This document shows positions 1 through 64,000 of a DNA stretch of 64,000 bases, in pieces (the stretch's first letter is position 1; the number at the start of each line of letters is the position of its first letter). Under the pieces are notes generated by a model. That model searched no databases, was not told the origin of the DNA, and saw nothing but the letters and a program-made list of their open reading frames with translations. Origin of the DNA: Thauera propionica (GTDB taxonomy: Bacteria; Pseudomonadota; Gammaproteobacteria; Burkholderiales; Rhodocyclaceae). Location of the stretch: the NCBI RefSeq assembly GCF_002245655.1, contig NZ_NOIH01000003.1, positions 372,001 through 436,000 of the forward strand. Direction: 5' to 3'. The position numbers and the translations under genes were made by a program.

Positions 1-1
1 G

Positions 2-640
2 CGCCACTCGGCCTCCGAAACGCGCTACGTGTTGCCGGACGTCATCGTGCGCAAGATCCGCGGCCGGTGGACCGTCAGCCTCAACCAGGACGCGATGCCA
101 CGCCTGCGCGTGAATCGCCTGTACGCCAGCCTGCTGCAACAGAACCGCGGCCAGGGCGGCGGACTCACCGGTCAGCTGCAGGAAGCACGCTGGCTGATCA
201 AGAACGTCCAGCAGCGTTTTGACACCATCCTGCGGGTCTCCCAGGCCATCGTTGACCAGCAGCGGCAGTTCTTCGATCATGGAGACGTGGCGATGCGGCC
301 ACTCACTCTCCGGGAGATCGCAGACCAGCTCGAGCTGCACGAATCCACCGTTTCGCGCGTGACAACACAGAAATACATGGCAACGCCGCGCGGTGTGTTC
401 GAACTCAAGTATTTCTTCGGCAGTCACGTCTCCACCGACACCGGCGGAGCGGCCTCTTCCACGGCGATTCGTGCGCTGATTCGCCAACTGGTAGACGCCG
501 AGGACAGCAAGAAGCCGCTGTCCGACGCAAGGATTGCAGAAGTTTTGGGCCAGCAGGGTATCGTGGTCGCACGGCGCACCATCGCGAAGTACCGCGAATC
601 ACTGAATATCCCGCCGGTCAGTCTGCGCAAATCGATCTGA
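2..640 (+). CDS. rpoN: RNA polymerase sigma-54 factor, C-terminal part
   Basis: This is the C-terminal 212 residues of sigma-54, and the open frame continues off the left edge. Sigma-54 directs RNA polymerase to -24/-12 promoters and needs an enhancer-binding ATPase such as NtrC. The part seen holds the end of the core-binding region, a helix-turn-helix ([19 protein letters not shown], about residues 101-119 of the fragment) and the diagnostic RpoN box [10 protein letters not shown] near the end, which reads the -24 element. It is followed 17 nt later by hpf, with ptsN and hprK beyond, the usual proteobacterial rpoN neighbourhood. It matters for this window because a sigma-54-type promoter precedes the urease operon. 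Confidence 0.97.
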
Positions 641-657
641 CAACAACAGGAGTTACC

Positions 658-981
658 ATGAATCTCAACATCACCGGGCGCCACGTCGAAGTCACCCCGG
701 CTATCCGTGACTACGTGAGCACCAAGCTCGACCGCGTCATTCGCCACTTCGACAACGTCACCAGCGTGGCGGTGATCCTTTCCGTCGAAAAGCTGAAGCA
801 GAAGGCCGAAGTCACTCTGCACGTGCGCGGCAAGGACCTCTTCGTCGAGAGCGACGACGCCGACCTGTATGCCGCCATCGACTCGATGGCCGACAAGCTT
901 GACCGCCAGGTCCAGAAGTACAAGCAGAAGATGGCGGACCACAACCACGAAGCCCTGAAGCACCAGGAGCCCGAGGCCTGA
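658..981 (+). CDS. hpf: Ribosome hibernation-promoting factor, short form
   Basis: The 107-residue protein has the HPF/YfiA fold (MNLNITGRHVEVTPAIRDYV start, then a basic face and a KYKQKM helix near residue 90). It binds the 30S decoding centre and helps form inactive 100S ribosomes in stationary phase. The length matches the short gammaproteobacterial and betaproteobacterial form, which has no C-terminal dimerisation domain. A good ribosome site (AACAGGAG) lies 5 nt ahead of the ATG. It sits between rpoN and ptsN, where HPF genes are commonly found, and is probably cotranscribed with rpoN. Confidence 0.95.
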   Translation: MNLNITGRHVEVTPAIRDYVSTKLDRVIRHFDNVTSVAVILSVEKLKQKAEVTLHVRGKDLFVESDDADLYAAIDSMADKLDRQVQKYKQKMADHNHEALKHQEPEA

Positions 982-1015
982 TTGCCGGGTTGCGGTTTTA
1001 TGTCCGGGGTGTGGG

Positions 1016-1021
1016 TATAAT
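1016..1021 (+). promoter_or_regulatory. Candidate sigma-70 -10 box ahead of ptsN-hprK
   Basis: A perfect TATAAT lies in the 136-bp gap between hpf and ptsN. The nearest -35-like sequence (TTGCGG at 990) is 20 bp away, which is long. The -10 hexamer is clear, but the promoter as a whole is only a candidate. It would let ptsN-hprK be transcribed apart from rpoN-hpf. Confidence 0.4.
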
Positions 1022-1117
1022 GCGCGCGTTTTCAAGACGCGGCTTCAACGCATCCCGGTCCGTCCGATCGCCCAGCGCGGCGCCAGCGGTAACGGCGCTG
1101 CGCAAGCTCCACAGCGA

Positions 1118-1603
1118 ATGAGCCTGATACCTCAACTCCTGCCACTGTCCAATGTGGTGGTCGATCTCGACGCGAGCAGCAAGAAGCGCGTATTCGAACA
1201 GGCCGGCCTGCTGTTCGAGAACAATCAGGGCATTGCCCGCAGCCTGGTGTTCGACAGCCTGTTCGCTCGCGAACGGCTCGGCTCCACCGGTCTCGGCCAG
1301 GGCATCGCCATTCCGCACGGCCGCATCAAGGGTCTGAAGGAAGCCGCCGGCGCCTTCCTGCGTCTGGCCGCCCCGGTGCAGTTCGATGCGCCCGACGGCC
1401 GCCCGGTCAATCTCCTGTTCGTGCTGCTGGTGCCCGAGCAGGCCAACGAGACCCACCTGCAGCTCTTGTCCGAACTCGCGCAGATGTTCAGCGACCGCAG
1501 CTTCCGTGAAGCGCTGCTGAACGCACCCGATGCCGAACACATTCACCAGATGTTCCTGAACTGGGGCACCGATGCGGCAGACAAGCGTCGCGCGGCTGTT
1601 TGA
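1118..1603 (+). CDS. ptsN: Nitrogen PTS enzyme IIA (EIIA-Ntr)
   Basis: This 161-residue EIIA-type phosphocarrier belongs to the nitrogen PTS. It receives phosphate from NPr/HPr on the histidine in GIAIPHGR (His67) and acts as a regulator of potassium, nitrogen and stress functions, not as a sugar transporter. The conserved blocks LLFENNQGIARS, ERLGSTGLGQGIAIPHG and LLSELAQMFSD are all present. The 3' end overlaps the hprK start by 32 nt, so the two are translationally coupled. No EI (ptsP) or HPr gene lies in this window. Confidence 0.95.
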   Translation: MSLIPQLLPLSNVVVDLDASSKKRVFEQAGLLFENNQGIARSLVFDSLFARERLGSTGLGQGIAIPHGRIKGLKEAAGAFLRLAAPVQFDAPDGRPVNLLFVLLVPEQANETHLQLLSELAQMFSDRSFREALLNAPDAEHIHQMFLNWGTDAADKRRAAV

Positions 1604-2522
1604 GGCCCAGCGCGAGCGCCTTGAACTCACCCACGTCAGCGGGCGGCTCGACGCCACGCTGGCCGTCGCCGAAGAGCGCATCTGGCCGGCGGACCTCGTC
1701 GGCCACCTCAATCTGATACACCCCACGCGCCTGCAGATCATGGGCGCCGCAGAGCTGGCCTGGGCGCAGCGCCAGACGACCGAGAAGGTCGCCCATCACC
1801 TCAACGAGATCCTGTCGGCGCGCCCCCCGGCCATCATCATCGCCGACGGCTGTCCCGCGTCCAACATCATCCACGGTGTGTGCGAAGCGCACGACGTGGC
1901 GCTGTTCACCACGCCGCAGCCCGCGGCCGGCGTGATCGACCAGCTGCGCCTGTACCTGTCGCGCGAACTGGCCGAGAAGATTTCGCTTCACGGCGTGTTC
2001 ATGGACGTGCTCGGCGTCGGCGTGCTGATCACCGGCGATTCGGGCGCGGGCAAGTCCGAACTTGCACTGGAGCTGATTTCGCGCGGCCATGGCCTCGTCG
2101 CGGACGACGTCGTCGAGTTCTCGCGCGTAGCCCCGACCGTGCTCGAAGGCCGCTGCCCGCCGATGCTGCAGGACTTCATCGAGGTCCGCGGCCTGGGCAT
2201 CCTCAACATCCGCACCATCTTTGGCGAGACCGCCTGCAGGCGGAAGATGCGCCTGCGCCTGGCGTGCCACCTCGAGCGCCGCCAGCCGGGTGCCGGCGAC
2301 CCCTCGCGCCTGCCGCTGCAGCAGGAAACCAAGGACATCCTTGGCGTGAAGGTCGCACGGGTCGTGCTGCCGGTCGCCGCCGGCCGCAACCTGGCGGTGC
2401 TGCTCGAAGCAGCCGTGCGCTCGACGATCCTGCAGTTGCGCGGCGTCGACACGATGCAGGAGCTCATCGACCGCCAGATGCGAACAATGCAGCAGGCCGA
2501 CGGCAGCGACCCGAGGGCCTGA
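1572..2522 (+). CDS. hprK: HPr kinase/phosphorylase
   Basis: HprK phosphorylates and dephosphorylates a serine of HPr-type carriers. The 316-residue protein shows a Walker A loop (GDSGAGKSE, about residues 154-162) in the family context LGVGVLITGDSGAGKSELAL, and the HprK signature EVRGLGILNIRTIFGE near residue 210. Both are intact, so an active enzyme is expected. The start lies inside ptsN. In betaproteobacteria HprK belongs to a truncated, regulatory PTS and is not part of Gram-positive-style catabolite repression. RapZ, often next in this cluster, is absent here, and ilvA follows. Confidence 0.95.
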   Translation: MRQTSVARLFEAQRERLELTHVSGRLDATLAVAEERIWPADLVGHLNLIHPTRLQIMGAAELAWAQRQTTEKVAHHLNEILSARPPAIIIADGCPASNIIHGVCEAHDVALFTTPQPAAGVIDQLRLYLSRELAEKISLHGVFMDVLGVGVLITGDSGAGKSELALELISRGHGLVADDVVEFSRVAPTVLEGRCPPMLQDFIEVRGLGILNIRTIFGETACRRKMRLRLACHLERRQPGAGDPSRLPLQQETKDILGVKVARVVLPVAAGRNLAVLLEAAVRSTILQLRGVDTMQELIDRQMRTMQQADGSDPRA

Positions 2523-2638
2523 GCCACTCGCCCCTCGCGTTCCACCACCCTGCGTCGCAAGACACCTGCCTTGCCGCAGCGCGGCATCGGCTGCTAACCT
2601 CGATCCTTTTGCTGCTTCAGCTTCACCGCGAGCCCCTC

Positions 2639-4159
2639 ATGAGCACCCCCACGGATTATCTCGAGCGCATCCTCAATGCGCAGGTCTACGACGTTGCCGT
2701 CGAGACGCCGCTCGACCTCGCCACCAATCTGTCCGCACGCGCGCACAACCGCATCTTCCTCAAGCGCGAGGACATGCAGCCGGTGTTCAGCTTCAAGATC
2801 CGCGGGGCCTACAACAAGATGGCCAAGCTGTCTCCGCAGGCTCTCAAGCGCGGCGTGATCTGCGCTTCCGCCGGCAACCACGCCCAGGGCGTGGCATTGT
2901 CCGCCGCAAAGCTCGGTGTGCGCGCAGTCATCGTGATGCCCAGCACCACGCCACAGATCAAGATCGACGCGGTCAAGGCGCGCGGCGGCGAGGTCGTGCT
3001 CGCAGGTGAATCCTATTCCGATGCCTACGCGCACGCACTCGAACTCGAGAAGGCAGAGAAGCTCACCTTCGTCCATCCCTTCGACGACCCGGACGTGATC
3101 GCCGGCCAGGGCACGGTGGGCATGGAGATCCTGCGCGCGCATCCGAAGCCGATCCACGCGGTGTTCTGCTGTGTCGGCGGCGGCGGCCTGATCGCCGGCG
3201 TCGCGGCCTACATCAAGCGCCTGCGTCCGGAGACGAAGATCATCGGCGTCGAGGCGGTGGACGCCGATGCGATGACCCAGTCGCTGGCGGCGGGCAGGCG
3301 CATCGCGCTCGATCAGGTCGGCATCTTCGCCGACGGTGCGGCGGTCAAGGAAGTGGGCGCCGAGACCTTCCGTCTGTGTCAGCAATACGTCGACGAGATG
3401 ATCGTGGTCGACAACGACGCCATCTGCGCCGCAATCAAGGACGTGTTCGAGGACACCCGTTCCATCCTGGAGCCCGCGGGCGCCCTGGCTGTGGCCGGTG
3501 CCAAGGAATACGCCAGGCGCCACAAGCTGCGCGACAAGAACCTGGTCGCCGTGGCCTCGGGGGCAAACATGAACTTCGATCGCCTGCGTTTCGTCGCCGA
3601 ACGCGCCGAACTGGGCGAACAGCGCGAGGCGGTGCTGGCGGTGACGATTCCGGAGAAGCCGGGTTCGTTCCGCAAGTTCATCAGCGTGCTCGGCAACCGC
3701 AACATCACCGAGTTCAACTACCGCTACGCCGACGCCAGGCAGGCGCACATCTTCGTCGGCGTCACCGTGCACAACCGCAACGAGGCCGGCCGCCTGGTCG
3801 AGATGCTCGAGCGCCACGAACTGCCCGCCATCGACCTCACCGACGACGAACTGGCCAAGACCCACGTGCGCTACATGGTGGGCGGCCACTCGCCGCAGGC
3901 CGAGAACGAGGTCGTCTACCGCTTCGTGTTCCCCGAGCGGCCCGGCGCGCTGATGAATTTCCTCTCCAACCTGCGTTCGGACTGGAACATCTCGCTGTTC
4001 CACTACCGCAACCACGGTTCGGATTTCGGCCGCGTGCTGGTTGGCATGCAGGTGCCGCCCGAGGACAAGGTGGCGTTCGACGACTTCCTGCAGCGTCTCG
4101 GCTACGAGTACGTCGCCGAGACGGACAACCCCGCCTACCGCCTGTTTCTCGCCAGCTGA
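2639..4159 (+). CDS. ilvA: Threonine ammonia-lyase, biosynthetic
   Basis: IlvA is the PLP enzyme that converts threonine to 2-oxobutanoate and ammonia, the first step of isoleucine synthesis. The protein has 506 residues, matching the long, regulated form. The PLP lysine is in FSFKIRGAYNK (Lys53). The phosphate-binding glycine loop CVGGGGLIAGV lies near residue 180. Two ACT-like regulatory repeats fill residues from about 330 to the end (VTIPEKPGSFRKFI and RFVFPERPGALMNFL), where isoleucine and valine act allosterically in the family. The open frame extends far upstream, but the ATG at 2639 is the one that begins the conserved protein. Confidence 0.96.
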   Translation: MSTPTDYLERILNAQVYDVAVETPLDLATNLSARAHNRIFLKREDMQPVFSFKIRGAYNKMAKLSPQALKRGVICASAGNHAQGVALSAAKLGVRAVIVMPSTTPQIKIDAVKARGGEVVLAGESYSDAYAHALELEKAEKLTFVHPFDDPDVIAGQGTVGMEILRAHPKPIHAVFCCVGGGGLIAGVAAYIKRLRPETKIIGVEAVDADAMTQSLAAGRRIALDQVGIFADGAAVKEVGAETFRLCQQYVDEMIVVDNDAICAAIKDVFEDTRSILEPAGALAVAGAKEYARRHKLRDKNLVAVASGANMNFDRLRFVAERAELGEQREAVLAVTIPEKPGSFRKFISVLGNRNITEFNYRYADARQAHIFVGVTVHNRNEAGRLVEMLERHELPAIDLTDDELAKTHVRYMVGGHSPQAENEVVYRFVFPERPGALMNFLSNLRSDWNISLFHYRNHGSDFGRVLVGMQVPPEDKVAFDDFLQRLGYEYVAETDNPAYRLFLAS

Positions 4160-4171
4160 AGCCGCAGGGCC

Positions 4172-4765
4172 CTAAGCCGCCCGCGCCGCGCCCGACTCGG
4201 TGACGATCCAGTTCATCGGCAGGTCGTGAGGCTGCGGCAGCACGCTGTCGACCCGCCCCAGTTCGAAGCCGACGCCGATCGCGATCGTGCGCATCTGCGC
4301 CAGCGTGCGGTCGAAGTAGCCGCCACCGTAGCCAAGCCGATAGCCGGCTGCATCGAAGGCGTTCAGTGGCACGAGCACAACCTCCGGCTGCACCTCCACC
4401 GCCTCTGCCGGATGCGGAATGCCATGCCGGTCGGGGACCATTGGCGCCCCGGGGACCCAGCGCCGGAAATGCATTGCGGCGTCCTTCTCGACCACCACCG
4501 GCAGCGCCGCGATCCGCGCCGCATCCTTCGCCAGCCAGTCCGCAACCCAGTCGCGCAGGTCGGGCTCAGCGCGGTAGGGCCAGCAGAATCCGAGCGAGCG
4601 CGGAGCCAGTTCGCCGATCACCGCATCGAGGTGGAACACCAGCCGTTTCGTGAGGTCCCGCCTGTGCCCGGCACTGAGGTCCAGCCGGGCTTTCAGGGCC
4701 TGTTGCCGCATTCCGTTGCGGCGCTGCACAAGGTCTTCCCACGGGTCGAAAACAGGCGTCATCAC
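4172..4765 (-). CDS. 5-formyltetrahydrofolate cyclo-ligase
   Basis: The enzyme makes 5,10-methenyl-THF from 5-formyl-THF using ATP and recycles the folate storage form. The 197-residue protein has the family's N-terminal RRNGMRQQALKARLDLS helix, the central LGFCWPYRAEPDL and the C-terminal signature PLNAFDAAGYRLGYGGGYFDRTLA (about residues 133-156) that binds ATP and folate. It converges with ilvA 12 bp away and is divergent from the transglycosylase gene, with only 19 bp between the two starts. In many bacteria this gene sits by the 6S RNA; none was recognised here. Confidence 0.93.
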   Translation of the reverse strand: MMTPVFDPWEDLVQRRNGMRQQALKARLDLSAGHRRDLTKRLVFHLDAVIGELAPRSLGFCWPYRAEPDLRDWVADWLAKDAARIAALPVVVEKDAAMHFRRWVPGAPMVPDRHGIPHPAEAVEVQPEVVLVPLNAFDAAGYRLGYGGGYFDRTLAQMRTIAIGVGFELGRVDSVLPQPHDLPMNWIVTESGAARAA

Positions 4766-4784
4766 TGTGGTATGTTAGGTCGCA

Positions 4785-6743
4785 ATGGAGAGCAAGAAGA
4801 GCATGAAGAATGGCGTCAAAGCCGCGCTGCTGACAGTCGGGCTGCTTGCATCGACAGCGGCGCCGGGGCAGGCGATGTCCGAGCCCGGCGACAACCGAAT
4901 CGTCGCCGCTCGCGAAGCGCTGCGCAAGGGCGACCAGCGCGCGCTCGAGCAGTTGGCCGCGAGCACAGGGTCCCATGTCCTGGACGCCTACGTCCGCTAC
5001 TGGCGGCTGGTGAATGTACTCGCGCGCCCCGAACCTGCGCCCGAAGGCGAGCTCGACGCCTTCCTGCGTGCCGAGGCCGGCACCGTGCTCGCGGAGCGCC
5101 TGCGCGCCGACTGGCTGCGCCGGCTGGCCAAGGACGGCGAATGGGCGCGCTTTGTCGCCCTCTACCCGGCGCTGCGCAACCCCGATTACGAGATGCGCTG
5201 CACCGCCTGGACCGCACGTCTGATGACCGGCGACCGTAGTGCGCTGGACGAAGTCGCACGGCAATGGCGCACACTGGACGACGCCCCTGCCGCCTGCGAC
5301 ACACCGCTGCGCGCCGCCTTCGAATCCGGCCTCGTGAGCGAGGACGAAGTGTGGCAGCGCGCCCGCCGTCAGATCGACACGCGCAAACCCGACGACGCGC
5401 GCCTGACCTGGCGCTGGCTGCCCGCCGAATCGGCGCCCGCACCCGCACAGGCCGAGCACGCCCTGAAGTCACCATCCGCCTGGCTCGACCGCCTGCCCGC
5501 CAACTTTGCCGTCACCCGCGGCGCCCGCGAGCTGGTGCTGGCCGCACTCACGCGTGTCGCACGCGACGACTCGCGCGGGGCCTACGATCGCCTGCTGCGC
5601 CTGCAGGACCGCCTCGGCAGCGAGGAACGCGGCCACATCATGGCCGTCATCGCGATGCACGCAGCGCTGGACCAGTTCCCCGAGGCACCGGGTCTGTACC
5701 GCGCGACGGCCGGCGTCGAGCTGACGGCGCTGCAGCGCGCCTGGCGGGTGCGTGCCGCCCTGCGCGCGCTCGACTGGCAGGGCGTGCGCGAGGCGATCGA
5801 GGCGCTTCCCGATGGCGAGCGCGAAGCGCCCGAATGGATCTACTGGCTCGGACGCGCGCATGCTGCGACCGGCAAGCGAACCGAGGCCGAGTCCCTGTTC
5901 ACCCGCATCGCCGGCGAACCGCACTTCTACGGCATTCTTGCCGGCGAGGAACTTGGCCAGCCGTTCTCGCCGCCGCCCTCCGATGGCTCGCTGCCTGCGA
6001 CGGGGCTCGCCGAAGCGGAGAACGACCCGGGCCTGCAGCGCGCACTGGCACTGTACCGCCTCGACATGCGCACCGAGGCAGTGCGGGAATGGGTCTGGGC
6101 GCTGCGCGACCGCGACGAACCTTTCCGCCTCGCCGCCGCACAGATCGCCCTGCGCAACGAACTCTACGACCGTGCGATCAATACCGCCGAGCTCGCCAAC
6201 CCACGCGCGAACTACGAACTGCGCTTCCTGACCCCCTATCGCGACCTCATCGAGCCACAGGTACGCAGCCAGGGGCTCGACCTCGCCTGGATCTACGGTC
6301 TGATGCGCCAGGAAAGCCGCTTCGTCGTACCGGCACGCTCCAGCGCCGGCGCCCAGGGGCTGATGCAGGTGATGCCGGCCACGGGCAAATGGGTCGCCGG
6401 CCAGATCGGGCTGCGCAACTACAACCAGCGCATGCTATCCGACCCGGACACGAACGTGCTGCTCGGCACCAGCTACATGCGCCTGATCCTCGAAGGCCTC
6501 GACAACCACCCGGTGCTGGCCAGCGCCGGCTACAACGCGGGCCCGGGCCGTGCGCGCCGCTGGCGCGACGAGAAGCCGCTCGAAGGCGCCATCTATGCCG
6601 AGACCATCCCCTTCGACGAGACACGCGACTACGTCCGCAAGGTGATGGCCAATGCCGTGATCTACGGCACCCTGCTGGACCGCCGGCCACAGTCGCTCAA
6701 GGACCGGCTGGGGGTGGTCGGTCCGCGCCCGGCGAGCGAATGA
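4785..6743 (+). CDS. slt: Soluble lytic murein transglycosylase
   Basis: This periplasmic enzyme cleaves peptidoglycan between MurNAc and GlcNAc, leaving 1,6-anhydro ends. The 652-residue protein has an N-terminal signal (MKNGVKAALLTVGLLASTAA, cleaved around GQA), a long helical superhelix (U and L domains, about residues 30-480) and a C-terminal catalytic domain. That domain carries the glutamate in MRQESRF (Glu510) and the GAQGLMQVMPATG and AGYNAGPGRARRW motifs. The ATG at 4803 is an equally plausible start that begins the signal peptide directly. The gene is divergent from the folate ligase. Confidence 0.94.
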   Translation: MESKKSMKNGVKAALLTVGLLASTAAPGQAMSEPGDNRIVAAREALRKGDQRALEQLAASTGSHVLDAYVRYWRLVNVLARPEPAPEGELDAFLRAEAGTVLAERLRADWLRRLAKDGEWARFVALYPALRNPDYEMRCTAWTARLMTGDRSALDEVARQWRTLDDAPAACDTPLRAAFESGLVSEDEVWQRARRQIDTRKPDDARLTWRWLPAESAPAPAQAEHALKSPSAWLDRLPANFAVTRGARELVLAALTRVARDDSRGAYDRLLRLQDRLGSEERGHIMAVIAMHAALDQFPEAPGLYRATAGVELTALQRAWRVRAALRALDWQGVREAIEALPDGEREAPEWIYWLGRAHAATGKRTEAESLFTRIAGEPHFYGILAGEELGQPFSPPPSDGSLPATGLAEAENDPGLQRALALYRLDMRTEAVREWVWALRDRDEPFRLAAAQIALRNELYDRAINTAELANPRANYELRFLTPYRDLIEPQVRSQGLDLAWIYGLMRQESRFVVPARSSAGAQGLMQVMPATGKWVAGQIGLRNYNQRMLSDPDTNVLLGTSYMRLILEGLDNHPVLASAGYNAGPGRARRWRDEKPLEGAIYAETIPFDETRDYVRKVMANAVIYGTLLDRRPQSLKDRLGVVGPRPASE

Positions 6744-6783
6744 ACATGAACCTTCACGCAAACAACAACAGCGAGCTTCCACC

Positions 6784-7740
6784 ATGCAAGTCAAACGCGT
6801 CGTACTCGTAGGCGGCTCCGGCTTTGTCGGCCGGGCCATCGCCAACCGGCTGGCCGCAGCCGGCGTCAGCGTGCTCGTTCCCACCCGGCGCCGCAGCCGG
6901 GCCGGCCACATCCTCCTGCTGCCCAACGTCGAGGTGGTCGAGGCCGACGTGCATGACCCCGACACCCTCGCCCGCCTGTTCGCCGGCGCGGACGCGGTGG
7001 TGAGCCTGGTGGGTGTGCTGCATTCGCGCAGCGGCGAGCCCTACGGGCCCGACTTTGCCCGCGCCCACGTCGAGTTGCCGAAGAAGATCGTCGCCGCCTG
7101 CCGCGGCGCCGGGGTGAAGCGCCTCGTGCATGTCAGCGCGCTCGGCGCGAGCGGCGACGGCCCGTCCGAGTACCAGCGTTCCAAGGCGGCCGGCGAAGCC
7201 GCGATCCGCAGCACCGGCGCCGATCTCGACTGGGTCATCCTGCGCCCCTCGGTGATCTTCGGCCGTGACGACCGCTTCCTGAACATGTTCGCCGACCTTG
7301 CCGCCGTTTTCCCGGTGCTGCCGCTCGCAGGCGCGAGCACCCGCTTCCAGCCCGTGCATGTCGAGGATGTTGCGGAGGTCGTGTGGCGCAGCCTCACCTC
7401 GCCCGAGGCGGCCGGCCAGACCTACGAGCTGGCCGGTCCGGCCGTCTACACCCTGCGCCAGCTGGTCGAGTACATCTCGGACCTGGTCGGCAAGCCGCGC
7501 CCGGTCATCGCCCTGCCCGAAGGGCTGGCCATGCTGCAAGCGCGCCTGATGGAACTGGCGCCGCAACCGCTGATGAGCCGTGACAACGTGCGCTCGATGC
7601 GCGTCGACAACGTCGCCACGGGCGATCCGCTGCCCTTCGGTCTCGTACCCACTGCGGTCGAGGCCGTCGTGCCTACCTGGCTTGGAACCGAAGCCATGCG
7701 CGCCCACTATTACCCCTTCCGTCGCCACGCGCGCCGGTAA
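6784..7740 (+). CDS. NDUFA9-like NAD(P)-binding protein (atypical SDR)
   Basis: This 318-residue atypical short-chain dehydrogenase has an N-terminal Rossmann motif (VLVGGSGFVGRAIA, about residues 6-19), HVSALGAS in the active-site region and a substrate-site segment FQPVHVEDVAEVV. It resembles the complex I subunit NDUFA9 and its bacterial relatives, which bind NADPH and may affect quinone or respiratory metabolism. The reaction is unknown. It lies 40 bp after slt and 24 bp before the GST gene, so cotranscription is likely. Confidence 0.8.
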   Translation: MQVKRVVLVGGSGFVGRAIANRLAAAGVSVLVPTRRRSRAGHILLLPNVEVVEADVHDPDTLARLFAGADAVVSLVGVLHSRSGEPYGPDFARAHVELPKKIVAACRGAGVKRLVHVSALGASGDGPSEYQRSKAAGEAAIRSTGADLDWVILRPSVIFGRDDRFLNMFADLAAVFPVLPLAGASTRFQPVHVEDVAEVVWRSLTSPEAAGQTYELAGPAVYTLRQLVEYISDLVGKPRPVIALPEGLAMLQARLMELAPQPLMSRDNVRSMRVDNVATGDPLPFGLVPTAVEAVVPTWLGTEAMRAHYYPFRRHARR

Positions 7741-7764
7741 GGCCTCACCACCACGGAGCAAGCC

Positions 7765-8409
7765 ATGAAACTCATCATCGGCAACAAGAACTACTCGTCC
7801 TGGTCCCTGCGCGCCTGGCTGGCAGCACGCGAAAGCGGGATTGCCTTCGGCGAAATCGACATTCCGCTGTTCATTCCCGGCAGCCGCGAGCGCATCCTGT
7901 CGCACTCACCCTCGGGCAAGGTGCCCTGCCTAAACGATCACGGCGTCGTGGTGTGGGATTCGCTGGCGATCGGCGAATACCTGGCCGAGAAGCAGCCGGC
8001 ACTGCTGCCGGCCGACCCGGTGGCGCGCGCCACGGCACGGGCCGTCACTGCCGAAATGCATTCCGGCTTCCAGCAGCTGCGCAGCAAGATGCCGATGAAC
8101 ATCCGCAAGGATTACCGCGGCTTCGGCCACACGCCGGAAGTCGACGCCGACATCGCGCGCATCGTCGCGATCTGGAATGACTGCCGCGCGCGCTTCGGTC
8201 AGGGCGGCCCCTACCTGTTCGGCCGCTTCTCGCTCGCCGACGCGGCGTTCGCACCGGTGTGCTTCCGCTTCCAGACCTATGGCGTGCAGCCGGACGGCGC
8301 AGCTGGCGAGTACCTCGCGGCCATGCTTTCGAACCCGCACATGCAGGACTGGGCAGCGGCTGCACGCGCGGAGACCGAATCCATCCCCGCCGAGGACCTG
8401 TACGGCTGA
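7765..8409 (+). CDS. Glutathione S-transferase family protein
   Basis: The 214-residue protein has a thioredoxin-like N-terminal domain (MKLIIGNKNYSSWSLRAWLA) and a helical C-terminal domain. The Ser in NYSSWS is in the usual place of the glutathione-activating residue. HSPSGKVPCLNDHG carries the cis-proline of the GSH site, and WDSLAIGEYLAE follows. The physiological substrate cannot be told from sequence. Its stop codon overlaps the start of cca (TGATG), so the two are translationally coupled. Confidence 0.88.
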   Translation: MKLIIGNKNYSSWSLRAWLAARESGIAFGEIDIPLFIPGSRERILSHSPSGKVPCLNDHGVVVWDSLAIGEYLAEKQPALLPADPVARATARAVTAEMHSGFQQLRSKMPMNIRKDYRGFGHTPEVDADIARIVAIWNDCRARFGQGGPYLFGRFSLADAAFAPVCFRFQTYGVQPDGAAGEYLAAMLSNPHMQDWAAAARAETESIPAEDLYG

Positions 8410-9665
8410 TGCAATGCTATGTGGTGGGCGGCGCCGTGCGCGACGCCCTGCTCGGACTGCCGGTCAAGGACCGCGACTGGGTCGTGGTCGGCAGCTCCCC
8501 CGAAGACATGCTGGCGCGGGGCTTTCGCCCGGTAGGCAAGGACTTCCCGGTGTTCCTGCATCCGCGGACGCAGGAGGAGTACGCCCTCGCCCGCACCGAA
8601 CGCAAGTCCGGCAACGGCTACACCGGTTTCGTGTGCTACGCCGCGCCCGAAGTCACGCTCGAGGAAGACCTGCTGCGCCGCGACCTGACGATCAACGCCA
8701 TCGCACGCGACGAGGACGGTCGCCTGATCGACCCGCATGGCGGCGTGCAGGATCTCGAGGCGCGCATCTTCCGCCACGTGTCGCCCGCCTTCGCCGAAGA
8801 CCCGTTGCGCATCCTGCGCGTGGCGCGCTTCGCCGCCCGCTTCGCCGACTTCAGCATCGCGCCGGAAACGCTCGCGCTGATGCGGCACATGGTCGCGGCC
8901 GGAGAAGTCGACCATCTCGTGGCCGAGCGCGTGTGGCAAGAATTCGCGCGCGGACTGATGGAAGGCAAGCCGTCGCGCATGATCCGCGCGCTGCGTGAAT
9001 GCGGTGCGCTCGCCCACATCCTGCCCGAACTCGAACACCTGTTCGGCGTGCCGCAGATGGCGAATCACCATCCCGAAATCGACACCGGCGAACACGTGCT
9101 GATGGTCATCGACTACGCCGCCGCCACGCAGCAGCCGCTGGCGGTACGCTGGGCCTGCCTGATGCACGACCTGGGCAAGGCCGACACGCCGCCCGAGATC
9201 CTGCCGCACCACTACCGCCACGAGGATGCCAGCGCCCGGCGCGCGAGGGAAGTCTCCACCCGGTTGAAGGCGCCATCCGAATGCCGCGACCTGGCGGAGA
9301 TGGTTGCCCGCGAACACGGTGTCTTCGGCGAAGCCCCGGTGCTGCGTCCGGAGACCATGGTGAAGGTCATGGAGCGCTGCGACGCGCTGCGGCGCCCGGA
9401 GCGCTTCATCCTCGCACTCGATGCCACGGCCTGCGACCACCACGGCCGCGGCGGCGGCCCGCGCCCCGAGTGGGCGCCACGCGCGCTGTGGCTTGCGGCA
9501 CTCGCCGCCGTGCGCGGCGTCGATGCCGGCGCCATCGCGCGCGGCTGCAGCGACAAGGCCCGCATTCCGCAGGCGGTGCACGAAGCCCGCGTGGCAGCCG
9601 TGCGTGCGCTCAGGCTGCGCGATGGCGCCGCCGCCGCGAACGCCGGGTCTACACCCGGAACGTGA
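8409..9665 (+). CDS. cca: CCA-adding tRNA nucleotidyltransferase (multifunctional CCA protein)
   Basis: The enzyme adds or repairs the 3' CCA of tRNAs. The 418-residue protein has the class II nucleotidyltransferase head (YVVGGAVRDALLG at residues 3-15, then KDRDW with the catalytic aspartates), the RRDLTINAIA block and the RILRVARFAARF helix. A C-terminal HD domain (LMHDLGKADTP, His near 253) gives the phosphatase and phosphodiesterase activities found in proteobacterial Cca. The open frame runs further upstream, but the ATG overlapping the GST stop starts the conserved protein. Confidence 0.95.
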   Translation: MQCYVVGGAVRDALLGLPVKDRDWVVVGSSPEDMLARGFRPVGKDFPVFLHPRTQEEYALARTERKSGNGYTGFVCYAAPEVTLEEDLLRRDLTINAIARDEDGRLIDPHGGVQDLEARIFRHVSPAFAEDPLRILRVARFAARFADFSIAPETLALMRHMVAAGEVDHLVAERVWQEFARGLMEGKPSRMIRALRECGALAHILPELEHLFGVPQMANHHPEIDTGEHVLMVIDYAAATQQPLAVRWACLMHDLGKADTPPEILPHHYRHEDASARRAREVSTRLKAPSECRDLAEMVAREHGVFGEAPVLRPETMVKVMERCDALRRPERFILALDATACDHHGRGGGPRPEWAPRALWLAALAAVRGVDAGAIARGCSDKARIPQAVHEARVAAVRALRLRDGAAAANAGSTPGT

Positions 9666-9686
9666 CCGAATGCCCTTCCCCGCCGC

Positions 9687-9884
9687 TCACAACGATCGCA
9701 GAATCAACCATGCCACCAGGGAAATCAGCACCGTGGTGGTAAACGGAAAATGATAGGACTGCCCCCGAAAGCGGAAGGCAAGATCCCCCGGCAGCCGGCC
9801 CAGGCGCAGCCGCTTGGCGGTGTCGGGCCGCAACAGTCCGGTGACCAGCACCAGCAGAACCACGACCAGCACCCACTTGAGCAT
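9687..9884 (-). CDS. DUF2905 small membrane protein
   Basis: This 65-residue protein has two hydrophobic segments (about residues 2-18 and 46-63) flanking the DUF2905 core KRLRLGRLPGDLAFRFRG. The family is widespread and its function is unknown. It is convergent with cca, 21 bp apart. The 181 bp between its start and the next plus-strand gene hold only a possible 28-codon ORF. Confidence 0.75.
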   Translation of the reverse strand: MLKWVLVVVLLVLVTGLLRPDTAKRLRLGRLPGDLAFRFRGQSYHFPFTTTVLISLVAWLILRSL

Positions 9885-9982
9885 CTGCGCCCCCGCAGCA
9901 AAAACCGGATTAGACCTGCGCCCACGAGGCGCGGCAAGCCGGGGCGCACCCCGCCTCCGAAAACCCGATCGACGGACACCTC

Positions 9983-10069
9983 ATGACGAAACACCTTCAC
10001 TCCGAATACGCCACCGCCCTCGCTGCACCCAGCCCCACGTACGGCACCCACTGCGAGGGCGCGCGATGA
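9983..10069 (+). CDS. Possible 28-residue ORF coupled to the hydrolase gene
   Basis: An ATG-initiated frame of 28 codons ends in TGA that overlaps the hydrolase ATG (ATGA at 10066-10069). This arrangement is typical of translational coupling. There is no strong ribosome site ahead of its ATG and no recognisable motif in the peptide, so it may be chance. Confidence 0.2.
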   Translation: MTKHLHSEYATALAAPSPTYGTHCEGAR

Positions 10070-10869
10070 ACGCGGGCCGGTTCGGCGAACTCGAGGTGCT
10101 GTGCCGCACCCCCTCCGGCCAGCCGCGGCCGGCGCCCCTGCTGTTCGTCCACGGAGCCTACGTGTCGGCCTGGTGCTGGGAGGAGCATTTCCTGCCCTGG
10201 TTCGCCGAACGCGGCTGGGCAGCCTATGCAGTGTCGCTGTCGGGCCACGGCCACAGCCGGCGCCGTGACCATCTGGACTCGTATTCCATCGACGACTACG
10301 TGCGCGACGTTGCCGAAGTCGCGGCCCGACTGCCCGCTCCGCCGGTCCTCGTCGGCCATTCGATGGGTGGCATGGTCGTACAGAAGTATCTCGAACAGCA
10401 CGACGCACCGGCGGCGGTGCTGATGTCGTCCGTGCCGCCACAGGGGCTGATGGGCTCGGCCTTCGGCCTGATGCTGAAGCGTCCGACGCTACTGACCGAC
10501 CTCAACCGCATCATGACCGGCAACGACGTCGACATCGACAGCCTGCGCGAGGCGCTGTTCCACCAGCCGGTGGATGAAGACGATCTGCAGCGCTACTACC
10601 GCCTCAGCCAGCCCGAGTCGCATCGCGCAATCTGGGACATGACCCTGTTCAACCTGCCCCACCCGGGTCGCATGCACCAGGTGCCCATGCTGATCCTCGG
10701 CGCCAGCCATGATGCGCTGATCCCGCCGGACCAGGTGCACATGACCGCGACCACCTACGCCCGCCGCGCGGAGATCTTCCCCGACATGGGCCATGGCCTG
10801 ATGCTTGAGCGTGGCTGGGAAACGGTGGCCGCCCGCATCGCCGACTGGCTGGAAGAGCGGAACCTGTAA
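10066..10869 (+). CDS. Alpha/beta hydrolase
   Basis: This 267-residue hydrolase has the nucleophile elbow VGHSMGGMV (Ser near residue 102), an oxyanion-hole stretch LLFVHGAYVSAWCW near residue 25 and a C-terminal histidine in DMGHGLMLERGW. The catalytic acid is probably the Asp in GASHDALIPPD. It belongs to the broad lysophospholipase/esterase-like group. The substrate is unknown. The longer upstream frame has no conserved content, so the ATG at 10066 is chosen. Confidence 0.85.
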   Translation: MNAGRFGELEVLCRTPSGQPRPAPLLFVHGAYVSAWCWEEHFLPWFAERGWAAYAVSLSGHGHSRRRDHLDSYSIDDYVRDVAEVAARLPAPPVLVGHSMGGMVVQKYLEQHDAPAAVLMSSVPPQGLMGSAFGLMLKRPTLLTDLNRIMTGNDVDIDSLREALFHQPVDEDDLQRYYRLSQPESHRAIWDMTLFNLPHPGRMHQVPMLILGASHDALIPPDQVHMTATTYARRAEIFPDMGHGLMLERGWETVAARIADWLEERNL

Positions 10870-10881
10870 GCCCACCGCCGG

Positions 10882-10898
10882 ACGGGCTCAGAGCCCGT
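10882..10898. terminator. Short hairpin between convergent genes
   Basis: A 7-bp perfect stem (ACGGGCT and AGCCCGT) with a 3-nt loop lies between the convergent hydrolase and methyltransferase genes and overlaps the latter's stop codon. There is no T-tract, so it is a weak candidate terminator. Confidence 0.35.
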
Positions 10899-12063
10899 GC
10901 AGGCGATCGCCGCGCACGAAGCCGAGCAACGGCCCGTCAATGCCGCGCCCGACCGCCAGCACCTTGAACAGTTCGCCCATCTCCTGCGGCGCGGTCAGGC
11001 GCTGCACCGCGCGCGCGGCGCGAATGTAGTCGGCGCTTTCCTGCGGGCCGCGCCGCGCCAGACATTCGAGCACGCCGCAGTTGAACAGGAACTGCGCCTG
11101 CGTGGTGTAGCCATGCACGTCCAGCCCGGCGTCGAAAGCGGCCTCGGCCACGGCGGTGAAATCGACGAAGGCGGTGATGTCGTTGAGGCCCGGCCACAGG
11201 AAGGGGTCGCCGTGGGCATGGTGACGGTAGTAACACAGCAGGGTGCCATTCGAGCGCGACGGCAGGTAGTACTCGACACGCGGATAACCGTAGTCGATCA
11301 GTAACATCGCGCCCCGTTCCAGCCGCTCCGCCCAAGCCGACACCCAGGCGCGCCCGGCAAGGTTGAGCTCGGTGACGTATTCGCCGCCCGCCGGCGCGGG
11401 CAGGTCCAGCGCGAGCGCGGCGTCGCGCACGGCGCCCTCTGCCGGCACGTCGGCCCAGCACAGGCGGCGCCCGCCGGCCCCATTCTCCACCAGGCTGACG
11501 CCGCGCTCGAACAGTCCGTCCGCACGCGACACCAGCAGGTGCACCGGCATCACGTCCAGCACTTCGTTGGCCACCACCGCACCACTGAACTGTGCGGGCA
11601 GCTCGTCGAGCCAGCGCACGCGGGCGGCCAGGTGCGGCGCCTTCTGCGCCAGCGTATCGAACTGGCGTGCGCGCAGTTCGCCCGACAGTTCGAGGATGCC
11701 GTACTCGTCGGGCAGGCAGCCACGGCGCTCGAGCTCGAGCAGCAGGTCGGTCGCGAGCAGCCCGGTGCCGGCGCCGACTTCGATCAACTGCGGCGCGCTC
11801 GCCCACATCACCTGCTCGACCTGGGCGGCGAGCGCCTGGCCGAACAGCGGCGTGAGCTCGGGCGCGGTGATGAAATCGCCGCCGGGGCCGAACTTTCGCG
11901 CACCGCCGCTGTAATACCCGAGGCCCGGCGCATACAGCACGCGTTCCATGTAGCGGGCGAACGAGATCCAGCCCCCCGCTTCGTCGATGTCGGCCTCGAC
12001 GAGCGCAAGCAGGTGCGCGCTCTGGGCGAGCGCATCGGCGGAGGGCTGGGGTAGCGAAGTCAT
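10888..12063 (-). CDS. Class I SAM-dependent methyltransferase, COG1565/NDUFAF7-like
   Basis: The 391-residue protein has the family start [21 protein letters not shown], the SAM-binding motif [16 protein letters not shown] (about residue 92) and [15 protein letters not shown]. Relatives include mitochondrial NDUFAF7, an arginine methyltransferase for complex I assembly. The bacterial target is unknown. The ATG at 12063 starts the conserved part. The divergent SDR gene begins about 57-105 bp away depending on its start. Confidence 0.85.
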
Positions 12064-12146
12064 GGCGCAGGCTCGCGGCAGAAAGAAGCCCGCGATTGTA
12101 ACGGCAAGCCGAATCCGCCATGCTCGCGCCGCGACCACGACGATCA

Positions 12147-12920
12147 ATGACACCTGCAGCGACGATGATGATTCCCGACCCGAACGACGCCCCCGTCATT
12201 CTCGTAACCGGCGCCGCGCGCCGCGTCGGCGCCGAGATCGCGCGCCAGCTCCACGCCACCGGCGCCCGGCTCGCGCTGCACTACCGCAACAGCGCGGGCG
12301 AAGCCGAAGCGCTGGCAGCCGCGCTCAATGCACTCCGCGCCGATTCGGCCTTCACCGTCGGCGGCGACCTCGGCCGCGCCGGCGTTGCCGAGGAGGTGGC
12401 CGCAGCCGCGCTGCGGCGTTTCGGCCGCATCGACGGCCTGGTCAACAACGCCTCCAGCTTCTTCCCCACGCCGGTCGGCCGCATCGACCACGCCGCCTGG
12501 GACGACCTGATGGGTTCGAACCTGATGGGGCCGCTGTTCCTGTCGCAGGCCCTGGCGCCCACGCTCCGGCAGCGCCACGGCGCGATCGTGAACATTGTCG
12601 ACATCCACGCCGAGCGCCCGCTGCAGCGCTACCCGCTGTACAGCGCAGCCAAGGCCGGACTGGCGGGGCTGACCCGCGCGCTGGCCATCGAACTGGCCCC
12701 CGAAGCGCGCGTCAATGGCGTTTCGCCCGGCCCGATCGACTGGCCCGAGGACGAGCAGTTCTCGGCCGAAGAGCGCCAGCAGATCATCGACCACACCCTG
12801 CTCAAGCGCATCGGCTCGGCGGCCGACATCGCGCGCACGGTGCGCTTCCTGATGTTCGATGCTCCCTATATCACAGGCCAGATCATCGCCGTCGATGGCG
12901 GCCGCAGCGCCCACCTGTGA
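12147..12920 (+). CDS. SDR-family pteridine reductase-like oxidoreductase
   Basis: This classical short-chain dehydrogenase has the [12 protein letters not shown] cofactor motif. The Arg at this position is typical of the FolM/PTR1 pteridine reductases, which prefer [17 protein letters not shown], a Tyr-x3-Lys pair in [10 protein letters not shown] and the [10 protein letters not shown] loop are all present. It may reduce dihydromonapterin or dihydrofolate. The start is uncertain: ATGs at 12120, 12147, 12165 and 12168 are all in frame, and the conserved part begins after the last. ttcA follows 62 bp later. Confidence 0.82.
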
Positions 12921-12943
12921 ACCCGGGCGGCCAGCGCCAAGTG

Positions 12944-12949
12944 TATAAT
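12944..12949 (+). promoter_or_regulatory. Candidate -10 box ahead of ttcA
   Basis: A perfect TATAAT preceded by GTG lies 33 bp upstream of the ttcA start codon. No convincing -35 is visible at 17 bp. A short hairpin around a T7 tract (CGGCG, T7, CGCCG) follows in the leader. Confidence 0.35.
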
Positions 12950-12982
12950 TCGGCGCTTTTTTTCGCCGACCGAGCCGACCCC

Positions 12983-13927
12983 GTGAGTGCAGCCCCCGCC
13001 CCGCTTGAAACCCTCGCCCCCGCTGCGGAAGATGAGGTCGAAGTCCGCCACTCCAACACCTTCCTGCGCCTGAAGAAGAAGCTCGAGCGCAGCGTCGGCG
13101 AGGCCATCGGCGACTACAACATGATCGGCGACGGCGACACGGTGATGGTCTGCATCTCCGGCGGCAAGGACTCCTACACCCTGCTGTCCTGCCTGCTCGC
13201 GCTGCGCGAACGCGCGCCGGTGAACTTCCGCATCGTGGCGATGAACCTCGACCAGAAGCAGCCAGGGTTCCCCGATCACATCCTGCCCGCCTACTTCGAA
13301 TCGATCGGCGTCGAGTACCGCATCGTCACCGAGGACACCTACTCGATCGTCAAGGACAAGATCCCCGAGGGCAAGACCACCTGCTCGCTGTGCTCGCGCC
13401 TGCGTCGCGGCATCATCTACCGCACGGCCAAGGAGATCGGCGCGACCCGCATCGCCCTCGGCCACCATCGTGACGACATCCTCGAGACCCTGTTCCTGAA
13501 CATGTTCTTCGGGGGCAAGATCAAGGCCATGCCGCCCAAGCTGGTCAGCGACGACGGCAACCATGTCGTGATCCGTCCTCTGGCCTACTGCACCGAGGCC
13601 GACATCGCGCGCTTCGCCCGCGCAATGGATTTCCCCATCATCCCCTGCAACCTGTGCGGCTCGCAGGAGAATGCGCAGCGCAAGCAGATCAAGGCCATGT
13701 TGCAGAGCTGGTCGCGCGAATTCCCGGGGCGCATCGAATCACTGGCCACGTCGCTGAAGAACATCGTGCCGTCCCACCTGGCCGATCCCCGCCTGTTCGA
13801 CTTCGTCGGACTGACGCAGCAGACCAAGGTGGAGGAAGGCGACACCGCATTCGACCCTGTCGAGTTGCCCAAGCCCGCCGCCCAGGCCGTCCAGTTCCTG
13901 TCGTCGCTCGACATCGACCGCCAGTAG
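12983..13927 (+). CDS. ttcA: tRNA 2-thiocytidine(32) synthetase
   Basis: TtcA thiolates C32 of certain tRNAs using an oxygen-sensitive 4Fe-4S cluster. The 314-residue protein shows the PP-loop [12 protein letters not shown] (about residue 55), the cluster cysteines in [12 protein letters not shown] (about 134 and 137) and the third in CNLCGS (about 222), plus [12 protein letters not shown] start at 12983 is chosen because no ATG precedes the conserved region, and the much longer open frame upstream overlaps the SDR gene. It probably has its own promoter. Confidence 0.93.
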
Positions 13928-13936
13928 GATGCGATC

Positions 13937-13984
13937 ATGAAGGACTTGCACGGCACCCTGCATTTGAACATCATGCACCGCTAA
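13937..13984 (+). CDS. Possible 15-residue ORF
   Basis: A 16-codon frame starts 9 nt after the ttcA stop and ends 30 nt before the FHA gene. No ribosome site or known motif was seen. It is listed only because it fills the gap between the two genes, and it is probably not real. Confidence 0.1.
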   Translation: MKDLHGTLHLNIMHR

Positions 13985-14014
13985 GCCCACCCGCCCCCGA
14001 CCTGTACATGCCAA

Positions 14015-14881
14015 ATGGCCGACCGTAAGAACATCTGCGTACTCTTCGCCACTGCCGTGGGTGACGACGGTTTCGTCACGCGCCTGGGGGCCACCGAAGC
14101 CAAGCACGCAACCGAACGCTGCCTGAACCGCATCGAACGCGCGGTTGCGGCACACAACGGCGAAGTCCTGGCCATGCAGGACGGCAGCCTGCTGGCCTGT
14201 TTCGAGCGCTGTGATGCCGGCGTGCTCGCTGCCAGCGAAATGCTCGACCGCATCCGCAGCCTGCCTGCGCTCAGCGGCATGCGCCAACCGGTACGCATCG
14301 GCCTGCACTACGGCATCGTCGACACGGCAACGGCCTCGGGCGAAGGTATCGACGTCGCGCGCCGCCTGGCGGGCGTGGCCGAATCCGAACAGGCGCTTGC
14401 AACCGGCACCGTCGTGATGCTGCTGACCCCGGCCGCACGCCATGTCGCCGGCACCCAGCCACTCAAGAGTCCTGCCCTCGAGGCCCTTGCGTGGCCCGTG
14501 TTCGCGATTGGCCAGCGCGCCGGCATGGTGACGTCCATTCCGCCCACTTCACGTCTGTCGCAACGCCTGCGCCTGCGCCATCAGCAGGACATTCTCTTCG
14601 TCGAGGAACAGCGCCCGGTGCTGCTCCTCGGTCGCGAGCTCGGCAACGACATCGTGATCATGGACCCGCGCGCGTCGCGCCAGCATGCCCGCATCGAACG
14701 CCGCCGCGAGGGTTTCACGCTCATCGACGAGAGCACCAACGGTACCTTTGTCTCGATCGAAGGCGGCGGCGAACGCCTGGTCCGGCAGGAGCGCATGGTG
14801 CTAAGCGGCCCAGGTCGCCTCGGCTGCGGTTTCTCCGCCGACGAGATCGAACGCGACCTGGTGTTCTTCGATCTCGTCTGA
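14015..14881 (+). CDS. Degenerate nucleotide-cyclase domain fused to an FHA domain
   Basis: The 288-residue cytoplasmic protein has two parts. Residues 1-170 resemble a class III adenylate/guanylate cyclase domain (NICVLFATAV, then GEVLAMQDGSLLACF and RIGLHYGIVDT). The first metal-binding Asp expected after FA is replaced by Thr, so catalysis is doubtful. Residues about 195-285 are an FHA domain (LLLGRELGNDIVIMDPRASRQHARIE, then ESTNGTFV) that binds phosphothreonine. It may be a phospho-signalling adaptor. No Ser/Thr kinase gene is adjacent. Confidence 0.8.
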   Translation: MADRKNICVLFATAVGDDGFVTRLGATEAKHATERCLNRIERAVAAHNGEVLAMQDGSLLACFERCDAGVLAASEMLDRIRSLPALSGMRQPVRIGLHYGIVDTATASGEGIDVARRLAGVAESEQALATGTVVMLLTPAARHVAGTQPLKSPALEALAWPVFAIGQRAGMVTSIPPTSRLSQRLRLRHQQDILFVEEQRPVLLLGRELGNDIVIMDPRASRQHARIERRREGFTLIDESTNGTFVSIEGGGERLVRQERMVLSGPGRLGCGFSADEIERDLVFFDLV

Positions 14882-14887
14882 CATCCA

Positions 14888-14923
14888 CCGACGGCCCGTC
14901 GCATTCGGCACGGGCGTCGTCGG
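14888..14923. terminator. Hairpin between convergent FHA and psiF genes
   Basis: CCGACG-GCCCGT pairs with ACGGGC-GT-CGTCGG around a 10-nt loop: a 12-bp stem with a 2-nt bulge. It lies between the two convergent stop codons and could stop transcripts from either side. No U-tract follows. Confidence 0.5.
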
Positions 14924-14935
14924 CGGACACCTGAA

Positions 14936-15379
14936 TCACCCCTTCACGCAATCGGCCACGAAAGCCTTGCGCTTCGCGCCGCTCAGCGACTGCTCGACGG
15001 CGGCCTGGTTGCACGCCTTCGTCTTGTCGGACTTGTCGGCCGGCGCCCCCGCCTGCGCGACCTGGCTTCCCTTGCCTGCAGTAGCGCCCTTCGCTGCAGC
15101 CTCGTTACCCGCCGTCGGCGACGGCACCGTGGCTGCCTTGATCGGCTGCCCCGCGCTTGCAGGCGCAGCCGCCTGCTGGCCGGCGACGGCTGCCGGGTCG
15201 TGCTTGCCCTTGAGGCAGGTGCTCATGAACGCCTTGCGTTCATCCCCCTTCAACGCCTGCTCCTTCGCCTCGGCGTTGCAGCGCTTCATGCGCTCGTGCT
15301 GGGGATTGGCCTGGGCATCGACCGGATTCATGACGAGCAGGGCGAGGCCGGCGGCGAGGGCTGGAACGAGCTTCTTCAT
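14936..15379 (-). CDS. PsiF-repeat periplasmic protein
   Basis: The 147-residue secreted protein has a signal peptide (MKKLVPALAAGLALLVMNPVDAQA) and two PsiF repeats: one at about residues 29-58 (RMKRCNAEAKEQALKGDERK, then FMSTCLKG) and one at the C-terminus (KACNQAAVEQSLSGAKRKAF, then VADCVKG). An Ala/Pro/Gly-rich linker joins them. Each repeat has a cysteine pair that could form a disulphide. PsiF in E. coli is phosphate-starvation induced, but its function is unknown and no clear Pho box was seen here. It has a strong ribosome site (AAAGGAG). Confidence 0.85.
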   Translation of the reverse strand: MKKLVPALAAGLALLVMNPVDAQANPQHERMKRCNAEAKEQALKGDERKAFMSTCLKGKHDPAAVAGQQAAAPASAGQPIKAATVPSPTAGNEAAAKGATAGKGSQVAQAGAPADKSDKTKACNQAAVEQSLSGAKRKAFVADCVKG

Positions 15380-15416
15380 GGAAAATCTCCTTTAATGTGC
15401 GCATCGGCGCGCTGCA

Positions 15417-15445
15417 ATTATTCTTTTTGCATTTTTTGAAGTCAA
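15417..15445 (-). promoter_or_regulatory. Strong sigma-70-type promoter for psiF-like gene
   Basis: Reading the minus strand, TTGACT (-35), a 17-bp A-rich spacer and AATAAT (-10) give a near-consensus promoter whose start would lie about 30 bp ahead of the PsiF ATG. It sits in one of the few AT-rich stretches of the window. Confidence 0.65.
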
Positions 15446-15483
15446 ACATTTATGCATTTCGTATTTTCACAACCCACTCCGGG

Positions 15484-15897
15484 ATGCCACAGCCGATGCC
15501 TGAGACGGATCTGATCCTCCTTGGGTCGCTGCTTGTTTCCGCCTTCCTCGCCGCGACCCTGCTCCCCGGCGGCTCGGAAGCCGCGTTCGCTGGACTGCTG
15601 GTGGTACGCCCGGAACTTGCACTCCCGGCACTTGTACTCGCCACGCTGGGCAACACCGCTGGGGGCATGAGCACCTATGCACTCGGCCGCCTGCTGCCGC
15701 GCAAGGAACTACCGCCCCGCCTTGAGCTGGTGCGGCGCTACGGCAGCGCAAGTCTGCTGCTGTCCTGGTTGCCGGTCGTCGGCGACGGCCTGTGCGCTGC
15801 CGCCGGGCTGCTGCGCCTCAACTGGTTCGCCTGCCTGGTCTGGATGGCGATCGGCAAAGGCGCGCGCTATCTGGTCCTCGCCTGGGCGCTGAACTGA
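15484..15897 (+). CDS. YqaA/DedA-type small membrane protein
   Basis: The 137-residue inner-membrane protein has hydrophobic segments at about residues 9-27, 37-56 and 90-135. It has the LPGGSEAAFAGLL and LATLGNTAGGMSTYALGRLL features typical of YqaA, a short relative of the DedA/SNARE-associated family. Its function is unknown, though the family is linked to membrane lipid or proton homeostasis. ATGs at 15484 and 15496 are both possible starts. It is divergent from the PsiF gene, sharing a 104-bp AT-rich region. Confidence 0.72.
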   Translation: MPQPMPETDLILLGSLLVSAFLAATLLPGGSEAAFAGLLVVRPELALPALVLATLGNTAGGMSTYALGRLLPRKELPPRLELVRRYGSASLLLSWLPVVGDGLCAAAGLLRLNWFACLVWMAIGKGARYLVLAWALN

Positions 15898-15958
15898 GTT
15901 GCGCCGCGTCTCCGGCAGCGCTGGCCTATACTCGGGACTTGATCATCAAGGAACACGC

Positions 15959-16309
15959 ATGTCCGCAATCGAACGCCATGGCGTCAGCACCCGCTACGCC
16001 GACGCCGTCATCCACAACGGCGTGATCCATCTCGTCGAGGTCCCGGCCAGCTCCGACGGCGATATCACCCGCCAGACGCGGGAAGTGCTCGAGAGCATCG
16101 CGCGCCAGCTCGAGGCGCATGGCAGCGACCGCTCGCGCATCCTGATGGCGACCATCTACCTCACCGACCTCGCCGACGTCACCGGCATGAACACGGTGTG
16201 GGAGGCCTGGCTGCCACCCGGCAGTGCGCCATCCCGCGCCTGCGTGAAGGTGGCCGGGCTGGTCGACCCGGGCTGGCGCATCGAGATTGCGCTGACGGCC
16301 GCCTGCTGA
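15959..16309 (+). CDS. RidA family protein (YoaB-like)
   Basis: This 116-residue member of the YjgF/YER057c/UK114 family carries the C-terminal substrate-site segment ACVKVAGLVDPGWRIEIALTA. RidA proteins hydrolyse reactive enamine/imine intermediates from PLP enzymes such as IlvA, which is encoded 12 kb away. The shorter RIEIALTA ending suggests a Rid subfamily other than archetypal RidA, whose activity is less certain. The ATG at 15959 starts the conserved part. Confidence 0.85.
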   Translation: MSAIERHGVSTRYADAVIHNGVIHLVEVPASSDGDITRQTREVLESIARQLEAHGSDRSRILMATIYLTDLADVTGMNTVWEAWLPPGSAPSRACVKVAGLVDPGWRIEIALTAAC

Positions 16310-16475
16310 CGGGCCCGAAACGCCACCATTCAGTTTCCGCCACACGCCGTCCCGACGATGGCCCGCAACCTGGAAACCTAAGCCCCATGAGGCATAAGGT
16401 CTTGTTTTTGGTGCATGGTGCACTGCGGTTCGCTAAAATCGCATGCTCCCCTGCAGCTGTTAACCCGGTATCCCG

Positions 16476-19400
16476 ATGACCCAACGTCTGCGCGAAATTC
16501 CGTACAACTACACCTCGTTCTCGGACCGCGAGATCGTCATGCGCCTGCTCGGCGACGAAGCCTGGGCAGTGCTGGACGAACTGCGCGAAGAGCGCGTTAC
16601 CGGGCGCTCGGCGCGCATGCTGTACGAAGTGCTCGGCGACATCTGGGTCGTACGCCGCAACCCTTACCTCGAAGACGACCTGCTGGACAGCCGCGAGCGG
16701 CGCGAGGCGCTGATCGGCGCACTCAACCACCGCCTGAACGAGATCGAGAAGCGCCGTCAGGGCAATGACCGCGTCGCACTGCTGATCGCGCGCGCTCGCG
16801 AGGCCGTGTCCAGCTTCGAGGCCTGGTTCGACGCTACGGCACGTCGGCGCAGGTCGGTGCTGAAGGCGCTGTCGCGCCATACCCGCCGCGACAACATCTG
16901 CTTCGACGGCCACGCCCGCGTGTCCCACGTCACCGATGCCACCGACTGGCGCGTCGAATACCCCTTCGTCGTCCTCTACCCCGACACCGAGGACGAAATG
17001 GCGCCGCTGGTGCGCGAATGCATCACGCTCGGGCTGACGATCATCCCGCGCGGCGGCGGCACCGGCTACACCGGCGGCGCCGTGCCGCTCGACGCCAACT
17101 CGGTGGTGATCAACACAGAGAAGCTGATCGACATCGGCTCGGTCGAGGAGCTGACCCTGCCCGACGCCGACGGCAAGCCGATGGCCACGCCCTACGCCAC
17201 AATCCGTACCGGCGCGGGCGTCGTCACCGAGCGCGTATCCGAAGCCGCAGGGCTGGCCGGCCGTGTGTTCGCGGTCGACCCGACCTCGGCCAGCGCCTCC
17301 TGTGTCGGCGGCAACATCGCCATGAATGCCGGCGGCAAGAAGGCCGTGCTGTGGGGCACCGCGCTCGACAACCTGGCGTGGTGGAAGATGGTCACGCCCG
17401 ACGGCAACTGGCTGGAGGTCGATCGCCTCGACCACAACTTCGGCAAGATCCACGAGCAGCACACCGCGCGGTTCCGCCTGCGCCGCTTCGACGGCCTGAC
17501 CTACAAGCCGCTGGGCGAGGAAGTCCTGTCGATGCCTGGCGCGCACTGTCGCAAGGATGGCCTGGGCAAGGACGTCACCGACAAGTTCCTCGGCGGCATT
17601 CCCGGCGTGCAGAAGGAAGGCACGGATGGCCTCATCGTGGCCGCACGCTGGGTGCTGCACAAGATGCCGCCGATCACACGTACCGTCTGCCTGGAGTTCT
17701 TCGGCCAGGTACGCGAGGCGGTGCCGGCCATCGTCGAGATCACCGACTACTTCAAGCCGGGCGGTGCCGGCAATACCGCCGGCGTGCTGCTGGCCGGCCT
17801 CGAGCACCTTGACGAGCGCTACGTGAAGGCGGTCGGCTACGCCACCAAGGCCAAGCGCCACGGCCGGCCCAAGATGGTGCTGATCGGCGACATCGTCGGC
17901 TTCGACGAAAACGCGGTGATGAGTGCTGCCTCCGAGGTCGTGCGCATGACCAACAGCCGCGGCGCCGAAGGCTTCATCGCCGTCAGCCCCGAGCAGCGCA
18001 AGCGCTTCTGGCTGGAGCGCAGCCGCACCGCGGCCATCTCGCGCCACACCAACGCGTTCAAGATCAACGAGGACGTGGTGATCCCGCTGCCGCGCATGGG
18101 CGAGTACTGCGACGGCATCGAGCGCATCAACATCGAATTGTCGACGCAGAACAAGATCCAGCTGTGCGACGCCCTGACCGAGTTCCTGAGCGGCGAACTG
18201 CCACTCGACGTCAAGGACGCGGAGGTAGATCGCGACACGCTGCTCGCCGACCACCGCGCCCAAGCGCTGGAACAGGTCGCCAAGGTGCGCCGGCGCTGGC
18301 AGTGGCTGCTCGATAACCTCGACACGCCGCTTGCCGAGGCCGAGCAGCACTTCGCCGAGCACGGCATCGAGGCAGGCGAACTCTCCAACCGCGCCGCCAA
18401 CCCAACGCTGTTCCACCGCCTGCAGGACTACTCGATCCGCGTGTCGTGGAAGACCGAACTGCGCCCGCTGCTCGAGCAGACCTTCGACGGCGCCCTGTTC
18501 GCCCGCATCCTCGCGCGCATCACCGAAATCCATCGCGAGATCCTGCGCGGCCGCGTCTTCGTCGCGCTGCACATGCACGCCGGCGACGGCAACGTGCATA
18601 CCAACCTGCCGGTCAACTCCGACCACTACGAGATGCTGCAGACCGCCAACCGCGCAGTCGACCGCATCATGGCGCTGGCGCGCAGCCTGAACGGCGTGAT
18701 CTCCGGCGAACACGGCATCGGCATCACCAAGCTCGACTACCTCACCGACGAGGAGATGGGCGCGTTCTGGGCCTACAAGGCCAAGGTCGACCCCGAGGGC
18801 CGCTTCAACCGCGGCAAGCTGATGCGCAATGGCCCGATCAAGGGCAACCTCGACAACGCCTACACCCCCAGCTTCAACCTGATGGGCCACGAGTCCATCA
18901 TCATGGAGCAGACCGACGTCGGCGACATCGCCCACGACATCAAGGACTGCCTGCGCTGCGGCAAGTGCAAGCCGGTGTGCTCCACCCACGTGCCGCGCGC
19001 CAACCTGCTGTATTCGCCGCGCAACAAGATCCTCAGCACCTCGCTGCTGATCGAAGCCTTCCTGTACGAGGAGCAGACCCGCCGCGGCGTGTCGCTGGCG
19101 CACTGGGCAGAGTTCGAGGACGTGGCCGACCATTGCACGATCTGCCACAAGTGCGAGAAACCCTGTCCGGTGGACATCGACTTCGGCGACGTGTCGATCA
19201 AGATGCGCAACCTGCTGCGCAAACAGGGCAAGAAGTCCTTCAACCCGGGCAAGGCCGCGGCAATGGCTTTCCTCACCATCAAGGACCCGGCGACCATCAA
19301 GGCGATGCGCGTCGGCATGATGGACTGGGGCTACAAGGCGCAGCGCTGGGCGCACGAGATGGCGAAGAAGTTCGGCCTCATCCAGCCGCAGGTGAAGACG

Positions 19401-20357
19401 CCGCCGGCCACGCTCGGCAAGGCGCCGATCAAGGCGCAGGTGATCCACTTCATCAACAAGCCGATGCCGGGCAACCTGCCCAAGAAGACCAGCCGCGCGC
19501 TTCTGGACATCGAGGACGACAAGGTCATCCCGGTGATCCGCGACCCGCAGAAGGCCAACGGCGATTCGGAAGCAGTGTTCTACTTCCCGGGCTGCGGCTC
19601 CGAGCGCCTGTTCAGTCAGGTCGGCCTGGCGACCCAGGCCATGCTCTACCACGTCGGCACGCAGACCGTGCTGCCACCGGGCTACCTGTGCTGCGGCTAT
19701 CCGCAGACCGCGGCCGGCGAGGAGGACAAGGGCCAGAAGATCACCACCGACAACCGTGTGCTCTTCCACCGTGTCGCCAATACGCTGAACTATCTCGACA
19801 TCAAGACCGTGATCGTGTCCTGCGGCACCTGCATGGACCAGTTGCAAAAGTACGAATTCGAGAAGATCTTCCCCGGCTGCCGCCTGCTCGACATCCACGA
19901 GTACCTGATGGAGAAAGGTGTCAGGCTCGAGGGCGTGAATGGCGTGAAGTACATGTACCACGAGCCCTGCCATACGCCGATGAAGGTGCATTCGGGCATC
20001 AAGGTCGCCAACGAGCTGATGGGCACGCGCGTCGACCTCTCCGATCGCTGCTGCGGCGAGTCGGGCACGCTCGCGGTCGCGCGCCCCGACATCTCAACCC
20101 AGGTGCGCTTCCGCAAGCAGGAGGAGATCGAGAAGGGTGCGGCCAAGCTGCGTGGCGACGACCCGAACGCCAAGGTCAAGATGCTGACCTCCTGCCCGAG
20201 CTGCCTGCAGGGCATGCACCGCTACGCCAACGACGCCGGCGGCATCGAGCCCGACTACATCGTCGTGGAGCTGGCCAAGCACCTGCTGGGCGAGAACTGG
20301 CTGCCGGACTACGTCAGCAAGGCCAACAGCGGCGGCATCGAACGCGTGCTGCTGTAA
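16476..20357 (+). CDS. DUF3683 FAD-linked oxidoreductase with two Fe-S motifs and CCG domain
   Basis: This 1293-residue, apparently cytoplasmic or membrane-peripheral flavoprotein has an N-terminal DUF3683 region (about 1-120) and an FAD-binding PCMH domain ([17 protein letters not shown] near 190). An FAD-oxidase C domain follows ([12 protein letters not shown] near 705, [11 protein letters not shown] near 740), then two ferredoxin motifs ([11 protein letters not shown] near 824 and [11 protein letters not shown] near 887). Heterodisulphide-reductase-like cysteine blocks come last (CCGYPQT near 1071, CGTC, CCGESGT near 1191). It unites what GlcDEF or Dld/LldEFG split into separate chains, so a 2-hydroxyacid dehydrogenase feeding the quinone pool is likely. 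The substrate is unknown. Confidence 0.88.
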
Positions 20358-20375
20358 GCGGCAGAAACGCGCGGC

Positions 20376-20408
20376 GCGGGCCGGAGCGGCGTAAGCCCTC
20401 CGGCCCGC
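20376..20408. terminator. Strong bidirectional hairpin
   Basis: An 11-bp perfect stem (GCGGGCCGGAG and CTCCGGCCCGC) with an 11-nt loop begins 19 bp after the flavoprotein stop and before the convergent sirtuin gene. A second GC hairpin (CGCCCGC-TGC-GGGCG) follows at about 20420. There is no T-tract, but the position fits a shared terminator. Confidence 0.6.
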
Positions 20409-20438
20409 GTCACATCCGGCGCCCGCTGCGGGCGGGGC

Positions 20439-21227
20439 TCAGTCCTCGGCCGGTTCGTGCGGATGGATGCGCTGCCACAGCTCCGCCATCGCCTCGGCAG
20501 CCCCGAGGCGCAGACGATGATCGACGATATGGCTGACTTCGGTGTCGCCGGGATTGATCTCGACGCTCGGCACGCCGGCGCGCGCGGCCCACACGACCGG
20601 CCCCGCGATATAGGGAAACACGCTGGTCGTGCCGATGGAGACGACCAGGTCGACACCGTCCTGCAGTACGTGTTCGAGACGCTCGATGGCGCGCGGCGGC
20701 AACGGCTCGCCAAACAGCACGACATCAGGACGCATGACGCCGCCGCAACGCGGGCATTCGGGCGGAATCTGCAGGCCGGCGTAATCCGGCACCTTGCGTC
20801 CATGCGGACAGTCATTGCAGCGCAGCCTATGGACCGTGCCGTGGATCTCGATCAGGTTGCGCGATCCGGCATCGGCATGCAGGCCGTCGACGTTCTGCGT
20901 CAGCACGCATACCATCGGTTTTTCCTGCTCGAGCGCGGCGATCAGGCGATGTGCCGCGTTCGGTCGGGCGCCGCGGCAATTGGCCTCGATCTCGGCGATG
21001 TAGCGCCAGGCGATGTCGGGGCGCAGCGCCATCATCTCGCCCGACAGCGCCTCCTCGATCGTCAGCCCTTCGGCCGTGAGCCGGTCGTGGTAAAGGCCGC
21101 CGATGCCGCGATAGGTCGGCAGGCCCGAATCCGCAGAAATCCCGGCGCCGGTGATGAACAGGATGCGCCGCGCACGCCCCAGCAGCGAGGCCACGCGATC
21201 GAGCACGGGGTCGCCGATCATGCGCAA
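20439..21227 (-). CDS. NAD-dependent protein deacylase, CobB/SIR2 type
   Basis: This 262-residue sirtuin removes acyl groups from lysines using NAD. It shows GAGISADSGLPTYRG (about residues 27-41), TQNVDGLHADAG, the catalytic His in EIHGTVHRLRC and a zinc site made by CNDC and CPRC. SIGTTSVFPYIAG lies near the C-terminus. It is a metabolic or regulatory sirtuin, quite different in size and context from the SIR2 defence protein at 58.1 kb. Confidence 0.93.
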   Translation of the reverse strand: MRMIGDPVLDRVASLLGRARRILFITGAGISADSGLPTYRGIGGLYHDRLTAEGLTIEEALSGEMMALRPDIAWRYIAEIEANCRGARPNAAHRLIAALEQEKPMVCVLTQNVDGLHADAGSRNLIEIHGTVHRLRCNDCPHGRKVPDYAGLQIPPECPRCGGVMRPDVVLFGEPLPPRAIERLEHVLQDGVDLVVSIGTTSVFPYIAGPVVWAARAGVPSVEINPGDTEVSHIVDHRLRLGAAEAMAELWQRIHPHEPAED

Positions 21228-21269
21228 CGCCTCACACGCAGGTGATGCACTGGCAGGCTCATGCCTCGC

Positions 21270-21914
21270 TCAGCGACCTTCGGGCGCGTTGAGGATTAGG
21301 TAGCGCCTGCGATCTTCCTCGAAGCGGTCGAGTACCGCGCTGCGCTCGCGCATCTTGGCGTCGATGATGCTGCGCTGGGCGACGATCTCGCCATCAAGGC
21401 TACGAATGTCGTTCTCGAGGTCGGCCGGCATGCGGCCTTCGGGGTAGCCTGCGCCCCTCTCGATGAGCTCCTTCTGCTGCAGCAACAGCGCGGTTTCACG
21501 CTCGCGCAGCGTGTGGATGGTGCGGTCGAGATCCGCGACTTCGCGATCACGGCGGCTATCGAGGTCCTCGACGCTGCGGTAGGTTTCGAGCAGGGCTTCA
21601 TCGAGGCGCTGCTGCTTCATGCGCGCCACTTCGTCGAGGCGGCGCTGGCGCTCCTCGGCATTGCGGCGGGCGATCTCGTCGGCAGAGAGCGGTGCTGGAA
21701 CGACGCGACGCACCAGCCCCGACGGGCTCACCTCGCGGTACGCACGGCCGTAGCAGACCTCGGGCAGGATGTCGCCGCAGACCGGCTGCCCACCGACATC
21801 GCAGCAGTAGATCGTGCGTGCACGCGGTGCCTGGGCGAACGCGGCCTCTGGCGCCCACAGCGCCAGCAGCAGCACACCCGACAGGGACCAGAGTTCAGCG
21901 CGACGCAATCCCAT
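21270..21914 (-). CDS. Secreted coiled-coil protein of unknown function
   Basis: The 214-residue protein has a signal peptide ([20 protein letters not shown], cleaved near AFAQA). A four-cysteine N-terminal segment ([20 protein letters not shown]) resembles DUF4124-type domains. A long charged coiled coil covers about residues 75-200, rich in Arg and Glu ([20 protein letters not shown]). It may be an envelope spacer or scaffold. The start is placed at the ATG at 21914, which overlaps the pyrE 3' end by 20 nt, so it is coupled to pyrE. No function is assigned. Confidence 0.65.
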
Positions 21915-22539
21915 AACGCTCCCGATAGGTCTGCACCGCGTCAAGGTTGGCGGCGAGGTCCGGACTGTCTGCGAGATAGGCGATCAGGTCCTCGAGGGTG
22001 GCGACCGCGATCACCGGAATGCCGTAATTCTCACGCACCTCCTGCACCGCGGACAACTCGCCCTTGCCACGCTCCATGCGATCGAGAGCAATCACGACAC
22101 CCGCGGGGGTAGCGCCGGCCGCACGGATGATCTCGACCGACTCGCGCACTGAAGTGCCTGCTGAGATCACGTCGTCGAGAATCAGCACCCTGCCGCGTAG
22201 CGGCGCGCCGATCAGCGTGCCGCCTTCGCCGTGGTCCTTGGCTTCCTTGCGGTTGAAGGCGAACGGCAGGTCGATACCTTCCTCCGCCAGGCGGATGGCC
22301 GTGCCGGCGACCAGCGGAATGCCCTTGTAGGCCGGCCCGAACAGCATGTCGCAGGCCACGCTCGAGGCCCGGATCGCACGCGCATAGTAGCCGCACAGCT
22401 CGCGGAATGATGCGCCGTCATCGAACAGCCCCGCGTTGAAGAAATAGGGCGAATTGCGTCCCGCCTTGGTGACGAATGCGCCGAAGCGCAGCACACCCTT
22501 GCGGCAGGCGAGGGCGATGAAATCCCGGCTAAAATCCAC
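21895..22539 (-). CDS. pyrE: Orotate phosphoribosyltransferase
   Basis: PyrE converts orotate and PRPP to OMP in pyrimidine synthesis. The protein has the PRPP-binding motif [18 protein letters not shown] and the orotate-site segment [14 protein letters not shown]. The start is uncertain. A GTG at 22539 follows a GGAGA ribosome site and begins [11 protein letters not shown], as in relatives, giving 214 residues. An ATG at 22563 would add eight residues. It is divergent from the exonuclease gene. Confidence 0.94.
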
Positions 22540-22578
22540 GGCTCTCCGGCTGCAGCGCAGCATTTCTGGAAAACCCCC

Positions 22579-23361
22579 ATGTTACGCATCATCTCCCTCA
22601 ACCTCAACGGCATCCGGTCAGCCGTCAGCAAGGGCCTGCTGGACTGGCTTCCCGAACAACAGGCCGACGTCGTCTGCCTGCAGGAACTGAAGGCGCAGGC
22701 TGGCGACCTGAGTGCGGAAATGCGAGAGCCCGCTGGCATGAAGGGCTGGTTCCACCACGCCGAGAAGAAGGGCTACAGCGGCGTCGGCATCTACAGCCGG
22801 CACGCGCCCGACCGTGTGGTCGAAGGGCTGGGATTCGCCGATATCGACGCCGAGGGCCGATTCCTGCAGCTCGACTTCGGGCGCCTGTCGGTGGTGTCCC
22901 TGTACCTGCCGTCCGGCTCCAGCTCCGAGGAGCGCCTTCAGATCAAGTTTGGTTTCATGGAGCGCTTCCTGCCGCATATGGCCGCGCTGTTCGAAAGCGG
23001 ACAGGAGGTCGTCGTGTGCGGCGACTGGAACATCGCCCACCGCGAGATCGACCTGAAGAACTGGAAATCGAACCAGAAGAACTCCGGCTTCCTGCCCGAT
23101 GAACGCGCCTGGCTCAGCAGGCTGTTCGACGAGCAGGGCTGGATCGACGTGTATCGCCGCCTGTACCCGGATGCAACCGACGACTGCTACACGTGGTGGT
23201 CGAACCGCGGCCAGGCCTGGGCGAAGAACGTCGGCTGGCGGTTGGACTACCAGATCGCCACGCCCGAGATCGCCAGCACCGCGGTCACCGCCGCCGTCTA
23301 TAAGGCGCAGCGCTTCTCCGACCACGCGCCGCTGACCGTGGACTACGACTGGCAGCTGTAG
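22579..23361 (+). CDS. xth: Exodeoxyribonuclease III
   Basis: This 260-residue AP endonuclease and 3'-exonuclease acts in base-excision repair. The metal-binding and catalytic residues are visible: SLNLNGIRS (Asn), CLQELKAQ (Glu near 34), [10 protein letters not shown] (Asp and Asn near 150) and the C-terminal SDHAPL with its Asp-His pair. A TAAAAT -10-like box lies at about 22530 on this strand, inside the divergent pyrE start region. The 3' end converges with rquA, 10 bp apart. Confidence 0.95.
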
Positions 23362-23371
23362 GGCGACCGCC

Positions 23372-24064
23372 TCAGCGCCGGGTCGCGACGACGAGCTGGT
23401 ACAGGCCGCCGAAGCGGGTTTCCTTGTGCCAGTCGAAATCGCGCGCCTCGGCCGCGAGGGTTTCGAGCGGCACGTCCAGCAAGGACTCGGCAAACGGTTC
23501 GAGCCAGCGGAACACCACCGCCATGACCGGCGCCAGCAGATGGCCGCGGCGCGGGCGGTGGTAGTCGACGAACACCGCGCGACCGCCCGGCTTCACTGCG
23601 GCGAGCAGGTTGGCGACGATGCGGCGGCGCTCCGGCTCGGGCACTTCGTGCAGCAGAAAGAAGCAGCACACTCCGTCAAAGCGCTCATCCAGCGGCTCCA
23701 CCAGATCGAAGACCTCGGCCCGCGCCTGCGGCAGGCCCGCAAGCTTGCGTCGCACGTTGGCAATCTGGATGGGCGCCACATCCCGGACGTCGAGCCGCCC
23801 GCCAACACCGACGCGACGCGCGAGCATCGGCGACAGCGCGCCATACACGCACGCAGCCTGCAACACACTGTCGCCCGGCGCGAACCGGTCGACAGTCCAG
23901 CGCATCAGCCGCCCCGCGTTGCCCCACAGGATCGCGGAGACGACGGGCATGCGGTCGAGCCAGGGCATCGTTCGCGGGCTCAGATAGGCCCAGGCATAGG
24001 TGCGGCAAAGGTAGCCGGGGAGGAAGGCGACAGGCGGGGCGGTCGTTTCGTTGCGTGTATTCAT
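23372..24064 (-). CDS. rquA: RquA-like rhodoquinone biosynthesis protein
   Basis: RquA exchanges the methoxy group of ubiquinone for an amino group to make rhodoquinone, the low-potential carrier used with fumarate reduction. The 230-residue protein has the RquA hallmarks: YAWAYLSPRTMPWLDR (about 25-40), ILWGNAGRLMRW, VLQAACVYGALSPMLARRVG in place of the usual SAM motif, LDVRDVAPIQIANVRRKL, CCFFLLHEVPEPERRRIV, and VFVDYHRP followed by VFRWLEPFAESLLD. The unusual VLQAACVYG in place of a canonical E/DxGxGxG is characteristic of RquA. The start is the ATG at 24064; the upstream open frame is not conserved. Confidence 0.85.
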   Translation of the reverse strand: MNTRNETTAPPVAFLPGYLCRTYAWAYLSPRTMPWLDRMPVVSAILWGNAGRLMRWTVDRFAPGDSVLQAACVYGALSPMLARRVGVGGRLDVRDVAPIQIANVRRKLAGLPQARAEVFDLVEPLDERFDGVCCFFLLHEVPEPERRRIVANLLAAVKPGGRAVFVDYHRPRRGHLLAPVMAVVFRWLEPFAESLLDVPLETLAAEARDFDWHKETRFGGLYQLVVATRR

Positions 24065-24152
24065 CGAGATCAGGGCGTACGTTCGTCGGCCCGGCTCGCC
24101 CTGCCGCGGCACTTTGCGTGCAGGCGGCGCCAATGACCTCCGGGTTGTTCCG

Positions 24153-24158
24153 ACTATA
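24153..24158 (-). promoter_or_regulatory. Candidate -10 for rquA; 310-bp intergenic region
   Basis: On the minus strand TATAGT lies about 90 bp ahead of the rquA ATG, without a clear -35. The whole gap between rquA and the DUF883 gene (24065-24374) was read. It holds no ORF with a recognisable product and no strong hairpin. It includes a good ribosome site (GAAGGAGA) for the DUF883 gene. Confidence 0.3.
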
Positions 24159-24374
24159 CCGGGATTGCCTGACAGAAAATCGCACGACATCCGATTGCGT
24201 TCCCCGACCCTGGCAGCCGGGCGTCGCGCCTGCGCGCCATCGCAAGCATCTCGCGAAGCCCGCGCGAGGCCGCGCTTTGTTACCGATCGCGCATTGCCTT
24301 CGGGAACACAGGGGGTTAGCCTTGTGTCAGTAAGGCAGTAGTCCATTTGTCATGCCGGAAGAAGGAGACTCATC

Positions 24375-24686
24375 ATGAGCACGACCACCACCCCCCCGAA
24401 AGACAAGCTGGTTGGCGACCTCAAGGCCATCATCGCCGACGCGGAAGAGTTGCTGAAGCTGACCGCAGGCCAGACCGGCGACAAGCTCGTCGATGTCCGC
24501 GGCCGCATGGGCGAGCGCCTCGCCGCTGCCAAGGAGCGCATCTCGGAAGCGGAAGCCGCGATTATCGACTCTGGGAAGAAGGCCGCGCGCGCCACCGACG
24601 ATTACGTGCATGAGCATCCGTGGCAATCGCTGGGCGTCGCCGCCGGCGTCGCCTTCCTGCTCGGCCTGCTCGCCGGCCGTCGCTGA
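24375..24686 (+). CDS. DUF883 (ElaB/YqjD-type) membrane-anchored protein
   Basis: The 103-residue protein has an amphipathic helical N-terminal part (DLKAIIADAEELLKLTAGQT, then a region rich in Ala and Glu). One C-terminal membrane segment carries the family motif HPWQSLGVAAGVAFLLGLLAGRR. E. coli relatives (ElaB, YqjD) are stationary-phase inner-membrane proteins that bind ribosomes. It is first in a tight three-gene operon (DUF883, YqjE-like, YqjK-like), the same order as E. coli yqjD-yqjE-yqjK. Confidence 0.88.
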   Translation: MSTTTTPPKDKLVGDLKAIIADAEELLKLTAGQTGDKLVDVRGRMGERLAAAKERISEAEAAIIDSGKKAARATDDYVHEHPWQSLGVAAGVAFLLGLLAGRR

Positions 24687-24694
24687 TCCCGCAG

Positions 24695-25078
24695 ATGGCT
24701 GCCGAACCGAAGCCGCGTCTGGCCGACAGTCTGCACGGCATCGTCGATGCCGGCCTGCAGACGGTGCAGACGCGGCTCGAGTTGCTGGCGCTCGAGCTTC
24801 AGGAAGAGAAGCTGCGCCTGTCCGGACTCGCGATCAACATCGTGCTGTGCGGGCTGCTGCTGGGCTTCGGCCTGGTCTTCCTGATGGTGTTCCTTACCGT
24901 GCTGTTCTGGGAGGAGCACCGTCTGATCGCGCTCGGCATCTCGACCGCGGTATGCCTTGGCGGAGGACTGCTTGCGGCCAGCAACGCGGCGCGCGAGTTC
25001 AAGCGCGGCAGCCGCCTGTTTGCCGCCAGCCTCGCGGAACTCGCGCGCGATCGCGATGCGTTGAAGCCGCGTGAGTGA
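24695..25078 (+). CDS. YqjE-like phage-holin-family membrane protein
   Basis: The 127-residue protein has an amphipathic N-terminus (LADSLHGIVDAGLQTVQTRL), two membrane segments (about residues 43-70 and 78-98) and a charged C-terminus. It belongs to the Phage_holin_3_6/YqjE family, which is membrane-located with no proven holin role. The ATG at 24695 lies 8 nt after the DUF883 stop. The end overlaps or abuts the YqjK-like gene (GTGAGTGA). Confidence 0.85.
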   Translation: MAAEPKPRLADSLHGIVDAGLQTVQTRLELLALELQEEKLRLSGLAINIVLCGLLLGFGLVFLMVFLTVLFWEEHRLIALGISTAVCLGGGLLAASNAAREFKRGSRLFAASLAELARDRDALKPRE

Positions 25079-25098
25079 CCATCGCCGGCCGGCCTGAA

Positions 25099-25470
25099 AT
25101 GGACCCAAGACTCGTCGAGATCGCCCTGCGCAAGCAGCGCCTGCAGCTTCGCGCCGAAACACAGCGCGACGACATGACTTATCGCCTGCGCGGCATCGAT
25201 GCAACGCTCGATCGCATCGATGCCGCGCGCGAGCACCTCGCCTGGGCAAAGGAAAAGGCACCGCTGCTGTCGATTGGTGTGCTGACCGTTCTGGCGCTCA
25301 AACCCCGCCTCACCCTGCGCCTGGCCAGGCGCGCCTGGGTCGGCTGGCTGCTGCTGCGCCAGGCCCGCGGCCGCCCGCTGGCGGCGCTGCTGCCCATGGC
25401 CGCCCCCGTGCTGGGACGGCTGCTCGGCGTACTCAGCCGCGCGATTTCGCAGCGGGCAGCACGAGGTTGA
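25099..25470 (+). CDS. YqjK-like protein
   Basis: The 123-residue protein starts with RLVEIALRKQRLQLRAETQR, the basic amphipathic helix of YqjK proteins. Hydrophobic, arginine-rich segments follow. A GTG at 25075 that overlaps the yqjE-like stop is an alternative start. The function is unknown. Its last 38 nt overlap the 3' end of the convergent uracil permease gene. Confidence 0.75.
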   Translation: MDPRLVEIALRKQRLQLRAETQRDDMTYRLRGIDATLDRIDAAREHLAWAKEKAPLLSIGVLTVLALKPRLTLRLARRAWVGWLLLRQARGRPLAALLPMAAPVLGRLLGVLSRAISQRAARG

Positions 25471-26680
25471 GCAGCACGGCGACCACACCGCACAGGCTCA
25501 CGCCCTGCAGGGTCAGGCCGTCGAAGTTCAGTGCCAGGCCGCCGATCCCCATCACCAGCACCGCAGACACGATCACGAGATTGCGCGGCTCGTCCAGATC
25601 GACCCGCGCCTTGATCAGCGTGTTCAGGCCGATGCTGGCCACCGAGCCGAACATCAGCATCATGATGCCGCCCATCACCGGCACCGGAATCGTCGCCAGT
25701 AGCGCATTGAACTTGCCGAAGAAGGCCAGGATGATCGCAAGCACCGCGGCCCAGGTCATGATCGCCGGGTTGTAGTTCCTGGTCAGCGTCACCGCGCCGG
25801 TCACTTCCGAGTAGGTGGTGATCGGCGGACCGCCGACCATGCCGGCGAACAGCACGCCCAGCCCGTCGCCCGCCAGCGTGCGGTGCAGGCCCGGTTTCTC
25901 GGTGTAGTCCTTGCCCGTCACGCCGCCGATCGCCAGCACGTCGCCGACGTGCTCGATCGCCGGAGCCAGCGCCACCGGCAGCATGAACAGGATCGCCGCC
26001 AGCTCGAAGCTCGGAGCGACGAAGGTCGGCATCGAGAACCATGGCGCCTCGGCCACCTTGCCGAAGTCGACCAGGCCGAACAGGATCGCCGCGAAGTAAC
26101 CCGCGGCCACGCCGGCCAGGATCGGCACCAGCTTGAAGAAACCGCGCGCGAATACCGCCACCATCACCGTGGTGCCGAAGGCGATCGCCGCCACCGTCAG
26201 CGCGGTGGCGTAGGGTACGAGCTCGATCTTGCCGTCACCGCTGCGCCCCATCGCCATGTTGACCCCGACCGCAGCCAGCGACAGGCCGATGATCATGATG
26301 ATCGGCCCGACCACGACCGGCGGCATGTAGCGGTGCACGATTTCGGCGCCGTGCTTCCATACCAGGCCGGCAAAGAGGAAATACATCACTGACACGCAGG
26401 CCAGCGCCCCCATCGTTGCCGGCACGCCCCAGGTCTGGATGCTGAAGATGATCGGCGCGATGAAGGCGAAGCTGGAGCCGAGGAAGATCGGCACCTGGCG
26501 CCCGGTAACAAGCTGGAACAGCAAGGTGCCGACGCCCGCACCGAGCAGGGCCAGGCTCGGGTTGAGGCCGGTCAGCAGGGGCACCAGCACCAGCGCGCCG
26601 AAGGCGACGAACAGGATCTGGGCTCCGGAGATCGCCTGGCGCCACAACGGATCGGGCGACTGGATCGGGATTTCACGCAT
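25433..26680 (-). CDS. uraA: Uracil-xanthine permease (NCS2 family)
   Basis: This 415-residue inner-membrane symporter has about 12-14 membrane segments. NCS2 features include QILFVAFGALVLVPLLTGLN, GSSFAFIAPI and HVGDVLAIGGVTGKDY, where UraA has its uracil/proton-coupling residues. The GDGLGVLFAGMVGGPPITTYSE motif is of the NCS2 QE/N type. It follows upp by 88 bp, so it forms a uracil uptake and salvage unit. The 3' end overlaps the convergent YqjK-like gene. Confidence 0.93.
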   Translation of the reverse strand: MREIPIQSPDPLWRQAISGAQILFVAFGALVLVPLLTGLNPSLALLGAGVGTLLFQLVTGRQVPIFLGSSFAFIAPIIFSIQTWGVPATMGALACVSVMYFLFAGLVWKHGAEIVHRYMPPVVVGPIIMIIGLSLAAVGVNMAMGRSGDGKIELVPYATALTVAAIAFGTTVMVAVFARGFFKLVPILAGVAAGYFAAILFGLVDFGKVAEAPWFSMPTFVAPSFELAAILFMLPVALAPAIEHVGDVLAIGGVTGKDYTEKPGLHRTLAGDGLGVLFAGMVGGPPITTYSEVTGAVTLTRNYNPAIMTWAAVLAIILAFFGKFNALLATIPVPVMGGIMMLMFGSVASIGLNTLIKARVDLDEPRNLVIVSAVLVMGIGGLALNFDGLTLQGVSLCGVVAVLLNLVLPAAKSRG

Positions 26681-26768
26681 GGTCGTTCTCCGCCCCTCGG
26701 CACCGGCCGCGGCCGGCGGGGCATTGTCGTTTTAGGAAAGGGGATGGCACGCCGCCGCGTGCCGCAGC

Positions 26769-27401
26769 TCAGTTGTGGCGGGTGCCGAAGATCTTGTCGC
26801 CCGCGTCGCCGAGTCCGGGAATGATGTAGCCGTGCTCGTTGAGGTGGCTGTCGATGCTGGCGGTGAAGATCTCGACGTCGGGGTGCCTCTCGTTCATCAG
26901 CGCGATCCCTTCCGGCGCCGCCACCAGCACCAGCGCGCGCACCTGGGTGCAGCCCTTGCGCTTGAGCATGTCGACCGTCGCCACCATCGAGCCACCGGTG
27001 GCCAGCATCGGGTCGATGATCAAGGCCATGCGTTCGCCGAGCTGACCAACGAACTTCTCGAAATACGGCTCGGGCTGCAAGGTCTCCTCGTCGCGGGCGA
27101 TCCCAACCACGCTCACCTTGGCGCTCGGCACCATGTCGAGGACGCCGTCGAGCATGCCCAGCCCGGCGCGCAGGATCGGCACCACGGTGACCTTCTTGCC
27201 CTTGATCTGCTCGATCTCCACCGGTCCGGCCCAGCCCTGGATCTCGATTGTTTCCAGCGGGAAATCCTTGCATGCCTCGTAGGCCAGCAGGCGCGCGATC
27301 TCGGCAGTCAGTTCGCGGAATTTCTTGGTGCTGATGTCAGCCTCGCGCATCAGGCCGATCTTGTGGCGCACGAGCGGATGGCGGATTTCGTGGATGGGCA
27401 T
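26769..27401 (-). CDS. upp: Uracil phosphoribosyltransferase
   Basis: Upp salvages uracil with PRPP to UMP. The 210-residue protein has the PRPP loop [18 protein letters not shown] (about residues 128-145) and the uracil-binding C-terminal [28 protein letters not shown] is also conserved. It is first in an upp-uraA operon and divergent from hpt. Confidence 0.96.
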
Positions 27402-27550
27402 GGCGGATTCCGGGCGAGGGGACGATGAGCGCCTCTTTTACCGCGCCGATGTCCCGCGCACAAGCGCACAAGCCGCAAATTCCGCGCGGCGTTAGGCGCT
27501 AAAATGGCGGGCCCGAACACGCGCAGGGCGTCCGGCCCGCGGCCATCGAC

Positions 27551-28108
27551 ATGTCCCAAGACCTCGAACAGATCAAACGCGCCATGGACGAGGCCGACTG
27601 CCTCGCTGACGACGCCACCGTGGAGGCGGCGCTCGACAGCATGGCCGAAGCCATTACCGCCCGCCTCGCCGACCGCAACCCCCTCGTGTATGCGGTGATG
27701 AACGGCGGCCTCATCTTTGCCGGCCGCATCCTGCCGCGCCTGCCCTTCCCGCTCGAAGTCGCCTACCTGCACGCCACGCGCTATGGGCATGCGCTGCAGG
27801 GCACCCTGCTCGACTGGCGCGTGCGCCCCACGCAGGACCTGCGCGACCGTACCGTGCTGGTGCTGGACGACATCCTCGACGAAGGCCACACCCTGAAGGC
27901 CATCATCGAGCACCTGAAGGAAGAAGGCGCCGCCGAGGTGCTGTCGGCGGTGCTGGTGCACAAGCTTCACGACCGCAAGGCATCCCCGGGAATGCGCGCC
28001 GACTTCAGCGGGCTCGACATCGCCGACCGCTTCCTGTTCGGCTGCGGCATGGACTACAAGGGCTACTGGCGCAACGCACCGGGCATCTACGCGGTCAAGG
28101 GGCTGTAA
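27551..28108 (+). CDS. hpt: Hypoxanthine-guanine phosphoribosyltransferase
   Basis: The 185-residue type I phosphoribosyltransferase has the PRPP motif VLVLDDILDEGHTLKAI (about residues 103-119). It recycles hypoxanthine and guanine to nucleotides. VMNGGLIFAGRIL is the pyrophosphate loop region. A TAAAAT -10-like box at about 27500 and a GCGGGCC-loop-GGCCCGC hairpin (27506-27540) precede the ATG and may form its leader. It would work downstream of the adenine-deaminase-like enzyme at 31.4 kb, which makes hypoxanthine. Confidence 0.9.
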   Translation: MSQDLEQIKRAMDEADCLADDATVEAALDSMAEAITARLADRNPLVYAVMNGGLIFAGRILPRLPFPLEVAYLHATRYGHALQGTLLDWRVRPTQDLRDRTVLVLDDILDEGHTLKAIIEHLKEEGAAEVLSAVLVHKLHDRKASPGMRADFSGLDIADRFLFGCGMDYKGYWRNAPGIYAVKGL

Positions 28109-28134
28109 GCCCACAAACCGTCAAGGAGACACGC

Positions 28135-28482
28135 ATGCTTTACACCTTCAAGTCTGCGGCCAGCGCCGACGTGCTGATGCTGGGCGAGCCGGCGAAGAAA
28201 CTCGTCGCCCTGATCGGCAAGGATCCGGCCGATACGCAGGGCATCGTCACCGTCGAGCAGCTGCCCGGCGCCATCGCCCGCCTGCGCGCAGCCATCGAGG
28301 AGGACCGCGCGCGTCAGGCCGAACTGGAGCGCCAGCGTTCGGCCGACGACGAAGCGGCCGATCGCGAAGCCGGCCGCAGCGGCATGGCGGCTCCGGTCGG
28401 GCTCGCCCAGCGTGCGTGGCCGCTGCTCGACATGATGGAAGCCTCGCTGAAGGAAGAAACCCCGGTCATCTGGACGACCTGA
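28135..28482 (+). CDS. DUF1840 protein
   Basis: The 115-residue soluble protein matches DUF1840 (MLYTFKSAASADVLMLGEPA, then LIGKDPADTQGIVTVEQLPGAI). A charged linker and a C-terminal LAQRAWPLLDMMEASLKE complete it. The family is common in betaproteobacteria and its role is unknown. It follows hpt by 26 bp. Its last 17 nt overlap the 3' end of the convergent FMN dehydrogenase gene. Confidence 0.82.
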   Translation: MLYTFKSAASADVLMLGEPAKKLVALIGKDPADTQGIVTVEQLPGAIARLRAAIEEDRARQAELERQRSADDEAADREAGRSGMAAPVGLAQRAWPLLDMMEASLKEETPVIWTT

Positions 28483-29680
28483 GCACACGCGCGTCGCGGA
28501 TCGCCGGCGGCGCACTGACGAAGCATCCGTCGACCTCGCGCATCTGCGCGCAACCGATCAGGCCGAGCGTGCGCTCCATCTCGCTGCGCAGGATCTCCAC
28601 CGCCCGCGCCGCCCCTGCGTGGCCGGCCGCTGCCAGACCGTACAGGGTCGCACGTCCCGACAAGGCCGCATCGGCGCCCAGTGCGCGCGCCTTGACGAAA
28701 TCGCTGCCGCGGCGGAATCCGCTGTCGACGATCACGGTCATGCCGGGCCCGACGGCCTCGCGCACCGCGGCCAGCATCTCGACCGGCGCCGGGCAGGTGT
28801 CGAGTTGACGACCCCCGTGGTTGGTCACGATCACGCCGTCCGCCCCCGCCTCGCGCGCCCGCAGCGCATCCTCGGGCAGCACCACCCCCTTCACCAGCAA
28901 CATGCGCGGCCATAGGTCGCGCAGCCAGCGCACGTCGTCCCAGGTCAGCGAGGTATCCATCTGCGTCGCGAGAAAGGCGGCTGCGTTCTTCGCACTGTCC
29001 ATGCCCGGCGGCAGAAAATCGCCCAGGTTGCGAAAGCGCGGCACGCCGTGCGGCACCAGCACGTCGAACACCCAGCGCGGGTGCAGCGCGACGTCGAGCA
29101 GATTGGCGAGGCTGAGCTTCATCGGCGCGCGGTAGTTGCGCCGGTCCCACTCGCGGTTGCCGAACACCGAGGCGTCGGTCGTCAGCACGATCGCCTCGCT
29201 GCCGGCACGCTCGGCACGCTTGACCACCGACGCGAGGTTGGCGCGGTCCTTGAACGGATAGATCTGCATCCAGTGGCGCACGCCGGTCGCCGCCACCTCC
29301 TCCAGCGCCACGGTCGACACCATGCTCTGGCACAGCGGAATGCCGGCCTCGCGCGCCACCTCGGCCAGCACGCGGTCGCCCTCGTGCGTCAGCAGGCCGT
29401 TGAAGCCGGTCGGCGCGATGATGGCCGGCAGCGCAATATCCTGGCCGAACAGCGGCACCGCCAGCGTGCGTCGCGACACATCGACCAGGGTGCGCGGCAG
29501 CAGCAGGATCTCGTCCAGCGCACGACGATTGCGCGCCAGCGTGATCTCGTCGTCGGCGCCACCCTCAAGGTACTCGAGGCAGAAGTTGGGCAGGCGGCGG
29601 ACGGCCATCGCCCGAAGCTCTGCGATGCTCTGGGCGCGGGCCGGGTTGGCCCCGCGGTACAAGCTGCGTCTGGTGCTCAC
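28466..29680 (-). CDS. FMN-dependent alpha-hydroxy-acid dehydrogenase (lactate/mandelate type)
   Basis: The 404-residue enzyme oxidises an L-2-hydroxyacid using FMN. It shows the active-site signature VIVTNHGGRQLD (catalytic His and substrate Arg, about residues 282-293), FMN-site segments IIAPTGFNGLLTHEGD and MIVDSGFRRGSDFVKA-like sequence, and QIYPFKDRANLASVV. No membrane-insertion loop is obvious. It may be L-lactate dehydrogenase (LldD) or a mandelate-type enzyme. The start is GTG at 29680. Confidence 0.85.
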   Translation of the reverse strand: MSTRRSLYRGANPARAQSIAELRAMAVRRLPNFCLEYLEGGADDEITLARNRRALDEILLLPRTLVDVSRRTLAVPLFGQDIALPAIIAPTGFNGLLTHEGDRVLAEVAREAGIPLCQSMVSTVALEEVAATGVRHWMQIYPFKDRANLASVVKRAERAGSEAIVLTTDASVFGNREWDRRNYRAPMKLSLANLLDVALHPRWVFDVLVPHGVPRFRNLGDFLPPGMDSAKNAAAFLATQMDTSLTWDDVRWLRDLWPRMLLVKGVVLPEDALRAREAGADGVIVTNHGGRQLDTCPAPVEMLAAVREAVGPGMTVIVDSGFRRGSDFVKARALGADAALSGRATLYGLAAAGHAGAARAVEILRSEMERTLGLIGCAQMREVDGCFVSAPPAIRDARVLRSSR

Positions 29681-29830
29681 GGAAGATATCCGGCGGTTAG
29701 GGCGAAGTCGCGGATTCTACCGCCGGCGCCGTGCCGGTCCCGCAGCCATCGCGCCACTTGATCCCGGCCAAGGCGACGGACCGACGGACGATCGACAATC
29801 GCCGCTCAGTCTTCGCCAGGAACGCCCGCC

Positions 29831-30223
29831 ATGTCCGGCCGCCACCCCGACCTGCCGCTCGTCTATGCCTGCTCCGGCTGCTCCAGCGCCGCGCAGCTGG
29901 CCAACCACGTCGCGCTGCGGCTCGACCGCGAGGGCGAGGCCGAGATGTCCTGCATTGCCGGGGTGGGCGGCAACGTGCCGCATCTGGTGAAGATCGCGCA
30001 GTCGGGCCGGCCGATCCTCGCCCTCGACGGTTGCGTGCTCGAATGCACCCGCAGCAGCCTGGCGCAGCGCAGCGTCGTGCCCACGCAGCATGTGCTGCTC
30101 AACGAGCAGGGTGTCAGGAAGCGCTATGCCAGCGACTTCGACCCCACCCAGGCGGAGCAGGTGTTCAACCAGGCTCGCGCCCTGGTGCGCGCCATGCGGA
30201 CTCGCTCGGGCGAGGACGACTGA
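29831..30223 (+). CDS. DGC-domain putative zinc-binding protein
   Basis: The 130-residue protein has conserved cysteines in YACSGCSSAAQ (about residues 13-18), SCIAGVGG and the diagnostic ALDGCVLECTR (Asp-Gly-Cys), which defines the DGC domain. Function is unknown. Related proteins occur with metal- or sulphur-related genes. Its 3' end converges with the FMN reductase gene, 6 bp apart. Confidence 0.8.
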   Translation: MSGRHPDLPLVYACSGCSSAAQLANHVALRLDREGEAEMSCIAGVGGNVPHLVKIAQSGRPILALDGCVLECTRSSLAQRSVVPTQHVLLNEQGVRKRYASDFDPTQAEQVFNQARALVRAMRTRSGEDD

Positions 30224-30229
30224 ACAGGC

Positions 30230-30817
30230 TCAGCTGCGCAGCCGTCGCGCGGTATCCACCAGCGCCTGCGCCAGCTTGTCGAGCGCCTCGCGCTGCGCCG
30301 GGTCGCGCAGGCGCCCATCGTCGCCGACCGCCTCACCCGCCTTGCCGATCGCGAGCTGCTGCGGAATCACCTGCAGGCCCAGATAGCCGAGGATGTCGCG
30401 CACGTGGAACAGCACGCGCATGCCGCCGAGCGCGCCCGGCGAGGTGCCGACCACAGCCGCGGCGCGCCCCGCATACACCGCACCGCCCGAGCGCGCACGG
30501 TCCGCCGGGTTCGGCCGCGAGCACCAGTCGAGCGCGTTCTTGAGCAGCGGGGTGATCGAGCCGTTGTACTCCGGATTCACCACCAGCAACCCGTCAGCGG
30601 CCGCGAGGCGCTGCTGCAGGCTAACGATGCCCTCTGGCAGCCCCGACTCCGCCTCGAGATCGCCGTTGTAGAGCGGCGCGGGGTGGTCAGCCAGCTCGAC
30701 CAGATCGACTTCGGCCCCGGCCGCCTCCAGCGGAGCGACACATGCGGCGGCCACCTTGCGCGACAGCGCATCACGCCGGCTGCTGCCGGCCATCACGACA
30801 ATGCGGGGAGAACTCAT
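30230..30817 (-). CDS. NADPH-dependent FMN reductase family protein
   Basis: This 195-residue flavodoxin-fold protein has the FMN phosphate loop GSSRRDALSRKV near the N-terminus and NPEYNGSITPLLKNALDW, the family signature at about residues 80-97. GTSPGALGGMR is a second flavin-site loop. Relatives reduce FMN, quinones, azo dyes or chromate. The ATG at 30817 has a strong AGGAG 9 nt upstream and is preferred to the longer frame. Confidence 0.88.
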   Translation of the reverse strand: MSSPRIVVMAGSSRRDALSRKVAAACVAPLEAAGAEVDLVELADHPAPLYNGDLEAESGLPEGIVSLQQRLAAADGLLVVNPEYNGSITPLLKNALDWCSRPNPADRARSGGAVYAGRAAAVVGTSPGALGGMRVLFHVRDILGYLGLQVIPQQLAIGKAGEAVGDDGRLRDPAQREALDKLAQALVDTARRLRS

Positions 30818-30939
30818 GGGCGTGGGCTCCTGAAGGGTGACAGGCGATTGGACACCGATCGGCCCCAAGGTTCGCACGCCACCTTGAATCGCCAGCCGGC
30901 GGCCGCATATAAGAAAAATCTGATCAAAGGAGCCCTGGC

Positions 30940-31374
30940 ATGAGCGACGCCCTCCACCTCGTCTGCCCCCACTGCGATGCCGTCAATCGCATTCCTGCCG
31001 ACCGCCTGAGCGACGCGCCGGCCTGCGGCAAATGCAAGCAGCCGATCTTCCGCGCCGAACCTCTGGAACTGACTGCCGGCAGCTTCGACCGTCACGTCGG
31101 TCGCAACGACATCCCGGTGCTGGTGGACTTCTGGGCCCCGTGGTGCGGCCCTTGCCGCATGATGGCGCCCGCCTTCGCCGAAGCCGCCCGCCAGCTCGAA
31201 CCCCAGGTCCGGCTCGCGAAGCTCGACACCGAAGCGGAACAGGCCATCGCCGCGCGCTTCGGCATTCGCAGCATCCCGACACTGGCGCTGTTTCGCGGCG
31301 GACGCGAAATCGCACGCCAGGCCGGCGCAATGGGTGCCGCCGACATCGTGCGCTGGGTGCGCGCCCACCTCTGA
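30940..31374 (+). CDS. trxC: Thioredoxin 2
   Basis: TrxC is a cytoplasmic, oxidative-stress-linked thioredoxin. The 144-residue protein has the extra N-terminal zinc finger (CPHCDAVN and ACGKCK, about residues 8-31) that separates TrxC from TrxA. The thioredoxin domain carries WAPWCGPCRMM (active-site cysteines near 69 and 72) and the cis-Pro in SIPTLALF. A ribosome site AAAGGAG precedes the ATG. Confidence 0.95.
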   Translation: MSDALHLVCPHCDAVNRIPADRLSDAPACGKCKQPIFRAEPLELTAGSFDRHVGRNDIPVLVDFWAPWCGPCRMMAPAFAEAARQLEPQVRLAKLDTEAEQAIAARFGIRSIPTLALFRGGREIARQAGAMGAADIVRWVRAHL

Positions 31375-31394
31375 GTGCAGCGCCCCGGCGCGGC

Positions 31395-32399
31395 TCAGGC
31401 CGGCATGGCGTCCAGCCGCTCGAACCAGGGCTGACGCAGCGCCTCCGGCACGAAGCTCGCTTCCAGGCTGTTGCGCGCGATGCGCTTCAGCTCCGCCCGG
31501 CTCAAGCCCAGCGCCCGCGCGGTGTCGACATAGTTCTGCGCGATGTAGCCGCCGAAGTAGGCGGGGTCGTCGGAATTGATCGTCACCTTCAGCCCGGCGT
31601 CGAGCAACTGCTTCAGGCTGTGCTGCTCCAGGCGCTGGAAGACACAGAGCTTCACGTTGGACAGCGGACACACCGTCAGCGCCACCTGTTCGCGCGCCAG
31701 GCGGGCCATCAGCGCCGGGTCTTCGGCCGCACGCACGCCGTGGTCGATGCGCTCGACGCCGAGCAGATCCAGCGCCTCGACGATGTAGGCCGGCGGCCCC
31801 TCCTCGCCGGCGTGGGCGACGATGTGCAGGCCCAGCTCGCGACAGCGGGCGAACAGGCGCGCGAACTTGCTCGGCGGATGCCCCTTCTCGGACGAATCCA
31901 GGCCGACGCCGTGAATGCGTGCCAGATGCGGCAGCGCCTGCTGCAGCGTGGCAAAGCCGTCCTCCTCGCTGAGATGGCGCAGGAAGCACAGGATCAGCCG
32001 CGAGCTTATGCCCCAGCGCACCTGCGCCTCGCCACACGCGCGCTCCAGCCCGTCGAGCACGGTCTCGAAGGCGATGCCGCGCGCGGTATGGGTCTGCGGG
32101 TCGAAGAACAGCTCGGCATGCACCACGCCGTCCGCGCGCGCGCGCGCGAAGTAGGCCATCGCCAGGTCGAAGAAGTCGCGCTCGTGGATCAGCGCGGCCG
32201 CCCCCGCGTAGTACAGGTCGAGGAAGCTCTGCAGGTCGCTGAAGGCATAGGCGGCGCGCGTGGCCTCGACACTGTCCCACGGCAGCGCAACGCCGTTGCG
32301 GCGCGCCAGCTCGAACATCATCTCGGGCTCGAGGGAGCCCTCGATGTGCAGGTGCAACTCCGCCTTGGGCAAGGCGCGAACGTAGGCGTCGAGGTCCAT
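31395..32399 (-). CDS. Adenine deaminase-like member of the adenosine deaminase family
   Basis: This 334-residue zinc amidohydrolase removes ammonia from adenine or adenosine. Metal and catalytic motifs are present: ELHLHIEGS (about residues 11-19), [23 protein letters not shown] and the Asp pair in [10 protein letters not shown]. The segment [14 protein letters not shown] replaces the DLAGDE-type sequence of true adenosine deaminases and is typical of the group that includes yeast Aah1 and the Pseudomonas adenine deaminase. Adenine is therefore the likelier substrate. The ATG at 32399 starts the conserved protein. Confidence 0.85.
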
Positions 32400-32558
32400 C
32401 ACGGTCTCCGGGGCAGTTGAGGCGTACGCCACATGATACGGCGCCGAAGGCAAGGATCGGCTGCCCCGCCGGAAGGCAACGATGCGTCGCGCGCCCGCAT
32501 GGCGGCTTCCGCCGAGTCCGGGCCCTTATTCCACAAATATCGTTCGAATAGACGATTA

Positions 32559-32585
32559 CTATAAATTCGCACTTCGTATATAGTC
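32559..32585. promoter_or_regulatory. AT-rich divergent promoter region
   Basis: ACTATA and TATAGT face each other 15 bp apart, so each strand has a TATAGT -10-like box. One points toward the globin-GGDEF-EAL gene, the other toward the adenine deaminase gene. The 292-bp gap (32400-32691) is the most AT-rich stretch in this part of the window and holds no ORF. The -35 boxes are unclear. Confidence 0.35.
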
Positions 32586-32691
32586 CTTCGCCACAAACAA
32601 GAAAAGCCTTTGTAAAGGCTGATCCGACTCCCCGAACGCGAGATGCAAGCGGTGCAATCAATGCACCACCACCCGCCTACACCACCGGCGG

Positions 32692-35331
32692 ATGCAGTGC
32701 GTCCCTCTCGAGGAGCCGAACGACGTGAAGATCGACGATGCAGGCCTGAATGCGAATGCGGGAGAGCTGGAGCTCGGCGACGCCGAGATGCTCCGCCGCA
32801 AGGCATTCCTCGATTTTGACGAATCCGACGCGATCCATCTGCGCCGACTCCACGCCGCGCTGAATCTCCACGCCGACGACTTCACCCGCGGCTTCTACGC
32901 CCACCTGCAGGCATTCGAGGCGACCCGGCGCCTGTTGCCCGACGGCGAGGGGCTGGCGCGGTTGCAGCGCACCCAGGCCGCCTATTTCCAGGGACTGACC
33001 GCAGGCAACTACGGTCGCGACTACTTCGAGCACCGCCTGCGCGTAGGCCTCGTCCACCAGCGCGTCGGCCTCGCGCCGGAGTGGTATCTGGGTGCCTACG
33101 CCAAGTACCTGAGCGGCCTGCTGCCGACGATCTGCGAGCACTTCGGCGACGATCGCGAAGGCTTCATCGCCACGATGCGAGCCTTCATCAAGGTGGTCCT
33201 GCTGGACATGGGGCTGGCGATCGACGCCTACATCCAGGCGCGCGACCAGACCATCCTCGGCCTCAAGAACTACGCCGAACTCGTATTCGACAGCATGCAC
33301 GACGGCATCGTCGTGCTCTCGCCCGAACTGTCCATCGAGTCGTGCAACCGCCGCTTCCTCGACCTGCTCGGCGAGGACACCGCGCCGCCGCTCAACCGTC
33401 CGCTCGCCGACGTGCTGCGGGCCGACGACCTGGACGCCGCGATTCGTGCCCTCCTCCACGGCGGGACGGCGGTACGCGACCGGATCTTCTCGCTGCAGCT
33501 CGTGCGCCGCCGCACGCAGAGCCGCGCCCGCATCACGCTCAAGCGGGTATGTCTCGGCGACGAGCGCGACCGGGTGCTGATGGTGGTCGAGGAGATCAGC
33601 CACGAGGAATGGCTACGCCTGCAGGCCGAAGAGCGTCTCGCCCGCAGCGAAGCCCTGCTCCGCCAGGCGCAGGCCGTCGCCCGCATCGGCAGCTGGCGCA
33701 TCGAGCCGGAGGGCCCCGATCCCGAGGCGCTCGAATGGTCGGAGGAAACCTATCGCCTGTTCGGCATCCCGGTCGGCACGCGTGTCACCTACGCTGACTT
33801 CCTCGCACGCGTCCATCCCGAGGACCGCGAACGTGTCGAAGCCGCCTGGGACACCGCCCGCCAGGGCCAGCCCTACCAGGTCGAGCACCGCATCGAGATC
33901 GACGGCGAAACGCGCTGGCTCGAGGAACGTGCCGAACTCTGCCAGGACGCCGAAGGCCGGCTGTACTGGGCGATCGGCACGGTGCAGGATGTCACGGAGC
34001 GCAAGCGCAGCGACGGCCGCATCGAAAAGCTCGCCTACTACGACGCCCTGACCGAACTGCCGAACCGCAGCTACTTCCGCGAAAGCCTGAAGAAGAAACT
34101 CGCGCTCGCACGCGCGCAGGGCCATCCGCTGGCGCTGCTGTTCATTGACCTGGACCGCTTCAAGGAGATCAACGACACCCAGGGCCATCAGGCCGGCGAC
34201 CGGGTGCTGGCCGAAGTCGCCCGCCGATTCCGCGACACGGTGCGCCAAGACGAGTTGCTGGCCCGGCTCGGCGGCGACGAATTCGTCGTAGTCGCCGACG
34301 ACACCGACCGCCAGGGCGCGGAGGCCATCGCGCTCCGCCTGCTGGCGGAAATGCGCAAGCCCGTCGGCGTGCGCGGCATCGATTTCCCGCTTGGCGCCAG
34401 CATCGGCATCGCGGTCTATCCGGACGACGCCACCAGCGTGCAGAACCTGATCAAGCATGCCGACATCGCCATGTACCGCGCCAAGAGCGCCGGCGGCGGC
34501 CACCGCTTCTACAGCCCGGAGATGGGCGAGCGCCTGCGCCGCGACCTCGAGCTGGTGCAGCGCTTCGGCCAGGCACTGCACAACGGCTGCCTGCAACTGC
34601 ACTACCAGCCCAAGGTTTCGCTGGCCGACGGCACGCTCACCGGCGTCGAAGCGCTGCTGCGCTGGCACGACCCCGACTGGGGCTGGGTGTCTCCGGCAGA
34701 TTTCCTGCCCGTCATCGAGGAACGCGGCATGATGGTGCGCCTGGGCGAATGGGTGCTGGCCGAGGCCTGCCGCCAGCTGTGTGCATGGCGCGACGCCGGG
34801 TTACCCCTGCCGCCCCGCGTCGCCATCAACATCTCCGCGCACCAGATCGACGAAAAGGACTTTGCCGAGCGGGCGCTGGCGATCATCGAGGGTGCGGCAC
34901 TGCCCCCTTCGCGCTTCGAGATCGAGCTCACCGAATCGAGCATGATGCGCGACCCGCGCTGTGCCATGGACGTCATGCAGGCGCTGGTGGAAGCAGGCTT
35001 CGCGTTCTCCATCGACGACTTCGGCACAGGCTATTCGTCCCTGTCGTATCTCAAGCGCTTCCCGGTGCACACGCTGAAGATCGACCGCTCCTTCGTGCGC
35101 GACATGTTCGAGGACGGCAGCGACCACGGCATCGTGCGCACGATCATCGCCATGGCGCAGAACCTCGGGCTCACGCCGCTGGCCGAGGGCGTCGAGGACG
35201 CCCTCCAGGCCGCAAGCCTGCAGGCACTCGGCTGCCGCGAAGCGCAGGGCTTCCATTTCGGCCGCCCCCTGCCCGCCGCCGACTTCGCGGAAACCTGGCT
35301 GCGGCCATCCCGTTCCACCGACTCGCTGTAA
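32692..35331 (+). CDS. Globin-coupled PAS-GGDEF-EAL c-di-GMP enzyme
   Basis: This 879-residue cytoplasmic sensor has an N-terminal globin-coupled-sensor domain (about 25-190; proximal His in [11 protein letters not shown]). Two PAS regions follow, [21 protein letters not shown] near 205 and [11 protein letters not shown] with [12 protein letters not shown] near 335. The GGDEF domain ([12 protein letters not shown] near 525) is intact, but its upstream I-site reads RQDE where RxxD is usual. The EAL domain is intact ([37 protein letters not shown]). It likely senses oxygen through haem and makes or breaks c-di-GMP. A GTG at 32725 with GAGGAG upstream is an alternative start. Confidence 0.87.
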
Positions 35332-35401
35332 GCCCCGACAAACCCAATCGCAGGCCCCATCAAGACCGGCCGCATCGAGACAGACAAAGGAGACCCGATT
35401 C

Positions 35402-37498
35402 ATGCGCAGCAACTTGCCCGTGACTCAACGCAATGTGCCCGTCCCGGAGGGCACGACGATCGTCACGCGAACCGACGCCAAGGGGCGCATCGAGTACGCC
35501 AACGACGCCTTCGTCAGCATCTCCGGTTTTGCACGCGAGGAGTTGATGGGCCAGCCGCACAACCTGGTGCGGCACCCCGACATGCCCGCCGAGGCCTTCC
35601 GCGACATGTGGGCGACGCTCAAGCGCGGCCGCCCGTGGAGCGGGCTGGTCAAGAACCGGCGCAAGGATGGCGACCACTACTGGGTGCGGGCCAATGCCAA
35701 TCCGCTGCCGGGCGGCGGCTACCATTCGGTGCGCACCGCGCCGAGCGCGCAGGAAATCACCGCCGCCGAAGCGCTGTACGCACGCATGCGCAAGGACGCA
35801 TCGCTGGCACTGCACGAAGGCAGCGTCGTCCGCCGCGGGGCACTCGCAACGCTGCGCCAGCAGTGGCAGCGCGTGCGGATCTCGCACCGCTTCTGGGCCT
35901 GGGCAAGCTTCGCCACCGCGCTCTTCTACCTGTCGATCGCCCTCGGCGTGTACGGCCTGATGCAGGCCCGCGACAGTCTGGACCGCATCTACAGCGACAA
36001 CATGATCCCGGCACTCCAGCTCGGCACCCTCGCGGAGCATCTGGATGTCGGCCACACCGCCTTACTGCTGGCGATGCAGGCCGCGCCCGGCGGCCTGCAA
36101 GCCGCCACGGAGCAGCAACTCGACGCCGCACGCGCGAACCGCGCCGAACTCGAGGGCGGCTGGGCCGAATACGGCCGGATCGCGACCGCGCCGGAGGAAC
36201 AGGCGCAGGCCCGCGCGTTCGAAGAACCCCTGCAGGCCTGGTGGCGCAAGCTCGACAGCGTCGCCGAACGCATCCGCGCCGGCGACACCGGCACGGCTGC
36301 GCTGCAGGCCCTGCTCGACGCCCGGCGCACCGAGGGCGCTGCCACCCACGCCGCGCTCGCCACCCTGCGCGAGCACCACGCCGCGAAGGCCGCGGCCGAG
36401 ATGCGGCTGATGGAGGATCGGCAGGAGCGCGAGTTCATCATCTACACGATCCTGTTCGGCCTCGGCGTCAGCGTCGGCACCCTGATGGGCTGGAGCGTGC
36501 TGCGCCGCCTCAAGCGCGGCTTCGCCGCTGCGGGCGAAGCCGCGCAGGCGATCGCCGCTGGCAACCTCGCCCGACCGGTGGCCGTCGACGGCGAGGACGA
36601 GATCGGTCAGCTGCTCGCGCAGATGAGCATCATGCGCAACAACCTGCAGGAGGTCATCGGCGAGCTACGGCACAACATGGACGAGCTGTCGCGGCAGTCA
36701 CGCGAACTCGGCGCCGCCTCGGCGAACGTCTCGGGTACGGCCGAACAGCAGGCGGCGGCCACCAACAGCATGGCCGCGTCGGTCCAGCAGCTGTCGGTGT
36801 CGATTGACCAGGTCGAGTCGAATGCGAGCGAAGCCCGCACCGTGACGCTGGATTCGGCACGGCGCTCGGAGGAAAGCACCCGCATCATCCGCGAGACCAT
36901 CGACGAGATGCACCGGATCGCCAGCTCGGTGTCCGAGACCGCGTCAAGCATCCGCGAACTCGAAGGCCAGGTGGGCGAGATCTCGGCCATCGTGACCGTG
37001 ATCCGCGAGATCGCCGACCAAACCAACCTGCTGGCACTCAACGCCGCCATCGAGGCGGCGCGTGCGGGCGAGCAGGGTCGCGGCTTCGCCGTCGTCGCCG
37101 ACGAGGTGCGCAAGCTCGCCGAGCGCACCAGCTCGGCCACCGTTCAGATCTCTTCGATGATCGGCCCCATCCAGGCCAAGGCCAGCGCCGCCGGCAGCAG
37201 CATGGACCATGGCGTGTCGCGGGTTCAGGCCGGCGTGGCGCTCGCGTCGCGCGCGGGGGACGAACTGCACGAGATGCGCCAGGGCAGCACGCAGGTCACC
37301 GAGGCAGTGGATGCCATCACCCTCGCGCTGCAGGAGCAGGCCGCAGCGGCGCGCGAGATCGCCGGCCGCGTGGAGCATGTGTCGCAAGGCACGGACGAGA
37401 TGGTCGCCACCTCACGCCAGACCGACGAGGCGGCCTTCGGCCTGCAGCGCCTGGCGATGGGGCTGGCGGAACTGTCAGGCAAGTTCCGCACGGCGTGA
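35402..37498 (+). CDS. Methyl-accepting chemotaxis protein with Aer-like PAS domain
   Basis: The 698-residue chemoreceptor has an N-terminal cytoplasmic PAS domain (about 15-115; [25 protein letters not shown]) of the Aer type, which in Aer binds FAD and senses redox. Two membrane segments (about 160-182 and 342-362) flank a helical periplasmic four-helix region. A HAMP domain follows, then the signalling tip [20 protein letters not shown] with [18 protein letters not shown] (about 535-580). There is no C-terminal CheR/CheB pentapeptide. It may be an energy-taxis receptor. Confidence 0.92.
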
Positions 37499-37501
37499 TG
37501 C

Positions 37502-37534
37502 GTGCAGGCGGGGCGCGATCGGCCCCGCCTGCAC
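37502..37534. terminator. Bidirectional hairpin between chemoreceptor and ureJ
   Basis: A 13-bp perfect stem (GTGCAGGCGGGGC and GCCCCGCCTGCAC) with a 7-nt loop sits between the two convergent stop codons. No T-tract is present. It is the strongest hairpin in the window and would end the urease operon. Confidence 0.65.
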
Positions 37535-37541
37535 CGTTCAA

Positions 37542-38117
37542 TCAGGCGCCTAGCATCGCGCCGCCCACGCCCGCCACCAACAGGCCGGCGACACGCTTGA
37601 TCGCGTTGCCGACGCGCGTTTCGGGCATCCAGCGCGCAATTGCGTAGCCCGCGCCGTGCAGCAGCGCAGTGGCGAGCGCAAAGCCTGCCGCGTAGGTCAC
37701 GAGGCTGGCACCGCCCATCTCGGCATGGTGGGCATGGCCGTGGAACAGCGCGAAGGCCGCAACCAGCGGCAGGCTGACAGTCAGCGGCAGGCGCGCGGCA
37801 AGCGCGATCAACAGACCGAACACCAGCATCGAGGCAGCGATGCCCGCCTCCACCGCCGGCAGCGCCACCCCGATCGCGCCCAGGCCGGCGCCGGCAAGCA
37901 TCGCCAGCACGAAGCCGGCGGGCAGCATCCAGCGCGTGGCGCCGGGCTGGCGCGCGGCATACAGACCGACGGCCAGCATCGCCAGCAGGTGGTCGAGGCC
38001 GCCCAGCGGGTGGGTGAAGCCGGTGAAGAAGCTGGCCGATTCGTGGCCGGGGTGGGCGAGCGCGGCGCCCGATGCGGTGGCGAGGACGACAGCGGCAAGC
38101 GCGGAGCGGGTCTTCAT
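37542..38117 (-). CDS. ureJ: HupE/UreJ-type nickel-related membrane protein
   Basis: The 191-residue protein has a signal-like N-terminus and about six membrane segments. The HupE/UreJ signature HPGHESASFFTGFTHPLGGLDHLLAM (about residues 22-47) has histidines thought to bind nickel. A second His cluster (FHGHAHHAEM) lies near 125. Members move or sense nickel for hydrogenase or urease. It is last in the urease operon, which has no other nickel transporter. Confidence 0.9.
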   Translation of the reverse strand: MKTRSALAAVVLATASGAALAHPGHESASFFTGFTHPLGGLDHLLAMLAVGLYAARQPGATRWMLPAGFVLAMLAGAGLGAIGVALPAVEAGIAASMLVFGLLIALAARLPLTVSLPLVAAFALFHGHAHHAEMGGASLVTYAAGFALATALLHGAGYAIARWMPETRVGNAIKRVAGLLVAGVGGAMLGA

Positions 38118-38155
38118 GGTGTTTTCTCCTGCAGATGAATGTTGCGCGCGGCGGC

Positions 38156-38788
38156 TCAGGCAGCGACCAGCATGCCCTGACGCTCGATGAAGTCGATGAT
38201 ATCGGCAAGCCCCTGCCCCGTCTTCTGGTTGGAGAAGATGAAGGGGCGCGTGCCGCGCATCCTGCGCGCATCGCGGTCCATGACCTCGAGCGAGGCACCC
38301 ACCAGCGGGGCGAGGTCGATCTTGTTGATCACCAGCAGATCGCTGCGGGTGATGCCGGGGCCGCCCTTGCGCGGGATCTTGTCGCCGGCCGACACGTCGA
38401 TGACGTAGATCGTCAGGTCGGACAGCTCGGGCGAGAAGGTCGCCGCCAGGTTGTCGCCGCCGGACTCGACGAAGATGATGTCCAGTCCGGGAAAGCGCAT
38501 GTTGAGCCGATCGACCGCCTCGAGATTGATCGACGCGTCCTCGCGGATCGCGGTGTGCGGGCAGCCGCCAGTCTCGACGCCGATGATGCGCTCGGGCGCC
38601 AGTGCCTCATTGCGCACCAGGAACTGGGCGTCCTCGGCGGTGTAGATGTCGTTGGTGACGACGGCGATGTTGTACCGGTCGCGCAGCGCCAGGCACAGCG
38701 CCAGCGTCAGCGCGGTCTTGCCGGAGCCGACCGGCCCGCCGATGCCGACGCGCAGCGGGCCGCGGTGATCGGAAATGCTCATGCTCAT
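38156..38788 (-). CDS. ureG: Urease accessory GTPase UreG
   Basis: UreG is the SIMIBI-class GTPase that delivers nickel during urease maturation. The 210-residue protein has the P-loop [14 protein letters not shown] (about residues 15-28), the nickel-site CPH in [14 protein letters not shown] and the switch/guanine motifs ESGGDNL and NKIDLAP. Its ATG overlaps the ureF stop (ATGA), which fixes the start. Confidence 0.97.
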
Positions 38789-39504
38789 GATCTGAACAGC
38801 CTCGTGTATTGGGTTTCGTGCCGGCTGCTGGCGATCGCCAGCCCCGGGGTGTAGTTGCTCCACTGCGCTTCGGGCAGGCTGCACGCGGCGCCGACCAACT
38901 GCGGGATGCGCTGGCCGAGTGCGGCCAGCAGGCGCTGGCCCGCGCTCTGGCCCAGCGGCACCGCCTTCACCGCCGCCATGACCTGGTTCTCGGCCCAGGC
39001 CCACAGGTAGGCCGCCAGCGCCTGATCGACCGGCACCTGCCAGGCGGCAGCCGCCGCCGACCAGGCGGTGGGAAAGCACGGTGTGTCGATTGCCAGCAGG
39101 CGTGCGCGCCAGCCGGGCAAGGCGGCGAAGGCCTCCAGTTCGGCCAGCAGCTTCACCAGCGACCAGCCCATCTGCACCGTCTCGGCACGCAGCTCGGCGG
39201 TCTCGCGGCTGGCGAGGAAATCGCCGTTCAGGCGCGCCACCTCGACGTCATCGCCCGCCGTCCAGGCCGCAAGCTGACAGGCCAGCAGCGGCGCCTCGAA
39301 GCGCGCCAGGCTCCACTGCAGCAGGTCGCCGATCCAGGCCGCGGCTTCCGCCTCGGTGCGCACCGTGCCGCTCTCCACCGCCCACTCCAGGCCTTGCGAG
39401 TAGGTGTAGGCGCCCACCGGCAGCGCCGGACTGGCCAGTTGCAGCAGGCGCACCAGCGGCAGCAGCCCGGCACCGGCTGCAAGCGGGGTGGCGCCGACCG
39501 GCAT
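38785..39504 (-). CDS. ureF: Urease accessory protein UreF
   Basis: The 239-residue helical protein regulates GTP hydrolysis by UreG within the UreDFG complex. It shows the conserved N-terminal [20 protein letters not shown] (about residues 24-43) and the C-terminal [14 protein letters not shown]. The open frame runs on upstream through ureE and into ureC in a non-coding register. The start is the ATG at 39504, 3 bp after the ureE stop. Confidence 0.96.
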
Positions 39505-39506
39505 GT

Positions 39507-40055
39507 TCAATGACCCGCCATCAGGTGGATGCGCGCGCCGCTGCCATCGCCCGGATGCTGGTGGCCATGCGCATAGGCGCCGGCCTCCGGCTCGAAGGGC
39601 GCGCGCAGGCTGCTGACCAGCGCCCCGAGCCCGACCAGCATGCCCTCGAGCACATGGTCGGCCTGGATGCGCAGCCAGTCGCCGCCGGCGTCGCGCCCGA
39701 CCTGCACGGCGACGTGGCGGTTGCCGAGGTGGTAGGCGGCACGCGCCAGCGCCAACGAGGACGCGCAGCGCGTCTCGAGCAGGTCTTCCGGCGCCGAACG
39801 TACCTCGACGATGCGGCCGTCGCGCGACTGCAGCTTCTGGCCGCCGCGCAGGATGGTGCCGCGCGGCAGGAACAAGCCGGCCTCGACGCCGGAGGCGAGT
39901 CGCGCGCGCAGGCGGCTCTTGGTGCGTGTGCTGAAATCCAGCTCGAGCACCTCGGTCGCCGGCGCGCCGCCGTCGTAGAGGGCCTCGATCAGCAGCACCG
40001 CCGGCGCGGCGTCGGGCATGACGAAGTCTTCGAGCATTTCGTTGTTGATCGGCAT
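39507..40055 (-). CDS. ureE: Urease accessory nickel-binding protein UreE
   Basis: UreE is the metallochaperone that supplies nickel to UreG. The 182-residue protein has the peptide-binding N-terminal domain ([20 protein letters not shown]) and the metal-binding C-terminal domain with [10 protein letters not shown] short His tail, HGHQHPGDG near residue 165, is much smaller than the poly-His tail of Klebsiella UreE. It is followed at once by ureF. Confidence 0.95.
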
Positions 40056-40073
40056 GATGCGTCCAGAATTCGG

Positions 40074-41776
<1,703 letters not shown>

Positions 41777-41780
<4 letters not shown>

Positions 41781-42085
41781 TCCAGCGCTCCCATCACGAG
41801 ACCGTTGAAGCCATAGACTTCGCACTCGCCGCCCAGCGCCACCAGCTCGATGGTGCGCGACTGTCCCGGCTCGAAGCGCACCGCAGTGCCGGCGGCGATG
41901 TTCAGCCGGAAGCCGCGCGCCGCCGCGCGGTCGAAGGCCAGCGCCGAGTTGGTCTCGGAAAAGTGGTAGTGCGAACCGACCTGAATCGGCCGGTCGCCGG
42001 TGTTGCTCACCACCAGCGTCAGCGTGGCGCGGCCCGCGTTGAGTTCGATGTCGCCGTCGCGCGGCATGAGTTCTCCGGGAATCAT
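41777..42085 (-). CDS. ureB: Urease beta subunit
   Basis: The 102-residue structural subunit starts [16 protein letters not shown] and includes [19 protein letters not shown] and the C-terminal YGFNGLVMG. The ATG at 42085 has AGGAG upstream and is preferred to the ATG at 42106. The stop overlaps the ureC start. Confidence 0.97.
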
Positions 42086-42113
42086 CCTTTTCTCCTGCGT
42101 TGGCATCGGGCGT

Positions 42114-42422
42114 TCAACCGCCGCGGGCGCCGAAACGGTAGTCGCGTACTGCCGGGCGCGTGACTGCGGCCGGCACCTCGGTTTCGGGGAGCAGCTCCAC
42201 CGGGGCTTCCGCCGCGGGCGCCAGCAGGCGTTCGCGCAGGCGCACCACCATCGTCAGCAGTTCCTCGTCATCCGCGAGTTCCTCGATCTCGTCCAGCACT
42301 GCCGCCGCCTGCGCCGGGTCGGCCTGCATCGCGGCGAGGTTGACGCTGCGATCCAGGCTGCGGCGCACCATCAGCTTGAAGCGCGCCAGCAGGCGCGCAG
42401 TCTCGAGTTCGGCTTCGCTCAT
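42114..42422 (-). CDS. Unknown small protein between ureA and ureB
   Basis: The 102-residue acidic protein has a helical N-terminal half ([20 protein letters not shown], then [26 protein letters not shown]) and a Pro/Ala/Glu-rich C-terminal half. It has no cysteine, signal or membrane segment. It lies 24 bp after ureA and 28 bp before ureB on the same strand, so it is part of the operon. I do not recognise the family. A urease assembly or regulatory role is possible only by position. Confidence 0.7.
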
Positions 42423-42446
42423 TTCGCTTATGCCACCTGATTGAAG

Positions 42447-42749
42447 TCACACGATCGGGTTGTGCACCGTGACCAGCTTGGTGCCATCCGGAAAGGTCGC
42501 CTCGACCTGGATATCGGGGATCATCTCGGCCACCCCATCCATCACGTCGTCCCGCGTCAGCAGGGTGGCGCCGTGGCTCATCAGCTCGGCTACCGTGCGG
42601 CCGTCGCGCGCGCCTTCGAGAATCGCGCAGGTGATGAAGGCGACCGCCTCGGGATAGTTGAGACGCAGGCCGCGAGCGCGGCGACGCTCGGCCAGCAGAC
42701 CGGCGGTGAAGATCAGTAGCTTGTCCTTCTCGCGTGGGCTCAGTTCCAT
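42447..42749 (-). CDS. ureA: Urease gamma subunit
   Basis: The 100-residue structural subunit starts [23 protein letters not shown] and carries [21 protein letters not shown] and the C-terminal [14 protein letters not shown], all hallmarks of UreA. It follows ureD by 39 bp. Unlike many operons, it is separated from ureB by an extra reading frame. Confidence 0.97.
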
Positions 42750-42788
42750 CGTGTCCTCCGCAGCGCCAGCGCGCCGCCAACGGGTTGA

Positions 42789-43655
42789 TCAGGTATTCCA
42801 GATGCGTGGGGTCTGCGCCGCCCGCCCGGCGACCGCCGGCCGCACGCTCGCCCACAGGCGGGCAAACCATTCGCGCCCGGGTTCGCAGGCCGGCCCCAGC
42901 CAGCGCGCCATCAGCAGGCCGGGCAACAGGGTCACGCCGCCTTCGCCGGCCGCGGGCACGATGTCGCGCCACGCCGCCAGCAGGTCCGCATTGCAGCGCG
43001 GCGAGGCGACGACGAAACTGCCGCTGACCGGCTGCCCCTGCAGCCCCACGGCCGCGCCCAGCAGCGCATCGCCGCCGCGCAGCACGCCGCGCTCCAGCCA
43101 CTGCGGGCGACCATCGCGCTCGATGCGGATGCGCATCGCCATCTCACCGCGGCCGAAGCGCTCACCGGCGGCCGTGCGGCCAAAGCACAACATCTCGCTG
43201 CCGATGAAGCAGGCGTCGCCCTGCAGGCTCACCTCGGTCGCCAGCTCGCCCAGCGCGCCGTCCTGGACGATGCTCTCCTGCGGCAGCCACTCGCAAACGC
43301 CGCCCGCGGCCACTGCGATGCGCTGCACGAGGGACCCCGGCGCGCCGGCACTGCGGTACCACTTGCCCGCGCCCGGTGTGGTCAGCAAGGCATGGGCGCC
43401 ATCGTCCACCTGCACCGTTACCTGCAGACTGTCGCCACCGGCAATGCCCGCCGGCGGATGGACCAGGATGGTGTGGCAGACGGCGTCGCCTTCCGGATAG
43501 AGCGGCCGCTGCACGACGAGCGGCCCGACATGGCTGCGGCGGACGAGCACGCTCCGTTCACCGCGGCGGGCATAGGCCAGCGACAGGTCCGCACGCCAGC
43601 CCCGCGGTGCTCGGGCGCAGGCGGGATCGGCGAAGGGGGCGACAAGCGCGTTCAT
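42789..43655 (-). CDS. ureD: Urease accessory protein UreD
   Basis: UreD is the scaffold that links apo-urease to UreFG. The 288-residue protein has the family blocks RRSHVGPLVVQRPLYPEG (about 39-56), CHTILVHPPAGIAGGDSL, TTPGAGKWYRS and LPQESIVQDGA. It is first in the operon. The ATG at 43655 has no visible ribosome site. The predicted sigma-54 start point would lie next to it, so the mRNA may be almost leaderless unless another promoter is used. Confidence 0.94.
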   Translation of the reverse strand: MNALVAPFADPACARAPRGWRADLSLAYARRGERSVLVRRSHVGPLVVQRPLYPEGDAVCHTILVHPPAGIAGGDSLQVTVQVDDGAHALLTTPGAGKWYRSAGAPGSLVQRIAVAAGGVCEWLPQESIVQDGALGELATEVSLQGDACFIGSEMLCFGRTAAGERFGRGEMAMRIRIERDGRPQWLERGVLRGGDALLGAAVGLQGQPVSGSFVVASPRCNADLLAAWRDIVPAAGEGGVTLLPGLLMARWLGPACEPGREWFARLWASVRPAVAGRAAQTPRIWNT

Positions 43656-43666
43656 GCGCCGGTATC

Positions 43667-43683
43667 AGCAAAATGCGGGCCAG
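43667..43683 (-). promoter_or_regulatory. Sigma-54 (-24/-12) promoter of the urease operon
   Basis: On the minus strand CTGGCCCGCATTTTGCT matches YTGGCACG-N4-TTGCW with one mismatch in the conserved positions. GG and GC are separated by exactly 10 nt. It lies just ahead of ureD, with a perfect NtrC-type site about 100 bp further upstream. Predicted +1 is about 43656. Confidence 0.7.
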
Positions 43684-43779
43684 CGCTGCCATCCGGTGCA
43701 AATCCCGGGAAATCGGACATGCCGCCCAGTCACGATGCGGCCATACGCACCGGCGCGGGGCACCCGGCGCCTGGCTGGT

Positions 43780-43796
43780 TGCACCAGCGCGGTGCA
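43780..43796. promoter_or_regulatory. NtrC-type enhancer site
   Basis: TGCACC-N5-GGTGCA is a perfect dyad equal to the classical NtrC consensus. It is centred about 130 bp upstream of the predicted sigma-54 start of ureD, a normal enhancer distance. It could also act on the divergent MASE1-GGDEF gene, whose start is 93 bp away on the other side. Confidence 0.75.
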
Positions 43797-43888
43797 TGGC
43801 GGATCGCTACCCACTTTGGGATTACCAGTCCATACAGATATTTTGGCGCGCGTATAGTCTCAGTCGCATACCCGCATGACCTGTTTGC

Positions 43889-45346
43889 ATGACGCCGCCG
43901 ACGCCCCCCGCCCCGACTCCAGGCCTGCTTAGCCAGGCATGCGTGCTGCTGGCCTGCTACTGGCTGGCATGGCAGGGTTCAGCGCTGTTCGAGATCCGTC
44001 CGGACGTCAGCGCGCTCTATCTGTCTGCCGGGTTGACCACCGCCGCCGGCATGATCGGTGGCTGGCGCGCGTTGCCGCTCGCCTGCATCGCAATCTGTCT
44101 GGTACGCCTGCCGGATCTTCCCGTGGTGTCGCTGGCGACGCTCGACCTCGCCGGGGCGCTGCGGCAGGTGGCGGTCTACGGCGCGGCCGGGCTGTACCTG
44201 CGGCGGCGCTGGCAACGGGCAGCGTTCCGCTTCTCGCTCAAGGACGCCCTGCACTTCACCGTGGTCGCGCTGGTGGCAAGCTGCATGTCGGCCGGCCTCT
44301 CGCTGCACATCCCGCCCTTCGACAGCCTGCCGCAGGCGGAACTCGGCGGCGTTTTCCTGTCCTTCTGGGGCGGCGACCTTGCGGGCATGCTGCTGTTGAT
44401 CCCGGTCATCGTGATGCTGCAGGCGCGCCTCGGTCCGCGTCGAGCAAGCTTCGTGCGGCGCTGGAAGGAAGCCTTCGCCGAACGCCCGGGCGAAGCCTCG
44501 GCCACCGCGCTCCTCGTCGCCGCGGCCTGCTTCACCCTCATCGTCGTGACCCTGCCCGAACTGGGTCAGGCCGGCCCGCGACTCGCCATCCTCAGCGTGT
44601 TGCCGGTACTGGTCGCCAGCCTGCTGCGTGGTGTGCTGTTCGGCTTCGTCGTCGCGCTGCTGACCTGCGTCATCGAACTGGCCCCCATCGCGCTGTTCGA
44701 GCTGCCGGTCGAATCCGTGCTGGACCTGCAGCTGCGGCTGATCATCACGACCACCACAGCCTTGCTGGCAGGCGCCTCCCACGACGACAAGCTCTTCGAA
44801 TGGCGCCACGCCAACTTCGACCTGCTCACCGGCCTCGCCAACCGCCACCGCTTCCAGGACCAGATCGAGCACGAGCTGATGCGCGCACGGCGTCATCGGC
44901 ATTCAATGGCCCTGCTGTACATCGACCTCGACGGCTTCAAGGCGGTGAACGATGCCTACGGCCACGATGCCGGCGACGCCCTGCTGCGCCAGGTCGCCGA
45001 GCGCCTGCAGACCTGCGTGCGCGAGACCGACACCATTGCCCGCCTCGGCGGCGACGAGTTCACCATCATCCTGCCCGACCTGGCCCACGAAGGCGTGGTC
45101 GAACGCATCGGCCACGACGTGCTGCGCGAGCTCATGCGTCCCTATGCCCTCGGCAGCGTCACCGCCCACGTCTCGGCCAGCATCGGCCTGGCGCTGCATC
45201 CGCGCGACGGGGAGAGCGCCACGGACCTGATCCGCAATGCCGACCGCGCCATGTACGAGGCCAAGCGCCTCGGCCGCAACCGCATGGTCCGGCACGCCAG
45301 CATCGCCCTCCCCGTGTTCACACCGCGAAGCGACGCACCGGCCTAG
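43889..45346 (+). CDS. MASE1-GGDEF diguanylate cyclase
   Basis: This 485-residue inner-membrane protein has an N-terminal MASE1 sensory domain with about eight membrane segments (residues 10-290; DVSALYLSAGLTTAAGMIGGWR, then FLSFWGGDLAGMLLLIPVI). The GGDEF domain (about 305-470) has an intact [11 protein letters not shown] and an RETD I-site five residues before it, so product inhibition by c-di-GMP is expected. The signal is unknown. A TATAGT box at 43853 may be its -10. It shares the intergenic region with the urease promoter. Confidence 0.9.
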   Translation: MTPPTPPAPTPGLLSQACVLLACYWLAWQGSALFEIRPDVSALYLSAGLTTAAGMIGGWRALPLACIAICLVRLPDLPVVSLATLDLAGALRQVAVYGAAGLYLRRRWQRAAFRFSLKDALHFTVVALVASCMSAGLSLHIPPFDSLPQAELGGVFLSFWGGDLAGMLLLIPVIVMLQARLGPRRASFVRRWKEAFAERPGEASATALLVAAACFTLIVVTLPELGQAGPRLAILSVLPVLVASLLRGVLFGFVVALLTCVIELAPIALFELPVESVLDLQLRLIITTTTALLAGASHDDKLFEWRHANFDLLTGLANRHRFQDQIEHELMRARRHRHSMALLYIDLDGFKAVNDAYGHDAGDALLRQVAERLQTCVRETDTIARLGGDEFTIILPDLAHEGVVERIGHDVLRELMRPYALGSVTAHVSASIGLALHPRDGESATDLIRNADRAMYEAKRLGRNRMVRHASIALPVFTPRSDAPA

Positions 45347-45355
45347 GCGCCGCGT

Positions 45356-46036
45356 TCAGCCGCCCGGCTTGCGCATCAGCACCACGTCCTTGCACGGCAC
45401 CTCGCACTGCCAGCCGAAGCGGTCGGCCAGCACGCGGAAGGTCGCGTCGCGGTAGAACACCACGTGGGTCGGATCACGGCGGTAGTGCCAGCCCGCGAAG
45501 CGCGCATCGTCGGTCTGGAAGCAGGTCATGACCGCCAGCCAGCCGCCTGGCCGCAGCAGGCCGTCGAGGCGGGCGAACTCGCCGGCCGGGTCGTGGAAGT
45601 GCTCGGCCACCTCGGTGCAGGTGACGAAGTCGTAGGTTCGCGCGAGGGCGGCGGGGTCCGGCGCGAAGAAGGGGTCGTACAGCGTCATCGCATGGCCAGC
45701 CGCGCGCAGCATGTCGGCCAGCGCCGGACCGGGCCCACAGCCGTAGTCCAGCCCCGCACTCGCCGGCGCCAGCCGGGCAAGCAGCGGCACCGCAAGCCGG
45801 TCGAGGAAGCGACGGTAGCCCGCATCGGCAGGATCATTGCGATGCAGCGCGTACTCCGCCCGCTCGACCTCTGCCGCCGGGCGCTGCGCGGGCGGCACGA
45901 AGGTCGCCTCGCACGCGCTGCAGCGCAGGTAGGTCCGGCCGTCGACCTGCATGAACGGGCGCGTGGCGGACGCCCGACATACCGGACAGGCGGCAAGGCC
46001 GCAATCGCCATCGGCGCTATCGTCAAAGGAACTCAT
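45356..46036 (-). CDS. Class I SAM-dependent methyltransferase with N-terminal zinc ribbon
   Basis: The 226-residue protein starts with a zinc-ribbon-like segment (CPVCRAS and LRCSACEATF, about 18-42). A methyltransferase fold follows, with LDYGCGPGPALADML (SAM motif I, about 98-112) and VTCTEVAEHFHDP. This architecture is seen in small-molecule and cell-surface methyltransferases. The substrate is unknown. It converges with the GGDEF gene, 9 bp apart. Confidence 0.8.
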   Translation of the reverse strand: MSSFDDSADGDCGLAACPVCRASATRPFMQVDGRTYLRCSACEATFVPPAQRPAAEVERAEYALHRNDPADAGYRRFLDRLAVPLLARLAPASAGLDYGCGPGPALADMLRAAGHAMTLYDPFFAPDPAALARTYDFVTCTEVAEHFHDPAGEFARLDGLLRPGGWLAVMTCFQTDDARFAGWHYRRDPTHVVFYRDATFRVLADRFGWQCEVPCKDVVLMRKPGG

Positions 46037-46280
46037 GCGCAGGATTCTACGGGCTTCATCCGGCCTGCATCATCGGGCGCCGGCTCTCCAGGACGGCCCC
46101 CGGGGCAGGCTGGGGCATCGAAAGCGAGACCCATCGGACGCTGCGCGGCAAGACTTTGTGCCGGACACCCGGACGGAAATGCCCCCTCAGCCGCCGCGCG
46201 CGTGTATGGTGTTGGGATCAGAACGTCATCCGGCGAACGAACCCCCGTTCGCCACGCCGCATGTCAGGAGGAGAAGCACC

Positions 46281-46715
46281 ATGAACGCAACTGCCACCGT
46301 CCCCGACGCCCTGCTGACCGAAGCCGAGATCCGCAAAGCGCCGCTGGATGACTACATGTCGTCCCGGCAACTGGCCTTCTTCCGCGCCAAGCTGATCGAG
46401 GAGCGCGACCAGTTGCTCGAGTCCGCCCACCGCACGACGCTGCACCTGCAGGAGTTCGAGAGCACGCCCGACCCCTCGGACCGCGCCTCGCTCGAGGAAG
46501 ACCACACCCTCGAACTGCGCGTGCGCGACCGCGAACGCAAGCTGCTGCACAAGATCGACGAGGCCCTGGTGCGCATCGACAACGGCAGCTACGGCTGGTG
46601 CGAGGACACCGGCGAGCCGATCGGCATCGCCCGCCTGCTCGCGCGGCCGACAGCCACCCTCAGCGTCGAAGCGCAGGAGATCCACGAAGCCCGACGCAAG
46701 ATGCAGGGCGGCTGA
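46281..46715 (+). CDS. DksA-family transcription factor lacking the zinc finger
   Basis: The 144-residue protein has the coiled-coil domain (FFRAKLIEERDQLLESAHRT, with the acidic tip DPSDRASLEED, about 60-72) and the C-terminal globular domain. The four zinc cysteines of DksA are reduced to one (YGWCEDTGEPIGIARLLARP, then TLSVEAQEIHE). Such forms, as in alphaproteobacteria and the DksA2 group, work without zinc. It likely acts with ppGpp on RNA polymerase. A clear AGGAGGAG site precedes the ATG at 46281. This is probably an accessory copy. Confidence 0.88.
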   Translation: MNATATVPDALLTEAEIRKAPLDDYMSSRQLAFFRAKLIEERDQLLESAHRTTLHLQEFESTPDPSDRASLEEDHTLELRVRDRERKLLHKIDEALVRIDNGSYGWCEDTGEPIGIARLLARPTATLSVEAQEIHEARRKMQGG

Positions 46716-46747
46716 GCGGCCAGCCCGACCGGCGCCCGAGCCACGGC

Positions 46748-47401
46748 TCAGCCGCGCGCAAGCCGCGCGAACTGGGCTACCGCGGCGGTGCGGGTCTCCA
46801 CCCCGAGCTTCTCGTAGATGTGCTCGAGGTGCTTGTTTACCGTGCGCGGGCTCATGCCGAGGATTTCCGCCACGTCGCGATTGGTCTTGCCGCGCGCAAC
46901 CCACTCCAGCACGTCCATCTCGCGCTGCGTCAGCGGATTGGGCAGCAGCGCCGAAGGCGGTTCAGCCTCCTCGCCGCGCGCGCGCATCGCCGCATTCATC
47001 TCGCGCGCCACGCGCAGGTGCGCCTGCAAGCGCGCCACCAGTTCGTCGGGCACCACCGGCTTGACCAGGTAGTCGATGCCCCCGGCCGACAAGCCTTCGA
47101 CCAGGCGCTCGGTCTCCGCCAGCCCCGTCATGAAGATCACCGGCACGGTGCGCATCCCCGGCGCCTGCTTGAGCCGGCGGCAGGTCTCGAAGCCGTCCAT
47201 GCCCGGCATGCAGGCGTCGAGCAGCACGGCGTCGGGCGTGATGCGCTCGAGCCGCTTCAGCGCGGTGGCGCCGTCGGTGGCGACCAGCACGGTGTAGCCG
47301 GCCTCGTCGAGCGCCTCGGCGATCATGCGCACCGTGTCCGGTGCGTCGTCGATCAGCAGGATGACTTCGCGCTCACGGAGCGACGGCATCGGGGCAGTCA
47401 T
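46748..47401 (-). CDS. LuxR/NarL-type response regulator
   Basis: The 217-residue protein has a receiver domain (LLIDDAPD acidic pair, phospho-Asp in [13 protein letters not shown] at about 62, Lys in LVKPVVPDE) and a C-terminal LuxR helix-turn-helix ([28 protein letters not shown], about 157-184, then [13 protein letters not shown]). The ATG at 47401 has GGAG 6 nt upstream. It overlaps the 3' end of the permease-kinase gene by 29 nt, so the kinase and regulator are made together. It is the natural candidate to bind the palindromes before urtA and amiE. Confidence 0.9.
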
Positions 47402-50400
47402 CGGCGACTCCATCGAGGGTGTGGATGAGGGTGTCAAAGCGCAGCTCCAGGGTCAGCGCGCGCAGGGTTTCCAGCGGGGCGCGGAGTTCGGGGTGCAGGG
47501 CTTCGAGTTCGTCGAGGCGACGCACCAGGCCCTGCAGGTGGCCGAGATCGGCAAACTCGCGCAGCTCGGCGCGGATGTGTCCGGACAGGGCTGACAGCGC
47601 CGCCGGCGCAAGTGGCGCGGGACGGGCGGGCACGGGGTCGTCGGCGGGCAGGACCGGCAGCAGCGCCGCAAGCTCACCCGCAGGCGCGGCCGGCGCATCG
47701 ACCGGCGGCGCATCGACCGGCGGCGTATCGCCACTCTCCGCATAGATCCACGCCAGTCCCAGCCAGGTGCTGAGGCGGGCGAACAGTTCGGTCTCCAGCA
47801 CCGGCTTGACGATGAAGTCGTCGCAGCCCGCGGCGGTGCGCCGGTCCGGCAGGTTCTCGTAGGCGTTGGCCGACACCATGACGATGGGCCCACTGTAGCC
47901 CCCGTCGCGCAGCTGGCGGCTCAGCGTCCACCCGTCGGTCACCGGCATCGACACGTCAAGGAACACGATGTCCGGCGCAAACGCCTCCACCTGGCGCAGC
48001 GCCTCGTCCGGGCGCTCGCACTCCTCGACCAGGAAGCCGCGCGGCCGCAGCATGTCGGCGATCAGGTGGCTCTGTGCGGGCTGGTCATCGACGACCAGCA
48101 GCTTGCGTCGGGGACCGAAGTAGCCACGGATCTCACGTTCGGGCCGCGTCGCCACCCGCGGATGCGCCACCCGCGGCAGATGCAGCTTGACGCGGAACAC
48201 GCTGCCGCGCCCCGGCGAGCTGCTGACCGTGAGCTGGCCGCCGGCGAGCTCGATCAGCAGGCGCGTGATGGTAAGGCCCAGGCCAGTGCCCGGCGCGCTC
48301 GGCGGCTGGTTGCCGGTGCCGCGCTCGAAGGGCTCGAAGATGCGCTCCAGGTCGGCCTCGGGAATGCCGCAGCCGGTGTCGCGGATCTCGAACACCGCGA
48401 TCTCGCTCTGGTAGGTGATCTTCAGCACCACCTCGCCGCGCTCGGTGTAGCGCACCGCGTTGGCGAGCAGGTTGATCAGGATCTGGCGCAGGCGGCTGGT
48501 GTCGCCCTGCACGACCTCGGGCATGCGCCCGGCAAACTCGGTGCGGAACGCCAGCCCCTTTCGCCCGGCCTCGAGCGCTATCATCTTCTCGACGTGGGCG
48601 AGGAATTCGCCGAAACGGAACTCCTGGCGGTTGAACTGCAGGCGTCCGGCCTCGATGCTGGCGATGTCGAGCAGGCCATCGATCAGCGCCAGCAGGTGTT
48701 CGCCGCTGCGCTGGATGGTGGAGATCGCCTCACGCCGGCGCCGCGGCAGGTCGGTATCGCGCAGCATGATCTGCGAGTAGCCGAGGATGGTGTTGAGCGG
48801 CGTGCGCAGCTCGTGGCTGATGCCGCGCACGTAGCGGCTCTTGGCCGCGTTGGCGGCCTCGGCATCCTCCTTGGCCTGCTGCAGCTTGGCGTCGGTGTCA
48901 CGGTGGGCGTCGATCTCGCGCAGCAGCAACTGGTTCTGGCGCTCGGACTCCTCCTGCGCCACCCGCCGGCTCTCGTTGGCCAGCACCAGCCACCACACCC
49001 CCACCGCCGCCAGCAGCACGAGCACCGCGAAGATGCGCAGGAAGGCCAGCCCCAGATCGGTCGCCCCCGCCTGCTCTGCCAGCAGCTCCTGCTGGTACAC
49101 CAGGCCCACGACCGAGGCGATCACCAGGCTGCTGACGAAGAACACCATCACGAACTGGCTCACGCGGCGGGCCACCCGCGCCGACATCGACGACGGCATC
49201 CAGCCTGCCAGCAAGGGCGCGAAGCGCGAGAGCAGGCCGGCGTCGGGTTTGCAGCGGTCGCGGCAGCGCGCTTCCAGCGTGCAGCACAGCGAGCAGATGG
49301 CGCCACCGTAGGCCGGGCACTGCGCCATGTCCTCGGCCTCGAAGTGGTTCTCGCACACCACGCAGCGCAACGGCTCGGCCGCGCGCCATTGCGTCTCGCG
49401 CGGCCGGGCGAGGTAGAAGCGGCCGCGCGTGCCCCACGCGATCAGCGGCGCCAGCGCAAAGGCCGTCAGCAGCGAGATGAAGGGCGCGAAGGCCTGCGCC
49501 ACCGGCCCCAGGTGGCCGCCGAAGGCGATGATGCCCAGCACCGAGCCCGCCAGCATCGCACCCACCCCCACCGGATTCACGTCGTAGAGGTAGGCGCGCT
49601 TGAACTCGATGTGGCGCGGCGACAGGCCGAGCGGCTTGTTCACCACCAGGTCGGCCACCACCGCGCCGATCCACGCCACCGCCACGTTGGCATACACGCC
49701 CAGCACGTGCTCCAGCGCCTCGAACACGCCCAGCAGCATCAGCATGAGCGCGATCAGCACGTTGAAGATCAGCCACACCACCCGCCCCGGGTGACTGTGG
49801 GTGAGGCGCGAGAAGAAATTGGACCACGCCAGCGACCCCGCATAGGCGTTGGTCACGTTGATCTTGACCTGGCAGATGATGACGAAGATGCAGGCGAGCG
49901 CGATCGCCGCGCGCGGATCGTCGACCACGTGCTGGAAGCCGGCCAGGTACATCTGCGTGGGCTGCAGCGCCTTGTCCGGCGGCACCATCGCCTGCAGCGC
50001 GAGGAAGGCGAGGAAGGCACCGCCGACCATCTTCAGCGCGCCGGGAATGATCCAGCCCGGCCCCGCCGCCACCACCGAGGCCCACCAGCGCCCGCGGTTG
50101 CGCTTTCCCGCCGACGGCAGGAAGCGCAGGAAGTCCACCTGCTCGCCGATCTGCGCGATCAGCGCGAAGGCCACGGTGCAGCCCGCCCCCACCGCCAGCC
50201 AGTCGAAGTCGTTGCCGTGGCGGCCACCGAACTCAGTGAAGGCGGCGTACAGCTCGGGCTCGCGCAGCAGCACGACGAGGAAGGGCGTCAGCAGCAGCAC
50301 CACGAACACCGGCTGCGTCCACGCCTGCAGCCGGCTGATCCAGGTGATGCCGTGCGTCACCAGCGGAATCACCGCCAGCGAACTCAGCAGATAGCCCCAC

Positions 50401-50855
50401 AGCAGCGGCAACCCGAACCACAGCTCCAGCGCCAGCGCCATGATCGCCGCCTCGATGGCGAAGAAGATGAAGGTGAAGGAGGCGTAGATCAGCGAGGTAA
50501 TGGTCGAGCCGATGTAGCCGAAGCCGGCGCCGCGGGTCAGCAGGTCCATGTCCACCGCTTCGCGCGCGGCGTAGTAGCTGATCGGCAGGCCGGTGAGGAA
50601 GATCACCAGCGCCACCAGGCCGATCGCCCACACCGCATTGGTGAAGCCCCAGTTCAGCGCGATGGTGCCGCCGATGGCCTCCATCGCCAGGAAGGACACG
50701 GCGCCGAGCGCGGTGTGGGCAATGCGCGAGAACGACCACTTGCGGAAGCTGCGCGGCGCATAGCGCAAGGCGTAGTCCTCCAGCGTCTCGTCGGCGACCC
50801 AGCTGTTGTACTCGCGACGGATGTGGATGATGCGCTGGCTGGCAGGGGCGGTCAC
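47373..50855 (-). CDS. NCS1-type permease fused to hybrid histidine kinase
   Basis: This 1160-residue membrane sensor has residues 1-480 like an NCS1 nucleobase/hydantoin permease, with about 12 membrane segments ([56 protein letters not shown]). A cysteine cluster ([16 protein letters not shown], then CSLCC and CRDRC, about 497-540) looks like a zinc or Fe-S site. Two further membrane segments (about 565-625), a HisKA/HATPase kinase ([10 protein letters not shown], His near 677; GTGLGLTI) and a receiver (Asp near 967, [11 protein letters not shown]) follow. The design parallels CbrA, which fuses an SSS permease to a kinase. The start is GTG. It is divergent from urtA. Confidence 0.88.
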
Positions 50856-50899
50856 GGCAGTGGGCGATGAAGGGCGGTCAGGATCGATCCCGGTGCTTC

Positions 50900-50915
50900 A
50901 GCAAGAAGCATTCCC
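50900..50915 (-). promoter_or_regulatory. Possible sigma-54 promoter for the permease-kinase
   Basis: On the minus strand GGGAATGCTTCTTGCT has GG and GC separated by 10 nt and a good TTGCT -12 box, but a poor -24 box. The predicted start lies about 34 bp ahead of the GTG codon. It is a weak candidate. Confidence 0.25.
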
Positions 50916-51050
50916 ACCCATCGCGGTGCATTGCGCGCCCGCTGCCGCCCCACCTGCGCCACCTTGCCGACCGCGCGCGCACCAGATCGGGGCGCCCGCC
51001 GCGGCGCATGCACCACATCCGGCAACGGGCATGACTCGCCCCCGGCGCCT

Positions 51051-51067
51051 CTTGTGCGCCGCACAAG
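51051..51067. promoter_or_regulatory. Perfect TTGTGC-type palindrome
   Basis: CTTGTGC-GCC-GCACAAG is a perfect 7-bp-arm palindrome in the 377-bp region between the permease-kinase and urtA. Related imperfect copies (TTGTGC-N3-GCA) lie at 51140 and, just after the amiE palindrome, at 63598. It is a likely operator. The gap otherwise holds no ORF with conserved content. Confidence 0.45.
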
Positions 51068-51095
51068 AAGGTAACCAGCCCCCCTGCGTATCCCC

Positions 51096-51113
51096 ATACG
51101 TCGTTTGACGTAT
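51096..51113. promoter_or_regulatory. 18-bp operator-like palindrome upstream of urtA
   Basis: ATACGTC-GTTT-GACGTAT has perfect 7-bp arms, 120 bp before the urtA ATG. A second overlapping dyad (CGTAT-CCCC-ATACG, 51087-51100) shares its left arm. The reverse complement matches the site before amiE (63580-63597) at 17 of 18 positions. It is probably a binding site of the regulator that controls both genes. Confidence 0.6.
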
Positions 51114-51232
51114 TCGCTGTTTCGCCCCCGATGGATAGCTTGTGCACCGCAACGAGACGACGACGCACTCAGCCAAACCGGCCCGCCGCCTCGCCAGATT
51201 CGTGTTGCAGCCCACTCATCAAGGAGCGATCC

Positions 51233-52483
51233 ATGTCCGACAAGCACCTGCCTTCGTCCTCGCGCCGTACGTTCATGCTCGGCGCCGCCGCCCTCCCGCT
51301 CGCGCTGGCGATTTCCCGCATGGGTCACGCCGCCGCGCTGCCTACCGCCCAGGTCAACACCACCGGCCTGGCCGTGACCGACACCGAAGTCGTGGTCGGC
51401 CAGCTGCACTCGGCTACCGGCACCATGGCCATCTCCGAGACCGGCTCCATCCAGGCCGAACAGCTCGCCATCGACCAGATCAACGCGATGGGCGGCATCC
51501 TCGGCCGCAAGATCCGCGTCATCAAGGAAGACGGCGCTTCCGACTGGCCGACCTTCGCCGAGAAGTCGCGCAAGCTGCTGGTCAATGACAAGGTCGCCAC
51601 CGTGTTCGGCTGCTGGACCTCGGCCTCGCGCAAGGCGGTGCTGCCGATCTTCGAGAAGGAAAACGGCCTGCTCTACTACCCCACCTTCTACGAAGGCCTG
51701 GAGCAGTCGAAGAACGTCATCTACACCGGCCAGGAAGCCACCCAGCAGATCCTCTACGGCCTCGACTGGGCGAAGAAGGAAAAGGGCGCACAGAAGGTCT
51801 TCCTGGTGGGCTCGGACTACATCTGGCCGCGTACCTCGATGAAGATCGCGCGCAAGCACATCGAGAACTTCCAGGGCGGCAAGGTCGTCGGCGAGGAGTA
51901 CTACCCGCTCGGCAACACCAACTTCAACTCGCTGATCAACAAGATCAAGATCGCCAAGCCCGACTGCATCTTCGCGGCCGTGGTGGGCGGATCGAACGTC
52001 GCCTTCTACAAGCAGCTCAAGGCCGCCGGCATCACCGGCGCCAAGCAGTTCCTGCTCACGCTGTCGGTGACCGAGGACGAGATGCTGGGCATCGGCGGCG
52101 AGAACTTCGAGGGCTTCTACTCCTCGATGAAGTACTTCCAGTCGCTCGACAACGAGAACAACAAGGCCTTCGTCGAGGCCTTCAAGAAAGCCTACGGACC
52201 CAAGTCGGTCATCGGCGACGTCACCCAGGCGGCCTACCTCGGCCCGTGGCTGTGGAAGGCGGCGGTCGAGAAGGCGGGCAGCTTCGATGTGGACAAGGTG
52301 GTCGCCGCCTCGCCGGGCATCGAGCTGCCGACCGCACCCGAGGGCTACGTGAAGATCCACGAGAACCACCACCTGTACAGCAAGGCCCGCATCGCGCAGG
52401 GCCAGGCCGACGGCACCTTCAAGGTGGTGGCGGAATCGCCCGAGCTGATCGTTCCGGACCCCTTCCCCAAGGGCTACCAGTAA
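51233..52483 (+). CDS. urtA: Urea/short-chain amide ABC transporter, substrate-binding protein
   Basis: The 416-residue periplasmic protein has a twin-arginine-type signal (SSSRRTFMLGAAALPLALAI, cleaved after GHAA). It is a type I binding protein (VVVGQLHSATGTMAISE, then FGCWTSASRKAVLPIFEKENGLLYYPTFYEG) typical of UrtA/FmdD. The family binds urea, and FmdD of Methylophilus also binds formamide and acetamide. Here fmdA and amiE are linked, so amides are likely ligands too. An AAGGAG ribosome site fixes the ATG at 51233. Confidence 0.94.
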   Translation: MSDKHLPSSSRRTFMLGAAALPLALAISRMGHAAALPTAQVNTTGLAVTDTEVVVGQLHSATGTMAISETGSIQAEQLAIDQINAMGGILGRKIRVIKEDGASDWPTFAEKSRKLLVNDKVATVFGCWTSASRKAVLPIFEKENGLLYYPTFYEGLEQSKNVIYTGQEATQQILYGLDWAKKEKGAQKVFLVGSDYIWPRTSMKIARKHIENFQGGKVVGEEYYPLGNTNFNSLINKIKIAKPDCIFAAVVGGSNVAFYKQLKAAGITGAKQFLLTLSVTEDEMLGIGGENFEGFYSSMKYFQSLDNENNKAFVEAFKKAYGPKSVIGDVTQAAYLGPWLWKAAVEKAGSFDVDKVVAASPGIELPTAPEGYVKIHENHHLYSKARIAQGQADGTFKVVAESPELIVPDPFPKGYQ

Positions 52484-52567
52484 GACCCACGCGGCCGCCG
52501 CGGCGTGTGCCGCGGCGGTTTCCGGCTGTTAACAGCCGCCTTCCGCCCACCCCTCCGGAGGTCCGTC

Positions 52568-53482
52568 ATGTCGTTCGACGAAATCTACAACATCGCCCTG
52601 ATGCAGGGTTTTGCCGGCCTGAGCCTGTTCGCGGTGCTGCTGCTGATGGGTCTTGGCCTGGCGATCATCTTCGGCCAGATGGGCGTCATCAACATGGCGC
52701 ATGGCGAGTTCATGACCATCGGCGCCTACACCATCTTCCTGCTCTCCAGCCTCACCGAGAGCTACGCACCGGGCCTGATCCAGGCCTACTTCCCGTTCGC
52801 CATCGTGTGCGCCTTCCTCGTCGCCTTCGCCTTCGGCTGGCTGGCGGAATGGGCGCTGATCCGGCACCTGTACAAGCGCCCGCTCGACACCCTGCTCGCC
52901 ACCTGGGGCCTGTCCCTGGGCATGCAGCAGGCCTTCCGCACCATCATCGGGCCGAAGGAAGTGAGCCCCACCCTGCCCGACTGGCTGATGGGCTCGTGGT
53001 CGCCGGCCGAAGGGCTCGACATCCCGATCAACGGCATGTTCGTGCTCGGCCTCACCATCGTCGTCACCGGCGGCGTGCTGCTCGCGCTGTACAAGTCACG
53101 CTGGGGCCTGCGGGTCCGCGCCACGGTCGCCAACCGCAGCATGGCCAACGCGATCGGCATCAACACCACGCGCACCGACCGCGTCACCTTCGCTATCGGC
53201 TGCGGCATCGCCGGCGTGGCCGGGGCCGCCTTCACCACCATCGGCTCGACCGGCCCGACCAGCGGCTCGCTCTACATCGTCGATGCCTTCCTCGTGGTGA
53301 CCTTCGGCGGCGCAGCCAGCCTGTGGGGCACGGTGGTCTCGGCCTTCGGCATCGCGCAGACGCAGTCGATCTCCGAGTTCTTCCTGTCCGGCTCGATGGC
53401 CAAGGTGCTCACGCTGCTGCTGATCGTGACCATCCTGATGCTGCGCCCGCAAGGCCTGTTCGCCTCCAAGGTGCGCCGCTGA
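52568..53482 (+). CDS. urtB: Urea/amide ABC transporter permease UrtB
   Basis: The 304-residue LivH-type permease has about eight membrane segments. It shows FGQMGVINMAHGEFMTIGAY near residue 36 and the EAA-like loop VRATVANRSMANAIGINTTR at about 183-202. It pairs with UrtC to form the membrane channel. It starts 84 bp after urtA. Confidence 0.95.
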   Translation: MSFDEIYNIALMQGFAGLSLFAVLLLMGLGLAIIFGQMGVINMAHGEFMTIGAYTIFLLSSLTESYAPGLIQAYFPFAIVCAFLVAFAFGWLAEWALIRHLYKRPLDTLLATWGLSLGMQQAFRTIIGPKEVSPTLPDWLMGSWSPAEGLDIPINGMFVLGLTIVVTGGVLLALYKSRWGLRVRATVANRSMANAIGINTTRTDRVTFAIGCGIAGVAGAAFTTIGSTGPTSGSLYIVDAFLVVTFGGAASLWGTVVSAFGIAQTQSISEFFLSGSMAKVLTLLLIVTILMLRPQGLFASKVRR

Positions 53483-53534
53483 GTCCGGCGGCACCGACAC
53501 GACCGAATCCCGAATCAAAGACCGGAGAGCCAAC

Positions 53535-54755
53535 ATGGATGCAATCAAAACCTGGCTGGGACGCAGCGGCCTTGCCAGCATCGCGATCCTCGCCGTCCTG
53601 CTGCTGGTGGTGTTCCCGCTGGCGATGGACACCTTCCGCCTGAACCTGGTGGGCAAGTACCTCACCTACGGCTTCGTCGCCATCGGCCTTGTCATGCTGT
53701 GGGGCTACGGCGGCGTGCTGAGCCTGGGCCAGGGGGTGTTCTTCGGCCTCGGCGGCTACGCCATGGCCATGTTCCTGAAGCTCGAGGCGTCCGACCCCGA
53801 GAGCACCAAGATCCAATCCACGCCGGGCATCCCCGATTTCATGGACTGGAATCAGCTCACCGAACTGCCGCTGTGGTGGGAGCCGTTCAACTCCTTCGGC
53901 TTCACGCTGTTCGCGGTGGTCGCGGTGCCGGTGCTGCTGGCCTTCATCATCAGCTACGCCATGTTCAAGCGCCGCGTGGGCGGGGTGTACTTCGCCATCA
54001 TCACCCAGGCGGTGGCGCTGATCCTGACCGTGCTCATCATCGGCCAGCAGGGCTACACCGGCGGCGTCAACGGCATGACCGACCTCAAGACGCTGATGGG
54101 CTGGGACATCCGCACCGACGAAGCCAAGACGCTGCTGTACTTCCTCACCGCCGCCCTGCTGCTGGGCGCCATCCTGCTGTGCCGCTGGATCCAGCTCAGC
54201 AAGCTCGGCACCCTGCTGCTGGCCATGCGCGACAAGGAAGACCGCGTGCGCTTCTCGGGCTACGACGTGTCGATGTTCAAGGTCTTCGCCTTCTGCCTGG
54301 CGGCCGCGCTGTCGGCCATCGGCGGCGCGATGTTCACGCTGCAGGTCGGCTTCATGTCGCCGTCCTTTGTCGGCATCGTCCCCTCGATCGAGATGGTGAT
54401 CTTCGCCGCGGTGGGCGGGCGCATGAGCCTGGTGGGCGCGGTGTATGGCGCGCTGCTGGTGAATTTCGGCAAGACCTACTTCTCCGAGACCTTCCCCGAC
54501 CTGTGGCTGTTCCTGATGGCGGCGCTATTCATCGGCGTGGTCATGGCCTTCCCCAACGGTCTGGCCGGCCTGTACGAGAGCCACGTCAAGCCCTGGCTGG
54601 CGCGCCGCAAGCAGGCGCCGGCACCGGGCGGTACCGGCGGCGAGCCGCCCAGCGCAAGCGCGGCCCCGGCCGCCCCGACGGTCCCGCACACCACCACCAG
54701 CGCCGCCGTACCGACCGCCGGCATCGGCGCCAAGGTCAGCAGCCAGTCGGCCTGA
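53535..54755 (+). CDS. urtC: Urea/amide ABC transporter permease UrtC
   Basis: The 406-residue LivM-type permease has about ten membrane segments and the motif YGGVLSLGQGVFFGLGGYAMAMFL (about 57-80). The loop LLAMRDKEDRVRFSGYDVS is the ATPase-contact region. A low-complexity Pro/Ala/Thr tail of about 50 residues (after 350) is cytoplasmic and not part of the conserved fold. Confidence 0.95.
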   Translation: MDAIKTWLGRSGLASIAILAVLLLVVFPLAMDTFRLNLVGKYLTYGFVAIGLVMLWGYGGVLSLGQGVFFGLGGYAMAMFLKLEASDPESTKIQSTPGIPDFMDWNQLTELPLWWEPFNSFGFTLFAVVAVPVLLAFIISYAMFKRRVGGVYFAIITQAVALILTVLIIGQQGYTGGVNGMTDLKTLMGWDIRTDEAKTLLYFLTAALLLGAILLCRWIQLSKLGTLLLAMRDKEDRVRFSGYDVSMFKVFAFCLAAALSAIGGAMFTLQVGFMSPSFVGIVPSIEMVIFAAVGGRMSLVGAVYGALLVNFGKTYFSETFPDLWLFLMAALFIGVVMAFPNGLAGLYESHVKPWLARRKQAPAPGGTGGEPPSASAAPAAPTVPHTTTSAAVPTAGIGAKVSSQSA

Positions 54756-54776
54756 CGGAACAGGGAGACCCACATC

Positions 54777-55520
54777 ATGAGCAACACCGACTTCGTCCTC
54801 GCCGTGGAAGACCTGACGGTCTCCTTCGACGGCTTCAAGGCCATCGACAGCCTCAACCTCTACGTCGATCGCGGCGAGCTGCGCGTGGTCATCGGCCCCA
54901 ACGGTGCCGGCAAGACCACCCTGCTCGACCTCATCTGCGGCAAGACCAAGGCCTCGGCCGGCAGCATCAAGTTCAAGAACCAGGAGATGACCCGGCTGCC
55001 CGAGCACATGATCGTGCGCGCCGGCATCGGGCGGAAGTTCCAGACCCCGTCCATCTACGAAAACCTCAGCGTGTTCAAGAACCTGGAGGTGTCCTACCCG
55101 CGCGGCCGCGGCGTGTTCGGCGCGCTCGGCTTCAAGTGCGACGACGCGGTCAAGGCCAAGGTCGACGAGGTCGCCGGAATGATCGGCCTCGCCGACCGCC
55201 TCGACCTCGAGGCCGGACTGCTGTCGCACGGCCAGAAGCAGTGGCTCGAGATCGGCATGCTGCTGATGCAGGACCCCGAGTTGCTGATGCTGGACGAGCC
55301 CATCGCCGGCATGAGCGCCCGCGAGCGCGAGCTCACCGCCGACCTGCTCAACCGCATCTGCCAGAACCGGTCGGTGATCGTCATCGAGCACGACATGGAT
55401 TTCGTCGCCCGCATCGCCCACAAGGTCACGGTGATGCACCAGGGAAAGATCCTCGCCGAAGGCTCGATGGACAAGGTCCAGTCCGATCCCAAGGTCATCG
55501 ACGTTTATCTAGGCCACTGA
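54777..55520 (+). CDS. urtD: Urea/amide ABC transporter ATP-binding protein UrtD
   Basis: This 247-residue LivG-type ATPase has Walker A GPNGAGKTTLLD (about 41-52) and Walker B LLMLDEPIAGMS. The signature is LLSHGQKQWLEIGML, the divergent SHGQ form found in UrtD. A switch His is present in VIEHDMDFV. It works with UrtE at the UrtBC channel. Confidence 0.95.
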   Translation: MSNTDFVLAVEDLTVSFDGFKAIDSLNLYVDRGELRVVIGPNGAGKTTLLDLICGKTKASAGSIKFKNQEMTRLPEHMIVRAGIGRKFQTPSIYENLSVFKNLEVSYPRGRGVFGALGFKCDDAVKAKVDEVAGMIGLADRLDLEAGLLSHGQKQWLEIGMLLMQDPELLMLDEPIAGMSARERELTADLLNRICQNRSVIVIEHDMDFVARIAHKVTVMHQGKILAEGSMDKVQSDPKVIDVYLGH

Positions 55521-55538
55521 GCCTCCTCGGAGAACACC

Positions 55539-56228
55539 ATGCTCAAGGTATCCAACCTCGTCGTGAACTACGGCCAGAGCGAGGCGCTGCACGGCATCTC
55601 GTTCGCGGCCGAACGCAATGAAGCCGTCGCCATCATGGGCCGCAACGGCATGGGCAAGACCACGCTGTTCAAGTCGCTGATGGGCGTGCTGCCGCTCAAG
55701 TCCGGCAGCGTCGAGGTCGACGGCCTGGAAGTCGGCAAGGACGAGAGCTTCCGCCGCGTGGCCAAGGGCATCGCCTACGTGCCGCAGGGGCGGATGATCT
55801 TCCCCACCCTCACCGTCGAGGAAAACATCCACACCGGCCTTGAGAACGCCAAGGTCAAGAAGGTGCCCGACGAGATCTACGCGCTGTTCCCGGTACTGTG
55901 GGACATGCGCCGGCGCAAGGGCGGCAACCTCTCCGGCGGCCAGCAGCAGCAGCTGGCGATCGCCCGCGCGCTCGTCACCGACCCCAAGGTGCTGCTGCTC
56001 GACGAACCCACCGAGGGCATCCAGCCCTCGATCATCAAGGACATCGCGAAGGCGCTCAACGAGATCCGCAAGATCCGCCAGATCACCATCGTCGTGTCCG
56101 AACAGGTCCTTTCCTTCGCGATGGACGTGGCCGACCGCCTGTTCGTCATCGAAGGCGGACGCCTCGTCCATGAAAGCGCGCGCGCCGACACCGACGAAGC
56201 CCACATCAAGCAGTTCCTCTCCGTGTAA
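55539..56228 (+). CDS. urtE: Urea/amide ABC transporter ATP-binding protein UrtE
   Basis: This 229-residue LivF-type ATPase has Walker A GRNGMGKTTLFKS (about 36-48), the signature GNLSGGQQQQLAIARAL and Walker B LLLDEPTEGIQPSI. The sequence AFDSR-like region of branched-chain transporters is replaced by VDGLEVGKDESFRRVAKGI, as in UrtE. It is followed by fmdA 21 bp later, so uptake and hydrolysis are in one operon. Confidence 0.95.
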   Translation: MLKVSNLVVNYGQSEALHGISFAAERNEAVAIMGRNGMGKTTLFKSLMGVLPLKSGSVEVDGLEVGKDESFRRVAKGIAYVPQGRMIFPTLTVEENIHTGLENAKVKKVPDEIYALFPVLWDMRRRKGGNLSGGQQQQLAIARALVTDPKVLLLDEPTEGIQPSIIKDIAKALNEIRKIRQITIVVSEQVLSFAMDVADRLFVIEGGRLVHESARADTDEAHIKQFLSV

Positions 56229-56249
56229 CCCACCAAAAAGAGGTGTGCC

Positions 56250-57482
56250 ATGCCTGAAACACTGATCAAGGTCGATCTGAAGCAGTCCCCCTACGAAAAC
56301 GAGATGGTGCACAACCGCTGGCACCCGGACATCCCGATGGCGTGCTGGGTGAAGCCCGGCGACGACTTCGTGCTCGAGACCTACGACTGGACCGGCGGCG
56401 CCATCAAGAACGACGACGACGCCTCGGACGTGCGCGACGTGGATCTGTCCACCGTGCACTTCCTGTCCGGCCCGGTGGGCGTCGAAGGCGCCGAGCCCGG
56501 CGACCTGCTGGTGGTCGACCTGCTCGACATCGGCGCCAAGGACGAAAGCCTGTGGGGCTTCAACGGCTTCTTCTCCAAGAACAACGGCGGCGGCTTCCTC
56601 ACCGAGCACTTCCCCCACGCACAGAAGTCCATCTGGGACTTCGAGGGCATGTTCACCAAGAGCCGCCACATCCCCGGCGTGCGCTTCGCCGGCCTCATCC
56701 ACCCTGGCCTCATCGGCTGCCTGCCCGACCAGAAGATGCTCGACATGTGGAACGAGCGCGAGGTCGACTTCATCGCCACCCAGCCCGACCGCGTGCCGCC
56801 GCTGGCCAACCCGCCCGCACCCAAGACCGCGCACATGGGCAAGCTGAAGGGCGAGGCCCGCGACAAGGCCGCCGCCGAAGGCGCCCGCACCGTGCCGCCG
56901 CGCGAACACGGCGGCAACTGCGACATCAAGGATCTGTCGCGCGGCTCGCGCGTGTTCTTCCCGGTGTATGTGAAGGGCGCCGGCCTGTCGGTGGGCGACC
57001 TGCACTTCTCGCAGGGCGACGGCGAAATCACCTTCTGCGGCGCCATCGAGATGGCCGGCTGGGTGCACATGAAGGTCAGCCTCATCAAGGGCGGCATGGC
57101 CAAGTACGGCATCAAGAACCCGATCTTCAAGCCCAGCCCGATCACGCCCAACTACAAGGACTACGTGATCTTCGAAGGCATCTCGGTCGACGAACAGGGC
57201 AAGCAGCACTACCTGGACGTGCACGTCGCCTACCGCCAGGCCTGCCTCAACGCCATCGAGTACCTGAAGAAGTTCGGCTACTCCGGCGCCCAAGCCTACT
57301 CCATCCTCGGCACCGCACCGGTGCAGGGCCACATCAGCGGCGTGGTCGACATCCCCAACGCCTGCGCCACGCTGTGGCTGCCCACCGAGATCTTCGACTT
57401 CGACATCAACCCCACCGCCGAAGGGCCGACGAAGTTCATCAGCGGCGGCGTCGACATGCCAATCGCCTACGACAAGACCTGA
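56250..57482 (+). CDS. fmdA: Formamidase/acetamidase
   Basis: FmdA hydrolyses formamide, and more slowly other short amides, to the acid and ammonia. The 410-residue cytoplasmic enzyme matches the FmdA_AmdA family (NRWHPDIPMACWVKPGDDFVLETYDWTGG-like start, GFFSKNNGGGFLTEHFP, PGVRFAGLIHPGLIG, HGGNCDIKDLSRGSRVFFPV). The family does not use a nitrilase-type Cys. Linkage to urtABCDE and fmdB repeats the arrangement of the Methylophilus fmd genes. Confidence 0.95.
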   Translation: MPETLIKVDLKQSPYENEMVHNRWHPDIPMACWVKPGDDFVLETYDWTGGAIKNDDDASDVRDVDLSTVHFLSGPVGVEGAEPGDLLVVDLLDIGAKDESLWGFNGFFSKNNGGGFLTEHFPHAQKSIWDFEGMFTKSRHIPGVRFAGLIHPGLIGCLPDQKMLDMWNEREVDFIATQPDRVPPLANPPAPKTAHMGKLKGEARDKAAAEGARTVPPREHGGNCDIKDLSRGSRVFFPVYVKGAGLSVGDLHFSQGDGEITFCGAIEMAGWVHMKVSLIKGGMAKYGIKNPIFKPSPITPNYKDYVIFEGISVDEQGKQHYLDVHVAYRQACLNAIEYLKKFGYSGAQAYSILGTAPVQGHISGVVDIPNACATLWLPTEIFDFDINPTAEGPTKFISGGVDMPIAYDKT

Positions 57483-57565
57483 GCCCGCCTCAACCGCTGC
57501 GCCTTCCACCGCAGCCCGCCCGCCGCCGCAGCCCGCGCGGCGGGCACCGCCACCGGGAGCCCACC

Positions 57566-57910
57566 ATGCCGACCTACGAATACTTCTGCGAAGACTGCGG
57601 CGACTTCTCCGCCCTGCGCCCCATGAGCGCCCGCAACGAACCCTGCGCCTGCCCCCACTGCGGCACCGAGTCCTACCGCATCATGCTCAGCGCCCCGACG
57701 CTGGCGACGATGGACGGTGCTACCCGCAGCGCCCACGCCACCAACGAACGCGCGGCCAATGCACCAATGACCAGCGCGGAGTATGCGGCGCGGCACAAGC
57801 ACGGGCCGGGGTGTGGGTGTTGCAGCGGGAAACCGTCAAAGTCGACGGTCAGGGCGGCCGATGGGTCGAAGGCGTTTCCGACGAAGAGGCCGTGGATGAT
57901 TAGTCACTGA
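57566..57910 (+). CDS. fmdB: FmdB zinc-ribbon protein
   Basis: The 114-residue protein begins with the FmdB zinc ribbon MPTYEYFCEDCGDFSALRPM (CxxC) with its partner CPHCGTESYRIM near residue 30. A second cysteine cluster (HGPGCGCCSGKP) lies near 80. FmdB is proposed to regulate formamidase expression, though this role is unproven. It is the last gene before a hairpin terminator. Confidence 0.88.
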   Translation: MPTYEYFCEDCGDFSALRPMSARNEPCACPHCGTESYRIMLSAPTLATMDGATRSAHATNERAANAPMTSAEYAARHKHGPGCGCCSGKPSKSTVRAADGSKAFPTKRPWMISH

Positions 57911-57937
57911 GGGGGATGAAGAAACCCGCCCCTCAGT
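57906..57937 (+). terminator. Terminator-like hairpin after fmdB
   Basis: ACTGAGGGG pairs with CCCCTCAGT (9 bp, 14-nt loop) and overlaps the fmdB stop codon. CTCTTG follows, so there is only a short T run. It marks the end of the urt-fmd operon and the left edge of the inserted defence genes. Confidence 0.6.
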
Positions 57938-58046
57938 CTCTTGCGCGCGACCGTTGGAAAGACGGGGCGGCAAATCGACCTAAGCGGCCGGCCACGATGC
58001 CAGCAAGGAACGGCTGGTGCTAAATCCCAATTCAGTCATCGGTCGG

Positions 58047-58102
58047 AGAAATGCATGCTTTCGAGGTAGACCTGATCCCGAAGCTCCCAGGCAGAAATGC
58101 AT
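58047..58102. repeat. 10-bp direct repeat at the island edge
   Basis: AGAAATGCAT occurs at 58047-58056 and 58093-58102, in the 212 bp between fmdB and the SIR2 gene. It is short and may be chance. No matching copy was found next to amiE by eye. Confidence 0.25.
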
Positions 58103-58122
58103 ACGCCATCCATCTTCCATGC

Positions 58123-61100
58123 TCACCCGTGTCGGCGAAGATATGCCATGAGTCGATCAAAGCGCGGATCAGCCTCCAATTCTGACATGGCTGTCCGGAC
58201 CGCCTCCAGACATGCGCCCAGGTCATGCGGAGGCCATTGGGCTTGTTCGCGTATTACCAGACTCAGAAACTCGAGCGCCTGTTCAGGGAACCTGCCGCAA
58301 AGATTGGCTTCATGAAGCCGATGCACCAAGTAATCAGGATGGGCCAAAGGTTGCAGCCAGGCGCGCAGCAGCGCCAATGCCTCTGGGAACGCATCCTGTG
58401 CCGCGATGCACAGGCTGCCGAGGCTCTTGGCGATGGCTGGGCAAATGTTGTCCCGGGTCTTGGGCCAGATGGCGTGAAGGTACGGGGCACACCGGTTGCT
58501 CCAGTAGTCGGCCCGTTGATCGCCCGCGCCCTCGAGCGCCCTCACCAATGCCTGTGAGGCATCGTGCAAACCGTCCGGTGGCAGTGCGCGGGTAGCGGCC
58601 GCCAGCTCGGCGGTGGTGAAAATGTCACCCGGGTCGAGGGCGGCGAATGTGAGCAGCGATGCGTATTGCCCCCGGTGCTTGCCGAGTGCCGCATAGTGGT
58701 GCGCGGTGTCGAGAAAGGCTGGCTTGAGTACTTCCATAAAGGGTCGGTACAGGCGGGGCGAGCACAGGAAGCCTTCCCAAGCCGCACGCGCTTCGGCTTG
58801 GGAACGGTGCCAGTCGAACAGCGGCAACAGATGCTGCATCGCCCACTCCCGGTCGACACGGAATAGCGCAATGACATTGGCTGCCAGCAAGACACGGCCA
58901 TGCCGGAACTTTTCGATCCGAGTATCGCAGAGTTCGATGAATGTGGGCTTGAGCTTCGCTGGCAAGCCTTGCCCGTCCTCCAGCGAGCCTCGATACCACC
59001 AGCGCAGCAATGCTTCTGTGACTTTGCCGACCGGGTGGTTGATGGCACGCATGACGGGCTCGTCGGTATCGACGCCGTCCTGATGGTCCAGCGCCAGGAT
59101 TCGGCGAGCCAACCCGAAGAAGTGCGCTTCGTGACCTTCGAAGGTCTTGGCGATAACTTGTAGCCACCGACTGACGCCATGAGCGAGTGTTTGCAGCAGA
59201 TCATCGTCTGCATCCGCGAGTACTGGTGCCATGTAGCGCCAAGAGCGCCCGAGTAGCTTCGCTTCAGACCAAGCCTGTAAAGCATCCCGCCAGCGATCGT
59301 CCGGCCAAACGTTCTGTCTTGCCATATGGCACAGGGCGTACGCTGTGGCTTGAAAGCTGTCTTCACAACGTTTCCGCCAGTCGTCTTGCTTCGAGTCGGC
59401 CAACACTGGATTTGCGATCAAGTAATTCAGTAAGCCGCGCCTGCTGCGAGGTATTGAGACAAAATCTCGCCACGGGTCCCTGTCGCCCATCCAGCCACTT
59501 TCCATCCAGTAAGGAAACTCGTCGCGCTGATCTGCCGCGAGTTGCCAATCTGGATACTGGGCTGCGAGCGCCTCCAGTCGTTCCTTACCTGTCACATCCA
59601 AGGCCGCGCCGGCCTCGGCGATCTTTGCCAGCCGCAGCCAGATCTCGCGGTCAACAATCCGCATCCAACGCTCGGGCTCGATGTCGTCATTGAACATCTC
59701 GCGAGGAGGCCCAGCGAGCACAGCCTGTTCCAGTTCCCGCAGCATTACTGCATCGAGTTGCGGTGCAAGGGCCACCAGCAGGCGCATGGCCTCACGTTCT
59801 GTTTCCACCGACCAAAGCCACCAGTGGTCAGCCGCCAGCAGCCAGTCGAGTGCGCGCCGAAGGGGTATCACGTCGTCCTGCGCGGCGGCAAAGAAGGCGA
59901 GGCGCCGGAACAGCGGATATGGCGTGTGCCACCAGGATTCCGCTGCGAGCACTGCCCGCTCGGGGGATCGGGAAGCCGTGGCCAACCAGGCATCACGCGT
60001 CAGCTCGATCAATGCCGTCCAGTCGTGAAAGTCCCGGTTCTGTGGGTGCTCGCTGATCGACGGCTGATGCATGTAGGAGAGATCGCTCCTGTCCTCGGCG
60101 CTGCCGAGCTCGCGCATCAGATCCAGCGCGTCGCGCAACAAGGCGCTGAAATCGGGAAGCAGTTCCGGCAAGGCAGCCGTCCAGTGCTTATCCTTCGGCA
60201 TATCGCGCAGGCTGGAGTGGACGTGATCCGATGACAGCACAATCTCCCATTCGACCAGATCCTTGATGCGCTCGGGTTTGGAGTCGTCACTTTCCTCGGC
60301 GGGCCAACGGAACGACTCGCGCAGTGATACGCGTGGCGTCAGCGTTTCGCGCAGTTCCAGGCGGAGGGTGGTGGTGAGCCCATCGCGCTTGAAGCGGTCG
60401 CGCCAGCGATACAGGTCGAAGTCGCGCAGCCACGATTTCACTCGCCCGGTCAGCAGCAGCCGCCACAGGGTGCGCATTAGCGGGCCGGGGGTCGCGTTGG
60501 GTGCGCCCTCACAAATGCGCGCCAACTCAGCGGTGTTGCCCTCGCGTTCAAGTTTGGCTAGCTCGTCCAGACGGTGTTCGATCCACCAGACCAGATCGTC
60601 ATGAAGCTGCCCGCCGCGCTTGACCAGCCAAAGCAGCAGCGCCGGGTCGTCAAGATGACGGATCAGCCAGCGTGCCAGTTGCCGCATCACTTCGTCCCAG
60701 CGGCTGCTGCGCGCGCCAGCATCGACCAAACACATCAATGGCGCCAGGGGATAAGGCGAAGGCCGTCCGGTCAGGCTGAAGGTGAGCTTGTCATCCACGG
60801 TCGCTCTGGGCGGGACGCCGAAGCGGCCCAGGTCGCAATGCCGGTAGCGCTCCTCGCTCAGGGGCTCCAGCCAATCCAGTGACGGCACAGGGTCCAGATC
60901 GGCAAAGCGCCTGGCGGGCAAGCCGCCCGGATCGCTCAGTGCCCAGAGCAGGCGGCCGACGAAGTCGTCCTGCCGGGTGCTTGCCAAGGGGCGGGCCATG
61001 GCACATTCGACCACGATGCGCTCCTTGCCGCGCACCCCGTCGCGGTAGGTGTCGGCCCAGGCGCGCAGGGTCTTGTGCAGGTAGGCGTGGCGATTGTGCT

Positions 61101-61920
61101 CGCGGTAGAGGATCGGCGTGACGTTCTTGGCCCGCCACTCGTTGGCCCGTTCCTCTTCCTTGCCCTTGGAGCAACTGCCGAACGCGAACATCTCGGGCTG
61201 CGCCTCGCCGAGCAGACCATCGGCGGCCAGTGCGTCCATCATATAGCGCAACACCGGGTCGTTAATACTGTAACCAACGAAACAGACGGTGTAGTTGCGG
61301 AACAACTCGCTGACGAAACGCGCAGCCCAGCGCTCGGTGAGATAGGCGAGGCCGAAATCGCCGCTGGAGACGACCAGCCGATCCAAATCACTCGGTGTCG
61401 ACGCTGAAGTGAGGAGGCCATGCAAATACACCAAACCATTCCAGCGGTTCTTGGGTACCGGTAGCAACGGTGCCTGAAAACGCTCGACCGGGAGCGACTT
61501 CGCTGCAATCACTTCCTCAAACAGACGATCGAAGTTGGTGGTGATGATTCGCGTGCGCCCTTCGCGGGTCTTGGACAGTGTCAGCAACGCCTCGTGGGTC
61601 GCGGTTGCATTGGGCGCGCCGAGGTCGGGCTTCAGAATTTCAGCGAGTGCTTTCCGTACTTTGGCTTCTTTGCGGCCACCGACAATGTCCGCTTCCAGTA
61701 GGCCCACAGCGGTGTCGAACTGCCCGGCCTTGATTGCCGCCTGTTGTACGGCGCTAGGCGTGGCCCCCAAGGCTGTATAAAGCTTCTCCACCAGACCCGC
61801 GAAGCCCGGCAGCCGCGCCGGGTAGGAAACGCCCGCGCCGCAAAAGAACACCACGCGCCCATCCTCATGCGCTTGTAGCAGGCGTTCGGGGATATCTGGG
61901 CCGTTCTTGACAAAATTCAT
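58123..61920 (-). CDS. Dsr1-like SIR2 antiphage defence protein
   Basis: The 1265-residue protein has an N-terminal SIR2 domain (FFCGAGVSYPARLPGFAGLV near 28; TTNFDRLFEE with Asn near 129; VYLHG with His near 167; CFVGYSINDPVLRYMMDAL near 215). A long helical C-terminal part of about 950 residues matches the DUF4020-type region. The Asn-His spacing of 38 equals that of the catalytic pair in DSR2. Defence-associated sirtuins deplete NAD on phage infection and abort it. The ATG at 61920 is favoured because AGGTGA lies 7 nt upstream. The gene looks less GC-rich than its neighbours, suggesting transfer. Confidence 0.85.
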   Translation of the reverse strand: MNFVKNGPDIPERLLQAHEDGRVVFFCGAGVSYPARLPGFAGLVEKLYTALGATPSAVQQAAIKAGQFDTAVGLLEADIVGGRKEAKVRKALAEILKPDLGAPNATATHEALLTLSKTREGRTRIITTNFDRLFEEVIAAKSLPVERFQAPLLPVPKNRWNGLVYLHGLLTSASTPSDLDRLVVSSGDFGLAYLTERWAARFVSELFRNYTVCFVGYSINDPVLRYMMDALAADGLLGEAQPEMFAFGSCSKGKEEERANEWRAKNVTPILYREHNRHAYLHKTLRAWADTYRDGVRGKERIVVECAMARPLASTRQDDFVGRLLWALSDPGGLPARRFADLDPVPSLDWLEPLSEERYRHCDLGRFGVPPRATVDDKLTFSLTGRPSPYPLAPLMCLVDAGARSSRWDEVMRQLARWLIRHLDDPALLLWLVKRGGQLHDDLVWWIEHRLDELAKLEREGNTAELARICEGAPNATPGPLMRTLWRLLLTGRVKSWLRDFDLYRWRDRFKRDGLTTTLRLELRETLTPRVSLRESFRWPAEESDDSKPERIKDLVEWEIVLSSDHVHSSLRDMPKDKHWTAALPELLPDFSALLRDALDLMRELGSAEDRSDLSYMHQPSISEHPQNRDFHDWTALIELTRDAWLATASRSPERAVLAAESWWHTPYPLFRRLAFFAAAQDDVIPLRRALDWLLAADHWWLWSVETEREAMRLLVALAPQLDAVMLRELEQAVLAGPPREMFNDDIEPERWMRIVDREIWLRLAKIAEAGAALDVTGKERLEALAAQYPDWQLAADQRDEFPYWMESGWMGDRDPWRDFVSIPRSRRGLLNYLIANPVLADSKQDDWRKRCEDSFQATAYALCHMARQNVWPDDRWRDALQAWSEAKLLGRSWRYMAPVLADADDDLLQTLAHGVSRWLQVIAKTFEGHEAHFFGLARRILALDHQDGVDTDEPVMRAINHPVGKVTEALLRWWYRGSLEDGQGLPAKLKPTFIELCDTRIEKFRHGRVLLAANVIALFRVDREWAMQHLLPLFDWHRSQAEARAAWEGFLCSPRLYRPFMEVLKPAFLDTAHHYAALGKHRGQYASLLTFAALDPGDIFTTAELAAATRALPPDGLHDASQALVRALEGAGDQRADYWSNRCAPYLHAIWPKTRDNICPAIAKSLGSLCIAAQDAFPEALALLRAWLQPLAHPDYLVHRLHEANLCGRFPEQALEFLSLVIREQAQWPPHDLGACLEAVRTAMSELEADPRFDRLMAYLRRHG

Positions 61921-62048
61921 AGCCATTCACCTCGGACGACTGGAGTGTCCAAGTCTTTTTCAATCGAAGAAGTCGGAACTTATCAGGGTTTCTGAAGGAT
62001 GATCAGCGTCAGCGTCGCGACTTGAGTGTTGCCGGACCCGCCACCAGA

Positions 62049-62064
62049 ATCTGATCAGGCAGAT
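62049..62064. promoter_or_regulatory. Possible antitoxin autoregulatory operator
   Basis: ATCTG-ATCAGG-CAGAT is a dyad 20 bp before the Phd-type antitoxin start. A partly related TGATCAG lies at about 61999. Phd/YefM proteins usually bind such sites in their own promoters. Confidence 0.35.
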
Positions 62065-62084
62065 CAAATGCAGGGGACGGAACG

Positions 62085-62333
62085 ATGGAAGCTTGGCAAA
62101 TGCATGGAGCGAAGGCGCGCTTCGCCGAGTTGGTCAAGCGGGCCCAGACCCAGCCCCAGGACATCACTTTGCACGGTAAGTCGGTCGCCGTCGTCATGTC
62201 GCGCGAGACCTTCGACCGCCTGTCGCAGGCGCAGGAGTCTCTGGTGGACTTCATGCGACGCTCGCCCTTGCTTGGCGCGGATGACATCACCCTCGAACGC
62301 GACCCGAGCGTGACGAACGACGTTCCGCTCTGA
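62085..62333 (+). CDS. Phd/YefM-type antitoxin, without partner toxin
   Basis: The 82-residue protein has the Phd fold (WQMHGAKARFAELVKRAQTQ, then ITLHGKSVAVVMSRETFDRL) that binds DNA at the N-terminus and toxin with the C-terminal tail. Such genes are normally followed at once by a PIN, Doc or RelE toxin. Here only 66 bp separate its stop from the 3' end of the opposing RhuM gene, and no toxin ORF is present. It is either an orphan or the remnant of a broken module. Confidence 0.82.
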   Translation: MEAWQMHGAKARFAELVKRAQTQPQDITLHGKSVAVVMSRETFDRLSQAQESLVDFMRRSPLLGADDITLERDPSVTNDVPL

Positions 62334-62399
62334 TTTGCCCGATCTTCGACACGTGAGGGGCATCAACCTCCACATGACACGGGGGCGACAAATCGGCAT

Positions 62400-63449
62400 T
62401 CAAGCCCCGCCACCACCCTGCTTCCCGCCCGCCTCGAGCTGCTTGATGACGCGATCAAAATCGCTCTCGAACAGTCGATCCTGCACGACGCGGTACTTCT
62501 CGAATTCGCTCTCGGCATGGGCCTTGGCCACTTCGGCGCTGACCTTGCCCGCATCCTGCAGGATGTCGTAGTCGGAAAACGCCAGGAATGCATCCAGCCG
62601 CTTGGCCCAGTCCTCCATCGTCATCGGGATCTTGCGACGGGCGCGCTCTTCGGCCAGGTCTAGGTAGGCGTTGACGATGCGGCCCAGCGACTCCAGTTCG
62701 TCCCTGCTCAGGTAGTTCTTGGCGACCGTCACATCGGTCCTGAGGACCTTGCCGTCGGGCGCCTTCTCCCAATGCGTCAGCCCCATATTGGGCTGGCTCG
62801 CATCGGCACGCTGCAGGATCAACTCCGCGGCCGTGTGGCCATGGATAGCGAAATGCAGCTTGTTCTGCACCTTGGCGAAGAAGGCCTTGGTCGTCGGTGC
62901 ATCGCGGTTGTAATCCACGGCCGTGGCGTAGATGTCCGTCACCTTCTGGTAAAACTTGCGCTCAGACAGGCGGATCTCCCGGATCTCGGCCAGCAGGCGC
63001 TCGAAATAGTCCTCGCCCAGGAAACTGCCGTTCTCCAGCCGCTGCCTGTCGAGCACAAAGCCCTTGATGGCGAACTCACGCAGCACCCGCGTCGCCCACT
63101 GGCGGAACTGGGTCGCCCGCACCGAATTGACGCGATAGCCGACGGAGATGATGGCGTCGAGGTTGTAGAAATCGACGTTGCGGGCAACCTCCCGACTGCC
63201 CTCGGTTTGAACTGTCCGGAATTTCCGGAGAGTTGCGTCACGCACCAGTTCGCCCGACTCGTAGATGTTCTTCAGATGCTCGCTGACCGTGCGCACATCC
63301 ACAGCAAACAGCTCGGCCATCAGCTTCTGCGTCAGCCAGACGGTTTCATCCTCGTAGCGCGCCTCGATGCTCTGGTCGCCCGCCTGACCGGTGAAGATCA
63401 GGAAGTCGGCGGTGCTGTTACGGATGAGCTTCTTGTCGTGTCCAGTCAT
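62400..63449 (-). CDS. RhuM-family protein
   Basis: This 349-residue soluble protein matches the virulence RhuM family (ARYEDETVWLTQKLMAELFAVDVRTVSEHLKNIYESGEL, then YNLDAIISVGYRVNSVRATQFRQWATRVLREF). A Fic/Doc-like or KilA-N-type fold and antiphage links have been suggested for relatives, but the activity is unknown. RhuM genes are frequent in mobile and defence islands. The ATG at 63449 has GAGGA upstream. It sits between the orphan antitoxin and amiE. Confidence 0.82.
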   Translation of the reverse strand: MTGHDKKLIRNSTADFLIFTGQAGDQSIEARYEDETVWLTQKLMAELFAVDVRTVSEHLKNIYESGELVRDATLRKFRTVQTEGSREVARNVDFYNLDAIISVGYRVNSVRATQFRQWATRVLREFAIKGFVLDRQRLENGSFLGEDYFERLLAEIREIRLSERKFYQKVTDIYATAVDYNRDAPTTKAFFAKVQNKLHFAIHGHTAAELILQRADASQPNMGLTHWEKAPDGKVLRTDVTVAKNYLSRDELESLGRIVNAYLDLAEERARRKIPMTMEDWAKRLDAFLAFSDYDILQDAGKVSAEVAKAHAESEFEKYRVVQDRLFESDFDRVIKQLEAGGKQGGGGA

Positions 63450-63579
63450 GTGTTCCTCGTTCGTGCAACGTCTCTTCGCGCTCGAGCCCTTGCGCGCCGC
63501 AGCGAGCGTAGACGATATCAGGGACGGTGGAATCATCTATGCAATTCAGATTCACCATCGAATCACCCAAGCAGCCCCG

Positions 63580-63597
63580 ATACGTCAAACAACGTAT
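63580..63597. promoter_or_regulatory. 18-bp operator-like palindrome upstream of amiE
   Basis: ATACGT-CAAACA-ACGTAT lies 73 bp before the amiE ATG. Its sequence is the reverse complement of the urtA site (51096-51113) with one change. A TTGTGC-AGC-GCAC element follows directly (63598-63610). This links amiE to the urt-fmd operon across the inserted genes. Confidence 0.6.
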
Positions 63598-63669
63598 TTG
63601 TGCAGCGCACCACCCTCCCGACAATGAGGCCACATTCTTTGCAACCCGCCTCACCGGGAGACCCAATCC

Positions 63670-64000
63670 ATGAGACACGGAGATATTTCGAGCAGCGCCG
63701 ATTGCGTGGGCGTTGCGGTGGTCAACTACAAGATGCCGCGCCTGCACACCAAGGCCGAGGTGCTGGACAACGCGCGCAAGATTGCCGACATGGTGGTGGG
63801 CATGAAGCAGGGCCTGCCGGGCATGGACCTGGTGATCTTTCCCGAGTATTCGACCCACGGGATCATGTACGACGCCAAGGAGATGTACGACACCGCCGCC
63901 ACGGTGCCGGGCGAGGAGACCGAGATCTTCGCCGCCGCCTGCCGCAAGGCCAAGGTGTGGGGCGTGTTCTCGCTGACCGGCGAGCGCCATGAGGAGCACC
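63670..64000 (+). CDS. amiE: Aliphatic amidase, N-terminal part (runs off window)
   Basis: AmiE hydrolyses short aliphatic amides such as acetamide to the acid and ammonia. The 110 residues seen match its N-terminus closely ([56 protein letters not shown]). The catalytic Glu is in FPEYS (near residue 59). Lys and Cys of the nitrilase-type triad lie beyond the window edge. It probably belonged next to fmdB before the defence genes were inserted. Confidence 0.95.

Follow-up and report, generated by a model that had tools for sequence, protein, structure and literature searches.

A permease–histidine kinase fusion as a candidate receptor for urea and/or short-chain amides in Thauera propionica

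The fusion protein and its neighbours

The window analyzed here is a stretch of 64,000 nucleotides from Thauera propionica. On its minus strand, at 47373..50855, lies a reading frame that begins with GTG and runs unbroken across 1160 aa, encoding an NCS1-type permease fused to a hybrid histidine kinase. Pfam matched HisKA at residues 671-737 of this chain, HATPase_c at 784-894 and Response_reg at 920-1028, while hydropathy places the end of a polytopic N-terminal membrane region near residue 476. The chain starts with the NCS1-type permease domain, assigned via relatives (residues 1-485; 49401..50855), followed by an 8-Cys domain, possibly zinc-binding, which was delimited from Cys counts in relatives (residues 498-535; 49251..49364) and by an extra two-helix hairpin found by hydropathy (residues 564-629, the helices lying within 561-589 and 596-629; 48969..49166). 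The HisKA domain with its phospho-acceptor His at residue 681 (48645..48845), HATPase_c (48174..48506) and the receiver domain (47772..48098) complete the protein, all encoded on the minus strand. The motifs SHELRTPL (680), DTGCGI (826), GTGLGL (856) and FLDVSMP (965) were found, so that HisKA with an H-box, HATPase_c and a receiver with its Asp together define a hybrid histidine kinase. A preliminary description of this DNA had proposed a permease, a Cys-rich stretch, a kinase and a receiver within one 1160-residue chain, and the ORF, Pfam and hydropathy analyses agree with it. Among 399 genomes from the order, 64 contain the fusion (its own genome included, and some copies cut at contig ends) and 74 contain any match, the non-fusion remainder being stand-alone, partial or distant NCS1 proteins. 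Because it recurs in these genomes and also in plasmid records of alpha-, beta- and gammaproteobacteria, the fusion is no chance artefact.

The partner gene encodes a LuxR/GerE-type response regulator (46748..47437, minus strand; Response_reg and GerE), whose longest ORF shares 65 bp with the end of the kinase frame, an overlap noted in the first description. Also as described, the fusion is divergent from urtABCDE-fmdAB on the plus strand, and all seven products of that cluster score over NCBIfam cut-offs. These are the five subunits of the UrtABCDE urea ABC transporter, over the curated cut-offs, namely urtA (51131..52483, true start perhaps 51233; TIGR03407), urtB (52505..53482; TIGR03409), urtC (53535..54755; TIGR03408), urtD (54777..55520; TIGR03411) and urtE (55539..56228; TIGR03410), together with the formamidase gene fmdA (56250..57482; NF045496) and the gene for an fmdB-type (RPWMISH) zinc-ribbon protein (57566..57910; Zn_ribbon_8 and NF053663), which was scanned as 57530-57880 and takes its start and end from the listed frame. 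The aliphatic amidase gene amiE (63670..64000, plus strand) is cut at the window end and complete in the genome (locus L260); its product matches the NF009802 equivalog at 724.9 bits (cut-off 427) and is 80% identical to an annotated aliphatic amidase. The urease alpha gene ureC (40074..41825, minus strand) lies roughly 4.9 kb past the regulator, and urease is likely the physiological partner.

The permease domain and its stand-alone relatives

The permease part had no direct Pfam or NCBIfam match, and its NCS1 identity therefore needed proof via relatives. A direct search of the domain against PDB sequences was likewise without a match, and a 40-row permease profile retrieved from the PDB just three zinc-finger chains, none with an E below 4.4. 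Within the family, PF02133 matches two of 40 diverse members; the stand-alone K. pneumoniae permease WXI99092.1, to which the window permease is 45% identical over 517 aa, matches PF02133 at 38.1 bits (cut-off 23.5). When the family was aligned by hhalign with CodB plus ten NCS1-like loci, the probability was 99.96 over 404 columns, compared with 49.5 over 147 columns for CodB alone. Judged by these comparisons, the permease belongs to a distant branch of NCS1, and the NCS1 label given to it at the outset holds as homology established through relatives, although it cannot be read directly from the domain itself.

CodB Arg216 and Tyr285, a pair constant among diverse NCS1 proteins, align with R244 and Y338, each of which occurs in 147/147 fused and 13/13 free permeases (residue counts here and below leave out L238, a partial copy of 383 aa). 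The position of CodB Trp108, described as predominantly Trp across NCS1 proteins (PMC9379551), is occupied in the 147 fused proteins by Phe (119) or Leu (28). In NCS1 proteins two aromatic residues sandwich the base, and in this comparison TM6 aligned with a gap. The Na2-site residues Thr278/Thr279 of CodB align with K331/I332 in the profile with the ten NCS1 loci and meet a gap at TM8 in the first profile alignment; an invariant Lys331 on Thr278 would, tentatively and depending on the alignment, argue against a sodium site. An AlphaFold2 model of residues 1-640 (12 rows) reached a pLDDT of 51, too low to show a binding site, and was set aside.

The Cys domain is shared with relatives that have no kinase. 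C498, C501, C521 and C524 are found in 13/13 free permeases and in 143-146 of the 147 fused relatives. The remaining four Cys are present in 139-146 of these 147 and in 5/13 free proteins, the stand-alone permeases with all eight being the five formamidase-linked ones. Since it also occurs in kinase-free permeases, the stretch first described as a cysteine-rich linker is, on this comparison, instead a tail that permeases of this family carry at their C-terminus. A model of the domain (pLDDT 61.7, core >70) gave weak RING/FYVE/PHD-like fold matches, none with an E of 0.001 or better, and the domain possibly binds zinc.

Free and fused permeases alike conserve 52 polar, charged, Trp, Pro or Cys positions (among them E26, D27, D102, D104, R108, E135, Q235, E238, Q239, D241, R244, K331, N333, N336 and Y338), and many permease-core residues are invariant across the family. 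Four changes from free to fused are near-fixed, Y55F, G136A, L173I and S339A, with the free-type residue in 13/13 free permeases at each position and the fused-type one in 144, 141, 143 and 144, respectively, of 147. Moreover, D58 is found in 13/13 free permeases and is absent from the four commonest fused letters at this position, which cover 145/147, and E59 is present in 146/147 fused permeases. Position 55 aligns with CodB Phe33, a residue shaping the substrate pocket. These free/fused differences all sit on one tree split and are not independent replicates; with such changes in TM1, TM3 and TM8, we rate an occupancy receptor as no less probable than flux sensing, and the sensor may recognize something slightly different from the substrate of the free permeases. 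In a quick-method tree, based on frames taken from tblastn, the six outgroup rows fell on one side (99), and the fused rows were accounted for by one change (78), as were the free rows (62). The outgroup is far away and the base of the fused/free tree is not resolved, so that the topology fits a single fusion event, short of proof.

Conserved linkage and an inverted repeat

Genes of urt, urease, fmd or amiE lie nearby in 102 of 122 other fusion loci, and in 84 of the 92 whose flanks reach ≥7 kb upstream and ≥9 kb downstream. Linkage was found in 0/50 permease-less kinase loci, which come from many phyla, are unmatched to the study genomes and average 16 kb vs 18 kb. The 122 loci omit the window, the stand-alone L213 and L159, the non-member L229, and also L160-L170 and L230-L249. 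A LuxR/GerE-type regulator follows the kinase in 115/122 fused loci; annotated records agree on the linkage, with the regulator present in 10/10 loci tested. Eight of the 20 fused loci without urea or amide genes nearby have long flanks, and such loci include L120, which adjoins nifHDK-draT, and L134, which adjoins flagellar genes. In a sample of 85 genomes from one order, whose species are not independent, ureC or fmdA occurs in 39/40 genomes with the permease family vs 4/45 without it. The urea/amide connection suggested in the preliminary description is thus borne out by the neighbourhood comparison, and the homologues do not sit mostly beside unrelated genes. A nucleobase signal, also suggested there, found no support, as codA-like genes, the nucleobase genes searched for, are absent from the family loci.

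Stand-alone homologues share this setting. In one class, 8/9 are directly behind urease genes, a count that includes the partial L238; the sole miss, L159, is a stand-alone protein placed in the urease class by the tree, on an 8.3-kb contig without such genes. At four further loci a stand-alone homologue heads a permease-fmdA-fmdB-amiE operon, divergent from a fusion kinase and occupying the usual position of urtABCDE.

An inverted repeat, ATACGTCA-N2-TGACGTAT, occurs in 54/64 urtA/kinase intergenic regions, compared with 8-12 of 64 for the commonest word in five shuffles of these regions; these 54 regions served to train the motif matrix and are hence not independent of it. In the window, one putative operator, ATACGTCGTTTGACGTAT, lies between kinase and urtA (51096..51113), and a second, ATACGTCAAACAACGTAT, outside the training regions and 72 bp before amiE (63580..63597), neither being assigned to a strand. 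Both copies have 0 mismatches; for a looser pattern (≤2 mismatches) the chance expectation in the window is 0.75 copies, and at least two such copies arose in 18/100 window shuffles. Across the loci, 115/120 high-scoring sites lie ≤650 bp upstream of kinase, urtA, fmdA, amiE or free-permease genes, and ten column-shuffled matrices gave 0-4 hits. The repeat was found before 0/63 urtB starts, 0/194 regulator-query starts, 0/40 ureD and 0/45 ureA starts, and before only 75/143 kinase starts and 18/36 canonical urtA starts. It is also present at relocated urtA genes, no longer next to the kinase, and in the region separating kinase and free permease, and 47/50 permease-less kinase loci are without it even at a lax threshold. 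The own genome holds 35 places with ≤3 mismatches vs 92 for a reversed control pattern. By matrix-core score, the best two of 48 places (those with an exact core or ≤3 mismatches) are the urtA/kinase site (23.9) and the amiE site (21.4), the latter tying with two other places by plain mismatch count; the third-best copy, C2:49812 (19.4), is a candidate further target. Both sites recur in T. butanivorans (L037), and in 12 loci outside training (L031-L042), which are weakly independent as seven are close window relatives (82-96% identity), 11 have the urtA/kinase site and the twelfth is cut off. The 7-2-7 geometry with TAC...GTA ends is that of NarL-type LuxR regulator sites.

A candidate urea and amide receptor

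The architecture, family, linkage, and the inverted repeat with its placement are established at the level of sequence, and together they lead us to propose, with a probability of roughly 0.7, that the fusion serves as the receptor in a two-component system that responds to urea and/or short-chain amides and controls urt-fmd-amiE. In this model, an NCS1 branch would handle urea or small amides, and one of its permeases would have been fused to a hybrid histidine kinase, with the permease's own C-terminal, zinc-finger-like tail and an additional two-helix hairpin forming the connection. The ligand, presumably urea or an amide, would bind in the permease site and shift the permease conformation, and this change would pass through the Cys domain and the hairpin to the kinase dimer. 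Phosphate would then reach the adjacent LuxR/GerE regulator, which we infer to bind the inverted repeat and to switch, most plausibly by activation, urtABCDE-fmdAB and amiE, and probably also the kinase genes themselves.

The closest alternative is a true transceptor, in which the fused permease still transports urea or an amide and the kinase reads turnover, or flux, as proposed for CbrA. The 52 positions conserved in free and fused permeases speak for it, as does histidine transport by the SLC5 part of CbrA (PMC13022988, PMC7918813), whereas the near-fixed differences (Y55F, G136A, L173I, S339A, D58 and E59), including one at the counterpart of CodB pocket residue Phe33, speak against it, and we consider it somewhat unlikely. 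That the permease instead senses a nucleobase, hydantoin, ammonium or general nitrogen status, with the urea genes merely as outputs, is improbable: the wider Pfam family is named cytosine/purine permease and L120 adjoins nif genes, but the family loci contain no codA-like gene, stand-alone homologues are neighbours of urease or formamidase genes, and the NCS1 Trp (CodB Trp108) is replaced by Phe or Leu in the fused proteins.

The inverted repeat could instead be the site of another regulator acting at the same promoters, such as a nitrogen regulator; about half of the kinase starts are without it, and binding by the linked regulator is deduced. This explanation is more improbable still, given the recurrence of the repeat at the promoters of kinase, relocated urtA, fmdA, amiE and kinase/free permease, its absence from 47/50 permease-less kinase loci, and a geometry that is that of NarL-type LuxR regulators. 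Least probable is that the signal, a metal or redox cue, enters at the 8-Cys domain with the permease as a mere membrane anchor: all eight Cys are highly conserved in the fused proteins (139-146 of 147), but kinase-free permeases share four of them, the five formamidase-linked ones all eight, and the permease core has many invariant residues. Extending the preferred reading of a urea/amide receptor, we tentatively suggest, at somewhat less than even odds, that this NCS1 branch is a hitherto undescribed transporter of urea and short-chain amides of which one member was captured once by a kinase, lost transport (TM1/TM3/TM8: Y55F, D58 lost and E59 gained, G136A, S339A) and became, via the inherited zinc-finger tail, a urea/amide receptor governing its regulon through one operator in alpha-, beta- and gammaproteobacteria and on IncF-type Klebsiella plasmids.

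Transporter domains fused to kinases are described for CbrA, CrbS/MxtR, RpuS and PrlS, of which CrbS, RpuS and PrlS are hybrid kinases; CrbS/CrbR, PrlS/PrlR and RpuS/RpuR have LuxR-type partners, and RpuS/R controls the adjacent free transporter operon mctP (PMC9100948, PMC7918813). The window fusion shares with these SLC5/STAC kinases the joining of transporter and kinase and the LuxR-type partner, in support of the CbrA-like logic invoked at first, that of a transporter-type sensor coupled to a kinase. In contrast to them, its sensor is NCS1-type and its linkage is to urea and amide genes; Pfam found no SLC5 (SSF) domain in it, and between transporter and kinase, where the 8-Cys domain and two helices lie, neither STAC nor PAS was matched by Pfam or NCBIfam. 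Ks-Amt5 likewise combines a nutrient transporter domain with a kinase, and its transporter part is reported to have lost transport and become a receptor (PMC5764959), but this sensor is Amt-type, comes from an anammox organism and has a response regulator not yet identified. Among the matches listed from open-access literature, with few subscription journals, there was no paper on an NCS1-kinase fusion and none on a two-component receptor dedicated to urea or small amides. NCS1 would be, among those met here, the third transporter family turned receptor, after SLC5 and Amt, and a candidate receptor, regulator, DNA site and target list are ready for testing in many species.

The window permease resembles the NCS1 proteins CodB and Mhp1 in the profile alignment of 404 columns and in R244/Y338 (CodB Arg216/Tyr285), and differs from them in its kinase fusion, 18% identity, Cys tail and the change of the TM3 Trp to Phe or Leu. 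The stand-alone sister permeases offer built-in controls for the residues that separate transport from signalling. One of these, the K. pneumoniae ‘cytosine permease’ WXI99092.1, which follows a urease operon, has the same start of the Cys tail, but it lacks a kinase and its tail has four Cys. The analysis as a whole suggests that ‘cytosine permease’ is a misnomer for permeases encoded behind urease operons, which would be urea/amide permeases.

The fusion gene and its genomic setting

A single uninterrupted ORF on the reverse strand (47373-50855) encodes a chain of 1160 residues in which a polytopic membrane domain (residues 1 to ~476) is followed by a cysteine-rich domain (498-535), a two-helix hairpin (within 561-589 and 596-629) and a kinase with intact signature motifs, where Pfam places HisKA at 671-737, HATPase_c at 784-894 and a receiver at 920-1028. 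The next gene on the same strand (46748-47437) encodes a LuxR-type regulator with receiver and GerE domains; its longest ORF shares 65 bp with the end of the kinase gene. The divergent genes upstream of the kinase are urtABCDE, fmdA and one of fmdB type, all above their NCBIfam cut-offs. ORF, Pfam and NCBIfam analyses thus confirm the preliminary description of a single-chain permease, kinase and receiver beside its own regulator and divergent from urtABCDE-fmdAB. Urease genes are found at 38-44 kb of the window (ureD, ureC and ureG were scanned), and amiE is an aliphatic amidase gene by NCBIfam. The interval from the urease genes to the regulator contains genes for a MASE1-GGDEF diguanylate cyclase (43889-45346, forward) and an N-terminally extended DksA-type protein (45951-46715, forward). 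Genes for a 1267-aa SIR2-like-domain protein (58123-61926, reverse) and a RhuM-family protein (62400-63536, reverse) separate fmdB from amiE and divide the fmd-ami cluster as if by an island, with amiE carrying its own inverted-repeat copy.

The family is widespread: counting some distant NCS1 proteins, it occurs in 74/399 genomes of the order and 61/398 of the phylum, and it is present in 532 plasmid records, 342 of them from Klebsiella. We compared neighbourhoods (~9 kb upstream or 11 kb downstream) of 122 fused genes from 66 order loci and 56 class/phylum-search loci, the window excluded, and found 102 of them to have one or more urt, urease, fmdA, fmdB or amiE genes nearby (urt near 92, fmdA 66, urease 33, amiE 32), with the regulator following the kinase in 115. 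Most fused homologues are thus linked to urea/amide genes. Where flanks were long (7 kb or more upstream and 9 kb or more downstream), 84/92 loci were linked; the eight others are L120, L123, L134, L140, L153, L154, L215 and L216. In L120 (genome G363), the kinase (8977-12363) adjoins nifHDK and draT; no urea/amide gene was found within 9-11 kb. Under the same thresholds, urt, urease, fmd or amiE genes were found at 0/50 loci of related permease-less kinases from many phyla. Within 85 genomes of one gammaproteobacterial order, ureC or fmdA is present in 39/40 genomes with the permease family and 4/45 without it; since related species are not independent, the Fisher value (2e-18) serves as an indication only. 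Annotated plasmid records with urt beside the fusion come from Burkholderia, Paraburkholderia, Sinorhizobium, Klebsiella, Enterobacter, Thioclava, Roseomonas, Methylobacterium and Rhizobium, and a Methylovirgula record has fmdA-fmdB only. All ten plasmid loci tested have the regulator, which the Klebsiella and Enterobacter gene tables omit. Beside one fusion kinase lacking the usual neighbours is a CbiM-type gene of the cobalt uptake family (L136:8165-8896); nickel would fit urease.

Identity of the permease and its stand-alone relatives

The window permease itself has no direct match in Pfam, NCBIfam or PDB sequences, and PF02133 is reached by only 2/40 diverse members of the family. One stand-alone homologue from Klebsiella shares 45% identity with the window permease over 517 residues and scores 38.1 bits against PF02133 (cut-off 23.5). 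The family profile (160 sequences, 100 of them used by the alignment program) aligned with E. coli CodB plus ten NCS1-like loci at a probability of 99.96 over 404 columns, and with CodB as a single sequence at 49.5 over 147 columns only. In the available text of a CodB study, Arg216 and Tyr285 do not vary when the set of NCS1 sequences is made more diverse (PMC9379551); in the profile alignment they correspond to R244 and Y338, which are present in 147/147 fused and 13/13 free sequences. The earlier assignment to NCS1 was therefore right, with the family forming a remote branch. A structure predicted for residues 1-640 was of too low quality for use.

The 162 sequences collected included 15 short ORFs, one of which (L229) is a non-member, leaving 14 stand-alone permeases. 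In the urease class, the permease lies directly behind ureD-A-C-E-G in 8/9 cases (L163, L213, L230-L234, L238), the sole miss being L159 on a short contig. In the formamidase class, permease-fmdA-fmdB-amiE is divergent from the fusion kinase in L214, L235, L236 and L237, at the place occupied elsewhere by urtABCDE-fmdA-fmdB-amiE; in the fifth member, L169, the permease lies behind the kinase-regulator pair with fmdA-fmdB divergent. By position, then, the stand-alone permease replaces the urea/amide ABC transporter, and this is our main reason for proposing that the substrate is probably urea or short-chain amides. The permeases behind urease operons (L163:8941-10548, L213, L230-L234, L238) are likewise probably urea/amide permeases. 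The urea/amide connection drawn previously was largely right. The L163 permease is annotated as 'cytosine permease', a label that looks wrong, and its 5.37-Mb record (CP125156.1), filed as a plasmid, is evidently a chromosome (urease, rpoD, tsaD). In L235 (G1190:C1:3944817-3946047), the fmdA that follows the free permease matches as two fragments in separate reading frames and may be frameshifted.

Fusions also vary in length. Four shorter ones of 879-925 aa (L205, L211, L148, L149) all have fmdA-/fmdB-like genes within ~11 kb, and a scan of L205 found HisKA and HATPase only, a plain kinase without receiver. Two are longer (L153, 1373 aa, with a second receiver and HPt; L154, 1396 aa), and no urea genes were found near either.

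The cysteine-rich segment had been called a linker, which is wrong: stand-alone permeases end in the same domain. C498, C501, C521 and C524 occur in 13/13 free and 143-146/147 fused proteins. Four further cysteines, found in 139-146/147 fused proteins, are present in all five free formamidase-linked proteins and absent from the eight of the other class. A small model of the domain gave RING/FYVE/PHD-like matches, none significant, and we infer that it may bind zinc.

Known transporter-kinases and the receptor question

CbrA, CrbS, PrlS and RpuS are described, in the portions of the reports available, as kinases with SLC5-type transporter domains, and RpuS/R as having a LuxR-type regulator and controlling a free transporter encoded beside it (PMC13022988, PMC7918813, PMC9100948). 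On those portions, RpuS/R is the closest functional parallel. The fusion probably resembles these kinases in its working but is not a member, since its sensor is NCS1-type; its profile-library matches included none to SLC5, STAC or PAS. In the literature searched we found no description of an NCS1-type permease-kinase family. The available part of a Klebsiella preprint describes a urtABC-amiF cluster without using the words 'histidine kinase' (PMC13060141), and that of a wastewater bacteria paper suspects urt genes beside fmdA of importing formamide (PMC13209695).

Ks-Amt5 likewise carries a transporter part in a kinase, and in the accessible text this part no longer transports and has acquired a receptor site (PMC5764959). 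Near-fixed differences also separate free from fused permeases (Y55F, G136A, L173I, S339A, and D58 in free versus E59 in fused proteins); position 55 aligns in the profile alignment with CodB Phe33, a TM1 residue that shapes the substrate pocket according to the text available (PMC9379551). By analogy with Ks-Amt5, these differences favour a fused permease that acts as a receptor. However, they all fall on one split of a tree whose base is without resolution, and the fused permease may still transport and sense flux, as suggested earlier.

A candidate operator and the proposed signalling route

The motif TACG-N8-CGTA occurs in 54/64 urtA/kinase intergenic regions (65 sites), and in five shuffles of these regions the commonest word reached 8-12 of 64. 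Its consensus, ATACGTCA-N2-TGACGTAT, is a 7-2-7 inverted repeat, which we take to be the kind of site bound by NarL-type regulators. A matrix built from these sites (threshold at least 16 bits) found 120 sites in 156 loci. Of these, 115 lie upstream of the start of a kinase, urtA, fmdA, amiE or free-permease gene, at a distance of no more than 650 bp. Ten matrices with shuffled columns yielded 0-4 hits. Sites precede 55/64 window-type and 18/36 canonical urtA starts, 75/143 kinase, 11/74 fmdA, 4/40 amiE and 4/13 free-permease starts, and the scan found none before ureD (0/40), ureA (0/45), urtB (0/63) or regulator-query starts (0/194). Urease seems to lie outside the direct regulon. At a lax threshold, a site was found in 44/92 family loci without divergent urtA versus 3/50 control kinase loci. 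Among 12 loci outside the training set, seven of which are close relatives of the window, 11 have a site between urtA and the kinase, and the twelfth is cut off.

We propose that substrate would reach the permease site of the fusion and that the resulting conformational change would be relayed to the kinase dimer by way of the cysteine domain and the hairpin. Phosphate would then be transferred, perhaps via the kinase's own receiver, to the LuxR-type regulator, which would act at the inverted repeat on urtABCDE-fmdAB, amiE and probably its own genes. This route as a whole is probably correct.

In the 3.93-Mb genome containing the window, 48 candidate places were scored. The best two are the copy that separates kinase from urtA (51096) and the one 72 bp before amiE (63580); when only mismatches are counted, the latter is level with two places on contig C56. 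Two equivalent sites, before urtA/kinase and amiE, are present in Thauera butanivorans (L037). A third good copy (TACGTGAAACCACGTA) lies elsewhere in the window's own genome, outside the window (G000:C2:49812-49827).
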